NCBI GenBank assembly: GCA_022376515.1
Contig: WTXI01000005.1
Location: forward strand, 1-64,000
Reading direction: 5' to 3'
DNA: 64,000 nt
Source: Lactifluus volemus
Taxonomy: Eukaryota > Basidiomycota > Agaricomycetes > Russulales > Russulaceae
Shown: piece after piece, positions 1 through 64,000 of the stretch
Layout of the letters: each line of letters begins with the position of its first letter
How positions within the stretch are numbered: position 1 is the stretch's first letter
Notes under the pieces: generated by a model
Database searches by the model: none
What the model saw: only the letters and a program-made list of their open reading frames with translations
What the model was told of the DNA's origin: nothing
Program-made: the position numbers and the translations under genes

Positions 1-700
1 TAGTACTTATAGGGATTGTAAGCCACTCGTAGTTGTTTTCGCGCCCCACTGGCCAGTCATACGGGATCCCCAGACACACGAGACGGACTTGGCGGTAGTC
101 AACTATGAAGGAGCCGGGGGAGGTGCGGTGTTCTCGTTTGGGATCGAAGAAGTCTGTGTCTGCCCAGGAAGCTTGGAAAATTTGCGGGAGGGAGAGGTCA
201 AGGTTTGTGGATTGAATCTCCTCCCAAGTATAAGGGAGCGAGGTAACCGGGGCGTTAGTAATGGGAAGCGCAGATGGCCTCCCGACAGAAGTGTTTGTGC
301 TGGCTATGATGGGCGTAGGTGATGTGGATCTGTCGTTTGAGGAAGAACTCGCGGAAGTGAGGGACAATGAAGGGGGGTTCGTCAGGCTCTTGGAAGAGGG
401 AGCGAAGCTGCATTGTCTGCTGTCCATTTTCCCCCGTCTTATTATAATCTTTCTCGCCTTTGTTGGGTTTTGTTTGTGGAATTCTTCCACCAAGTCATCC
501 GCGTGCACTTGGTCAGCTGGTTCCCAGGTGTTGTGGGCGTGGGGGTACCCTTCCCACTTCAGGAAATACTCGAGGCGCCCCTTGCCACGCCCTTTTCGCC
601 TGGTGTCCAACACCTGTTCGACTTCGTACTCTTCCTCACCTTCTATTACGTCTGGGGCTGGTTCCGTGAAGGCCTGCCCATTTTCTTCCGTCTCCTTGTA
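1..700 (-). pseudogene. Copy A Pol C-terminus: chromodomain and C-terminal extension
   Basis: On the minus strand, after the integrase frame breaks near 692, the sequence reads as a chromodomain with the pattern YEVEQVL, then YFLKWEGYP, then NTWEPADQV (about 630-480). It continues into a long extension seen in full in copy C, including a YTWEEIQSANLDLSLPQIFQ stretch. A one-base deletion near 20 relative to copy C shifts the frame again. The extension has no family I recognise. The chromodomain assignment is firm; the role of the extension is unknown. Confidence 0.8.
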
Positions 701-2085
701 TGGGATAGCAGGGATGCATGGAAGACCGGGTGGACACGTTTTTGACGCCACTGATCCGGGAGTTTCAGTTTGAAAACTACCGGGTTAATCACCTGGACCA
801 CGGGGAATGGGCCGTATCTTTTTGGGGCTAACTTGGCGAAGGGGTGTGACGTTTTGAGGTTCTTCCCGTCTAGCCAAACTTGGTCTCCTTCCTTGAAGGG
901 TTCATATGCCCGTCTTCCTTTCTTTCGCACATTCCGCTTCTGGAGGAGGTCTTGCGCCCTTTGGATCGCTTGACGCGCTTGGTTACGTTTCTCCATCAGA
1001 TAGTCTTTGCGCCGTTCTACTGCTGGCATCTTCCCTTCCTTATCTGTTTGCCACACCATGGGTGTGTGTCCCATGAGCAAGTCGAACGGGGTTTGTTTTG
1101 TTGTTTCATTGATCCACGAGTTGTGGACGAACTGGGCCAGAGGCAACCAGCTGACCCAGTCATTCTGCTGGAAGTTTCCATAGACGCGCAGGTATTGTTC
1201 TAGCCATTGGTTCGTTCGTTCCGATTGGCCATCTGTCTGGGGGTGGTACGCCGTGCTGATGTTCTGGTCAATCCCCAATTGTCTACACAGTTCTCTCGTC
1301 CATTTTGATGCGAAGCGTGGATCGCGATCCGAGATCACCCGCTTCGGAGGGCCGTAATGGGGGAACACCTCTTTGGCATAGCATCTCGCGACTTCTTCAC
1401 TGTCGATGGTTTTGTTGCAAGGGATAAAGAATGCCGCCTTGCTACAATCGTGGTCGGTGATGGTCAGAATACTATCGTAGCCTTGTGACTCTGGGAGGTC
1501 TGTGATCAGGTCTAGGGCGATCGTCGAATATGGGGCGTAGCTTTGTTTTGGGGGAATGGGTACCAAGGGGACTTTGGGTCTGGTCGTGCCGCTCTTGGTG
1601 CTTTGACAAGTTGCACACCCCTGCACGTATTTGGTGACGAATGTTCTCATCGTGGGCCACCAGTAATCTTTAGCGATCGTGGACCAAGTTCTCATGATCC
1701 CTGGGTGCCCTGCCGTCTTGTGATCATGGTACATTTGTAGAATGCTTCGATGCACTGTAGGGTCTTCTGGAACCGCCAGCCGGTCATGGTGATACCATTT
1801 GGTCCCGAAGCGCGTTTTGTGCTTTCGCACCCCCTCCGTTTTCGTCCACTCTTCTAACTGTTGTTGGTGCTTCTCTTGAGCACGTTCTACTTCCTGTTCC
1901 AGTGACTGTTCTTCCGTGAAGAGGCGCACGAAGAGCTCTGGGGGTAAGACTAACACATCTTCGTGGTCATTTTCCCCTTGGTCGCACCCTGGTCGTCGTG
2001 ACAATGGGTCGGCCTTATTAGTCTTCCCTGGCCGATGTACGATCTTCATGTTATATTCTGCCATTTTAGGGATATAACGCGCCAC
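646..2085 (-). pseudogene. Copy A integrase segment of Pol
   Basis: This open frame of 479 codons begins in the RNase H tail and covers the integrase. The zinc-binding part shows YHDHKTAGHPGI followed by CATCQSTKS. The catalytic D,D(35)E triad is visible as ALDLITDLPES, VISDRDPRF and TDGQSERTN. The GPY/F-like region follows with KRYGPFPVVQV and FHASLL. The frame then ends early at FHASLLSHTRRR because one base is missing near 692 relative to copy C, where FHASLLSPYKE leads into the chromodomain. The protein inserts element cDNA into the genome. All three catalytic residues remain, so only the frameshifts disable this copy. Confidence 0.9.
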
Positions 2086-3002
2086 CCGTCGACTGATTTT
2101 GTGCGCTTCTGGTAGTACTGAAGGTTGGCGTGGTCACTGACAACGGTGATGATGTGTGGGGAACTTAATAGAAGGTGCCGCCAGTGTTCCAATCCTCGGA
2201 TCATCGCCAATAGCTCCCTGTCGTGGATATCATAGTTCCTTTCTGCTTGGTTGAACGTTCGCGAGTAGTAACCCACAGGGCGCAACTTCTGATCCTTGTC
2301 AGGTTGGTGGAGGATCGCTCCACTAGCATATTGTGAGGCGTCGACTTCCAAAACGAATGGTTCCACCAAGTTAGGTCTCTGTAAAACCGGGTCGCTAGTG
2401 ACTGCCTTGATCAGTTGATCGACTGCCTGCGCGCACTCCTCTGTCCACTCGAACTTGGTTGTCTTCTTCAGTAGGTTAGTTAAAGGCCTAGCAACGTTGG
2501 CAAAACCTGGAATGAACTGCCGTTGGTAGCCCAGGACTCCAAGCGTACTGCGGACCTCCCGTACTGATTTCAGTTGTCGTGGCCAGTCCGCTAGGCCGTG
2601 CTTTTTGCTAGGGTCGATGCGAATGGTGCCCTGGTCAATGACGTACCCCAGAAACTCGATCTCTCTCTTGGCGAACTGACATTTTTCTGGCTTCAGAAAG
2701 AGTGACTCTTTTTCCAAAATTTCCAGGTATTTTTTGGTAATTTGATCGTGCAATTCTGGGTCGTCAGGGGTCACAATGAGGAAGTCGTCCAGGTACCAAT
2801 GGACCCAACGGGGGTATTTCTTCTTTAGGTCCGCGAAGATGCGGTCTGCCATTCGTTGAAAAGCGGCGGGTGCGTTACATAGTCCAAAAGGCATGACTTT
2901 GGCTTCGAATAGCCCTTCATCTGTTTTCACTGCTGTGATCCACTGGCTGCCCGGATGAATTCGAATATTGTAATATCCATCTCTAATGTCAAATTTGGAC
3001 AT
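2046..3002 (-). pseudogene. Copy A reverse transcriptase / RNase H segment
   Basis: This frame of 318 codons holds most of the reverse transcriptase and the RNase H. The catalytic motif appears as WYLDDFLIV, with FGLCNAPAAFQRM upstream and FLGYVIDQGTI downstream. RNase H landmarks are LEVDASQYASGAIL, HDRELLAMIRGLEHW and VVSDHANLQYY. It is out of frame with the protease segment because AAGCTA in copy C reads AACTA here (near 3001). It is out of frame with the integrase segment because one base is missing in the ACCGGGAAG equivalent near 2118. The enzyme copies element RNA into DNA. Confidence 0.92.
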
Positions 3003-3925
3003 TAGTTGGCATCCCCCATCTGGTCGAAGATGGTGTCAATGCGAGGGAGGGGATACACATCCTTCACCGTCCACTCATTTACTTTTCGGTAGTCGTAGAC
3101 CGGTCTCAGCTTCCCGTCCTGCTTCTTGATATAGAAGAAGGGGCTGGACCACGCGGACTTTGACCTCGCGATGTATCCTTTAGCTTGTTGCTCTGTGAGA
3201 AATGTCCTCATGGATTTGGTTTCTTCTGCCGTCAACTTATACGTTTTGCAGTTGATGGTCTTTGGGGCGTCTGGCAAAAGCGTGATAACGAGGTCTTCAG
3301 GGCGCGAAGGGGGGAAACGTTTTGCTTCTTCTTCCGAGAAGACTTTGGCGTATTTCTGGAATTGCTCTGGGACTGCCACCTTGCTTTGCCCCTTCCCTTC
3401 TCGTTGCGCCCACTGTTGGCTAAAACTCGTCTTGCATGCTTTCGTCCTTTGCGCGGCCCACTTCAACTTCCAGCTTCGCCCCGTGGTAGAAAGCTTGATT
3501 GGTGGGCCACGAACCTTCCCATCCTTCCAGTTAATTTGGGGGTCGAACTCTTGTAACCAAGGATATCCCAAGATAATTCGATCTTCACCCAAGTTCGTGA
3601 TGAAGAAGATTTGGGCTGCTTCCTTTCGTCCCTGCAGTATGTTGAGGAGGCAGTAACTGGTGATCTTCCCATCTTGATTTTCGGTTCCATCCACATTGAA
3701 CACCGTTCGTGGTTCCTGGAGGTTTATTGATCCCAGACCCAGTTTTTCCACCATCCTTGGGTCAATGAAATTTTCTGTGGCACCACTATCGAGTAGTGCT
3801 CTCTCGGCAGCCGTCTTGGTCGCGCTCGTGAACAATAGGGAAATGTCCAGTGTATTGGTTCTCGAGATACGACATATTTGAGTAAGACGGGCTCGTACCC
3901 AGGCTGCGCGGGTCGAGCCATTCAA
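3002..3925 (-). pseudogene. Copy A protease and start of reverse transcriptase
   Basis: The first 307 codons of Pol. The aspartic protease active site is LLDSGATENFID, and RT fingers motifs GYIARSKSAWSSPFFYIKK and LRPVYDYRKVNEWTV follow. There is no ATG at the start of the frame: it opens with TTG directly overlapping the Gag stop, in the -1 frame. This supports translation as a Gag-Pol fusion by -1 frameshifting. The segment ends at MGDAN because of the one-base deletion described for the neighbouring segment. Confidence 0.9.
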
Positions 3926-3930
3926 AAATC
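3922..3930 (-). promoter_or_regulatory. Candidate -1 frameshift site at gag/pol junction (copy A)
   Basis: On the minus strand the Gag frame ends GAT TTT TGA and the Pol frame reads through TTT TTG AAT, one base back. The five-T run (plus-strand AAAAA at 3924-3928) lets the P-site tRNA slip while the stop codon sits in the A site. The same arrangement is found in copies B (13578-13582) and C (24126-24130), in B with TAA instead of TGA. I infer frameshifting; no stimulatory RNA structure was examined. Confidence 0.5.
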
Positions 3931-5340
3931 CTCTTCTTCTACCAGCCCATCCAAGGCGCCGTTGAAAGCTCCTTTCCCAATTTTGGCTCTGATGCTCCTG
4001 AGCATCTGGATGGGGTCCTCGTCGTCACCGACTTGCGTGGTTTCATCATCCTCCTTCTTGTTGGCTCTAGCCCTGGGCTGCTGTGGCGGTCTGGGATTGC
4101 TTTGCCCTTTCTTTTTAGGGCAATCCCTGGAGAGATGTCCTTGCTCTTTGCAGAAGAAGCACCGTCCTTCCTTTCTCAGTCGTTGTTTCTCGTCCGCTTT
4201 AGCTGAGTCAGTTCTGGTGACATCGATGTCCATGGCCCAGGGATCTTTCTGAGGGGGGGTTTCCTTCTTCTTGGCCATGAGCTGGCTGGCCCACCGAGGG
4301 ACGTCCTTTCTGAAGCTAATTTCATGCTTCAATTGTTGGTACGCGTCGTGGTGCTGGGTGGCCAGCTCCTGCCAGCCTCTCAGGGTGTTTGGGTTGGCCC
4401 CTACTTGTTTGAGCATGCTAGTGAGGAGCCCTAGGTCTAGTCCCCTCTTGTACATTCTGATGGTGCCGTTGCTGTCAGCGTCCCACCCTGCCTTCTTTCT
4501 AAGACGATTGAATTCGGCTGTATACTGGGCCAAGTTTCCTTTCTTCATCTCCAAGTGTTCTAGCCTTGTGATCGCATCATCTTCTTCGTTGGTGTCTTTG
4601 AAGGCGTCGTCTAGGGCATCCTCAAAGTTGGTCCACAGGATTTCTGCATTTTCTCCGTGCTGGGCTACTTCCTGTTCGATGGTGTCCAGGTAATCTTGTA
4701 CCCATGCCGACACCAGCGGTCCTTTGACCATCCCTAGCATTGTCATGACGCGATTATAGGGGATCAGCATGTCATCGTGGTTTCGGTTGATGGCTTTATA
4801 CATGCGCCACTCGGTTTTGAAGACGTCATAAAGGCCCTTCTCTCCTTTGAAGGGTGTGGGTGGTATCCCCTTTAGCCCGTTTCTGGGAGGAGCAACTGGT
4901 TGGGCCCCGGCGGCTGCGGCTGCGGCACCTCCGCCCCCACCGCCTCCGCCTCCACCGCCGCCTCCTCCACCGCCGCCTCCGCCACCACCACCGCCACCAC
5001 CATCACCCTGGCTTGGCCCTGCCATTGTCGTGGTTTGGGTCGGCTGTGTTAAAGTTGCCGAGCGGGTAAACATGGGGGTTGGCGAAGTGATGCTAAGGGC
5101 ACTCATGGCGCGGTCTATGGGGGTGATTGGTGTAATCAACCTGGGTTCGTCATTCTCTTGTGTGGGCGGGGGTTCTCTGTTTTGGCCGTCATCAGAGGAG
5201 GAGTTTGCTCCTGCTGAATCCTGTTGGGGGGATGTTGTCCCATCTTCATCCTCGCTTTCGTTGTCACTGGCTTCTGATGGCTGCATGGAGGGGGGGAGCT
5301 CTAGTTCATTGAGGATGTAATCGTATTTGGTGAACTTCAT
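3922..5340 (-). CDS. Copy A Gag (capsid/nucleocapsid)
   Basis: A 472-codon frame from the first in-frame ATG; the frame is open further upstream to about 5600, so the true start is unclear. The N-terminal part is acidic and proline/serine rich. About residues 114-138 are a near-pure glycine tract. A retrotransposon capsid domain follows (GLKGIPPTPFKGEKGLYDVFKT begins it). A CCHC zinc knuckle, CFFCKEQGHLSRDC, lies near the C-terminus. Gag packages element RNA in virus-like particles. It ends at VEEEDF followed by TGA, overlapping Pol at a run of five T. This is the one intact-looking large frame of copy A. Confidence 0.9.
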   Translation of the reverse strand: MKFTKYDYILNELELPPSMQPSEASDNESEDEDGTTSPQQDSAGANSSSDDGQNREPPPTQENDEPRLITPITPIDRAMSALSITSPTPMFTRSATLTQPTQTTTMAGPSQGDGGGGGGGGGGGGGGGGGGGGGGGGGAAAAAAGAQPVAPPRNGLKGIPPTPFKGEKGLYDVFKTEWRMYKAINRNHDDMLIPYNRVMTMLGMVKGPLVSAWVQDYLDTIEQEVAQHGENAEILWTNFEDALDDAFKDTNEEDDAITRLEHLEMKKGNLAQYTAEFNRLRKKAGWDADSNGTIRMYKRGLDLGLLTSMLKQVGANPNTLRGWQELATQHHDAYQQLKHEISFRKDVPRWASQLMAKKKETPPQKDPWAMDIDVTRTDSAKADEKQRLRKEGRCFFCKEQGHLSRDCPKKKGQSNPRPPQQPRARANKKEDDETTQVGDDEDPIQMLRSIRAKIGKGAFNGALDGLVEEEDF

Positions 5341-5606
5341 AGTGGGGTCGGTCCAATACTCGCTGTTTGACCAGTAGACGTTGTACCACCGATTGTTGAT
5401 GAATTCACAAGGGGATCTGTACTTGGTTCTTGACCCTTCCTCTTCATGATAAGAGTGATAGGTTGTCGGTTTCTGGTATAGTTGGTGCGTTTGTCGTCTG
5501 TCTTCTAAGAACCTGATGCTTCCTTTCTGTTCGATGGTTAGGTCGTCGTCCTCTCTGGGAATGACTCTAGTTCCTAGGTCGTCTTCGTTTGTATCCCAGA
5601 CAACGA

Positions 5607-5912
5607 TTAAAGACCCGTCGTTATTCCTGTCCAGCCTTGCGTATGGCAGGCAATGTGATCCCCCGGTAGGTAGAGGATCAACGTGTTTCCTTGTTCAGAT
5701 TGGAATAACTCTGTTCCTGCACCTAAGATTGTTTCTAGGTGCCCAATGGTGCGTACACAGGAAATGCTGACTTCTTTCCAGCACCTTTGCTCTGATCTTC
5801 GTTTGGCGTTATACTGTTTCTGTATTGCCTCGTTCTTGTTCAAGTGTGCGTCAATCAACAATTCTTTGATCCGCAGATAGATTGGTTGTTGTAGATGGTC
5901 CCAAGTGGACAT
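5607..5912 (-). CDS. Copy A leader ORF upstream of Gag
   Basis: A 101-codon ATG frame just inside the 5' LTR, starting MSTWDHLQQPIYLRIKELL. It contains LDAHLNK-like and GAGTELFQSEQGNTLILYLPGDHIA stretches that are retained in copies B and C. It overlaps the upstream extension of the Gag frame but lies in a different frame. I do not recognise a domain. It may be the true N-terminus of Gag joined by a frameshift or splice, or a separate small protein. Conservation of the frame in three diverged copies argues that it is translated. Confidence 0.5.
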   Translation of the reverse strand: MSTWDHLQQPIYLRIKELLIDAHLNKNEAIQKQYNAKRRSEQRCWKEVSISCVRTIGHLETILGAGTELFQSEQGNTLILYLPGDHIACHTQGWTGITTGL

Positions 5913-5924
5913 CTACTAAGGAAG

Positions 5925-5936
5925 AGCTTCAGCTTT
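5925..5936 (-). other. Copy A primer-binding site, self-priming type
   Basis: In element sense the bases right after the 5' LTR are AAAGCTGAAGCT. There is no TGG that would pair with a tRNA 3' end. The string pairs, with one G-U pair, with AGCTTCGGCTTT in the LTR (plus strand 6166-6177), about 33 nt downstream of a TATAAG. This is the layout of Tf1/sushi elements, whose mRNA 5' end primes reverse transcription. Confidence 0.6.
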
Positions 5937-6447
5937 TGTTACGGCTCGACTAGGGCCGGGTCCCAACTAGGGTTCTGGTTGTGGTCTCTCCTAAGACCTG
6001 GGCTCAGGGACACTCCAAGTGTCGACGCACTGAGTCCGTGGTGTTGTAGCACAACCACCAAGCTTCGATGACCCTACTAGGGCGTATAGGAGGGTAAGAG
6101 AAGAGAGGAAAGGAGGAGAGGAGAAGTTCTGTCTTTCTGGAGAGGGAAACAAGTCGATTTGAGTCAAAGCCGAAGCTGGGGTACAAGCTACCAGCTAAGG
6201 CCTACTTATACAATGTACGCTAATTGTTCTACCAAACTAGGGTGGACAATAAGCAAGGAGTCAAGACAATAGAACGCGAGGACAATAGAGACTCGGAACA
6301 ATAACACTGGACTAACCGGGACAGACAATAGCACAATCAGAACAATAGAACAGTCAGCACAATAGAGACAATGTGGACGGGACGTCATCAGGATGAGTAA
6401 GCGGGTTAGGAAAGCATAGGGTCCAACGTGTCCTGCATTCCGTAACA
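5937..6447 (-). repeat. Copy A 5' LTR (511 bp)
   Basis: Bounded by TGTTACGG and CCGTAACA, the inverted ends shared with the LTRs of B and C. In element sense it has a run of TATTGT motifs in U3 (plus-strand ACAATA), a TATAAG box and the self-priming string at the expected RNA start. The next base, 6448, continues the Gag frame of element D, so this is the insertion boundary. The target duplication cannot be checked because the other end of A is outside the window. Confidence 0.92.
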
Positions 6448-7447
6448 TCTGTTCCAGGAGCGCCCTCCTCTCATCTTGGGGAAGGTTCCTCATGTTCCCG
6501 TGGATTGCATCATGGTCAACTTGAGCTAGGGGTGTGGCCGTGGGGATTGTGGTGGGCACTGCCGCTTGGTTGGTCGCAACCTGGTTCGCTTATGTCTGTG
6601 TGGTGGTGACTTGATTTGTCTGCCACAGTTTTTGCCCCTTTGTGTTGTGCTTCTTCTGGCAGTTTTTCGCCATGTGGCCACTTTCTTTGCAGAAGAAGCA
6701 CGCGCCTCTCTTCATGCAGTCGGCCTTCTCTTCTGCTGTCATGGCGTTGACCACGACTCCGTCTATGTCCATGGTGTTCTCATCGCATTGTCCACCTTGG
6801 TGATATCGTTGTGCCCTGTTGCGCATGCTTTCCTTATTTCTGTCTTTGAGGTTTTTGGACCTCTTTCCCCAGTGTGCGTCCCATTCTAGCCACTTCTGGT
6901 GGTGTGCTCTGGCAGCAGCTATGCATGCACCGAGTGTGTTTGGCTGTGGCGTGATGTGTTCAAAGATTGCTTTGTTTAGTCCATGGGAAAGTCCATCTCT
7001 GAACATGAGGATGGTTCCTTTGTCGTCTGGGTTTCATCAGGCTCATCGTACTAGTTCCTGAAAGTTGGACGTGTAGATGTCTAGCTTTCCATTGTTCATC
7101 TTTAGGGCTGTGAGCTCCCTTTCCGTGTTTTGTTCTTCAGCTGTGTCTTCAAACACACTCTCAAATGCCGCTTTGAAGAGTGTCCATAGTCATTCGTCAT
7201 TTATGTTGATTGGGTTATATGGCCAATTCGTGACATCATCCAGTCACTCCAGTTGTCCTTCAACCCAGTTATTAACCTTCGGTCCACAGATGTAGGTGAG
7301 GCACTAGGTGACTCTCTGGTAGGGTGTGGCTAGGTTGATGTTAAATTTGTTGACACGATAGAAAAGGTTCCATTGATTCATGAATTGCTGCATGTCACTC
7401 CTGTCTCCATTGAAGGTCATTGGCGGTTTTCCTGTAGGGGGGCCATT
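6448..7447 (-). pseudogene. Element D Gag, C-terminal part (decayed)
   Basis: Minus-strand remnant of an older gypsy Gag. The frame at 7006-6590 includes a capsid tail (FRDGLSHGLNKAIFEHI) and a zinc knuckle CFFCKESGHMAKNC, resembling but clearly diverged from the Gag of A-C. It is cut at 7447 by copy B and at 6448 by copy A. Its N-terminal part reappears at 16113. Internal stops and frame changes show that it is dead. The rest of D lies to the left of the window or is lost. Confidence 0.85.
7443..7447. repeat. Target-site duplication of copy B, left copy (CCATT)
   Basis: CCATT here is repeated at 16108-16112 on the far side of copy B. Five-base duplications are usual for gypsy integrases. 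This proves B inserted into D and has kept both ends. Confidence 0.93.
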
Positions 7448-7964
7448 TGTTATGGCTTCACTGGGACTGGGTCCTAACAAGGGTTTAGTTGTTCTGGTCT
7501 CTCCAAAGACCTGGACTCAGGGTTGCACCAGGGCAACGACACACAGAGTCCTGGAGTGTTATAGCACACTCACCAAGCTTCAAGGGCCTTATTAGGGCGT
7601 TCAAGAGGGTAAGAGAAAAAAAGAGAAATGAGGAGAGGACTGTTCTGGTTCAGAGGAGGGTGAAACAAAGTAGATTCAGGTTAAAGCCAAAGCTGGGGTA
7701 CAAGCTACCAGCTAAGGTCTACTTATACAGTTTATGCTAATTGTTCTACCAAACTAGGGTGGACAATAAGCAAGGGGTCAAGAACAATAGAAAGCAAGAA
7801 CAATAGAGACTCGGGACAATAACACTGGACTAAATGGGATGGACAATAACACAACAGAACAATAGAACAGTCAGCACAATAGAGACAATGTGGATGGGAC
7901 ATCATCAGGATGAGTAAGCGGGTTAGGGAATCATAAGGTCCAACGTGTCCTGCATTCCGTAACA
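7448..7964 (-). repeat. Copy B 3' LTR (517 bp)
   Basis: Starts TGTTATGG and ends CCGTAACA on the plus strand. In element sense the polypurine tract AGAGAGGGGGTAT lies immediately before it (plus-strand 7965-7977). Same length as the 5' LTR at 15591-16107. Confidence 0.95.
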
Positions 7965-8000
7965 ATACCCCCTCTCTAGAAGGCAGTCTCACCTGCCACC

Positions 8001-8228
8001 TTAGTCAGTTTTACGTCGTAACTGGGACAGGCCGGCGACACAAGCGTCCAGTACCTCTATCTGCTTGCGCTTCCTTTTAATTTCTTCAACCATTCCGTCT
8101 AAGAGGCATCCCCCACCATGCCATATGTGGTCTTCGGGGATGCGGCACACTCCAAGTCCCAGCATACATGAGAAGTGAGGGAAGGGGCAGCCGTCACTGT
8201 TATGGGTCATCATCCTGTCATGGAAGCG
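8001..8228 (-). pseudogene. Copy B Pol extension, last Cys/His-rich part
   Basis: The distal end of the Pol extension, separated from the rest by the solo LTR at 8229-9102. It reads FHDRMMTHNSDGCPFPHFSC, then GVCRIPEDHIWHGGGC, then a basic helix-like tail ending SQLRRKTD. In copy C this is continuous with the chromodomain-bearing frame. The cysteines and histidines suggest metal binding, but I recognise no named domain. The stop lies 37 bases from the 3' LTR. Confidence 0.7.
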
Positions 8229-9102
8229 TGTTACGGTTATGCGGGCCGCCTGGCCCATTTCTTTCTGTTTTCCGTCCATTTTTCGACTTGTGTTATGACC
8301 TAGGATCCCTTTCCTTGGCCAGCCCCCTCTGTTTGACTTCTAGGGGCTGTGCATCGCTGTTTTGGACGTGTATTTGACTCAGGGATCATGACTCAAGTCT
8401 TGAGTCAGTGTTCTTGACTCAGACCTTGAGCCAGACGCACTGAGTCAGTTCTTGAGTCATCAGAACTGACTCAGGTCCTTAGTCAATGGTCTTAACTTCG
8501 CTACTTTACTATGACCCTTGTAGGATAGTTGGCAGGCCCTCTGTACGCATAAATAGGGCCCGATGGACGAGCTAAAGCCCCAGCTTCAGCTTTGTCGAGA
8601 ATCACAGTTGTTGCTTGACACTCAAACTCCCTCTCTTTTCCTTGTGCATCCCCTCTTCGTACCTTTGATTAAGGTACCTTTGCGCCACAATCAGAACATC
8701 TGTTTGCTTGTTTACACCTTGTAAATAAGCTCACAGATGCTCTGAACCTTGTACGAAATCGAGGGTGAAGGATTGTCTAATTCCTCCCCTTCCATTTCGC
8801 ACAAACCTTAGTTCAACCTCTTACGAGTGTCCTTGGAAGGCGAGCGTCCCTTGCATTCCAATTACACTCGCACCCGCATTGCAGTTGAACTCACAGATCG
8901 TCCTTTGTCCATCTGCCACCATCTATCCTCTTTGAGAATGGAAACTCCGACCATCGCGTGCACCAGCCTGTACTATCCGCCTCATGCGATACAAACACCG
9001 AGAGTTCGCACAGTCAAGTCTATCCTTCACAAGAACTTGCCTGCACGTTCTTGATTGATTATTGAAGCTCACTCCGAGCCATGGTCCCTGTGAACCATAA
9101 CA
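8229..9102 (+). mobile_element. Solo LTR of a different gypsy-like family (874 bp)
   Basis: Begins TGTTACGGTT and ends AACCATAACA, giving inverted ends typical of LTRs. It is flanked by AAGCG at 8224-8228 and 9103-9107. Removing it restores the Pol extension found in copy C (LKHCRFHDRMMTHN). A TATA box (ATAAATA, 8549-8555) suggests plus-strand orientation. Upstream is a dense cluster of TGASTCA sites. No internal coding region is present, so it is the product of LTR-LTR recombination. Confidence 0.93.
8375..8473. promoter_or_regulatory. Cluster of seven TGASTCA (Gcn4/AP-1 type) sites in a solo LTR
   Basis: Exact matches to TGA(C/G)TCA start at 8375, 8389, 8401, 8415, 8441, 8453 and 8467, with a near match at about 8428. 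They lie about 75-175 bp upstream of the ATAAATA box. TGASTCA is the binding site of the Gcn4/CpcA bZIP family. I infer an enhancer tied to amino-acid starvation or stress; binding is not shown by sequence alone. Confidence 0.7.
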
Positions 9103-9965
9103 AAGCGGCAATGCTTTAGTTCTCTACGCGGTGTAGTGTCATTTGGAAAATCAAATCTCTGAAGACCTCTGGAATCGAGTCCCAGGTGATCAAGTCTGTG
9201 TGGGTGAAGAGTAAGACGTGCTTGTGGTTCCATATCCTGATCTCTCTGCTGAGGACCCCCAGGATTACTGTCCCTCTGGTCAAGCCAATATTCAGTGGTC
9301 CCGTAGGTGGGGAACACTTGAATGGCTTCATCCTTCGTGCTAACTGTGGTCGTCTGGGTGCCAATGCTGCGGGTCTGAGGGGGCGAATCTGGGATCCAAC
9401 TGTCTGTCTGCGCCGCCACGACAGCGGGGATCATGAGAGCACGAAGGAGGTTGATGTGTAACCTGCCTTCATCATCTTCTTCAAACCATTCCTCTTCAGG
9501 GGTCTCTGGTCTAGCGAAGTCACCCAGCCTTTGGGCAACCATGGTGCTACGGCCATCAGTAAAGATGCGGGTGTGCCTCTGGGTTCCAGGGTGGTCTCTC
9601 CTCCACTTGAAGTTGAAAAGGCAGTGAAGACACTGTCGGGTATCCTCGTAGTACTTATAGGGATTGTAAGGCCACTTGTAGTTGTTTTCGTGCTCCACTG
9701 GCCAATCATACGGGATCCCCAGACACACGAGACGGACTTGGCAGTAGTCAACTATAAAGGAGCTGGGGGAAGTGCGATATTCTCGTTTGGGATCGAAGAA
9801 GTCGGCGTCCACCTGGGAAGCTTGGAAGATTTGAGGAAGGGAGAGGTCGAGGTTTGCAGACTGGATTTCCTCCCAAGTGTAAGGGAGTGAGGTAGCAGGG
9901 GAGTTAGTAATGGGAAGCGCAGATGGCTTCCTGACAGAAGTGTTTGTGCTGGCTATGATGGGCAT
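9069..9965 (-). pseudogene. Copy B Pol C-terminal extension, proximal part
   Basis: A frame of 298 codons homologous to residues after the chromodomain in copy C: LPYTWEEIQSANLDLSLPQI, FIVDYCQVRLVCLGIPYDWP, CLHCLFNFKWRRDHPG, then a proline-rich stretch. The real homology ends at 9108, where the solo LTR starts; the last residues of the frame come from that LTR. A two-base insertion near 9985 separates it from the chromodomain frame. The function of the extension is unknown. Confidence 0.75.
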
Positions 9966-11130
9966 AGATGGTGTGGATCTGCCATTTTTGAGAAAGAACT
10001 CGCGAAAGTGAGGGACGATGAAGGGGGGTTCATGGGGCTCTTGGAAGAGAGAGCGAAGCTACATTGTTTGTTGTCCATTCTTTCACGTCTTATTATAATC
10101 TTTCTAGCTTTTGTTGGGTTCTGTTTGTGGAACTCTTCCACCAGATCGTCCGCGTGCACCTGATCAGCTGGCTCCCAGGTGTTGTGAGCGTGTGGGTACC
10201 CTTCCCATTTCAGGAAGTACTCGAGGCGCCTCTTGCCACGCCCTTTGCGCCTGGAGTCCAACACTTGTTCAACCTCGTATTCTTCTTCTCCTTCTATTAC
10301 GTCTGGGGCCAGTTCTGTGAAGGCTTGTCCTTTTTTCTCCGTCTTCTTATATGGGGATAGAAGAGACACATGGAAGACAGGGTGGACACGTTTTTGATGC
10401 CACTGATCCGGGAGTTTCAGTTTTAAAACCACCAGGTTAATTACCTGCACCACTGGAAAGGGGCCATATTGTTTTGGGGCCAGTTTGGCAAAGGGGTGTA
10501 ATGTTTTGAGATTTTTCCCGTCTAGCCAAACTTGATCTCCTTCCTTGAAGGGTTCATAAGCCCACCTCCCCTTTTTCTGTACGTTTCGTTTCTGGAGGAG
10601 ATCCTGCGCCCTTTGGATGGCCTGGTGTGCCTGGTTACGTTTTTCCATCAGATAAGCTTTGTGCCATTCTATCGCTGGCATCTTCCCTTCCTTCTCAGTC
10701 TGCCACACAGTTGGTGTGTGTCCCATGAGTAGATCAAACAGGGTTTGCTTTGTTGTCTCATTGAGCCATGAGTTGTGGACAAATTGGGCTAGTGGTAACC
10801 AGCTGACCCAGTCATTCTGCTGGAAATTCCCATAGACATGGAGGTATTGCTCCAACCACTGGTTTGTTCGTTCTGATTGGCCATCTGTCTGGGGGTGGTA
10901 TGCCGTACTAATGTTCTGGTCAATCCCCAATTGTTTGCATAGCGCCCTTGTCCATTTGGAAGCAGAGCGCAGGTCACAATCCGAAATCACCCACTTTGGG
11001 GGTCTGTAGTGGGGAAACACTTCCTTAGCATAGCATCTTGCAATGCCCTCACTGTCAATGGTTTTGTTACAGGGGATGAAGAAGGCTGCCTTGCTACAGT
11101 CGTGGTCTGTGATCGTCAGGATGCTGTCAT
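9953..11130 (-). pseudogene. Copy B integrase C-terminus and chromodomain
   Basis: Continues the integrase from the nonsense codon near 11138. It contains ISDCDLRSASKW (the second catalytic Asp region, altered from SDRDPRF), TDGQSERTN with the catalytic Glu, KQYGPFPVVQV, and then the chromodomain YEVEQVL...YFLKWEGYP...NTWEPADQV. It ends after SSFSKMADPHHLCPS because of a small insertion relative to copy C. It lies just downstream of a TAA that replaces a CAA (Gln) codon. Confidence 0.85.
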
Positions 11131-11134
11131 AACC

Positions 11135-13120
11135 TTATGACTCTGGGAGGTCTGTGATCAGGTCTAGCACGATTGTTGAGTAGGGTGCGTGGTTTTGCCT
11201 CGGCGGAATGGGCACTAGTGGGACCTTGGGCCTGGTGGTGCCACTCTTTGTGCTTTGACAAGTGGCGCATTCTTGTATATATCTAGTGATGAACATCCTC
11301 ATAGTGGGCCACCAGTAATCTTTGGCGACCGTAGACCAGGTTCTCAAGATCCCAGGGTGTCCTGCTGTTTTATGATTGTGGTACATTTGTAAAATGCTCT
11401 GCTGCACTGTTGGGTCTTCTGGGACCACCAGTCGCTTGTGGTGATACCATTTAGTGCCAAAGCGGTTTTGGCGCTTCTGTACTCCTTCCGTTTTTGTCCA
11501 CTCTTCCAACTGCTGTTGGTGTCTTTCTTGAGCACGCTCCACTTCCTGTTCCAGTGACTGTTCTTCAGTGAAGAGGCGCACGTAGAGCTCCGGAGGCAGG
11601 ACTAGCATGTCTTCGTGGTCATTCTCTCCCTGGTCACATCCTGGTCGTCGTGACAGTGGGTCGGCCTTGTTAGTCTTTCCTGGTCGATGTACGATCTTCA
11701 TGTTGTATTCTGCCATCTTAGGGATGTAGCGCGCCACCCGTCGACTGATCTTGTGAGCTTCTCTGTAGTATTGAAGGTTGGCGTGATCGCTGACGACTGT
11801 GATGATGTGTGGGGAGCTCAGTAGAAGGTGTCGCCAATGTTCTAACCCCCAGATCATTGCCAATAGCTCCCGATCATGGATGTTGTAGTTTCTTTCCGCT
11901 TGGTTGAATGTTCGCGAGTAGTAACCCACAGGGCGCAATTTCTGATCCTTGTCAGGTTGGTGGAGAATTGCTCCACTAGTGTATTGTGAAGCGTCGACTT
12001 CTAGGACAAATGGTTCAGCCATGTTAGGTCTCTGTAGGACCGGATCACTAGTGACTGCCTTGATTAGTTGATCCACTGCCTGCATACATTCTTCTGTCCA
12101 TTCGAACTTGGTTGTCTTCTTTAATAGGTTGGTTAGAGGTCTAGCGACATTGGCAAATCCTGGAATGAACTGCCACTGGTAGCCCAAGACTCCGAGTGTA
12201 CTGCGGACCTCCCGCACTGATTTTAGTTGACGTGGCCAGTCTGCCAAGCCATGCTTCTTGCTAGGGTCGATGCGGATGGTGCCCTGGTCGATTACGTACC
12301 CTAGAAACTCAATTTCTTTTCTGGCGAACTGACATTTCTCTGGTTTCAGGAAGAGCGACTCTCTCTCCAAGATTTCTAAGTATTCTTTGGTGATTTGATC
12401 GTGCAGTTCTGGGTCATCAGGGGTTACGATGAGAAAGTCATCCAGATACCAGTGGACCCAGCAGGGATATTTCTTCTTTAGATCAGAGAAGATGCAGTTG
12501 GCCATTCTCTGGAAGGCAGCTGGCGCATTACACAACCCAAAGGGCATGACTTTAGCTTCAAACAAGCCTTCGTCCATTTTTACTGCCATGATCCATTGGC
12601 TGTCTGGGCGAATTCGGATATTGTAGTATCTGTCTCTAATGTCAAACTTTGACATTAGCTTAGCGTCTCCCATCTGGTCAAAGATAGTGTCGATGCGGGG
12701 GAGGGGGTACACGTCCTTTACTGTCCATTCATTCACTTTTCTGTAGTCATAGACTGGTCTCAATTTTCTGTCCTGCTTTTTGATGTAAAAGAAGGGGCTG
12801 GACCATGCAGACTTTGACCTTGTGATGTAGCCCTTGGCCTGCTGCTCAGTGAGGAATGTCCGCATAGACTTGGTTTCTTCTGCTGTTAGTTTGTATGTTT
12901 TGCAATTGATGGTCTTTGGGGCATCTGGCAGAAGCGTGATCACGAGGTCTTCCGGGCACGAAGGGGGGAAGCGTTTTACTTCTTCTTCTGAGAAAACTTT
13001 GGCATATTTCTGGAACTGTTCTGGGACTGCCACCTTGCTTTGCCCTTTCCCTTCCCGTTGCACCCATTGTTGGCTAAAACTTGTCTTGCACATCTTCATT
13101 CTTCGTGCCACCCATTTCAA
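11135..13120 (-). pseudogene. Copy B reverse transcriptase, RNase H and integrase N-terminus
   Basis: A 661-codon frame. RT shows GYITRSKSAWSSPFFYIKK, FGLCNAPAAFQRM and WYLDDFLIV. RNase H shows LEVDASQYTSGAIL, HDRELLAMIWGLEHW and SDHANLQYYREA. The integrase zinc domain shows YHNHKTAGHPGI and CATCQSTKS. The frame ends after LITDLPES where copies A and C have Gln (CAA); here it is TAA. It starts after another nonsense codon, TGG to TGA, at about 13123. Both are G:C to A:T transitions. Confidence 0.9.
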
Positions 13121-13123
13121 CTT

Positions 13124-13577
13124 TCAGCTTTGCCCTGTGGTGGAAAGCTTGATAGGTGGCCCGTGGACTTTCCCTTCCTTCCAATTGATTTGAGGGTCAA
13201 ATTCTCGTAACCAGGGGTATCCTAAGATGATTTGGTCTTTGCCTAGGTTTGTGATAAAGAAGATTTGCGCTGCTTCTTTTCGTTCCTTTAGGACATTGAG
13301 GAGGCAGTAACTGGTGATCTTCCCATCTTGATTCTCTGTCCCATCTACATTGAACACCGTTCGTGGTTCTTGGAGGTTTATTGCTCCCAGGCCTAGTTTT
13401 TCCACCATTCTTGGGTCGATGAAGTTTTCTGTGGCACCACTGTCAAGTAGTGCCTTTTCAGCAGCCGTCTTTGTCGCGCTCGTGAACGATAGGGGAATGT
13501 CCAATGTATTGGTTCTCGAGATACAACATATTTGAGTAAGACGGGCTCGCACCCAGGCTGCACGGGTCGAGCCATTT
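13124..13577 (-). pseudogene. Copy B protease
   Basis: Start of Pol with the aspartic protease site LLDSGATENFID, in the -1 frame from Gag over a five-T run (plus 13578-13582). It ends at TTGQS where a tryptophan codon (TGG in A and C, RSWKLKW) has become TGA. Confidence 0.85.
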
Positions 13578-15162
13578 AAAAATCCTCTTCTTCTACCAGT
13601 CCGTCCAAGGTGCCGTTGAAGGCCCCCTTCCCAATCTTGGCCCTGATGCTCCTGAGCATCTGGATAGGATCATCGTCGTCACCGACTTGCATGGTTTCAT
13701 CATCTTCTTTTTTGCTGGCTCTGGCCTTAGGTTGCTGGGGCGGTTTGGGATTGTTTTGCCTTTTCTTTTTAAGACAATCCCTGGAGAGGTGGCCTTGTTC
13801 CTTGCAGAAGAAGCACCACCCCTCCCTCCTCAGCCTTTGCTTCTCATCTGCTTTTGCTGAGTCGGTTCTAGTGAAATCGATATCCATGGCCCAAGGGTCT
13901 TTCTGAGGGGGGGTTTCTTTCTTTTTGGCCATGAGTTGGCTGGCCCACCAAGGAACGTCCTTCCTGAAGCTGATTTCATGCTTTAGTTGTTGGTAAGCGT
14001 CGTGGTGCTGGGTGGCCAACTCTTGCCAGCCCCTCAGTGTGTTTGGGTTCGCCCCTACTTGTTTGAGCATGCTGGTGAGGAGCCCTAGGTCTAGTCCCCT
14101 CTTGTACATTCTAATGGTGCCGTTGCTGTCGGCGTCCCACCCTGCCTTCTTCCTGAGGCGATTGAACTCGGCTGTATACTGGGCCAAGTTTCCTTTCTTC
14201 ATCTCTAAGTGTTCCAGCCTTGTGATCGCATCGTCTTCTTCGTTAGTGTCCTTGAAGGCATCGTCCAGGGCATCCTCGAAGTTGGTCCAGAGGATCTCTG
14301 CATTTTCTCCATGCTGAACCACTTCTTGTTCGATTGTGTCCAGGTAATCCTGCACCCATGCCGACACCAAGGGTCCTTTGACCATTCCTAGCATCATCAT
14401 GACGCAGTTATAGGGGATTAGCATGTCGTCGTGGTTTTGATTGATGGCTTTGTACATCCTCCATTCCGTTTTGAAGACGTTGTACAAGCCTTTGTCCCCT
14501 TTGAATGGCGTAGGCAGGATGCCCTTCAGGCCATTTCTAGGTGGCATGGCTGGCTGTGCCCCTCCTGCTGCAGCGCCTGCGGCAATGCCACCTCCACCAC
14601 TGCCTCCTCCGCCACCGCCACCTCCCCCGCCGCCTCCACCGCCACCACCGCCTCCACCGCTCTGGCTTGGTCCTGCCATTGCTGTGGTTTGTACTGGCTG
14701 TGTCAGGGTCACTGAGTGGGTGAACATAGGGGTTGGCGAGGTGATGCTAAGGGCACTCATGGCTCGGTCTATGGGGGTGACTGGGGTGATTAATCTGGGT
14801 TCTTCATTTTCTTGTGTGGGTGGAGGTTCTCTGGTTTGGTTATCTTCTGAGGAAGAGTTTGCTTCAGCTGAGTCTTGTTGAGGGGAGGTCGTCCCGCCCT
14901 CGTCCTCACTTTCATCTTTGCTTGCTTCTGACAGTTGCATAGACGGAGGGAGAGCTAGCTCATTGAGGATATAGTCGTACTTGGAGAATTTCATGGTGGG
15001 GTCAGTCCAATACTCGCTGTTTGACCAATAGATACCATACCACTGGTTGTTGATGAATTCGCAGGGGGATCTGTACTTGGTTCTTGATTCTTCCTCTTCG
15101 TGAAAGGAGTAATAGACTGTCGGCTTCTGGTACAACTGGTGCGCCTGTCTTCTGTCTTCCAA
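13576..15162 (-). CDS. Copy B Gag
   Basis: A 528-codon frame, longer than in copy A because an upstream Met codon (MEDRRQAHQLYQ) is present. Order of parts: acidic N-terminus including the CEFINNQWYGIYW stretch, low-complexity linker with a glycine tract, capsid domain, CCHC knuckle CFFCKEQGHLSRDC, and VEEEDF before TAA. The frame is intact although Pol is dead. It could still make a capsid protein if transcribed. Confidence 0.88.
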   Translation of the reverse strand: MEDRRQAHQLYQKPTVYYSFHEEEESRTKYRSPCEFINNQWYGIYWSNSEYWTDPTMKFSKYDYILNELALPPSMQLSEASKDESEDEGGTTSPQQDSAEANSSSEDNQTREPPPTQENEEPRLITPVTPIDRAMSALSITSPTPMFTHSVTLTQPVQTTAMAGPSQSGGGGGGGGGGGGGGGGGGGSGGGGIAAGAAAGGAQPAMPPRNGLKGILPTPFKGDKGLYNVFKTEWRMYKAINQNHDDMLIPYNCVMMMLGMVKGPLVSAWVQDYLDTIEQEVVQHGENAEILWTNFEDALDDAFKDTNEEDDAITRLEHLEMKKGNLAQYTAEFNRLRKKAGWDADSNGTIRMYKRGLDLGLLTSMLKQVGANPNTLRGWQELATQHHDAYQQLKHEISFRKDVPWWASQLMAKKKETPPQKDPWAMDIDFTRTDSAKADEKQRLRREGWCFFCKEQGHLSRDCLKKKRQNNPKPPQQPKARASKKEDDETMQVGDDDDPIQMLRSIRAKIGKGAFNGTLDGLVEEEDF

Positions 15163-15260
15163 AAATCTGATGCTCCCTTTTTGCTTGGGAGTTAGGTCAT
15201 TGTCTTCTCTGGGAATGACCCTAGTTCCTAGGTCTTCTTCTTTCGTGTCCCAGATGACAA

Positions 15261-15563
15261 TTAGAGACCCATCGTTATTCCTGTCCAGCCTTGCATATGG
15301 AAGGCGATATGATCCCCTGGGAGGTAGAGGATCAAAGTGTTTCCTTGTTCAGATTGGAACAGTTTGGTTCCTGCACCCACTACTTTTTCGAGGTGCTCAA
15401 TTATATGTGAACAGAAGATGAGTGCCTCTTTCCAACACCACCTTTCTGTTCCTCTTGATTGATAATATGCTTGCACAGCTGTGTTTTTGTTCAGGTGCGC
15501 ATCAATCAACAGTTCCTTGATTTGGATGTATTCTGGTTGTTGTAGGTATTCCCAGGAGGACAT
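15261..15563 (-). CDS. Copy B leader ORF upstream of Gag
   Basis: Counterpart of the copy A leader frame: starts MSSWEYLQQPEYIQIKELL and ends with GWTGITMGL at the same relative place. The frame is kept despite many transitions. No domain recognised. Confidence 0.45.
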   Translation of the reverse strand: MSSWEYLQQPEYIQIKELLIDAHLNKNTAVQAYYQSRGTERWCWKEALIFCSHIIEHLEKVVGAGTKLFQSEQGNTLILYLPGDHIAFHMQGWTGITMGL

Positions 15564-15578
15564 ACACTGGTAGGTAAG

Positions 15579-15590
15579 AGCTTCGGCTTT
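15579..15590 (-). other. Copy B primer-binding site, self-priming type
   Basis: Element-sense AAAGCCGAAGCT directly after the 5' LTR. It pairs with the LTR string at 15836-15847 (element sense AGCTTCAGCTTT) with a single mismatch caused by a transition in the LTR. Confidence 0.55.
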
Positions 15591-16107
15591 TGTTACGGCT
15601 CCACTGGGGCCGGGTCCCAACAAGGGTTTGGTTGTTCTGGTCTCTCCAAAGACCTGGACTCAGGGTTGCACCAGGGCAATGACACACAAAGTCCTGGAGT
15701 GTTATAGCACACCCACCAAGCTTCAAGGGCCTTATTAGGGCATTTAAGAGGGTAAGAGAAAAAAAGGGAAATGAGGAGAGGACTGTTCTGGTTCAGAGGA
15801 GGGTGAAACAAAGTGGATTCAGGTTAAAGCTGAAGCTGGGGTACAAGCTACCAGCTAAGGTCTACTTATACAGTTTATGCTAATTGTTCTACCAAACTAG
15901 GGTGGACAATAAGCAAGGGGTCAAGAACAATAGAAAGCGAGAACAATAGAGACTCAGGACAATAACACTGGACTAAATGGGACGGACAATAACACAACAG
16001 AACAATAGAACAGTCAGCACAATAGAGACAATGTGGATGGGATGTCATCAGGATGAGTAAGCGGGTTAGAGAATCATAAGGTCCAACGTGCCCTGCATTC
16101 CATAACA
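15591..16107 (-). repeat. Copy B 5' LTR (517 bp)
   Basis: Starts TGTTACGG and ends CCATAACA. Followed by CCATT (16108-16112), matching the duplication at 7443-7447. Differs from the 3' LTR only by transitions in my comparison. Confidence 0.95.
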
Positions 16108-16943
16108 CCATTTACAAATGCATGTGGTAAGGCCATTGGTTGCGGGGGTCCTCCTTGGGGTGATCCTCCTCCAGCTGGTCCTTCTCCTCCTCCAAAGGGT
16201 CCCCCTCCAGGTGGTCCTCCTCCTCCTCTGAAGGGTCCTTCTCCTCTGGCACCTGGGGGTCCTCTACCAAGTGGCTGACCATGTCCCCATGGGTCACCCT
16301 GTTGTCTGGATGGTCCAGGGAGGGGTCCTTCATTTCTGAAGGCTGTATTGACCACCACTAGCTCGGTCATTGTTGCCATAACTTGTATTCCCTTAGCTAG
16401 TTCTGTGTACGGGGTCACATTGTTCTGTTGCTAGTAGGATGCTGGGGACCTTATCTCTTCATCTGGTTTGTCTGTGTCATCTTCTATCCCAGGCATGCTT
16501 CTGGGTGCACTGAGCACCCTATTGTTTGGGTGTTGGGTGTCGGTTTCTCTCCACCATCCTACTTCAGGGTTATCTTGTGGGAGAGATAGGTTTAGGTGGG
16601 TTATAAATCTTCCTTTCGTGTTCCTCACTAGTAGGAACCATCAGTCATTGATAAATTCTATGGGGCTGGTGCTCCTTTTGTATGCTATTGAGTAATGTCA
16701 TTCTGTGGGGTTCCAGAATATGCCACCCTTTACATGGGCTGGCAAGTTGTTGGTGAATCGTACTAAGACATGGACTGGTATCTCATCATCTATGAATACT
16801 GCATTGATAAGTGTCGTGGCCATCGCGGATACACTATCACTCTTCTCTACTGCGCCGTCCGGGTGGTAAGGCTAGAGTCTGTTCATGGTATAACACTTGT
16901 GTTGGTTCTTGTCCCTCCTAGAGATTTGAGGAGCTTGGACTTA
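16108..16943 (-). pseudogene. Element D Gag, N-terminal part (decayed)
   Basis: Continuation of the D Gag fragment at 6448-7447 across the copy B insertion. Minus-strand frames 16628-16431 and 16418-16113 resemble the acidic N-terminus and the Gly/Pro-rich linker of the A-C Gags; SPIEFIND and a following Trp match the CEFINNRW region. A stop (TGA) stands where A has Arg (CGA in the related copies). Several other stops are present. The 5' part and LTR of D are not recognisable before the copia LTR begins at 16944. Confidence 0.75.
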
Positions 16944-17687
16944 TGTTAGGAACAAGCGGTTCCTATGCTCTTGATAGAGTCAGGTGGTTCAGGTAAACCT
17001 TAGCGACATCAGTTGATAAGGGTCAGGGTTCAGAAGTACTAAGTCAATGGTCATGTGACAGAGTATCAGCAGTAACTTGCAGTGTTACTGACGGCGTGTG
17101 AGACAAGGATCAGGGGTCTAAGAGTTCAGGAATGGAGTGTGAGGTTCTTAGACAAGTATGCTCATATTGCAGAGTTAAGTCCAAGCTGGAGAGCTAGGGC
17201 CTAAGTGAGAGTCCTTATGTACATGAGCTACCCTAGTCAGAAAGAGTCAGTATGAGTCGTATAGTAGCAGTCACTGTGACTCATGGTGATGAGTCATAAC
17301 GAGTCACCATGAGTTGAAGTCCTTGCACAAGTCAGTATGAGTCATGTGGCTTATGTAATCGTACAGTACTCAGTCCAGATGCGAGAATTGTATGTAAGCA
17401 ATCACGTGAGAAATTTTACATAAGGGGAGGCAGTGACCGTGACACCAAGTCTCTACCTGAGCTTCTCAGTCACCCTGTTGCCTATCACTCAAAGCATGAG
17501 CTAAGCTGCTGTACAACAGGCCACAGCACAGCAACCTCCTGATGTTGACCCAACTACAGACAGCAACAACACTGTCACCAGCCCTGCAGGCTCCATTTAC
17601 AGTTCTTTCTGTGGCTCCACTGCCAGCTCAGCACATGCGCGATCCCCTCTGACCTTGGCTGCAAACACACTAGCTTGTTCGTAATCA
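16944..17687 (+). repeat. Element F 5' LTR (about 744 bp)
   Basis: Begins TGTTAGGAACAAGC and ends GCTTGTTCGTAATCA, imperfect inverted ends. It carries three exact TGASTCA sites (17277, 17290, 17338) and several GAGTC repeats. The gag frame starts ten bases after its end. Confidence 0.7.
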
Positions 17688-17696
17688 CCCTTTGAT

Positions 17697-18622
17697 ATGA
17701 TCTGGCCGCTGCACTATCTAGCAGTTAACCCTCAAATTCCGCCAATGCATCCATTCACCAGAATGCCATTCACATGTCAGCAGGCCCTGATTCTGCTGGC
17801 ACCTCAGCAGGCTGCAATCCTGCTAGCTTGTTCACTACCTACAATGGCTGCTCTAATGGTCATCTCACAATGGTACAACATCCTCCCGCTTGAGCAAGAT
17901 GGCAGCAACTTCTCTGTCTGGCATTTCCACATATGTGTCATCCTTAGAAGCTACAAACTTCTGACAGTTCTGAACAACACACACCCCAATCCTATCCTTT
18001 ACCCAGCCAAGTCCACCACCTGGGATGAGAAAGACCAGCAAGCTTTCTCCCTTATCGCTCTTTTGCTCACCAGAGAGCCCATGCACCTTATCTTTCACAC
18101 CCAGACAGCAAAAGAATGCCTTGATTGTCTCTCAGTGTTTCAAAGGCTGAGGGGGACATAAAATTTCTCAACTCATGAACAGGCTTTTCAGTACACCTCT
18201 TAACGACACTGAGCCCCTTGAGCCCCAGATCAATGCCATGATCAACATATCTCATCACCTCACCAAAGCCAGATTCTTCTTCACCGACCAACAGATCGCT
18301 CACACCATCACCAATGCCCTCCCCATGTCTCACAGGATGCTCAAGATCATTCTCAACAACCTAAGTCCTCTTGATCAAACGGCTAAGAACATCAAAGTTA
18401 CCCATCTTTACAGATGAGGATTCACGCATTCATGAATCCAGAGATAGGGCAGCTGCTTTCTATGCCAAGGCTGCCAAAAAGGGCAAGAATGGCAAAAAGA
18501 AGTTGGAGAAGAAGGATTCCAATAAGGATAAGGGGAAAGGCAATTGGAACAAGTGCAAAGACCAACAAAAGAAATGTTACACCCACTGCAACTACATGGG
18601 TCATGACATCAGTGAGTGCTAA
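17697..18622 (+). pseudogene. Element F copia-type Gag (broken)
   Basis: Frames 17697-18161, 18175-18417 and 18371-18622 join into one decayed Gag. The first part has the UBN2-like pattern YNILPLEQDGSNFSVWHFHI and WDEKDQQAFSLI. The second has HHLTKARFFFTDQQIAHTI. The last is lysine-rich and ends in a CCHC knuckle CYTHCNYMGHDISEC. Frameshifts near 18165 and 18400 break it. Confidence 0.75.
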
Positions 18623-18676
18623 AAACTTAAGGTGTAGAAGGAAAAAGAAGAAAAAGCAGCAACCACAATACCTGTA

Positions 18677-18887
18677 ATGGTGTCTGCCCCCCGTTCTACT
18701 TTGACCTCTGTGCCCATCTCCACAAAAGTGGCAGTGGCTTCATCGCACAACAAGAAAATCTTTCTTTACCAAGCTTGCCTGTTGCACTCCTCCTCCCCCC
18801 TTCTTGAATCCTGGATCCTCAATTCAGGGGTGTCTCATACTATGTCTTGCAATCACTTGTGGTTCACCCACTTCTCTCCCCTCTCCA
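18677..18887 (+). pseudogene. Element F protease fragment with lost catalytic Asp
   Basis: Reads WILNSGVSHTMSCN, the copia protease site, where the usual DSGAS-type motif has become NSGVS. Asp to Asn would be a single G to A change. Copy C's LTR ends the sequence directly after. Confidence 0.65.
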
Positions 18888-19402
18888 TGTTACGGCTCGA
18901 CTAGGGCCGGGTCCCAACTAGGGTTCGAGTAATTTTGGTCTCTCCTAAGACCTAGGCTCAGGGTTACCCAAGGTAACGACGCGCAGAGCCCTGTGGTGTT
19001 GTAGCACAACCACCAAGCTTCAGTAGCCTTATTAGGGCGTGTAGGAGGGTAAGAGAAAGAGGGAAAGAGGAGGAGGGGAGTTCTGTCTTTCAGGAGAGGG
19101 AAACAAGTCGATTCAGGTTAAAGCCGAAGCTGGGGTACAAGCTACCAGCTGAGGCCTACTTATACAATGTACGCTAATTGTTCTACCAAACTAGGGTGGA
19201 CAATAAGCAAGAAGTCAAGACAATAGAGCGCGAGAACAATGGAGACTCGGAACAATAACACTGGACTAACTGGGACAGACAATAGCACAATCAGAACAAT
19301 AGAACAGTCAGCACAATAGAGACAATGTGGACGGGACGTCATCAGGATGAGTAACCAGGTCACGGAAAGCATAGGGTCCAACGTGTCCTGCATTCCGTAA
19401 CA
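18888..19402 (-). repeat. Copy C 3' LTR (515 bp)
   Basis: TGTTACGG to CCGTAACA, followed on the plus strand by ATACCCCCTCTCT, the complement of the polypurine tract. U3 has about eight ACAATA/ACAATG strings between 19199 and 19325. Confidence 0.95.
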
Positions 19403-19438
19403 ATACCCCCTCTCTAGAAGGCAGTCCCACCTGCCACC

Positions 19439-21262
19439 TTAGTCAGTTTTACGTCGTGACTGGGACGGGCCGGCGACACAAGTGTCTAGGACTTCCATCT
19501 GCTTGCGCTTCTTCTTGATCTCCTCTGCAGTGCCATCCAAAAGACATCCCCCACCGTGCCATGTGTGGTCTTCAGGGACGCGGCACACTCCAAGCCCGGG
19601 CATACAGGAGAAGTGAGGGAAGGGGCAGCCGTCGCTGTTGTGGGTCATCATTCTGTCGTGGAAACGGCAGTGTTTCAGTTCTCTACGCGGCGTAGAGTCA
19701 TTTGGAAAATCGAATCTCTGAAGACCTCCGGAATCAAGTCCCAAGCGATCAAGTCCGTGTGGGTGAAGAGTAAGACGCGCTCGTGGCTCCATATCCCGAT
19801 CTCTCTGCTGAGGACCCCCGGGATTACCGTCTCTCTGGTCGAGCCAATATTCGGTGGTCCCGTAGGTGGGGAACGCTTGAATGGCTTCGTCCTGCGTGCT
19901 AACTGGGGTCGTCTGGGTGCCAACGCTGCGGGTCTGAGGGGGCGGATCCGGGACCCAACCGTCGGTCTGCGCCGCCACGACAGCGGGGATCGTGGGAGCA
20001 CGAAGGAGGTTGATCTGTAGTCTGCCTTCGTCGTCTTCTTCAAACCATTCTTCTTCAGGGGTCTCTGGTCTAGCGAAGTCACCCAGCCTTTGGGCAACCA
20101 TGGTGCTACGGCCGTCAGTGAAGATGCGGGTGCGTCTCTGAGCTCCGGGGTGGTCCCTTCTCCACTTGAAGTCGAAAAGGCAGTGAAGACACTGTCGGGT
20201 ATCCTCGTAGTACTTATAGGGATTGTAAGGCCACTCGTAGTTGTTTTCGCGCCCCACTGGCCAGTCATACGGGATCCCCAGACACACGAGACGAACTTGG
20301 CGGTAGTCAACTATGAAGGAGCCGGGGGAGGTGCAATGTTCTCGTTTGGGATCGAAGAAGTCTGCGTCTGCCCGGGAAGCTTGGAAAATTTGCGGGAGGG
20401 AGAGATCAAGGTTTGCGGATTGAATCTCCTCCCAAGTATAAGGGAGCGAGGTAACCGGGGCGTTAGTAATGGGAAGCGCAGATGGCCTCCCGACAGAAGT
20501 GTCTGTGTCGGCTATGATGGGCGTAGGTGATGTGGATCTGTCGTTTGAGGAAGAACTCGCGGAAGTGAGGGGTAACGAAGGGGGGTTCGTTAGGCTCTTG
20601 GAAGAGGGAGCGAAGCTGCATTGTCTGTTGTCCATCCTCCCCCGTCTTATTATAATCTTCCTTGCCTTTGTTGGGTTTTGTTTGTGAAATTCTTCCACCA
20701 GGTCATCCGCGTGCACCTGGTCAGCTGGTTCCCAGGTGTTGTGGGCGTGGGGGTACCCTTCCCACTTCAGGAAGTACTCGAGGCGCCCCTTGCCACGCCC
20801 TTTTCGCCTGGAGTTCAACACCTGTTCGACTTCGTATTCTTCCTCACCTTCTATTACGTCTGGGGCTGGTTCTGTGAAGGCCTGCCCATTTTCTTCCGTC
20901 TCCTTGTATGGTGATAGAAGGGACGCATGGAAGACCGGGTGGACACGTTTTTGACGCCACTGATCCGGGAGTTTCAGTTTGAAAACTACCGGATTAATCA
21001 CCTGGACCACTGGGAATGGGCCGTATCTTTTTGGGGCTAACTTGGCGAAGGGGTGCGACGTTTTGAGGTTCTTCCCGTCTAGCCAAACTTGGTCTCCTTC
21101 CTTGAAGGGTTCATATGCTCGTCTACCCTTCTTTCGCACATTCCGCTTTTGGAGGAGGTCTTGCGCCCTTTGGATCGCTTGACGCGCTTGGTTACGTTTC
21201 TCCATCAGGTAGTCTTTGCGCCGTTCTACTGCTGGCATCTTCCCTTCCTTATCGTTTGCCAT
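19439..21262 (-). pseudogene. Copy C integrase tail, chromodomain and full C-terminal extension
   Basis: The longest view of the Pol C-terminus (607 codons): integrase tail with KRYGPFPVVQV and FHASLLSPY; chromodomain YEVEQVL, YFLKWEGYP, NTWEPADQV; then about 420 residues of extension. The extension has LPYTWEEIQSANLDLSLPQI, VDYRQVRLVCLGIPYDWP, CLHCLFDFKWRRDHPG, RPETPEEEWFEEDDEGRL, and a terminal Cys/His-rich block (CPFPHFSC, GVCRVPEDHTWHGGGC) with a basic tail. The frame is intact to its stop at 19439. A missing base near 21252 separates it from the rest of the integrase. Confidence 0.85.
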
Positions 21263-22192
21263 ACCGTGGGTGTGTGTCCTATGAGTAAGTCGAACGGGGT
21301 TTGTTTTGTTGTTTCATTGATCCACGAGTTGTGGACGAACTGGGCTAGAGGCAACCAGCTGACCCAGTCATTCTGTTGGAAGTTTCCATAGACGCGCAGG
21401 TATTGTTCTAGCCATTGGTTCGTTCGTTCCGATTGGCCATCTGTTTGGGGGTGGTATGCCGTACTGATGTTCTGGTCAATCCCCAATTGTCTACACAGTT
21501 CCTCGTCCATTTTGATGCAAAGCGCGGATCGCGATCCGAGATCACCCGCTTCGGAGGGCCGTAATGGGGGAACACCTCTTTGGCGTAGCATCTCGCAACT
21601 CCTTCACTGTCGATGGTTTTGTTGCAAGGGATAAAGAATGCCGCCTTGCTACAGTCGTGGTCGGTGATGGTCAGAATACTGTCGTAGCCTTGTGACTCTG
21701 GGAGGTCTGTGATCAGATCTAGGGCAATTGTCGAATATGGGGCGTAGCTTTGTTTTGGGGGATGGGTACCAAGGGGACTTTGGGTCTGGTTGTGCCGCTC
21801 TTGGTGCTTTGACAAGTTGCACACCCCTGCACGTATTTGGTGACGAATGTTCTCATCGTGGGCCACCAGTAATCTTTAGCGATTGTGGACCAAGTCCTCA
21901 TGATCCCCGGATGCCCCGCCGTCTTGTGATCGTGGTACATTTGTAGAATGCTTCGATGCACTGTGGGGTCTTCTGGAACCGCCAATCGGTCGTGGTGATA
22001 CCACTTGGTCCCAAAGCGTGTCCGATGCTTTCGCACTCCTTCTGTTTTCGCCCACTCTTCCAACTGCTGTTGATGTTTCTCTTGAGCGCGCTCTACTTCT
22101 TGTTCTAATGACTGCTCTTCCGTAAAGAGGCGCACAAAGAGTTCTGGGGGCAAGACTAGCACATCCTCGTGGTCATTTCCCCCTGGTCGCAT
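21226..22192 (-). pseudogene. Copy C integrase core (three frames)
   Basis: Overlapping frames 22192-21719, 21866-21408 and 21591-21226 together encode the zinc domain (YHDHKTAGHPGI, CATCQSTKS) and the catalytic core (ALDLITDLPES, VISDRDPRF, TDGQSERTN). All three catalytic acidic residues are present. Single missing bases near 21757 and 21500 break the frame. Confidence 0.85.
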
Positions 22193-23276
22193 CCTGGTCG
22201 TCGTGACAGTGGGTCGGCCTTATTAGTTTTCCCCGGTCATGGACAATCTTCATGTTGTATTCTGCCATCTTAGGGATGTAGCGCGCTACCCGTCGACTGA
22301 TCTTGTGCGCTTCCCGGTAGTACTGAAGGTTAGCGTGGTCGCTGACGACAGTGATGACGTGCGGGGAGCTCAATAGAAGGTGCCGCCAGTGTTCCAAACC
22401 TCGGATCATTGCCAGTAGTTCCCGGTCGTGGATATCGTAGTTCCTCTCTGCTTGGTTGAACGTTCGCGAGTAATATCCCACAGGGCGCAACTTCTGATCC
22501 TTGTCCGGTTGGTGGAGAATTGCTCCACTAGCGTATTGTGACGCATCGACTTCTAAGACAAATGGTTCAGCCAAGTTAGGTCTCTGTAGGACCGGGTCGC
22601 TAGTGACTGCCTTGATTAGTCGATCCACCGCTTGCGTACATTCCTCTGTCCACTCAAACTTGGTGTCTTCTTTAGTAAGTTAGTCAGAGGTCTAGCAACA
22701 TTGGCAAATCCTGGGATGAACTGCCGTTGATAGCCCAAGACTCCGAGCGTACTGCGGACCTCCCGTACTGATTTCAGTTGTCGTGGCCACTCTGCTAGCC
22801 GTGCTTCTTGCTAGGGTCGATGCGAATGGTGCCCTGGTCGATGACGTACCCCAGAAACTCGATCTCTCTTCTGGCGAACTGACATTTTTCCGGCTTCAGA
22901 AAGAGTGACTCCTTCTCCAGAACTTCTAGGTATTCTTTGGTGATTTGATCGTGCAGTTCTGGGTCGTCAGGGGTTACGATGAGGAAGTCGTCCAAGTACC
23001 AGTGAACCCAACGGGGGTATTTCTTTTTCAGATTAGCAAAATGCGGTCTGCCATTCGTTGGAAGGCGGCGGGTGCGTTACACAATCCAAAAGGCATGACT
23101 TTGGCTTCAAACAGCCCCTCGTCTGTTTTCACTGCCGTGATCCACTGGCTGTCCGGGTGAATCCGAATGTTGTAATATCCATCTCTAATGTCAAACTTGG
23201 ACATTAGCTTGGCGTCTCCCATTTGGTCGAAGATGGTGTCGATGCGGGGAAGGGGGTACACGTCCTTACCGTCCAT
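22173..23276 (-). pseudogene. Copy C RNase H and reverse transcriptase (several frames)
   Basis: Frames 22628-22173, 22995-22795 and 23276-23028 hold RNase H (LEVDASQYASGAIL, HDRELLAMIRGLEHW) and RT palm (FGLCNAPAAFQRM; the DDF of YLDDFLIV at 22995). Single-base losses lie near 22230, 22665, 22799, 23040 and 23267. Confidence 0.85.
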
Positions 23277-24127
23277 TCGTTCACTTTTCGGTAGTCATAG
23301 ACGGGTCTCAACTTCCCATCCTGCTTCTTGATGTAGAAGAAAGGGCTGGACCATGCGGATTTCGACCTTGTGATGTATCCTTTATCTTGCTGCTCTGTGA
23401 GAAACGTCCTCATCGATTTGGTTTCTTCCGCCGTTAATTTGTATGTCTTGCAGTTGATTGTCTTCGGGGCATCTGGCAGAAGCGTGATAACGAGGTCTTC
23501 GGGGCGTGAAGGGGGAAAGCGTTTTGCCTCTTCTTCTGAGAAGACCTTGGCGTACTTCTGGAACTGCTCCGGCACGGCTACCTTGCTTTGCCCTTTTCCC
23601 TCTCGTTGAGCCCACTGTTGACTGAAACTCGTTTTACACATTTTCATCCTTTGAGCCGCCCACTTCAGCTTCCAACTTCGCCCGGTGGTGGATAGCTTGA
23701 TAGGTGGCCCTCGAATCTTTCCTTCCTTCCAATTGATCTGAGGGTCAAACTCCCGTAACCAGGGATATCCCAGGATGATCCGATCTTCGCCTAAGTTTGT
23801 GATATAGAAGATCTGGGCGGCTTCTTTGCGTCCTTTGAGAATGTTGAGAAGACAGTAGCTGGTAATTTTACCGTCTTGATTCTCCGTTCCGTCTACGTTG
23901 AACACCGTTCGTGGTTCCTGGAGGTTTATGGATCCCAGGCCTAGCTTCTCCACCATCCTTGGGTCGATAAAATTTTCTGTAGCACCACTGTCGAGTAGTG
24001 CTTTTTCGGCAGCCGTCTTGGTCGCGCTCGTGAACAATAGGGGAATGTCCAGTGTATTGGTTCTCGAGATACGACATATTTGAGTAAGACGGGCTCGCAC
24101 CCAGGCTGCACGGGTCGAGCCATTCAA
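23204..24127 (-). pseudogene. Copy C protease and RT start
   Basis: A 307-codon frame with LLDSGATENFID and GYITRSKSAWSSPFFYIKK, LRPVYDYRKVNEWTV. It runs in the -1 frame from Gag over the same five-T junction as A and B, and breaks after NEWTV where one base is missing. Confidence 0.87.
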
Positions 24128-25544
24128 AAATCCTCTTCTTCTACCAGCCCATCCAAGGCACCGTTGAAGGCTCCTTTCCCAATTTTGGCTCTGATGCTCC
24201 TGAGCATCTGGATGGGGTCCTCGTCGTCACCGACTTGCGTGGTTTCATCGTCCTCCTTCTTGCTAGCTCTAGCCCTGGGCTGCTGTGGCGGTTTGGGATT
24301 GCTTTGCCCTTTCTTTTTAGGGCAATCCCTGGAGAGATGTCCTTGCTCTTTGCAGAAGAAGCACCGTCCCTCCCTTCTCAGTCTTTGTTTTTCGTCCGCT
24401 TTAGCTGAGTCGGTTCTGGTGACATCGATGTCCATGGCCCAGGGATCTTTCTGAGGGGGGTTTCCTTCTTCTTGGCCATGAGCTGGCTGGCCCACCGAGG
24501 GACGTCCTTTCTGAAGCTGATTTCATGCTTCAATTGTTGGTATGCGTCGTGGTGCTGAGTGGCTAACTCTTGCCAGCCTCTCAGGGTGTTTGGGTTCGCC
24601 CCTACTTGTTTGAGCATACTGGTGAGGAGCCCTAGGTCCAGTCCTCTCTTGTACATTCTGATGGTGCCGTTGCTGTCGGCGTCCCATCCTGCCTTCTTCC
24701 TGAGACGATTGAACTCGGCTGTATACTGGGCCAGGTTTCCTTTCTTCATTTCTAGGTGTTCTAGTCTCGTAATCGCGTCGTCTTCTTCGTTGGTGTCTTT
24801 GAAGGCGTCATCTAAGGCATCCTCAAAGTTGGTCCACAGGATTTCTGCATTCTCTCCGTGCTGGACTACTTCTTGTTCGATGGTGTCCAGGTAGTCTTGT
24901 ACCCATGCCGACACTAGTGGTCCTTTAACCATTCCTAACATTGTCATGACGCGATTGTAGGGGATTAGCATGTCATCGTGGTTTCGGTTGATGGCTTTGT
25001 ACATGCGCCATTCGGTTTTGAAGACGTCGTAAAGGCCCTTTTCTCCTTTAAACGGCGTAGGTGGTATCCCTTTTAGCCCGTTCCTCGGAGGAGCGACTGG
25101 TTGGGCCCCAACTGCTGCAGCTGCGGCGCCTCCGCCTCCACCGCCACCTCCGCCACCTCCGCCACCGCCACCTCCGCCACCACCGCCCCCCACCACCTCC
25201 GCCTCCACCACCCTGGCTTGGTCCTGCCATTGCCGTGGTTTGGGTTGGCTGTGTCAAAGTTGCCGAGCGGGTGAACATGGGGTTGGCGATGTGATACTAA
25301 GGGCACTCATGGCGCGGTCTATGGGGGTGACTGGGGTGATCAACGTAGGTTCTTCATTTTCTTGCGTAGGCGGGGGTTCTCTGGTTTGGCTGTCGTCAGA
25401 GGAGGAGTTTGCTCCTGCTGAATCTTGTCGGGGGGATGTCGTCCCGTCTCCGTCCTCGCTCTCGTCTTCGCTAGCTTCTGACGGCTGCAGGGAAGGGGGG
25501 AGCGCTAGTTCATTGAGGATGTAGTCGTATTTGGTGAACTTCAT
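24124..25544 (-). pseudogene. Copy C Gag (frameshifted)
   Basis: Three frames (25544-25254, 25211-24378, 24495-24124) correspond to one Gag: acidic N-terminus MKFTKYDYILNELALPPS, glycine tract, capsid domain, CCHC knuckle CFFCKEQGHLSRDC, VEEEDF stop. Shifts lie near 25282, in the glycine tract near 25190, and near 24463. Confidence 0.85.
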
Positions 25545-25810
25545 AGTGGGATCGGTCCAGTACTCGCTGTTTGACCAGTAAATGTTGTACCACCGATTAT
25601 TGATAAATTCGCAGGGGGATCTGTACTTGGTTCTTGACCCGGCTTCTTCGTGATAGGAGTGATAGGTTGTCGGTTTCTGGTATAATTGGTGCGTTTGTCT
25701 TCTGTCCTCTAAGAACCTGATGCTCCCCTTTTGTTCGATGGTTAGGTCGTCGTCCTCTCTGGGAATGACTCTAGTTCCTAGGTCGTCTTCGTTTGTATCC
25801 CAGACAACGA

Positions 25811-26116
25811 TTAAAGACCCGTCGTTATTCCTGTCCAGCCTTGCGTGTGAAAGGCGATATGATCCCCCGGTAGATAGAGGATCAACGTGTTTCCTTGTTC
25901 AGATTGGAACAACTCTGTTCCTGCACCCAAGATTGTTTCTAGGTGCCCAATGGTGCGTACACAGGAAATGCTGACTTCTTTCCAGCACCTTTGTTCCGAT
26001 CTTCGTTTGGCGTTATACTGTTTCTGTATTGCCTCGTTCTTGTTCAAGTGTGCGTCAATCAACAATTCTTTGATTCGCAGGTAGATTGGTTGTTGTAGAT
26101 AGTCCCAAGTGGACAT
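25811..26116 (-). CDS. Copy C leader ORF upstream of Gag
   Basis: 101 codons, almost identical to copy A's leader (MSTWDYLQQPIYLRIKELL...GWTGITTGL). It is intact although Gag and Pol of this copy are broken. No domain recognised. Confidence 0.5.
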   Translation of the reverse strand: MSTWDYLQQPIYLRIKELLIDAHLNKNEAIQKQYNAKRRSEQRCWKEVSISCVRTIGHLETILGAGTELFQSEQGNTLILYLPGDHIAFHTQGWTGITTGL

Positions 26117-26127
26117 CTACTGGTAGG

Positions 26128-26139
26128 AGCTTCGGCTTT
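26128..26139 (-). other. Copy C primer-binding site, perfect self-priming match
   Basis: Element-sense AAAGCCGAAGCT right after the 5' LTR is the exact reverse complement of AGCTTCGGCTTT inside the LTR (plus-strand 26373-26384). That LTR string begins 33 nt downstream of the T of a TATAAG box (plus-strand 26412-26417), where an RNA start is expected. Confidence 0.7.
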
Positions 26140-26655
26140 TGTTACGGCTCGACTAGGGCCGGGTCCCAACTAGGGTTCGAGTAATTTTGGTCTCTCCTAA
26201 GACCTAGGCTCAGGGTTACCCAAGGTAACGACGCGCAGAGCCCTGTGGTGTTGTAGCACAACCACCAAGCTTCAGTAGCCTTATTAGGGCGTGTAGGAGG
26301 GTAAGAGAAAGAGGGAAAAGAGGAGGAGGGGAGTTCTGTCTTTCAGGAGAGGGAAACAAGTCGATTCAGGTTAAAGCCGAAGCTGGGGTACAAGCTACCA
26401 GCTGAGGCCTACTTATACAATGTATGCTAATTGTTCTACCAAACTAGGGTGGACAATAAGCAAGAAGTCAAGACAATAGAGCGCGAGAACAATGGAGACT
26501 CGGAACAATAACACTGGACTAACTGGGACAGACAATAGCACAATCAGAACAATAGAACAGTCAGCACAATAGAGACAATGTGGACGGGACGTCATCAGGA
26601 TGAGTAACCAGGTCACGGAAAGCATAGGGTCCAACGTGTCCTGCATTCCGTAACA
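26140..26655 (-). repeat. Copy C 5' LTR (516 bp)
   Basis: TGTTACGG to CCGTAACA. Nearly identical to the 3' LTR at 18888-19402: one extra A in a purine run near 26320 and one C/T difference near 26424. Confidence 0.95.
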
Positions 26656-26687
26656 TTTGTTCTTTGTAAACATGCTGCGCTATACAA

Positions 26688-29192
26688 GTGCTGATTCAAA
26701 AAAAAAAAATAGCTGCGCACCATGATCACATTACGGCTGGACACCCCGGAATTTCAAAAACCTTACATGCAGTAGAACAAGGCTATTGGTGGCCCGACAT
26801 GAAAACCTTTATCCGACAATACGTCAAAGGATGCGCCACCTGTCAGACCACAAAGAGTAATACAGTTCGTCCCAAGGTCCCAATTTACCCAATCACCGTC
26901 AAACCAAATGCACTGCCATTTGAAACCATCGCACTCAACCTCATCGTGGACCTCCCACCATCACAAGGCTATGACTCGATCTTGACTATTACCAACCACG
27001 ACTGCACAAAGGCGGCGTTCTTCCTCCCTTGTACGCAGAAAATCGACTCTGAAGGAGTGGCCGCACTCTACGCCCAGCACGTCTTCCCTCACTATGGGAT
27101 TCCCAAGACCATCATATCAGACCGTGACACGAGGTTTACCTCGAAGTGGACAACAGACCTCTGTAAACGACTCAAAATAAACCAAAACATTAGTACAGCA
27201 TATCACCCCCAGACAGACGGCCAATCAGAAAGGACAAACCAATGGCTAGAACAGTACCTTTGAATCTACGGCAACTTCCAGCAAAACGACTGGGCGCGAT
27301 GGCTTCCACTCGCCCAATTTGTGCATAACTCCTGGCCCAGCTCCACCACCGGAAAGACCCCCTTTGAATTACTCATTGGCTTCACTCTGCGCGCCCAGGA
27401 ACAACAGATAACGGACTCGACCCTACCGGCCCTAGATGAACGATCCACTTATCTCTGCGGACTGCGGGAACGAGCGCAAAAGGCCATTCAACAGGCACAA
27501 GACATGACACGGAAGTACCACGAGCGAAAGAAGGGGCAACGCCACTTCCGACCTTTCACCAAGGGACAAATGGTTCTACTCGAGGGGACAAACTTAAACC
27601 TACCATATCCGACGAAGAAGCTTCGACCAAAACGCTTCGGACCTTTCCGCGTCACCAAAGTGGTCTCACCCTATGTGTACAAGCTGGACTTGCCACCCCA
27701 ATGGAAGATCCACAACGTCTTCCATGCATCCCTTCTCACCCCCTATTTGGAAACAGCCGAACATGGCCGAAATCACACCGAGCCACCCCCAGATCTGGTT
27801 GACGATCATCAGGAGTACGAGGTCGAAGAGATCCTCAGATCAAGAAGGCGATACAGAAAACTGCAATACCTCCTAAAATGGAAAGGGTATTCCGCAGCAC
27901 ACAACATGTGGGAACCGGTCGAGAATGTCAATTCCCCGGAGTTAATCCGAGAATTCCACGAGACAAACCCCAAAGCCGTGAGAACCTTGGAAGTCAGGGA
28001 GAATATAAACCCCACTCTTGACCCTCTACCGTCGCTATCCCCCTCTCCTATGGACTTCTCCCCCATCAGAGACTTTATCCTCGACCTTGACATTGCCTCC
28101 CTCGAAGTCCCTGACGACACCTACGCTGCCCTCTTGCTCACCGGCCTCACCCCAGAAGACTTTCAACCTGAGCACCTCGACGTCGACAACGAGTATGCCG
28201 CCTCACTGTCACCCCTCCCAGTACCAGATCCGTCCACCAGGCCCCTCGCACCCGTACCTGTACTCTGGGCCCCTCAGCCCACTCGACCTGCCACTTACAG
28301 CGAGTGGTCCCCTGAGCCCTCCGATGACAACTACCCCTTGCCCGTCGCTCCTCCCAATTCGGAGGAAGAGCCCCCTTCCCTCACGCTCGACGCCTTCCAC
28401 CGCATCGACGAGTGGAGAACCCAGTCGGCCCCGCTACTCAAGGCAGCGGGCCAAGAAGTCTCTCCCTTTTCGTCACCCTCCTCGCGCTCTGAGCCATTCG
28501 ACACCTCTGAGCGGCCCTTCACGCAGGTCAACACCCCCGCCTTCAACAGCGACGGTCATCGATCTGACCAGTCCGTCTCCGCCTCCAGTGATGAGGAGTC
28601 CCAGCTACCACATCAGGACTCCTACTCCAGGTACCCCTCTCCCTCCAGCCTGCATGCATCAGTTACATTGGACGCCGGCTACTCCCGACCCGCTTGGGGC
28701 CATGTTGCCCAACCCTATCAACACACCATTCATACTGGCGCGGAGTCCTACACCTCCCCCGAGAAGGGCAAGGCTCCTGCAGATGGTGGTGCTCGTGAAC
28801 TCTGACGGGAACACGCAGGCATTTGGCACGGCGTTTGTGCCACCGAATACGCGCCTCCTGCACATGGCGCGTGGTATTTCCCTCAGCAGTTTTCCACCCC
28901 TCTAGCCACTACCTGGATCCCAACCTACCCGCCTCCGTCTCCCGTGTTTCTGTACTGTCACCACTGCAATACTGCACGGCCCGACCACTCCGCCGACTTA
29001 TGCCCCATCGACGTCCGCTGCCTGTATTGCGCAGGCGGACACCTCTTGTGTCATTGCCCCTGGCCGCACTTCCTGTGCACGGCCGATGACTGCTTCTGCC
29101 CCGACGACCACGACTTTGCGGAGCCAGAAGGTGTCCGCAACCCTGTCTGGCAGTGCCCTACGTCCCTTGTTTTGCGTCAATGCACCTTTTAA
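26688..29192 (+). pseudogene. Element E integrase, chromodomain and zinc-binding tail
   Basis: One reading frame interrupted only by TGA at 27261 and 28803. Order: zinc domain HHDHITAGHPGI and CATCQTTKS; catalytic core, where the first Asp is replaced by Asn (ALNLIVDLP versus ALDLI in A-C), then SDRDTRF and TDGQSERTN; KRFGPFRVTKV; FHASLL; chromodomain YEVEEIL, YLLKWKGYS, NMWEPVENV; about 300 residues rich in Pro, Ser and Thr; and a Cys/His-rich end CHHCNTARPDHSADLC plus CLYCAGGHLLCHC. The TGA at 27261 stands where A-C have Arg in EQYLRVYGNF. Asp to Asn and Arg to stop both fit C:G to T:A change. Integrase would be inactive. Confidence 0.88.
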
Positions 29193-29229
29193 GGCGCTGG
29201 TGGCACAGCGCCCTTGAGAAGGGAGGCAC

Positions 29230-30406
29230 TGTTACAGTTTGGCACGTGATCTGCTTATGTATTAGCCTCATGTGATTGTGGGTATCTTTTTGCTTTCTTC
29301 TGAGACAGTCTACGATATGGATCTTGCCAGTACGATACAATCTCTGGATCTTCCCGAAGCATCTCTGTAGATCTCCGTAGTTTCTCCGTTCGATCTACGA
29401 TATATTATTTAGGAGGCATGTCACACTGTGACATGCCTGGGACTCTATGACTCAGCATCACACCCTAGGAGTATATAAACCGGTCCGTTGTAGCTTGTCT
29501 CCTTAGACTTCGCTTCGTCTGCAATCAGACTAGTTGAACCCTCTTCCCTTCTTGTCCCCTCAAGTCAGACCTCCTGACTGTTGTCATCCAAGACTTAGTC
29601 TCGTCTTGTGATTGCCTTGACTTCTTCTTTGACAATACAGTAGAGTGCATCCGTCAGTGCAACTGTTATGGACTGACACGTGTTCGCTGACTCATACTAT
29701 ACATTTTCGGACTGATGACTCATTTCTGCTGACTCCCTTGCTTATGTGAATGGACTGCCGATCGCTTTGTTTCAGATCGCCTACTTATTTTTCTCACGAT
29801 ACAGCTTTACACAGCACCGTACAGCCTCAAGCAACAGCCACATGCACAGGATGACTCGCTGATTCCTGGAACATGTTTCAAACCCTGAAAGCTGTACGAA
29901 GGTCACAGCCCTTACGGCTGTGTACATAGCCGTGTTCTTTCTCTATATAAACCCTGTACTTTCTGCCCTAGAGACCTTAAGTCTCAGTTTTGTTTCGCAA
30001 TCCAAGTCTTCTATCTATTAGAACCTTGCTTGCCTAGAAGCATCAGACCTGAGAGAACCCTCTTGACATCACGTCCTTCGACTTCTTGACACTTTGGTCT
30101 TATCCCTAAGCCCAAAGCCCTTGACCTCTGAAACGCTCTTGACTTAATCGTTTACTAAGTCTCGTCTTTATCGAACCTTTGATCTTGACTTGCACGCCTT
30201 GCAAGTCTAGTTCTTGACTTCACAAACGATCGTACACTTCGTACAAAGGTCCCACTTGGAACCTTAACAGCAACGCTCTCCTCTATAGTAAAGCCAAGGG
30301 AAGAACTTGTGTGATCCTCGTCGTGCTGAGGCTTAGTGCCACGCTCAGCCCTCCTCGATCACTGCCACAGCACCATCGTGCGCCAAGGCCCCTCCGAGCC
30401 TTGACA
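29230..30406 (+). repeat. Element E 3' LTR, split by a solo LTR
   Basis: Begins TGTTACAGTTTGG directly after a purine tract (GAGAAGGGAGGCAC). It contains a 12-bp-arm palindrome (29414-29438), a TGACTCA (29448) and a TATATAAA box (29472). It is interrupted at 29664-30269 and resumes at 30275; the end near 30406 (CCTTGACA) is my best guess. Without the insert it would be about 566 bp. Confidence 0.7.
29664..30269 (+). mobile_element. Solo LTR (606 bp) nested in element E's LTR
   Basis: Begins TGTTATGG and ends CCTTAACA, flanked by GCAAC at 29659-29663 and 30270-30274. It has a TATATAA box at 29944-29950 and two TGACTCA sites (29688, 29716). It is unlike the other LTRs here in sequence, so it is a further family. 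Confidence 0.88.
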
Positions 30407-30626
30407 TAGCTTTGCTTAGAACTCCTTATTTTTCAATAAGGAGAATTAAGAACACTAAGGACACTAAGGAAAAAAATTTCTACTTATTTTCTGCTTATTT
30501 TTTGTGCACTAAAATTGTCTCAAGCAAGATTAAGAGAATTACTTTAGATAAGCAGACTAAGCACAATTAAGAACCAAAACAAATAGTAAGGAAGTTTACT
30601 TGAGCTAGTGGGCCATTACTTCAATT
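30407..30626. other. AT-rich intervening sequence, no gene seen
   Basis: Contains a small hairpin with 9-bp arms (CTCCTTATT at 30422 with AATAAGGAG ending at 30443) and repeated CTAAG/TTAAG words. The TTAAG-rich composition resembles the right flank of the element at 41355-43033, but I could not define ends. No coding signal. Confidence 0.4.
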
Positions 30627-31809
30627 TAGTGATCAACAGGGGTATCTCAAACCCCTGGGGTTTGAGGGTAGGGTAACTGTGGGGTAAGGGTAAGGGTATG
30701 TCTTCACATACCCCAACAGACCCCCAGACCCCAGAGGTACCCCAGATGCCATAGCAGGTGGAGATAATAGGGGAGTAACAGAGGAGATGTCTGAGGATGC
30801 AACAGGGGGGGGTGTGTTGGTAGGGGCCCAGGCATACTCAGAGAAGCAATCAAAGGAACAGGGGGGAAGGTGGTGGTGGAAATAGATGCTGTGATGAGGT
30901 GCAGTGGTGTGCATATGGCAGGGAGACAAGAAAAACAACAGGAAGGTGAGGGAGGTGAGAATGGATGCTATGGCAATGTGTAGCGGCACGCATGCAGCGA
31001 GGAAGCAAGGTGAATAACAGGGTGGCAGAGAAGGAGGGAGTGGACACTATGGCAATGTGTGGTGGCACGCACATGACAGGGAGATGAGGGGAACAGCAGG
31101 AGGGTGGAGGTGGCAAGAGTGGATGTTGTGGCAAGACAAAGTGGCACACGTGGCAGGGAAGGGGCCAGAGAAACAGGGTGATGAGGAGGTAGTGAAAATG
31201 GATGCTTTCATGAGATGCAGTGGTGTGCATGTAGAAGAGAGGTGGGGGAGACAACCACAGAGTGGATGAGGCAGAAATGGATGCTGTAGAGAAGCATGGT
31301 GGCACATGCATGGCAGGGAAGTGAGAGAGGCAATAGGATGATAGATGAGGTGAGGTTGGATGATATGGCAAGGCACAGTGGCATGCATGCAGCAGGAAGT
31401 CAATAAGAGAAGCAAGGAGGAAGGCAGAGGCAGAAATGAATGCTGTGATGAGGCGCAGTGGTGCGCAGGCAGAATGTAGGTGAGATAAACAACAGGAGGG
31501 TAGATAAGGTAACAATGGATGTTTTGGCAAAGTGCAGAAGTGCGCATGCAGCAGGAAGACAATAATAGAAGCAAGGAGACAGGAAGAGGTGGAAACAGAT
31601 GCTTTAATTAGGTGCAGTGAGGTGGCAGTGGCAGCAGTAGTAGATAGAGACAATGGCACACACAGTGACACACTAACCTCCAGGTCAGGTCTGTGTACCC
31701 CTGCCTGTACCCCACAAAAACCCCAACCCCAGCCTTGGGGTAAGGGTTTGCTGGGGTAAGGGTAAGGGTATTAATAAATATACCCCAGGGTTACCCTTGT
31801 TGATCACTA
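30627..31809. mobile_element. Inverted-repeat element with TA duplication, satellite-filled (1183 bp)
   Basis: The left end reads TAGTGATCAACAGGGGTA and the right end is the inverted TACCCTTGTTGATCACTA, giving terminal repeats GTGATCAACA(A/G)GGGTA flanked by TA. Both ends carry the string GGGGTAAGGGTAAGGGTA just inside, in direct orientation, and the left also a 19-bp palindrome (30647-30665). No transposase is encoded. It looks like a non-autonomous DNA element that has captured or grown a minisatellite. Confidence 0.65.
30880..31680. repeat. 79-bp minisatellite, about ten degenerate copies
   Basis: Anchoring on the word GGATGCT and its variants, unit starts fall at about 30884, 30963, 31042, 31121, 31200, 31279, 31358, 31438, 31517 and 31597. 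The spacing is 79, with two of 80. Each unit has a TGGCA-rich segment, a GTGGCACGCATG-like segment and a purine-rich segment. Since 79 is not a multiple of three, long minus-strand frames over it are unlikely to be genes. Confidence 0.85.
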
Positions 31810-32452
31810 TACTTCATATGGCATTTCTGAGTTCTCTCATATATATATTAAAACTATCATATGTACAACTGCCAAAATAATAGTTAGCTTTGGTTTTAAG
31901 GTATTCTGTGTATACAAACAACATCAAAAATGTACTATGTTATTTCTACACTGTGTCATGTTTAAATGAGAATGTGTCCAGAATTAAATAAACCTTTGAT
32001 TTCAATTACTCAACATGAATAATATGTTTTATCATATGACAAGTGGATCCTTTGGTAGATTCTCTAACTTTGTTGAGCTTCATTACTGGATCATTTACAT
32101 CGTAATAACAGGCCAGATAGATCATCCTATTATTTGACATTGCGGAACTGTCCCATGACATGCACTACTTTTTATACTATGCTAATGAAAGAGTAAAACA
32201 TGAAACAACGGTTCAAATCCCACAATAGTGGGTTGATGGTATTAAGGATGATTTGGGCTTCAAAATTTGTTAACTCCCCCCCCCTTCTTTGATGTACAGA
32301 TTATCCATTAATGGTTTTCAGCACTTTATTTTAGACAATATACATATCACAAACATATATCGCCAAAATAGAATCAGTTACAGGAATTGAAGATATATTC
32401 GTCAGCTCATGAATCAATCAACTTCCTGTGAATATTCCATCATGAAACCATA
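31810..32452. other. AT-rich spacer, no gene seen
   Basis: AT-rich, with an ATATATATATT stretch near 31842 and a run of nine or more C near 32276. A GGTTCAAATCC string at 32210 resembles a tRNA B box but no tRNA fold surrounds it. It may include the 3' end of the Helitron-type element whose ORF starts at 32453. Confidence 0.4.
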
Positions 32453-33344
32453 TTATTCCATTATTACAGTAGTTATAATCCTTGGCATGAAGTGTTCACA
32501 CGAAAAGTAGATTACTCCACACAAATTGTACTGGCAGAATGAACCACTCGCTTCAATATTCAAAATGATGTCTAATGCACATAATCCTTCCCATAATTCA
32601 ATTGCTAGTATAGGTGGGTGAAATATAAATAAAAATGAATGGATCAAAGTTTTGTCACATCCATGACATACAGAAGATGATGGGGTAATAAAGTTATCCA
32701 TATATTGTTGTATGGAATAATATGTGGGTGCAGCATGTGTCATAATCTTGCACGAATTAGACGAGTGTTCATCCCTGTCCACTTCATGGTTATTAGGACA
32801 CATAATGAGTGACTTCATAACAGGGAACAGAGAAATTAACAAACAATTCATGACAGCATGTACACTTGTATAACATCCAAATGCAAATTCACCATCTAAT
32901 CGCGCAAACCGATGCCTCATGAAATCCTGTATCTTCTCTAAATTATAAAAGTTCATTCCCATATGATAATGAATATGTGATTTAAATGCAGTGATCAAAA
33001 AATCAAGATGTTCATTGCCCAGTTCATTCCATGCACGCAATATTGTCTCTGGGTTTTCACACCAAACATTGAAGAGTATTGTAAGTATTGCATCATACAC
33101 ACAGCTATTATTCCACCATTGCAAACCAATGGGAACAAATGATTCTGAAGACACATAGTTTTCCATATTGGATACACTTCCTTTGAGCCTTTTCATACAA
33201 TTTGTTTTCAAAACATAGCATTGTAATATCATCAAGAAGTTCAAGTTCGCAAAATTCTTGTTGCAAAGCCCCCAAAGCCCCCCCCATGATTTTAGAGAGG
33301 TGAAATCCACCTAATATCAAAGTTCCTGCAGCACTTGTTCCACA
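32453..33344 (-). pseudogene. Helitron-type helicase C-terminus fused to USP-like domain
   Basis: The minus-strand frame 33348-33108 reads CGTSAAGTLILGGF and GALGALQQEFCELELLDDIT, which match the end of PIF1-type helicases of basidiomycete Helitrons. The overlapping 285-codon frame (33310-32453) then reads WWNNSCVYDAILTILFNVW, the Cys-box style start of a ubiquitin-protease (USP) fold. It has a Cys pair pattern (MCPNNHE; CHGCDKTL) and an IAIELWEG stretch further on. A frameshift near 33190 joins the two. I infer that one gene encoded helicase plus USP-like domain; it is now dead. The USP assignment rests on pattern alone. Confidence 0.6.
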
Positions 33345-33516
33345 CATCAGGAAAACCCATTTTGCCTTAAACTGTATTAGATGCTCCTTAAAGCTTACTT
33401 AAGATGTTGGTAATTAGATCCTCAACTTACCAACATTGAGGATCTAATTACCAACATCTTAAGTAAGCTTTAAGGAGCATCTAATACAGTTTAAGGCAAA
33501 ATGGGTTTTCCTGATG
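33345..33516. mobile_element. 172-bp perfect hairpin (foldback) element inserted in the helicase
   Basis: Two 81-bp arms, 33345-33425 and 33436-33516, are exact reverse complements, with a 10-nt spacer (CTTACCAACA). The ends are CATCAGGAAAACCC and its complement. It is flanked by CA on both sides (33343-33344, 33517-33518). Removing it and one CA restores the helicase reading LSCGTSAAGTL, so the insertion is clean. The larger element at 41355-43033 shares the CATCAGGAAAACC end and the nearby GCTCCTTAAA and TTACTTAA words. Confidence 0.9.
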
Positions 33517-35235
33517 CATGAAAGCACAGTGTAATATTCCTGATGTGTTCACATATATCTCAAGTCTACCACATTGTCCATCCATGTTTTTTCTTGAGAA
33601 GCATAGTCAGTCATACTGAAATTGGGCAACACATCAGGCTGTGAATGTGACATACTGATAGAAGAATCATCTGGCAAATGACAAGTAGTAGTAATACTAT
33701 TCTTAGTTAATGGAACAACATTTAATGGAAGACCATCAAGCTTCACGTTGAGTGGTGGATCCTTGAGTTGGACAAAAAGTGTATCTAATGTGTTAATACT
33801 GTTTATCAATTATAACTGCCATCCATACACAAACACTTCTTATCCCTTCATGATGCAAACTTCTGTTGCAATATTATTTCTTATCATGACAGGCATTCCT
33901 ATACAAAGCAACAATTTTCCAGGTATCAGTTTTGTATTTGCACAAGGTGGTTGATTCTACAAAACCCTCTGAAGATCTGGTGTAATTTTCCCATTATAAG
34001 CCCCTTTTGATCTGGACTTTATCCTTATGTTCCTCTTCTTACATTTAACATCTTTTACATCATCTGAAGGTAGTGAATCTATAGAAAAGAAGTCCACCAA
34101 TTTCTGATTCGACTCTTCTGCAAATCATAATGAACCCAACCAATTAATCTTGTCCTTTAGTGCATTTAGGCACATAATGATCAACACATTTCAAAAACAA
34201 TCATCATTTATTGAAGCTTTGCCAGGTAGATTACTCGAAACATGAGATCTAAGAAAGGTAATATCAGCTGGTGTATATGTTTTATATCGCATATTGGAAA
34301 GGGCTTCGCAAAAGGCACTATTTTCAACAGATTCAACACGCTGCCTCATATTTTGGTGCAAAATAACCACCATTGTGACTTGATGCCATACCAATTGCAG
34401 CCTGTTGGTCCTTCAATGCTGTCACAATCTTGCCTGCAGTTTGACTGTAAAGGGAAGTATATTCGCCACCAATTGCAGGTGGTAGTTGAGCAAAGTCACC
34501 TGCAAAGATCATATTCATCCCTCCAAATGGCATGTCCGGATTATTTAATACATGTGCTAACCTTTCACTGATAAGATACATATCTCTACACAACAACATA
34601 GAAACTTCATCTAAGAAAATATATTGAACACCTACTAATCTAGTTTTTATCTGCGAGAGCTGTACATTAGATGACCAGTTGCCATCTGAGCTGATACCGA
34701 GTACAGAATGATAAGTAGAACCTCCCAATAATGCAGCAGCACTTCCAGTGGGGGCCAATATAAGAAGGCAATACAACTCATTTCTTCGTGAAAAGAATTC
34801 TGAGATAGCACAAAGTACCTGCAATTTTCCAGTACCTGCCATTCCACTGATATACATCTTTAATTATCCAAATTCAGGTCCACAGGAATGATTAATGATG
34901 ATATGAAATGCACAACCCTGTTCTGTATTCAATTTGAAGGATGTCTCTATTTCTTCAATCGTATGACACCATTCTCTTGATTCATATGCATGAGATAAAT
35001 AAGATTTTTTCAACAATACGCACTTCATTAGGTATAAACTGTGAATTCACTACACAGGCCATAGAGAAAGCATTTGAAGTTGCTGGCATGTTTCATGAAC
35101 AAACATCGATAACCTCAGCACGTTTTTCTGCAACAACCCTTTTCCATGCCACACTGTTCTGCTTAATTTCAGGAGAAGTGCGATTGCAATTTATAACAAT
35201 TTCCCACAATCTCAATGCAATGCGTGTGCATATTC
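33517..35235 (-). pseudogene. PIF1-type DNA helicase of a Helitron-like element (decayed)
   Basis: Minus-strand helicase remnant. The Walker A site is GMAGTGK (where usual helicases have GKS), the Walker B site is YIFLDEVSML, and a further motif is MIFAGDFAQLPP, all in frame 34857-34333. Upstream, FKLNTEQGCAFHIIINHSCGPEFG is followed by TAA where a Gln (CAA) is expected, then LKMYISGMAGTGK. Downstream, 33809-33549 reads NTLDTLFVQLKDPP, LNVVPLTKNS, LPNFSMTDYASQEKT, followed by a TGA in place of Arg and HQEYYTVLSC, up to the hairpin insertion. Such helicases unwind DNA during rolling-circle transposition. The Rep part typical of Helitrons was not found. Confidence 0.8.
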
Positions 35236-35450
35236 AACATCAGGAAACTGGTCCCTGCTCCATAGCAACCTGGCGCCTAAGTAGGCACAGTAGCGTGTGT
35301 AGGCCTCAGTAGCCAGGAACATCCTACAGAGCACTCGAGAGCCTATAGTCACAGGCCATGTGCTCTGTAGAACTAGGTAAAACAGGTCACACAGATGTAT
35401 TTTTGGGTATTGTGAACATTGCATTATATTAGGGGTGTGAAGTGGAACTA
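35236..35450. other. Spacer between helicase remnant and Plavaka remnant
   Basis: No coding signal beyond chance frames. Holds an inverted repeat with 11-bp arms (CTACAGAGCAC at 35324-35334 and its complement at 35360-35370). It may mark the edge of one of the two flanking elements. Confidence 0.35.
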
Positions 35451-38010
35451 TCAAACTTTGAAAAAATGGGCAAATTCATGCAGAGAAATGTATGGATTGT
35501 AAAAAAATGAGGATGCTGTTTCAAGAACAGTCTCCAGAGTCCACAACCTCAGGCAACGTGTACCAAACTGGGGTATCAGGTGACAACTTCTCACAATCTG
35601 CTCCACAGGGATGATGTCAACTGCAGGGCCTCGATTATGGGATGCGCGTGTAACGTAATAAAGATGAGAGTCCGGATGCGGCCCTTGAAAGGGCGTGAAC
35701 CATTCGATATAGGCGAGTCTTTGCGGAACGTCGGCTTGTCGGCGCAGATGGACAGGAAGATCAAAATGAGGCGCACCTGGGCAACTCGAAGCCCTAGAGA
35801 TTGTTAAGCCAAGAGTAATTGAATAGAATGGGTCACGCACCATCAAGCACAGTATGTCTCGTCACCTGGTTAACCCCACCTTCTGTCCTCACCAGAACTG
35901 TGTCGAACCCTGCTTTCCCATCGGCAGAACCACGTCCAGTTCCTCCATGAACACGGGTGGCGCAAATTCGGGTGCATTCACTGAAGCAGCCAGAGGCGGG
36001 TGAATCCGGCAACCATATTTTGAGAGCCTTGTAGGCATCAAATGGTCGAAATGATTCGGGAGTACAGGCTTAAGAGGTAGAGGGGAAGAATGTCAGAGAA
36101 AGCCCTGGAGGGCAGAGAGAAATTGGGAAGCACCAAAGTTGTGTACAATCGTCTCGATATCAAGGTGGGAATATGTAGGACGTATTGTTGTAATGTGTGT
36201 GTCAGAATTATGGTCTTCCTCCGAGTCCAAGTCTGAGTCTGAGTCCGAGTCAACTGAGTCACTGGCAAGTCTCCCAAGATAGGCCTCAAATCGCTTCATG
36301 CCTCTTGATGGCCTAGCCAAGCAGTCATTTGGGCAACATATTCCCGTTTATTGCTTGCACGGTAGCCATCCTTAGCGAAATTGATATGAAGGCGTTCAGG
36401 TGATTCCATGTTGTAGCCGTCCAATGAGCCGTGAGACTTGATGGTGTGCAGTAGTGTAGCATGGAATGGATTTTTGGAATATTGAAGTGGGTCCGAATAC
36501 CTGCCTCTACAAAGACGTCCTTGTTGTCATGGAAGATCTTCAGAGCACTTTGGAGGGCATCGACTGTCATAGAGGTGTGAATGTGAAGTTGGGAATAATA
36601 TATGAAGTCAATGATGGCAACCACGATTCTCAAGGTAATTGGTTGAACCGCATCCATGAGAAGTCCGACAAACACGTGTTGCATCTCTCTGTGCTCTTTT
36701 CCCGTCCACTGTGTCACAAATGATATCCCATTCTCGAAGTGCTTCAGTCCCGGAAACCCAGACATAGCTCGGAAATGTGCGTCAACCTCTTCCACACCTG
36801 CCATCTGTGTACACCATTCAACCAAGTGATCTTTGAAGACCCCCTTGTGAAGCTGGTGAAGGATGTCTGGGGTGAAACAAGTAAAAATGTCCGTGTGCGG
36901 AAGATACTTCCAAAATGGATCGAACACTGGTCGCATTCCGTCTTCATGAAATCTTGGTATGCGATGTCCACTTTTTTTATGCGATAGGATGATCTGGGCC
37001 TGTTCTTGAATCCGTGGCATAGACTCCTCCAACTCCCCTCACCTGTCATGCTCAACGCGACACCTTGGACACCGGCTCTCCTTACAACAAGCTACTAGGC
37101 ACTGCTCTGGAAAGTCAGCAACGTAGGCAGCTAGGATCAGGAACACGCGGCGCATCAAACCATCAGCGCAGATGACATCGACACCATCCTTTCCCACTTC
37201 GACCAGAGGCGATAGTAATTTGCACATGCAGTAGTGGAACAGATTGTAGCCTTTTTCAGACTGCACATCTTCAGATACAGACTCAAGGCTCAGAACAGGT
37301 AAGTACCCAATTAATATTGTCACGTGAGTGTTCGGTTGACGTCATTTGGCTTTGTCGATATTGCCCAGGGTCATGTATACGGGCCAGGTGACTTTATCAC
37401 CTCCAAATCGTGATAGCTGGGTCTTGTCTGATGATAAGATGATAGGTGCGATCGTCAAGTTGACTGGCAATTTTTTCTGAGTACTGATCAACATTTGTAG
37501 CAGGATCACACTAGATTGGCCATGACATACCTGCATATCCCACCACCAATTCGCAGTCCACATCTGCGAGTATTGTCGCTGTGTACCTGTGTCGTCGACA
37601 TAGACTCGTTCCGGAGCATATGCCAGTGAGTCCTGGAATTCTGGAATTCTGAGAAGGTCTGCCACGCATTCAACAGGGTCGCGCCGCCATTCGTTCAAAT
37701 CATCTTGACCCAAAATTGCAGCTGCAGCGAGGTCGACATCCAGGATGTCATCATCATCAACGGCAACTGTTAGACTTGAACTGATAGTAGAGGTGACTCA
37801 GATGGTTGGCAGTACATCATCTGGTTCCTTTGACCAGATGTTGTCAAGGTAGTTACTGAACTCCTTTTCTGCAGCTTGTCTGCATCTGCACGCTTGCCTG
37901 ATGTGTCGTCTCAACCCAGGTGTGGAGGGAAATGGCCCAGCTCAACAAATGCCACATATGTGGCCAGGGAGCTCAACAGGCATGCGCCTCTGCACCTCTG
38001 CATCTCGTCT
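35451..38010 (-). pseudogene. Plavaka-type (CMC superfamily) transposase, decayed
   Basis: Read from right to left on the minus strand: a zinc-finger-like start (CGIC, a stop, then FPSTPGLRRHIRQAC near 37920) and KEFSNYLDNIWSKEPDDVLP; frame 37713-37342 with DPVECVADLLRIPEFQ, WTANWWWDMQ and SSDKTQLSRFGGDKVTWPVY; frame 37323-37039 with [22 protein letters not shown] and [10 protein letters not shown]; frame 37032-36325 with [33 protein letters not shown] and [16 protein letters not shown] sequence; frame 36320-36093; and the C-terminal frame 35846-35451 with FFYNPYISLHEF. Stops and frame changes separate the pieces. Plavaka elements are cut-and-paste transposons abundant in Agaricomycetes. Terminal repeats were not identified. 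Confidence 0.85.
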
Positions 38011-38029
38011 CGATTCCTTACATAGGATT

Positions 38030-38504
38030 CATGTCTAATATGGTGAGTTCCGCCATGTTGCCATACGCTTGTCATTAGCAATGGCGGATCATTTCTTTCT
38101 TATCAAGTTAGCAATCTTGTTTACACTCCGCGTGTGCTAGGGACCCAGGTCAAATCCTTCTGCGCTCTACTCTTTTCTACCCAACACAGCCCCCGTGAAA
38201 GAGAAAAATTGAGCTTCTTCCTGCTGGGCATGCGCAAGCCTCACCTCCTGCCTTCAGTCTTGTAGTTACAGGGGCCATGTCTTTGTATTAGCTACATGTA
38301 GATTAAAAATGCGGATTTAAAAAAAACATCCCGCTGCACCTGTGGCGTCCTCTAGTCGCAAATTCGTTGGTAAGTTAGCTGGGAAAATTTTCGTTGACTC
38401 TAGCAAACTCAACCATACACACTATGTTTGAATCGTTGTCATATAAGCCCATGATCCTTCACCCTGAGCCCCTTTTAACTGTCAGCCTATTCTTGTCGTA
38501 TTCA
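38030..38504. other. Intergenic stretch upstream of the DUF6532-like gene
   Basis: No convincing gene. It separates the Plavaka remnant from the plus-strand multi-exon gene starting at about 38505 and probably contains that gene's promoter. A run of As lies near 38319. I saw no clear TATA box. Confidence 0.4.
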
Positions 38505-40446
38505 ATGGCTCCGCAAGCTTGTAAACGGCCTACTCAGTCTTTACCCCCCTCTCTTCAGTTGTCATGCCAGCGCTTCGATGAGAACCAGTGGCCGCCAGTG
38601 GACTCTCACCATGAAGCAGCAAGTTGCAGGTATACTCCTTTTATTTACATGATACACACATTGACTGAAATATTTTCTAGTTAATATGCGTGCTCAAAAA
38701 GAGGATGATACCTGAGCCAGGCAGGGTATGCAGGTCTTACGTGTGCGGCAAGAACATCAAGAGCAGCTCAACTATTCCCTCGATCCTCACTATGATGCTA
38801 GTGGGCCAGAGTCTGAGGATGAAGAGCAAGATGCAGATGCCGGTGTAAGTATTTGCATACCTAGACCATTCTTTTACTAATGTATTCACCAGTTCTCTAG
38901 CACAACCATCTCCATACCACAAAGGGCAGCTCCAGCAGTGAATGTCTCTCAAGACCAGAACATTCAAGTCCGTGAAAATGTATGTTTGCCATCACTGAAA
39001 GAACACATTTCCCTCATCTAAATTTTTTTATAGGCGCCACCTGCCCAGCCCAGACTGGCTCACCGCATCCCTCGATGCTCAGGTATTAATGCCCCGTTAA
39101 CCCGTATGCATCGAAGGTATGGCCCAATGTCTTAAACGAGGATTGTCAATTACATTTTATATAGGACCATCGTCCTGGCCGAGAATCGTCCGCCACCACG
39201 TTTCACCGCCGTCTGATCAAGATGATCCGGTCTCCCAATCTGGAGACCCCCCCCCTCGCTGGATGACTTGGAGGCACATAATGCCTCGGACGTGGATGGT
39301 TTGTTCACCATGTGATAAAATGTGAAATGAATGCTAACATCATTGCAGCTGATGACAATCACCAGATTAGGAGACAACGGCGTAATACATTTGGTGTCAT
39401 TGAGACCATTGGTCCGGATGATCATGATAGCGTTGATGTCCCCCAAACCCTCGGCATTCGCAAGGATCCTCCTGCGTCCTCAACAGTGGCATCTGTCCCC
39501 GCGAAGCAACCCAAATGTGGCACTCGTCCTCGTCCTCGTCCTCGCGCAGGTGACTTTGATGAACTGACTCAAGCAGTCTTGGATGCTGCCATCGGCGAGT
39601 ATCGTGCTATCATATGTACTCAAGACCCGTTCCCGGATGCCATCAGCAATCAGGAGATATCTGCTCAGGTATGGGTAAATGCCTGTGCATCGCTCGACAT
39701 TCAAATTCAGCCAACTCTCGAAATCATGAAGCTGGTATGTTTTTATTCTCGTGCCACGTTGAATGACTTGAAACTGTCATTTATTTACAGATAACGAACC
39801 GTGCTGCGGAAGTGCGTGGCCGAGTAAAGTCCACCGCTCGCTGCATCGTTCCGATCGCATATCAACTCAGCAAGCTCAATGAAGATGATGCGAATCGCCA
39901 GATCGTTGTGAACCTCCTCACTAAGAACAGTTATTTGTATCGTGTACGTGATGTGTCGATAACCATATTTGATTCCATTACTTATTCTTTAGGATGTCGT
40001 GACGCGCAAGGGGTGCCTGCTCACCCCTGTCCTACCAGATATAGTCAATTCCATGTGGTTCAAAGACAGAGAAGATGATGGCGTCGCGTTCTCAAACTAC
40101 TTTGGGTCTGAAGGAGAAGCTATTCCACTTCAGACAGTTGCTCTTGTCTGCACCGCAGTGAGTAAATTATCCTCTTCATGTGCACTTTTCTCACCACTTT
40201 TGAACAGATTGAGAACTGTCTCGACGAATATCATGGGGGCGCCTTCAAGGACATCGCGTTTACTTCCAGCGCGTATCGGGCAAGGTATGCTGCGTGCCTC
40301 AGATATCTTGAAGACTTTGCAACAAAAACCAAGGAAGCTGCCATCATACCCTGTCTTTGCCACAACTCCTCAAGCTTGGCCGGTATGTAGTCCTATGTGT
40401 TATCAGACCACCTTTACATTGACTCCTATGTGTAGTAAACATGTGA
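38505..40446 (+). CDS. DUF6532-like protein, ten-exon model, possible frameshift
   Basis: Proposed exons: 38505-38629, 38721-38844, 38893-38979, 39034-39082, 39165-39298, 39349-39734, 39791-39943, 39993-40157, 40208-40382, 40436-40446, with GT-AG introns of about 50-90 bp. The N-terminal half is acidic and proline-rich with no domain. The C-terminal half (LTQAVLDAAIGEYRAI, RVKSTARCIVPIAYQLSKL, NLLTKNSYLYR, DVVTRKGCLLTPVLPDIVNSMWF, ENCLDEYHGGAFKDIAFTSSAYRARY) matches my memory of DUF6532, a large Agaricomycete family often found near transposons; its function is unknown. In exon 5 a run of nine C (39247-39255) puts the reading one base out; with eight C the frame would join the next exon. The final exon and stop are uncertain. 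Confidence 0.65.
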
Positions 40447-40847
40447 GGGCTCATAATGCTCCTCAGTTGTGGGAACTACTTGTTAATGACTTGGAAGCAG
40501 AGTCTGCAACCAGGGAATGGGAGGGTATGACCTTTAGTGATAAGGAGTAGATCCTACATAGTTTGCTATGCTGTGCATCATGGACTTAGTTTTAATATCA
40601 CCAGTTTTTGATCAATGTACTGCCAGTGTGATATACCAATGGGCTACAGAACTACCATTGCTACTGAGCAATAAATGGCCTACCTAGCCCTAACTACAGA
40701 GACCTAGAGAGCATTGGCATTGACCTACAGTGTGCTACATAGCCAGGATGGTGCTACAGAGTACAACCTATTTGGGACTTGCCTACAGTACTACAGCTGC
40801 TACCTATGCTACCTAGGCCTACCTAGCCACAACACAATTTCCTGATA
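40447..40847. other. Region downstream of DUF6532-like gene, low complexity
   Basis: Rich in CTAC/CTACAG words (40640-40830) with no consistent period. An alternative last exon of the preceding gene could extend to 40550. No other gene seen. Confidence 0.4.
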
Positions 40848-41087
40848 AAACTCACATGCTCTTGGAAATAGCTGCAATGATAGCAATGAATTTTCCCACA
40901 ATCTCAACACAACGCACATGTATATTCAAACTCACACACTCTCGGAAATAGCCACAGCGATAGTGATGAATTTTCCCACAATCTCAACACAATGTGCATG
41001 CATATTCAAACTCACATGCTCTCGGAAATAGCTGCAATGATAGCAATGAATTTTCCCACAATCTCAACACAACGCACATGCATATTC
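40848..41087. repeat. 80-bp tandem repeat, three copies
   Basis: Units start at 40848, 40928 and 41008 (each beginning AAACTCACA) and differ by a few transitions. The unit contains TTTTCCCACAATCTCAACAC and GCATATTCAA, closely similar to 35200-35232 in the Helitron-type helicase region. The repeat therefore seems to have arisen from a piece of that element. Confidence 0.88.
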
Positions 41088-41327
41088 AAATAAGGAAACT
41101 GTATCATCACATATAATCACATAAAGCAGCAGCAAACTCCATATAGGATGCCAAGATGCAGCAACAATATTGATGAATATTCCCATGGGGGGGGGGGCAA
41201 ATTTCCACGAGAAAATCGGCATAAAACCTTGTTCTCTAAAGAGAACTTGGAATGTTTGCATAGTCCTCTCAATGATTTTTCCACTCAATTTCATTGACTC
41301 AACACCTTGATACAAATCTCTATGCAA
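41064..41327 (-). pseudogene. Possible helicase-element remnant next to the tandem repeat
   Basis: An 87-codon minus-strand frame whose end (FEYACALC) matches VEYAHALH at the equivalent place in the helicase remnant near 35215. Nothing else in it is recognisable. Probably a second fragment of the same Helitron-like family; low confidence. Confidence 0.3.
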
Positions 41328-41354
41328 ACACTAACATGCTGCTCATTATCCTTA

Positions 41355-43033
41355 CATCAGGAAAACCTGTTTCAGCTTAAAGGCTCCTTAAAATTTACTT
41401 AATTTTATTATATAACTCCTACAAAGATTTCAGGCAACCACTATTCTAAAAATATTTTGCTTAAAAGCTGCTTGAAATTCTGTAGTTTGCTTGTCAACAG
41501 TGAGGATCTAATGGAGCTGCTTAGGCTAAGCATATTAAGCAGAGCCTCAGCAGCTATTTAAGCAGAGCTTAAGCAGCTATTTAAGCCTGTTAAGCAGGGC
41601 ATGAAATTATGTTCACAAGCAGACAAATTCACACAAGTCAAAAAAAAATTCAAACTGCAACTTTATTGAAATTATCTAAACTAGGGGTACAAAAACTAAC
41701 TAATCTGTGCTAACACACATCTACCCATTGCCTAAGTCACATTCAACCTCACACAAACAGCAGGTGGCACACTGGCATGGGTGGGGCTGCAGGGCCATGG
41801 GGAGGTGGCGGCAGTGGTGGAGGCATGGGAAGAGGTGGGGGGAGGACACATGGGAGGAGGCGCGGGGAGGAGGCACAGGGAGGAGGCGTGGGGAGGAGGC
41901 GCGGGGAGGAAGCGTGGGAGGAAGCGCGGGGAGGAGGCACGGGAGGAGGCGAGGGGTGCGGGAGGCACGGGAGGAGGCGAGGGGTGCGGAAGGCACGAGA
42001 GAACGCGCGGGAGGCGCAGGGGAATACGCAGGGTGCGGAAGGAGGCGAGAACGCAGGAGGAGGTGCAGGGCACGGAAGGAGGCGAGGAACGCAGGAGGAG
42101 GCGCAGAGCGCAGGAAGCGCAGGTGAAGGCGCAGGGGTGGGAGGCGCGGGAGGAAGTGCGGGAAACGTAGGAAGAGGCGCAAGCGGGACAGGAAGCGCAG
42201 GAGGCGGAAGTGGCGCAGGAGATGGTGATCCAGGCGGCAGAGGCGGAGGAGGCGATGAAAAGAAAGTCAGACGCGTTGGGGCGGGGCAGGCAGCATGACA
42301 ACGTACCGGCGCAGGCAGCGTCCTCGCAGTGCCAGTGGATCCAAGAGAGGGCAAAAGCGGTGGGGGAGGCGCAGGAACAGGAGGCATCTGACGACGCAAC
42401 AGAGGCAGAGGCAGAGGCAGAGGCAGAGGCAGAGAAGGAGAGGAGGCGGAGGCGGAGGCGGCAGCAGTGGGACGCGTTGCACCAGGAGGGGACGCGTTGC
42501 ATGACAACGAACCAGGAGGCAGTCGCGGTCGCAAGAAGGCGGCAGGGAGGCATCACCAGACAGGGAGCAGCGGTGGTGGCGACGGCAGAGGCCACAGAGC
42601 AGACAGACAAGGGAGGGGACAAAAGGATGCGGCAAAAAAAGATGAGGCACGAAAATCAACATGGTGCCAACAAGAATAAACAATGGAGCATATGATTCCT
42701 TTTAAGGAAATGTCAGAGGGGGAGGGCAACGAAAATTAACATCGTGCAAACAAGAATAAACAAAAAACACGTGATCTGTAACGACTTAGCGAAATTTTCA
42801 TGATTTAACAAAAATTTCAGACACCTTACTTAATTTACTTAATTTACTTAGACAATTTTTGTGTACTTAGCATCCTTGACTGGTGATTTATGTCCTTAAT
42901 TTTATTAGATTGGCTTAATTAGCTTAGATTATTTCAATTTGCTTAGTCTTAATGGTGCTAAGCTATCTAAGCCTGCCTTAACAACACTAAGCAGTGGCTA
43001 AGCCTGTCTAAGGCCAACTGGGTTTTGCTGATG
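41355..43033. mobile_element. CATCAG-family inverted-repeat element with TA duplication (1679 bp)
   Basis: The left end CATCAGGAAAACCTGTTTCAGCTTAA and the right end, read inverted (CATCAGCAAAACCCAGTTGG), are imperfect terminal repeats. TA flanks both sides (41353-41354, 43034-43035). The ends match those of the 172-bp hairpin element. Subterminal sequence is rich in TTAAG and GCTTAA words. The core (about 41770-42690) is purine-rich. No transposase is recognisable. Confidence 0.65.
41770..42690. repeat. Purine-rich low-complexity core (GGAGGCG-type and AGAGGC repeats)
   Basis: The plus strand is almost all G and A with short repeated words such as GGAGGAGGCGCGG, and a clean AGAGGC hexamer array at about 42400-42435. 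All frames on both strands stay open for long stretches because of composition, so the 130-300 codon frames here are not evidence of genes. The strand asymmetry suggests a capacity for triplex or G-rich structures. Confidence 0.75.
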
Positions 43034-43035
43034 TA

Positions 43036-43371
43036 ATTTGTCCCTGCCAGCCTGTCTGGCTCTCACTCTTAGGAGACTCCACCTCCACTTGCTGAGAGCT
43101 CATCTTGACATGCAGTAAACATCCCATTACTCCAAGCTGTACATAAATTCTACACCATAGTATGTTCCTGTACTATATGTAGCTCTTCATATCCATTGAA
43201 TTTGGTGTCGAAAACTTGAAATGCCCCATGTGAAGCACAGGTCTTCACTAGTAACATCTAATGACTGGCAGAAGGACCATAGCCCAAGGTGAGTAATATC
43301 AATATTATACATCGATTTCCCCAGGCAACGATGATTGCTACTACTACTAGTAAATATCTTTAGTTTGAGCT
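43036..43371. other. Boundary between transposon island and gene-dense region
   Basis: No gene or repeat recognised. It begins at the target duplication of the inverted-repeat element and ends at the stop codon of the lipin gene, so it holds that gene's 3' untranslated region. Confidence 0.5.
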
Positions 43372-46205
43372 TTATAAGAATGGCACTTTCTGCATCTCTC
43401 CTGCAGCAAATAAGTCTTCATCAAATTCTTGCTCTATTGTTTCTACTTCCTGATCTGAAGTTGATCCATCTGTTCCTTTGTCTGATACTCGAAACTCAAG
43501 ATCCTCCTCATCTGACAAAGGTCGAGACCCGGGGAGGGAGCCAGGCATACTCATGGTGCTACGTTTCCTTAAACGACGACGGCGTCCAGAAAGGCCCGAA
43601 TCTCTATGTGAGCGCTGATCCTCTTCTGACTCGGAGTCATGGGTTGACGGCGTACTTCTTGCACTGCGACTGGCGAGACCAACCAGCACGTTAGTGAGGC
43701 GTTCTATGCTTGATTGTTGCCGTTGGTGACTATGAGCGCCTGCGGTGTCCATGTCGCGGCCACGCCTAGCGTCGATAGGTGGAGCGAATGTACGTGAATG
43801 GCTACTGCTTGAGCTACGTAAACTGAAATTGCGCAGGCGAGCGAAGGCGCTCTGACTGGAGACATCCGAACGTGCGCTCAAAGCCGGTGAAGGTGGTGCT
43901 AAATCTGGTAGAGGGAGCTCCGCAAGCGGTGCTTTCCAGTAATTGTTGTCAGTGAATTCACTTTCCCACTTGTGAGTTATGGGTGGGAACATCTGGTCGA
44001 CAAGATCGGTCATGTGAATGTAACTCTGCACGGATCTGGAAACAGGTTAGGTAACGTCGAACGCCGAATTTCAACTTTTACCACATACTCGGACTTGTGC
44101 CCTACGAGGTCGAGTAACTCCATCTTTACTTCGCCGTTCGAGTCGATTGTGAAAATCCGCGAGCTTGGAACGTTTACGCTGCGATAAGATAAAGCATCTG
44201 TGATACGATTTCCGAAACCCGCGTAAAAAGGGAAAGGCGAGGCGGGTCCAAACAGTCTCTGGATATCGCGTAGGCACGCCATCTTGAATACCTCTGGCTT
44301 GCGCATTATTACTTCTCTGCATCGTTCAGCGCCGTGTCATCGGTCTATGTCGTATGGTCGCTTGTTTGTGTGGCTCACCGATGCAACGAAGTCATCAGAC
44401 GATCCGGACTCATGATGACTGGACCTTCTGGTAACTGATAATCATTCTGTTTAATGCCTTGCAAGTAGTAGCGCGTCGAGTCTGCTTGGCCGATAGCACG
44501 GGATGTGAGATACATGATCTTATAGCCATTCTTGTAGATGTCGGTGTACAATTTGGCAACGCCGAGGTGCGTCCAATCTCGCCCGATTAACGTGAACATA
44601 TGCCCAAGTGCGTCAGACCTGCCACAGTGTTGGCCGACACTTGGAAAGAAAGTTACTGAACACACTTGGTAATGGTCCCATCAATATCAGACACCACCAC
44701 AGTGTCCGTATGTTCCCACATAAAAATGCGGGCAGCACAAGCCACCACACCCGATGAAGACAATGAAAAAGTGATTGTGTTCGCCCCGGGCCGTAGATCG
44801 AGTGCTTGCTGCGTTGTCACGTAAGCTATGAGTCAGAACAGATACAATATACTTGCCAACTGCTCAGATGTGAGCCTAAGTGTCTTGGCATACTGCACTT
44901 TTGGCCTTCTCCCCGAAGACAGTGACGACCCATTGGCTGGCATTTCTGGAAAAGATGTGGGTGATGAGGAGTTGGACAGGGCGCAGGCACTCTCGTCCGC
45001 AGCTGGGACATGAACAGGTGGGGTTCTTGGTGCCGTCTTGTGATGTTCATGTGTTGGGAACTGCAAAAACAACATCATAAAATACCACTCACAGTCGGTA
45101 ATGGGATGCTCGCAGCACTCCTGAGGGATGGACGTTCATTGTCCACGTCAACACTCTGTGGGTGTCCACTGGCACGGCGCCACCAGCGTACCCACGACCT
45201 TCGCTCTCGACTTGACGTGCGCATTCCACGACCGTAGCCCGTCTCTACATCGGAGAGGAGTTCCTGCCCAAGCAGTTGTTTACTCGTCTGTAACGCGGGA
45301 GATGATGCTTCTTCGGATAAATTAAGTTCAAATTCTGGAGGAAGGCTCTTGCTACGCTGAAACTCTTCAGGTTGGTCCGCGGCCGGGAGTTGTTCATCGT
45401 GCTCAACGATATCGACTGACTTGGGCTGACTCGGACTTGGGAAGTTGGGATATTGTATATGGACTGGCGAGCGTTGAGGGAATCCGCCCCACTCCCAAGA
45501 GTAGTCCTCTGATGGAATCGAAGGCGACGAGACAGTGTCAGAAGCGTGAAGCGGAGTACCGGAGGGAAAATTAGAGGGTTCTTGGAGGCTCGGAAAGGGG
45601 ATAGGTTCGTGTGAGGACGACGAAGGGGCAGAAGACCGGGGATCTAGCGGTCTGAGCAAGGTGTCTGATGCATAAAAGCTAGCTGGATAACTCTCGACGA
45701 AAGGCGAAGAGCGTAATCCAGAGGAAGGCGCATCGAGATCAAGGAAATCAGGTTCCTGACCTATTGCATCATTCGATATGTCACCAGCCGGCAATGAGTC
45801 TGGTAAATCGGGCTGAGTCGGTTCGAGAAGTGGGGAAGTGATAAGATCATCAGGGACGTCAGCGTCGGTCTCAAAGACAAAGAATGCTTCCCCCGCCTCT
45901 CCGATCTTCATGTTAAACGGTACAACTCTCCCATTGACAGTAATGTCCACCTATAGAGAAGATGCAGTTGCAGCAATAATCCGTACTGAGACGTACATCC
46001 TCACCTTTTTTTCACTTGGCATAAGCACCTGCCACTTCCCGAACCGGACATGAAATGGAGAGCAAGCAAGTTCCATTGCCCCATCGAACCCAGGCCTTCG
46101 AACCACGACGATATCGATGGCACCAGTAAGTGTTGCTGGGTTGATATCCTTGTAATATTGGTATGGGACGCTGATCGCATTGACAGCACCCCATAGGTAG
46201 TTCAT
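43372..46205 (-). CDS. PAH1: Lipin-type Mg-dependent phosphatidate phosphatase
   Basis: It converts phosphatidic acid to diacylglycerol for triacylglycerol and phospholipid synthesis and acts at the ER/nuclear membrane. Exons: 46205-46005, 45950-45093, 45060-44857, 44808-44666, 44618-44379, 44316-44089, 44035-43372; about 845 residues. The N-LIP domain opens the protein (NYLWGAVNAISVPYQYY, SPFHVRFGKWQVL, then NGRVVPFNMKIGEAGEAFFVFE across the first intron). The haloacid-dehalogenase catalytic site DIDGT is at residues 462-466, split from SDALGHMFTLIGRDWTHLGV by an intron. LNS2 continues through YLTSRAIGQAD, LPEGPVIMSPDRL and RKPEVFKMACLRDIQ. The acidic tail ends FDEDLFAAGEMQKVPFL, as in fungal homologues that bind Nem1-Spo7. 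The third intron starts GC, not GT. Intron 6 has an alternative splice choice. Confidence 0.95.
44809..44856 (-). other. GC-AG intron in the lipin gene
   Basis: The intron starts GCAAGT and ends CGCAG (48 nt) with a CTGAC branch-like sequence. Only this splicing keeps LTSEQL joined to QALDLRPGANTITFS. The nearest GT donor gives a frameshift. Confidence 0.75.
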
Positions 46206-46359
46206 ATGGAGATTATTGGTTCAAAGATGGGGTAGTGGAGGGAAACTCGCTCTTCGGTGAGGTCTGACAGCAACTACTCTTTGAAATTCCGAGAACCGGA
46301 CCGGGAAAGCCGAAGGGTTGCTCACGCTGCTTAGCTAATTACACCTTCCCTTCAAGAAA

Positions 46360-46655
46360 GGACAAGCTCTTGTCCGTGCCTACGGCACGGGACAGAGCTT
46401 GCGGGGGCTGCGCCCCCGAAGTCAAGGCGTTGCTGAGAAAGTGCTGACCAATATACCTTTTTTGGTAATCGACTTCCTTTTTCGGCGAGGGTTCTGTTTT
46501 ATATTATGGACAAGCTCTTGTCCGTGCCTACGGCACGGGACAGAGCTTGCGGGGGCTGCGCCCCCGAAGTCAAGGGGTTGCTGAGAAAGTGCTGACCAAT
46601 ATACCGTTTTTGGCAATCGACTTCCTTTTTTGGCACCGTTCTGTTTTATATTATG
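46360..46655. repeat. 148-bp tandem duplication rich in hairpins
   Basis: Two units, 46360-46507 and 46508-46655, about 95% alike. Each holds a long imperfect stem (AAGCTCTTGTCCGTGCC with GGCACGGGACAGAGCTT around TAC) and a GC-rich hairpin GGGGGC-TGC-GCCCCC, then a T-rich segment. It lies between the SMC3 stop (46755) and the lipin start (46205), so it is in SMC3's 3' region or lipin's promoter. No coding potential. I do not recognise the family. Confidence 0.85.
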
Positions 46656-46754
46656 GATGACAAAACGACACACAACGTGTAAATAGCAGTATATGTTAAG
46701 GTCGTTTCAAGGATATGTTGTACTCCATTGGTACTCCATGGGTAGTATACGAAA

Positions 46755-51207
<4,453 letters not shown>

Positions 51208-51449
51208 CTTGTACAGAGGTTCCACGCCAGCGGATGAAAACCTGAGAGTTCTTTATTATCTGGTACTGCACTGTACGTGACAAATGACGCGACGCGTCGT
51301 CGGAGATTCAATTCGTGTACTTCGCCAGGAACCCTAGCCGAACCCTAAAGCGGGAGTTCACACTTCACAGTATTATCGACTGTGCGCGGTATTGTACACA
51401 GCACAGGAGAAGATTACAACGACAATGTTAGAGATATGTAATACGACGT
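51208..51449. promoter_or_regulatory. Spacer holding the SMC3 promoter and NIC96 3' end
   Basis: The 242 bp between the NIC96 stop and the SMC3 start on the same strand. A short GACGCGACGCGTCGTC palindrome-like string near 51288 contains ACGCGT, the MluI cell-cycle box bound by MBF in fungi, fitting a cohesin gene expressed at S phase. This is inference. Confidence 0.4.
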
Positions 51450-54400
51450 TCATAGCGCAACCTCTACATCCAGTCGTGCGAGATACGAATATACATCTGG
51501 CGATAAGCGATAGCGTAGCATACCAGCAAACACCATCAAAGAGCGCGATTTTTTTCTCAATGCCGCGAGTGACTGTGGCTAGCAGGTCAGCTTCATGTAA
51601 GAAACAGGTGGAAATTGGCTGCGTACAAGTTGTCTGCTCGCATCAGGAGCGTTTGATATTTTAACCTTCTGGTAGACACCAGCGATGCAATCCATCGCAA
51701 GTGGAAGGTATGTATGCAAGTTGCGCTGCAACGCATCATGCAAGTCCTTAAATTCCTCTGCGCGCCGATTGATCTTCGCCACGTCCCCATCGAGAGGTAC
51801 AAGGTCCGTCGACTCCACGATCTACTCTCAGGGTCAACGTGCATTCTGTGACCACGAAGCAAGTGCGCACCTCGAACGCTCGATCAAGTCTCCCATCGGC
51901 CTTCGCATCAAGTGCCTCCCTCACACGCAACAGCTTCATAACAGCATCTCTGGCACGTCCTGGAGCACGACCCATCCGCTCATAGTGTCGGATTATGTCA
52001 CTGGCAGCTGTTTCGAGTGAACGTGCGCGCTCTCCACCACCACCGGGTGCGGCCAACGTTGTGCCGAGAGCCGTGGCAAGGCTGTTAATGACAGTAGTAT
52101 ACTCTCCCGCAAGATTGTAAAGCTTTATGGCCTGGAGGACGAGGTCGCTTTCCTCCGCCTGCCGCGCCGCAGGGACAAAAATTTCTGCATTGAGTTCATG
52201 GGTATCACTGAGCTTAAGTAGTGGTGTCGCTTGCTCGATGACACCTGTCTGCATCCAGTAAGCAACTTATGCAAAACTACGCAATGGAAAAGGACCTACG
52301 AAGCGCATTCCATCTGCACGAAAACCGCCAACAAGTTCATCCCACGCAGGACCGGCATTAGCAAGTACAATAACACGCCGTACAAGGTCCCACGCGACTT
52401 GGAGCTGTTCCTTACCCACGCTGCCCGGCTGATCCGCACCGAGAGTAACCGTGTAGACATACTGCAGGGCCTCTTTGGCATCCAGCCGCACGAACTGACG
52501 CACATATCGCCAAATAAGTGTAGAAAGGCTGAGTGCAGGAGGGTGCGAAGTGGAAAGGGAAACTGAGGATGCTGCATTAAAATTTGAACTCGATGAATAA
52601 ATTGCTACTCACGAGGTGTAATATCCGATGTCTCAGCACGAGAAGGGGCACGTAACAGCCCATGGTAAGCCAGCCCAATGGCCAAGTGGACTGCCTCGAT
52701 TTCGGTCTCTGGATGGTCCCAAAGCGCGGCGACAGCCTAAAGTGGGATACACTATTGAAGACAGGAACGACATATCATGTTAGCACTCACCCTCTCGAAC
52801 TCCCCACACGTAAGAAGTACAGCAACCCATGAGCTGGTCCGCACGTCCTTCGAACCGGGCGCGCCCTCGAAATGACGCTCGCCATAGTTGAGTAATACCT
52901 CTGCAAGCCCACGCAGGCCACCATTATCTTCTTCATCAACCTGTACAATTTTGATGAGCAAAAATAAGCTAAACGGAGAGAAAAGCATACCATTGCGAGT
53001 TGAAACCAAAGCCAATCCTCTGTCGTCGCCGTGACAAGTGGGACGGTGCGTTTGGCTGGGTCCAGCTTGCCCATAAGTTTGTAAAGAGCAAGTTTAAACG
53101 GGTCGACACTTGTTGAGTGCAACATGTATGCATTGTAAATGGCCTGGACGTGGTCCCGATGGGGTTTTGGTAGGCTAAATGTTGAAACAAGGTAGATTAG
53201 GGCATGAATGCGCAGGAAAGTGCGAGGGCAACAACAAACCGATGATCTGGTGATTCCACCCAGATACGGAAGTGCGTTACAAAGCTATCTTCACGGTGCT
53301 CAATAGCCTGCTGTTGGGCAAGCGCCTCATCGAGAGCTTCCCTCACGTGCCCTATGCGTACCAAATAAAATAGCTTGGCCCATAGCGGCTGGGCCGCTAC
53401 CAACTATGAAACCATCAGGAATGCCTACCAGAATGATTTGATCCAAACTGACCTCGATGCGATCTTGCCATTCTCCCCCACGATAGAACCGCACTAGCAA
53501 AAATGCCCGTACGTGGTTCGCAATGCTCGGGTCGCCACCAAGTCTTGCCTCAAGTGGGCGCGCTTGAACTGTGCGCTCTAGTAAATCAAGATACTGCTCT
53601 TCAAGGGCCGCGCGTGCTCCTGAGGCAATCTGTTTTCTCAACTCGACAGCTTCCCTTGACACTGGGTCGCCGAGATGCGCACGAGCATAGCGACGCTCGA
53701 CGAGCGGTGTATTGAGGATATGTGCACCGGCATGCGCGAGCGGCGGGATGGCAGGGGGTTCTCCGGTTATTTTTGCAAGTATGTGAAATATCCGTATGAC
53801 CGGATGCATTCGCTAAAGTAGAATAAATGGAAAAGACCTTTTAGTCGAATCATCAAAGGTACTGACATCTGGGTTGAGGGAAAGAGCAGCCTGGATAAAC
53901 GCGTGGACAACTGGAAAAGAAGCGCCGCGTAAACGAGCGGCATTCAGTTCGACCACGACTCGGTCATATGCCATCATCTTGCCCTGCATTTGCAAGCTAG
54001 GGCTAGGGGCGGCACTAACCTGGAGAAAGGGTCAACAAGGACTTGAATCGGTGCAAGTCTACGCACTGTCAGTGCACTTCTGTTTTGAATTGTCCTGGTT
54101 CCCAATACTACTGCCCCACTATTGCCACCTAACCGCCCACCCAACTCCTCGAAGACTCGTTTCTTCCGAGCCTCCCATTCGTGTCGACTTCGATCCTCTA
54201 GCACACGATAAAACTCTTCCTGCGTCTCTCTGCGAGCCTCTTCGATAGTTGATATTACGTTTTGCTCATGTGCATGTCGTAAATAACCTGATATGTCGGT
54301 ATCCTGCAGAGGCTGCAGCGGCAGGAATGTGGCAGAAGGATTGAGATGCGCGATGGAGCTTGCGAGAGCTGGTGCATCAATCTGTGCTTGAGCTAGGAGG

Positions 54401-54624
54401 TAATTTCTTCAGAAGCCATGTTAATAGTAATCCTTTGTGGATACTCATTTTCACGCTTACGCGCGACCCGCGTCTGGCTGTACTCCTGGTTGCCGCGGAA
54501 GGAGCCTTCGCGACTGCACCTCTATCTGATCCAAGGAAAGAGACACATTCGGTAAATCCTGTCGTTTTAAATGCGATGTGAGAGCCTTCGAGGAAGCTAA
54601 AAGCGAGGAGAGGTCGGTGGACAT
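51450..54624 (-). CDS. NIC96: Nuclear pore scaffold nucleoporin NIC96/NUP93
   Basis: A structural protein of the inner ring of the nuclear pore, mostly alpha-helical solenoid. Start ATG at 54624 (MSTDLSSLLASSKALTSHL, then LPNVSLSLDQIEVQSRRL). The first intron ends at GAAG so that NYLLAQAQIDAPALASSI follows. Middle landmarks: RRETQEEFYRVLEDRSRHEWE, YDRVVVELNAARL, RKQIASGARAALEEQYLDLLE, LGGDPSIANHVRAFLLVRF, PLWAKLFYLVRIGHVREALDE, DPAKRTVPLVTATTEDWLWFQL. Near the end: VPLDGDVAKINRRAEEFKDLHDA, then a last intron, and a final exon ending MLRYRLSPDVYSYLARLDVEVAL with TGA at 51450. The last exon is easily missed because the frame before it reads on to a false stop at 51579. Confidence 0.93.
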
Positions 54625-54990
54625 GTTTTTCTCGAACACGAACAAACAACCGCGCGTCACTGCACGCGGTGAGGAATCGTGAGAAGTTAGTACTATATAT
54701 ATAAATACTCATCCGATTGCGTCATTACTTTCCGAAGAAGGAACGATAAGCTTCGGGCCTGTCACACCTGTGACAGTTTGTCGTTCCCCGTCACGCCTGC
54801 CCCCAGACATCATCTATTTCATATGCTACCCGGCCGACGCCATTACATGAACGCCCCCTATTGTATCACTACCAGACAGAAGAATGCTTACATTCCACAG
54901 CACTTCGAGACTAAGTGAAGTACGAGTAGCGGAAGTGGTGCATTTATCCTAAATCGCATTACTTCCAATGGAGATACGCGAGATAGGTGC
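54625..54990. promoter_or_regulatory. Spacer upstream of NIC96
   Basis: Lies between the NIC96 start and the end of the membrane protein gene. Contains an AT stretch TATATATATAAATA near 54695 and an inverted pair GTCACA/TGTGAC near 54758-54771. No gene seen. Confidence 0.4.
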
Positions 54991-55784
54991 TCAAAATGCC
55001 GATGTTAACTGCCCTCCAAGATATCATCTTCAACTCCATGAAACGCAGAACAGACGACTCACCGAGTCCGAAAATTCTTCCTATAACCCGTGGCCTCAGT
55101 GCGTACTCATGAGCACGACGGTAGTTAGCGGAACGGTGTTCTATGTCTCGTGACTCTCGTTCCGCTGCTCTGCATCTAGCGGTACTTTGGCAAGCTTCGG
55201 TTGCATAAGTCTCAGCGCCGAACAACATAACGGCAGCTACTAAAGCGGTTGTGATAACCTTGGTGTCGCGGCGGAGTCTTGGCGGTGCGTATAATGCATA
55301 CGAAGCACCAGCCAGAAGACTAATGTTCACTAAGGAAGCTAGTTAATAACTCGATCGCGCTATACACCAATAGAGACCTGCCAATGCTCGTGAGACCACC
55401 AGCGACCGAAGGACGAAGAATATTGCACTTCAGTTTCTCCCATAGCCGCGGCGTCTGGGCGTCTGGTTGCTTACGGGTTCTGTCCTCGTTCGTGGATTCA
55501 AATAGTCTGTTGGCGCTTTCAGAGGTTATGGATGTCGAGGGCTCCCTGGAGTGCGCGTGCACGACAGTGACTTTTGAGTTACCATCTTGGGATACACCGC
55601 CGAGTGATGAGGGTGTAATCAACAGTGAAGGGTCAGGATGAGGCTATGGAAAAGGGGGTGGACGTGAGGAAACGGGATCGGGCCGTTGAGCAAGTAAATT
55701 AAACTGGAACCAGTGGACGGGCGAACGAACCTGCTGTTCACGGGGGGGGACATTTTTAGCGGCGATGTTGGCATAGGATACCAT
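54991..55784 (-). CDS. Small two-helix membrane protein, possibly OM14-like
   Basis: Exons 55784-55731, 55643-55378, 55319-55063 and 55013-54991 give about 199 residues. The N-terminus MVSYANIAAKNVPPREQQ joins PHPDPSLLITPSS. A polar linker follows, then NILRPSVAGGLTSIGSLLAGASYALY, RRDTKVITTALVAAVMLFGAETYATE and RPRVIGRIFGLG. Two hydrophobic segments suit an integral membrane protein. The SYA-AAKN start and overall layout recall fungal mitochondrial outer membrane protein OM14, but similarity is weak and this is a guess. If the last intron is not removed the C-terminus would be longer (AVNIGILSTYLAYLHWK). A perfect TGACGTCA stands about 75 bp upstream. Confidence 0.6.
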
Positions 55785-55858
55785 ACTCGAAGTTGCTAAC
55801 GGTGAGGCCCGTGAGGTGTTACAAATGGCTTGAACTTAAGCATCACCGATAGCGTCAA

Positions 55859-55866
55859 TGACGTCA
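55859..55866. promoter_or_regulatory. CRE/ATF site TGACGTCA
   Basis: A perfect palindromic TGACGTCA in the spacer between the CLIP-170-like gene end and the membrane-protein start. It is the consensus of ATF/CREB bZIP factors (Atf1 in fission yeast). Position suits control of the membrane protein gene. Confidence 0.5.
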
Positions 55867-56022
55867 CTTTGACAGCGGCGTCATCTCGGTTTAGCGCCTA
55901 TATCTCGCCTAATTACTTGATATGGTATAGTGCATAAGTACGATTACATTGCAAGGAAAGCAAGAGAAAAAGCAGAAGAGTGATCCAACAATAAGGTATA
56001 TCCGATTTGTCCACCGTTCGAC

Positions 56023-59000
56023 TCAAAAGACATCCATGGAGTGAGGGCAGTCTACTGCGACATGCCCGTAATTTTCGCAGTCTTCACAGTATAGCTCCGA
56101 GGGTGGTACATCTTTACCCCCCGGGGTAGGTGCGGTACTACCCCGTAGCAGATCACACGTAAAGATATCGTGACCCGGTTGTTCACAAATCTCGCAAACA
56201 TCTCCAGCTAGACTGCTTGGATTTACGTCTGACAACGAATCCAAAGAGTCAGCCGAGATAACACCGGTCGCATGATTTGCCCGTTTTGAGTTTTTCTTTT
56301 CAATGCGAGCAAGTTTCTCTTTCAGCTGTTCTATCTCTTGTTCGAGCTCGTCCTGTCACCTCATCTAAACGCTCAGCCTTGCTTTAAAACAAGTTAACTC
56401 ACCTCGCGATAAATCTGCGAACGTCATGTTGGTCATTTGACTTCAAAGCGCCTATGAGCACGCTTACCTTAGCTTCGATCAGGCTTTCGAGCTCGCCCAC
56501 TTCTTTGTTAAGCTAAAGAAAAAGATTCTAAGCAGATCGTTGGTCATGGATTTTATTTGGAACCGTACATCATGGACTGTCCTCGCACTCTTGGCTTCAA
56601 CCTCAGTCAAACGCTTCCGGAGTTGCTCGAGGTCAATCTATAGCCCGAAGACATCTGAAGGCGGCTCGAGTCAACATAACTGAGCTGCGCTCACCTCATA
56701 CCGCGCCCGCATCTCACGCATAGACTTTTGTAATGACACCACATCTCCAGACGGCAAAGAGGCATCGTCTTGAAGGTTCATCTCTTCGAGAGGCAATCTA
56801 TTCCCCACACTGTCTTCCAAAGCTTTCATGCTCTGCAACTCTGGATTAGCGACCTTCGTGAATGGGTTGTATTCAGGCGATTGACCTGGCGAAGTTGCCC
56901 AGTTTCAGTTAAGAGAAGCTTGTTCTCTGACTCCAAAAGTTTATTTTGATGGGCGGCATTAGCATTTTCTTTTTGCAACTCCTGGATGATGTGCCTTGGT
57001 GGAATAACGATCAGTACGTCACGAAAAGAAACAGAAATGGGATTAGTCTCACTTGAGTCCGGCCATCTCGTCCCGAACCGAGTTAGGGACCGAGTCACGC
57101 CTCGTAGAAGATGGCGATAGTTTACCAGTCTGCTGAAGACTATCGGAGACAGGCATGTCACGATGAGCCCTCTTGCGCATGGTATCTAGCTCCTCCTGGC
57201 TACGCTCGAGGCGTTCCCGTAGGTCGGCCACAGCATTGGTCTCTTCGACGAGTTTGGATCGCAAGTCACTCTGACTGGTTTCGAGCTAGAAACACTGTCT
57301 TAGCCAAAGTGGTGACCATTGCACAATGCCTCTCACGTTTGCTTTCTCGATCAATAGCTCGTTGATGGATTCCTGTAGCTGGTTAGACGAGGAGGCCATG
57401 GGGGCAATGTCCGTATTGTGAAGTGATCCCGTGGCTTCTGCGAGCTGGCCCTTCAAGCGAGCGATCTCTTCTGTGTAGCGCGCATACTCCAACGCTGAGT
57501 GCTGTGTCGATTCGGAGGGCTTGTCTCCTGATTTAGTAGAGGAAAGGCTCGTGAGGCCTTCCAAATCCTGCGAACCGACCATTACTATACTTTCGTAAGT
57601 GTTGTGATTTCCTTACCGCAATCTCAGCACGAAGGCCTTCAATTTCTGCCCTGGCATTTTCAAGGGCAACAGTACTCTCGCGTAGGGCCTCTCCGACTTC
57701 TTCGGTTCTAGCTCGGGCATTGTTTTCCGACTTCAGAAGCCTAGCGATCTCCGACTCGCAATCAGCAACCTGCTGTCTTATGTGTTCCTCCTTCTCTTTA
57801 TAGCGGCGAATCTTTTCGCGAACCATCACCTCATCTTTTTCTGCCGTCGCACGCAGTTCCTCGAGCATATCCTCGGTAATAGTGAGTTTTTTCTGGAGGT
57901 GAACAACCTGCTCTCTGAGAGCTTCATTCTCGATCTGTGTCGCAGACGAGAGATGTCGAGCAGCGGAGGTGGGGGAGGGTGGTTGAGCTTGGCTTCGTAA
58001 TTGCTCCCGAAGCGATCCAATCAGGTCCTCCATCTCATAGCGCCTAGCTTCGGCCGTACTCAACCGTTCTTCATACAAGGCAATCGTCTCCTGTCACCGG
58101 TGTCAGCACATGATCGAACACGCTACTCTCAAAAGACATACCTGGCCTGCATGTCGCAATGCATCAACCTGACCTCCAAGCTCCCGACGTTCATCTTCGA
58201 GTTCAGCATATCCTTTCTTCACACGTGCTTCCAGTAGGTTGATTTCTGCATCTTTTGCAACGATGAGCGCATGGGTTTCTGACTCGGCACCCTCCTTCAA
58301 CGCGAGTGACTCTTTCAAGCTAGATGATAGCGCTTCTTTGTCATCCAGTAGTGACTGTAAGTCCCGCACACGCGCCTCGCCTTCGGCACGAGCCTTATCT
58401 ATGTCCGCTGAGACATTTGAAAGAGAACGTTCGAGTACCTCAATCTTGAGATCCCTGTCATGCAAATTGCGCTCAACAGACTTGACTGACGTCTCCAGTT
58501 CGGCGACACGAGCAAGTGCTTGATCACGATCCTCTCGCATGCTATTAGTTCTGCGGCCGTGTTCAAGTTCCTCTCCTTGAAGGCCGCTGATAAGAATGTT
58601 TAACCGTTGATTTTCAGCCTCCAGCTCGACAACTCGGTCCTGGAGCATTGCCCCTCCGTCCAGGTGATTACGGGTAGATGTCACGGGAGACGTGGTATCA
58701 ATGTCCGCCGATAGAGACTTGCGCGTTGAGAGAAGATTAGCGATTTTGTCCTGGATGGCTTTACCATTAGATTGAAGGTCAGATGTGTTGAGGGCGTCGT
58801 GATGGGATTCGGGATCGGATTGATAGTCGTTGAGAGTGTGTGCGCGACCAAAAGAGGCGGCAGATGCAGGAGATGGCGGCGGCGGCATAACGACTGCACT
58901 GGGTATTCTTGGCTTTGGTGTGAATGACGTGCGGCTTTTCGTTGTTGTTGATGAGCCCACACCGATGCCTGAACCACGACCTCCAATGCCAGGTTTCGGT

Positions 59001-60281
59001 GTTCTCAGAGAGGGCGAACCGGTAGTTGAGAATGTCAGGCCCATAGGAGGAGTGATAAGTTCATTGAACCGAGTTGGACTACTGACTGAAGGAGTTCGGC
59101 TTGTTGGTTGCCTGGTGGGGCTGGTAGGTTCGAGGCCCTGGCTTCCACTTCGTTTTATTCCTGGGTAAATGAGCCATACAGTAGCGACATAACATTTTAG
59201 ATGGTTACCATTTAACGGTGTCATGGCAGTCTTGATTCGTGGACGCGCGGAGGGCGTCACGACCTCCGACAATATGCGAGATGTAGACGAAGCGGGTGTG
59301 ACACGTCCATTGGAATATGGTGCGTAGCGCGTAGAGTGTGATGGAGTAATACGCCCAGAAGAATGAGGAGTGACGCGACCACCCCTTGAAGACGCGACGC
59401 TCGAAGGACGCGACGTTGCACTAACACCTACAGTAGGAGCAGACAATTTTGCAGCAGCCACAAACACGCCGCATTTAGGTGGGCACACGAAATAATGCTT
59501 TCTGAGGAATGGTAAGGTCAGCATATATGTTGGGTAATCTCGAAAGCAAAACGTCGAGTGGAAGCCAAGCCGCACAAAACGCACACAGTGCGCGACTGAC
59601 ACCCAATCCACGGAAACGGAAGTGAGTGCCGATATGACGAGGACGGGTTACGAAAGGTGGAAAGACAGAGCTCGGTAGGAAGGTAACTCACCCATCAACA
59701 CTTCCGTCATTCTTGCCCTTTCCCGTAAACCCACCACTGAGCTCTACACCTGCCCAATGGCCGGTCTTCCCGTCAATCTCCCCCAGATATCGGAGGGTCC
59801 CCTCGAATCCGAGACTCTCGATCCTGACATTGTCCCCGATTTCGAAAGACCTGCCCACACGACTCGAACTTCGTGTGAAAGTATCAGACTGGCGACTAGG
59901 CGGGCGTATCGAAGGGGTTTTTGTACGAGACACAGGGGCAGACCGTGCTGGCGTAGCCCCAGCATTAGAAGAAGAGGATGCAGCCGAGGAGGGTCTTCCC
60001 GCAACGGAACGGCGCCCAGAGTGTGGAAGAAAAGATAGAGGCGCCTTTGGGGATAGATTTCCCGGTTCACTGATGCGGCCAGTTCTGTGTAGAGCAGGGT
60101 CATTTGCCTTGATCGCATCGGCAAAGGCACGGGACATTGAGTCTGAGTCTTGCATTGGAAGGCTGGATGGATGAGAGGCGACGACGGAGGTGGAACGTAG
60201 GCGCCCGGAAGTAGGTATACTACCTGTCTTGCCTGGAGTAGGTAGCGCAGATTGTCGTATTTTTCCAGGAGTGACCGACAT
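56023..60281 (-). CDS. CLIP-170 family CAP-Gly microtubule plus-end protein
   Basis: Binds growing microtubule ends and links them to cargo or cortex (fission yeast Tip1, budding yeast Bik1). I start it at 60281 (MSVTPGKIRQSALPTPGK) rather than the upstream 60326 ATG. A Ser/Pro-rich N-terminus precedes the CAP-Gly domain: FEIGDNVRIESLGFEGTLRYLG, TGHWAGVELSG, GKNDGSVDG, then across an unusually long intron of about 190 bp KHYFVCPPKCGVFV. Another Ser/Pro-rich basic linker follows, then long coiled coil (about 58700-56300) and a C-terminal pair of CCHC zinc knuckles, CEICEQPGHDIFTC and CEDCENYGHVAVDC. These knuckles are diagnostic for CLIP-170. It ends SMDVF. Many short introns. Confidence 0.92.
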
Positions 60282-60495
60282 GGGGGGGTATATGGCAAAG
60301 TAACTAATCCCAGTTGGGTTGCCCACCTGCTTACCCGCTCAGGGCAATATTACAGTATCATACATCACATGACAGGCGCGAGCTGCCACAACCGCGACAC
60401 GCGCCTTTTTGTAGTTGGAACGTGTCACATGCATAAATCATTCTCTGACTCATGGCAAGCGCTTGTGATATAAAGTACATCTGAGTTTCCGACAA

Positions 60496-62396
60496 TTATT
60501 CCTCCCCGGGCTCCCCGGAGGAGGAGGAGGACACTTCCTCGAAACCTTGATGAGGCCCAACTGTCCAATCAGACACCTCCAACTTTTCGTTCCGAATTGT
60601 TGCTATGGGTACGCTATGCTTAGACACGAAACAAGTCTAGTCAAGGAGCAATCATCCGTACCTCCTGTATCAACCTCGTATCCTGCTTGTGTCAAGGTCC
60701 GCACAAGTTCTGCTTTGGTACCAACCCTGGTGTACCTGCCTAAAATACACCCCTCAAGTTTGGCACTGAAACTTGGTTGGTGAATGTCTCGAAAGCGCAA
60801 AGCATATGATTTTACCCATCCGCGATGACACAATGATCCAGTAGCATGCACCCAACGATACGCGTCATCTTGCCGATCACACAGTGGCGACCAATAACGG
60901 AGCGCTTAATCGATGCTCGCTCCCCGATCTTCGTTGAACTTCCGATCATCGAGTCTGACGAGATTTGAGACTTTGCATCAATGAGAGCTCGGTTCTCTGG
61001 GTCTATGGGCAACGTGTAGTTTGATTTTGACAAGAACTTTCCATGCAATCAACTTTTGTCCACTAGTCAAATGCAAGAGCAGGCGTACTTGTCGGTTCGC
61101 CTCTAATAGTGTTGCAATATTGTTTACCCGTCCTGCAAATCCAGTATCATGTATTATGATTCCAATTCTTAAGCTCGCTAGCGGCTCATTGTAGACTCCT
61201 GTGTGTGCTGGGGATGACGGAACAGACAGTGGGGCCGGCTTAAACGGTGGAGAGGCAGAAACCCTGGATGACGAATCTTCTATTGGTATCGAGCCGCCGA
61301 ACAGAGTGGAATGCCGGAGTGCCAGGCCATGTGCCTCATTGACAGGTATTGACCTTAGCACTGATGGGAAGATAGTCAATCCATCATCCTACCGGTAGCC
61401 CAGGGATGAATACCTCGTCCATATTTTTCTTGCTTTGTCTTCTGGTATTGAATTTTGCATAACCATGGAAGGAATTCTTCTCGGAAGGAGTCAAATGTAG
61501 GCTTTTGATGAAGGACATCAAGGACAGATCGGTTGCAAACATATACATGGGAATCTATATATTGAGAGGATAGGGACGCAACGGGATATCTTCGAGACTG
61601 AAGTCAGTTGATCGTTCCGCCCCCAGGGAAATACAAACCGAGAAAGTAACGACATTCGAAGTTCAAGCTCGTCGGTATTGCGATCACGATCGTCTGGTGT
61701 ATCGATGTGGAGAAGAGTGCCAGACTTTTTGTCCCATATAATCGGCACCGAGGAGCCTGTCGGGCCCCATTCGTCAGGTGTAGCGCCCTTGTCCATACCA
61801 TGGGTCTTCAACCAACAAGATGTGACGACGGTTACATCTACATTGGACTCGATACGATACTTGTTCAACATAGAGGTTAGGGATAAGTCTTCTGGAGGTA
61901 TGAAATCGCATGGGAGTATAACAAAGTCCCGGAGTATGCGATTAGAGAAGTGTTTGAGCACTGCACAAGTACCAACAGGTTCATCCGGTGATTCATCGTA
62001 TGTTTGAACATCCACATGAAGAGACGGGTACGATGAGGAAGAGGTGTCAGAATGAATATGGTGAGAGATGCTCGAACGATGTGCCGTTGGACAGATGAGC
62101 AACACCTCTATTTAATTGTTTTAAAGACGAGAAAACTCAAAACAGAGAACGCACCTGTGATACCAGACTGTTCAATCCACGTAAGAGGAAAATCTATCAT
62201 TGGCCTATTTGCGACTAGAAGTAAAGCCTTGGGACACGGTTCGTCCCCATGATCACCAGTAAGGGGACTGAGCCTGAATAGGGTGATTACACAGAGGACT
62301 GAGTGTGTGTGTAGTCAGGACCAACCCATTTCCAAATCCTGCGAGTACAATAGCAAGAAATTCATGCAACTTGGCGTTGGGTTCTTCAAAATCCAT
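60496..62396 (-). CDS. GCD1: Translation initiation factor eIF2B gamma subunit
   Basis: Part of the catalytic subcomplex of eIF2B, the exchange factor that recharges eIF2 with GTP. Start at 62396: MDFEEPNAKLHEFLAIVLAG, then after an intron LSPLTGDHGDEPCPKALL, the nucleotidyltransferase-like loop. The N-terminal domain continues with ANRPMIDFPLTWIEQSGI and DFVILPCDFIPPEDLSLT. The C-terminal left-handed beta-helix is seen as IGSSTKIGERASIKRSVIG, HCVIGKMTRIVGCMLLDHCVI and KLEGCILGRYTRVGTKAEL. The last exon (TIRNEKLEVSDWTVG) ends in an acidic serine-rich tail with TAA at 60496. It is divergent from the kinase at 62553. Confidence 0.92.
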
Positions 62397-62552
62397 GAGG
62401 TCGATAACCAGGGGGTCGTGCTTCGCACCGGTCCGAGCTGACCTGTAACAACACCCAAATCGGGGTTGGGGTGAATTCTCCCATCTTCTTACCTCTCCCT
62501 TTCAGCCTCGCATTTCACTTTCGTTCATGACATTCGGGCCAATCACTAAATT
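62397..62552. promoter_or_regulatory. Shared divergent promoter, eIF2B gamma / kinase
   Basis: 156 bp between two start codons on opposite strands. Contains CT-rich stretches just before the kinase ATG. No clear TATA box. Confidence 0.5.
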
Positions 62553-64000
62553 ATGACCCAACCCTCTGTGCACGAGCTCTACCAGCGCTTGGAGACAGTT
62601 GGAAAAGGTTCCTATGGCTCCGTTCATAAAGGGATCCATCGCGCTACCGGAAACGTAGTTGCACTCAAGATCATTGACCTCGATGCGGATGATGGAGATG
62701 ATGTTGACAGCATTCAACGCGAGGTCTCCCTCCTCACGCAGCTCCGTGATGGTCCAAATATTACGAAATACTACGGCTGCCACCTTGATGGACCCCGGGT
62801 GTGGATCGTCATGGAATTCGCTGAAGGTGGAAGTGTATACAGTCTTATGCAGGCTTCTCCCAACAACTGTTTAGAGGAGAAGTATGTTGTCGTCATTGTG
62901 CGCGAAGTCCTCATTGGTCTCAACTATCTGCACAAGTCCAATGTTATCCATCGAGATATCAAGGCAGCCAATGTCCTTGTCACCGCCTCTGGGAAGGTCA
63001 TTATCTGTGACTTTGGCGTTTCAGCTCTCTTGGCGACAACCAACAGCAAGCGGAACACTTTCATTGGTACGCCGTATTGGATGGCTCCCGAGGTCGCTCA
63101 ACCCGTCCCGGCATACGATACGAAAGCAGATATCTGGAGTATGGGGATCATGATATATGAAATGGTCAAAGGCAGCCCTCCACACTTCCGTGTGGCTCAC
63201 TTGAAAGTGATTCAAATGATTCCGAAGGTTAAACCCCCGAGATTGGCCGAAAATGAAGGAAGTAAAGACCTCCGCGAATTCATTCCTTTTACCCTTACCG
63301 AATTGCCTTCCGATGTCCGTTTACCATTAATATGTTTGGGATTTCTTTCACTGATATTTTTGCAGCGTCTAGCCGCAGAAGACCTTTTGAAAACAAAATG
63401 GATCAAGAATGCCTCGAGAGTTCCAATCACTGTTCTGAAAGACCTCCTCCTTCGATATGATGCTTGGGTGAAAACTGGTTCCAAGCCCTCCGACCTCTCG
63501 GAACCTCTACCTTGGGAAAGGGAGAACGAGTGAGCGTCGATTCTCTCCCCCTATCTCACGCGAACGGACACTGACCCATTCCACAATCAGTTCCGACAAG
63601 TCAGAGTTCGATGAAAATCCTTGGGAATTCGATACCGTGCGCGGGCGCTCCTTTACTACTTCAACGTTGGAATCTTCTCAAGTCACTTCGAACGAGGATT
63701 ACTCCTTTACCACCGTCCGGCCCCAACCTTCCAAGCTACCTACATCATTACGCCACCTCTTCGACAGCGACGCAATAACCGCCCCCGATCCTTTCCGCAT
63801 TCAGGGATTCAGCACGACTAACAAGGATGCATTTTCTAGTGCCCCTGGTTCGCCTCTTCCTCCACCTTCTCCCGCAGTGGCAGTCCCCGTCCCGCGCGAT
63901 CGAATGGCCAGACGGGCTTTGCTAGTAGACAACAATTCTGAAGATGGGCCAAATCTGAGTACTGCTACGTTCGCGTTCCCTCCCCGTACTGTCTCCAGGG
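62553..64000 (+). CDS. Ste20/GCK-III type serine/threonine kinase, cut by window edge
   Basis: Exons 62553-63314, 63366-63529 and 63591 to beyond 64000. Kinase landmarks by residue: glycine loop GKGSYGSV 17-24, VALK Lys 39, alpha-C Glu 57, HRDIKAAN 133-140, DFG 153-155, the Ste20-family GTPYWMAPE 172-180, and DIWSMGIMIYEM. After the domain comes TKWIKNASRVPITVLKDLLLRYDAW, then a Ser/Pro-rich tail containing DENPWEFDTV that is still open at 64000. It resembles Kic1/Nak1/Sid1 kinases acting in polarity (RAM/MOR) or septation signalling; which one cannot be decided from this part. Confidence 0.93.

What the first reader, a model, noticed from the sequence alone, without database searches (positions are those of the whole stretch)
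33345..33516. Perfect 81-bp-arm hairpin element with a readable empty site
The two arms are identical over 81 bp with a 10-nt spacer. The element sits between CA duplications, and its removal restores the helicase codons LSCGTSAAG, so exact ends and target are known. Perfect arm identity inside a gene that has itself decayed implies recent insertion or arm homogenisation. Such a transcript would give an 80-bp dsRNA and could seed small RNAs.
Basis: seen in the sequence. Interest (0 to 1): 0.75.

Follow-up and report, generated by a model that had tools for sequence, protein, structure and literature searches.

The report
Hairpin mini-transposon with matched arms
The 172-base hairpin is a short transposon without genes, present in many near-identical copies in this fungus-like genome and probably moved by a larger transposon with the same tips; its two halves seem to be copied onto each other now and then, which keeps the hairpin perfect.

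Summary
Window 33345-33516 is a 172-bp palindrome with perfect 81-bp arms and a 10-nt spacer between CA duplications. It is not an assembly artefact: 18 exact copies lie at 18 sites, and its end motif occurs 112 + 120 times against 0 for the control. A 2-bp target duplication flanks 65 of 88 distinct copies. An uninterrupted paralog of the target exists at 96% identity.

It is a MITE. Its termini (CATCA..TGATG) and 2-bp duplications match those published for PlavakaB transposons (PMC12730594, passages). Three 6.2-kb elements enclosing a Plavaka transposase domain share its terminal 14 bp. Mobilisation by Plavaka is inferred.

The more interesting part is the arms. In the C lineage 6 of 27 distinct arm pairs are symmetric against 0.57 expected by re-pairing, with 13 distinct paired variants against 5.6 (0 of 2000 shuffles for both). 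In the window's own S lineage the signal is weaker: symmetric pairs do not exceed chance. Occasional arm homogenisation through the hairpin is the best reading. Small-RNA seeding was not testable.

The parts
33343..33344 (.). left target-site duplication, CA
   Evidence: read directly; the joined empty site with a single CA matches C43:14148-14545 without net insertion
33345..33425 (+). left 81-bp arm, begins CATCAGGAAAACCC
33426..33435 (.). 10-nt spacer (hairpin tip)
33436..33516 (-). right 81-bp arm, perfect reverse complement, ends GGGTTTTCCTGATG
33517..33518 (.). right target-site duplication, CA
32453..33310 (-). 285-aa open frame just beyond the insertion, part of the interrupted host region; no Pfam family
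   Evidence: two relatives called hypothetical protein, 85% and 62% identity, among 86 candidates
34333..34857 (-). PIF1-like helicase fragment of the host region
   Evidence: Pfam PF05970 E=5.9e-19
36325..37713 (-). decayed Plavaka transposase (two ORF fragments) upstream of the helicase fragment on the same strand
   Evidence: PF18759 E=1.1e-21 and 1.3e-33; whole-genome hit 36811-37704 with 2 stops inside
41355..43033 (+). longer (1,679-bp) relative with similar ends, flanked by TA / TA (41353-41354, 43034-43035)
   Evidence: similarity beyond the first 16 bp at its left end (0 of 1000 base shuffles as high) but not at its right end (431 of 1000)

Best explanation
The feature is a non-autonomous, almost entirely palindromic DNA transposon (a MITE) of 172 bp. 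It probably moves by cut-and-paste, carried out in trans by a transposase of the PlavakaB type that recognises about the terminal 14-17 bp (CATCAGGAAAACCC) and duplicates 2 bp of target, mostly of the form NA. The window's subfamily is a recent burst. The copy studied landed in a multi-copy, transposon-like gene region with helicase and Plavaka fragments. The arms stay identical partly because the copies are young and partly because one arm occasionally serves as template for the other, most simply by DNA-polymerase template switching or mismatch correction in the extruded hairpin, so that a new variant comes to stand on both arms. Shown: copies, ends, duplications, empty site, 14-bp ends shared with elements that carry a Plavaka gene, and paired arm variants in the C lineage. 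Inferred: mobilisation by Plavaka, the template-switch mechanism, and the order of events.
For: 18 exact 172-bp copies at different sites and 29 within one mismatch, the 18 included; 16 of the 18 have a 2-bp duplication. 65 of 88 distinct elements have matching 2-bp flanks: AA/TT 20, TA 19, CA/TG 18, GA/TC 3, AG/CT 3, AC/GT 1, AT 1; the NA classes make 60 of 65 against 0.50 of dinucleotides in the flanks. Published PlavakaB features are 2 or 3 bp duplications and termini CATCA..TGATG (PMC12730594, passages). Plavaka domain: 168 matches, pieces counted apart, in this genome and 0 of 14 control genomes. The end CATCAGGAAAACCCB occurs 29 times (control 0); 22 of the 29 form 11 inward-facing pairs, three of them 6.2 kb long and enclosing a Plavaka domain hit; the one read whole, C590, has a 555-aa frame with that domain, E=1.1e-80. 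Empty-site paralog. Arm co-variation in the C lineage: 6 of 27 distinct pairs symmetric (null 0.57, 0 of 2000), 13 distinct paired variants (null 5.6, 0 of 2000), 19 paired deviations (null 11.2, 47 of 2000), and 4 of 6 two-copy variants with both copies in one element (chance 0.019 each).
Against: No element with the full 81-bp arm and a transposase was found; the Plavaka elements share only the terminal 14 bp and have 17-bp terminal repeats, and whether their gene is intact was not tested. Of five longer elements with the CCCT end whose ends I read, two (C590 GA, C301 AG) have matching 2-bp flanks and three (C16, C512, C49) do not. 23 of 88 MITEs lack a matching duplication; by lineage 41 of 49 S, 15 of 28 C and 9 of 11 others have one. 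In the window's S lineage, 2 of 23 distinct pairs are symmetric (616 of 2000 shuffles reach this), 5 paired variants (55 of 2000), and 0 of 4 two-copy variants lie in one element. One variant (alignment column 61, A) sits on one arm in three S elements, so moving does not always correct the arms. Only 8 of 176 arms are closer to their own partner than to every other arm (63 ties, 105 farther).
Confidence: 0.8

Rival explanations
1. A MITE mobilised by another superfamily with short duplications (Stowaway/Tc1-mariner, PHISTA, ESTA or EnSpm/CACTA).
For: Short duplications and CA..TG termini are common to most of the CMCT clade (PMC12730594, passages). The shared end with the Plavaka elements is only 14 bp.
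Against: Duplications are not restricted to TA (19 of 65). The termini are CATCA, not CAC. Elements with a Plavaka domain and the same 14-bp ends are present.
Confidence: 0.1
2. The arms are identical only because each palindrome was born recently by one snap-back copy of a transposon end; there is no later homogenisation.
For: The window's burst is young (18 exact copies). S-lineage symmetry is not above chance after collapsing identical pairs. A longer relative without long matching ends exists in the window.
Against: Six C-lineage arm pairs of the same length (172 bp) and with the same spacer region carry different variants on both arms. Independent births would have to hit the same tip each time.
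Confidence: 0.25
3. Assembly artefact or a chance palindrome.
For: Palindromes are hard to assemble (recalled); raw reads were not available.
Against: 18 exact copies with different flanks, 16 of 18 with duplications; uninterrupted paralogs of the target; z = -32.
Confidence: 0.01
4. The element is kept as a hairpin because its transcript yields dsRNA and small RNAs with a regulatory role.
For: One strand folds at -139.5 kcal/mol.
Against: No expression data here; no Rfam family in the window at the gathering threshold; transposition explains the dispersed copies.
Confidence: 0.05

Closest known systems
PlavakaB DNA transposons (CMCT clade), PMC12730594
   Same: Termini CATCA..TGATG and 2-bp duplications; same terminal 14 bp as three 6.2-kb elements of this genome that enclose a Plavaka domain.
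   Different: 172 bp, no coding sequence, 81-bp perfect arms instead of 17-bp terminal repeats.
Palindromic MITEs (Stowaway- or Tourist-like; recalled)
   Same: Short, non-coding, many copies, terminal inverted repeats, target duplication.
   Different: Duplication not fixed to TA or TAA; nearly the whole element is repeat; ends of Plavaka type.
Correction of inverted repeats by template switching, PMC8604942 (abstract and passages)
   Same: One arm templates the other, so arms become identical and paired substitutions appear.
   Different: There in short repeats of yeast genes, with spacer inversions; here in dispersed 81-bp arms, with the spacer out of phase in 1 of 26 scorable asymmetric elements (2 more not scorable).

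Membership tests
PlavakaB transposon | termini CATCA..TGATG | tested here: met
   window and copies; definition from PMC12730594 passages
PlavakaB transposon | 2 or 3 bp target duplication | tested here: met
   2-bp match in 65 of 88 distinct elements; 3-bp match in 4 of 89
PlavakaB transposon | encodes a Plavaka transposase | tested here: not met
   172 bp, too short for the gene; so it is not filed as a PlavakaB transposon but as a MITE with PlavakaB-type ends
PlavakaB transposon | ends shared with a Plavaka-carrying element of the same genome | tested here: met
   14 terminal bp shared with the C590, C16 and C512 elements; no similarity beyond that was established
PlavakaB transposon | candidate helper's transposase lies in the PlavakaB, not the PlavakaA, branch | not tested
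   no tree built; the helper's termini match PlavakaB
MITE | short, non-coding, terminal inverted repeats, target duplication, many copies | tested here: met
Stowaway / Tc1-mariner MITE | TA target duplication only (recalled) | tested here: not met
   19 of 65 are TA
EnSpm/CACTA | termini CAC..GTG with 3-bp duplication (PMC12730594, passages) | tested here: not met
   termini CATCA..TGATG; 3-bp match in 4 of 89
Foldback / MULE hairpin elements | 8-10 bp target duplication (recalled) | tested here: not met
   flanks agree over 3 bp in only 4 of 89

The most novel reading that the evidence does not exclude
Hairpin transposons of this kind evolve in concert within themselves: variants repeatedly spread from one arm to the other through the extruded hairpin, so that perfect palindromes are regenerated many times and seed new bursts. 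The same hairpin also rearranges its surroundings: one copy sits at the centre of a 52-bp inverted flank duplication without target duplication, and sibling elements or other DNA have entered at the hairpin tip.
Probability: 0.45. Interest if true: 0.6.

Novelty: new member of a known kind. Interest (0 to 1): 0.42.

Why it matters
It links a palindromic MITE family to the little-studied Plavaka transposons of fungi. Two paper searches (Plavaka with MITE, Plavaka with non-autonomous) listed four papers, none of which names such a MITE in its title or in the shown start of its abstract; I read passages of one of the four only. It also gives a natural data set, over 200 end matches or roughly 115 dispersed copies, in which arm homogenisation in a eukaryotic genome can be measured. 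Long perfect palindromes are normally unstable (recalled), so how they persist and multiply is a real question.

Tried and rejected
L078 (C334, 2,365 bp between matching ends) first looked like a longer parent. Comparison showed a 172-bp MITE with about 2.19 kb of other DNA entered at position 82|83, in the spacer. L090 (2,018 bp between ends) is two separate MITEs. L140 (C35), chosen because its DNA matched part of L078, shows retroelement-like frames by eye and no end within 3 mismatches of the 14-bp motif. L141 (C118), chosen because an end lay about 4.5 kb from a Plavaka fragment, ends in another MITE. Rfam: no match in the window at the gathering threshold. Target preference for palindromes: 2 of 89 insertions have inverted flanks of 9 bp or more, shuffled mean 0.19, and 2 was also the highest value in 200 shuffles; too few to claim. 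Spacer inversion as a companion of homogenisation: 14 of 14 asymmetric S elements and 11 of 12 scorable asymmetric C elements (2 more not scorable) keep the spacer in phase, so it is not general. Over all arms, the mean distance within elements was 0.035 against 0.078 between, but this mixes lineages, and only 8 of 176 arms were closest to their own partner (63 ties, 105 closer to another arm); the shuffle within lineages is the fairer test.

Rows left out: of 89 extracted elements, L124 was dropped for having the same flanks as L112. L001-L008 and L048-L077 were not read because they repeat places already held. Elements with an end more than 2 of 16 bases off, or shorter than 140 or longer than 200 bp, were not counted. 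One search used 77 of the 88: those 172 bp long with both arms of one lineage (lineage set by an inner alignment column, not by the end). About 115 elements are expected, so 88 are a part, picked from the best or most exact matches.

Full report
What is there. Window 33345-33516 is a 172-bp palindrome: 81-bp arms with no mismatch and a 10-nt spacer, flanked by CA on both sides. As a single RNA strand it folds at -139.5 kcal/mol against a mean of -29.8 for 200 shuffles. Removing the element and one CA gives the frame LSCGTSAAGTLILGGFH on the minus strand. A paralog at C43:14148-14545 runs through the junction at 96% over query bases 1-398 of 400, with no net insertion. Of the 25 matches in that search 16 cross the junction, among them C102 (93%) and C237 (92%); two of the others are the window's own flanks. 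So the ends and the target are exact.

How many and where. A DNA search of the window's own genome (62.4 Mb, 628 contigs) scored 40 of 119 candidates, and all 40 were full-length places, the window's included. The 22-nt end motif has 112 forward and 120 reverse matches at up to 3 mismatches, 0 and 0 for the reversed control, so roughly 115 elements if ends pair. From the loci fetched I extracted 89 elements of 140-200 bp, 88 after dropping one with the same flanks as another. Eighteen are exact copies of the window element, the window's included, and 29 are within one mismatch. Of the 18 exact copies 16 have a 2-bp target duplication; L012 and L014 do not. Over all 88, 65 do (41 of 49 S, 15 of 28 C, 9 of 11 others). 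Sixty of these 65 are of the form NA (or TN read the other way), where the flanks would give about one half.

Family. Kojima 2025 (PMC12730594; passages seen; author name recalled) describes PlavakaB transposons of Agaricomycotina: 2 or 3 bp duplications and termini CATCA..TGATG. The window element fits both. Plavaka transposase domains are abundant here (168 matches, pieces counted apart; 0 of 14 control genomes). To look for a helper I searched for ends that continue differently from the MITE. CATCAGGAAAACCCB gave 29 places, control 0. Twenty-two of them form 11 inward-facing pairs: three of 6,221-6,222 bp (C590, C16, C512), each enclosing a Plavaka domain hit, and eight of about 2.1-2.2 kb (C49, C162, C301, C334, C368, C490, C607, C618). 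Two sister patterns gave 63 places with a control of 2 and 1 and 11 places with control 0. The C590 copy, the only one read whole, has a 555-aa frame with the Plavaka domain (E=1.1e-80, profile positions 97-325 of 325), 17-bp perfect terminal repeats and GA on both sides; C301 has AG on both sides; C16, C512 and C49 have no matching 2-bp flank. Whether any copy is intact was not tested. The shared end is 14 bp, short but exact. I therefore call the window element a MITE with PlavakaB-type ends, probably moved by such a helper; that step is inferred.

Relatives in the window. A longer element lies at 41355-43033 with TA on both sides. Its left end resembles the MITE beyond the first 16 bp (0 of 1000 base shuffles score as high), its right end does not (431 of 1000). 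The host region of the MITE carries, on the same strand, a PIF1-helicase fragment and two Plavaka fragments, and the target has many diverged paralogs in the genome. The MITE thus entered a multi-copy transposon-like gene region. The organism was not identified; Agaricomycete is an inference from Plavaka and DUF6532 hits.

The arms. Two main arm types occur, S (the window's) and C, told apart by an inner alignment column: 55 elements are S on both arms, 32 C on both and 1 mixed. S elements mostly end CATTTTGCC or CATTTGGCC, C elements mostly CATCTGGCC. Six C arm pairs (L099, L100, L103, L105/L112, L107, L113) are symmetric and carry changes on both arms, some seen in no other element (alignment columns 25 in L099, 55 in L100, 66 in L105/L112) and some also seen on single arms elsewhere (columns 38, 41, 42, 46, 70). 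After collapsing identical arm pairs and re-pairing arms at random within a lineage, the C lineage (28 elements, 27 distinct pairs) has 6 symmetric pairs (null 0.57; 0 of 2000 as many), 13 distinct paired variants (null 5.6; 0 of 2000), 19 paired deviations (null 11.2; 47 of 2000), mean arm difference 3.59 (null 4.19; 19 of 2000 as low), and 4 of 6 two-copy variants with both copies in one element (chance 0.019 each). The S lineage (49 elements, 23 distinct pairs) has 12 paired deviations (null 5.15; 1 of 2000) and a lower arm difference (1.91 against 2.51; 1 of 2000), but symmetric pairs (2; 616 of 2000) and two-copy variants (0 of 4) do not stand out, and distinct paired variants (5; 55 of 2000) only slightly. 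The shuffles ignore the kinship of elements within a lineage, so their figures are guides, not probabilities. Homogenisation is thus clear in C and only suggested in S. It is occasional: young S copies carry single-arm changes, and one of these (column 61) is shared by three elements. Template switching between repeat arms is known to homogenise them (PMC8604942; abstract and passages). That paper also reports spacer inversion; here the spacer is in phase in 14 of 14 asymmetric S and 11 of 12 scorable asymmetric C elements, 2 more not being scorable, so spacer inversion is not a regular companion.

Rearrangements at the hairpin. L100 holds one MITE at the tip of another, the outer arms being perfect, the outer spacer lost, no inner duplication, and TG on both outer sides. 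L101/L136 sits at the centre of an inverted flank duplication of about 52 bp (2 mismatches) without target duplication; a 28-nt piece of that flank occurs once more in the genome, at C9 with 3 mismatches. L111 lies at the spacer edge of another MITE with TA duplication, and L078 has about 2.19 kb of other DNA in its spacer. Another, L114, is broken at about position 28, so entry is not confined to the tip. These are few and are offered as leads only.

Verdict. The finding is real, exact and mostly as read. The kind is known (MITE); the Plavaka link and the arm co-variation are the new parts. In the papers searched, Plavaka together with MITE gave two papers and Plavaka with non-autonomous two. 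I read passages of one of these four (PMC12730594) and only the listings of the others; two further searches gave none and one gave 21 papers, 20 listed, none read. Absence from print is not established.

Noticed in passing
window 41355-43033: A 1,679-bp element with CATCAG-type ends and TA on both sides encloses a G-rich, repetitive middle; a longer relative of the hairpin in the same window.
   Followed up: partly
window 646-15162 and 19439-28805: Gag, reverse transcriptase, integrase and chromodomain frames of Ty3-type retrotransposons in the ORFs tested there.
   Followed up: no
window 32453-37713, minus strand: Plavaka transposase fragments, a PIF1-helicase fragment and an unassigned frame lie in one row; possibly one large decayed transposon carrying a helicase.
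   Followed up: partly
L136 1449-1724 (C138): A MITE at the centre of a 52-bp inverted flank duplication with no target duplication; possibly hairpin-primed inverted copying.
   Followed up: partly
L100 (C118:45538-45931): One MITE sits in the tip of another MITE with perfect outer arms; the compound has its own TG duplication.
   Followed up: partly
L078 (C334:1402963-1405327): A MITE with about 2.19 kb of other DNA in its spacer, parts of which recur elsewhere in the genome.
   Followed up: partly
C49, C162, C301, C334, C368, C490, C607, C618: Eight 2.1-2.2 kb elements with the same 14-bp ends as the Plavaka elements; probably a second non-autonomous family (ends of two read).
   Followed up: partly
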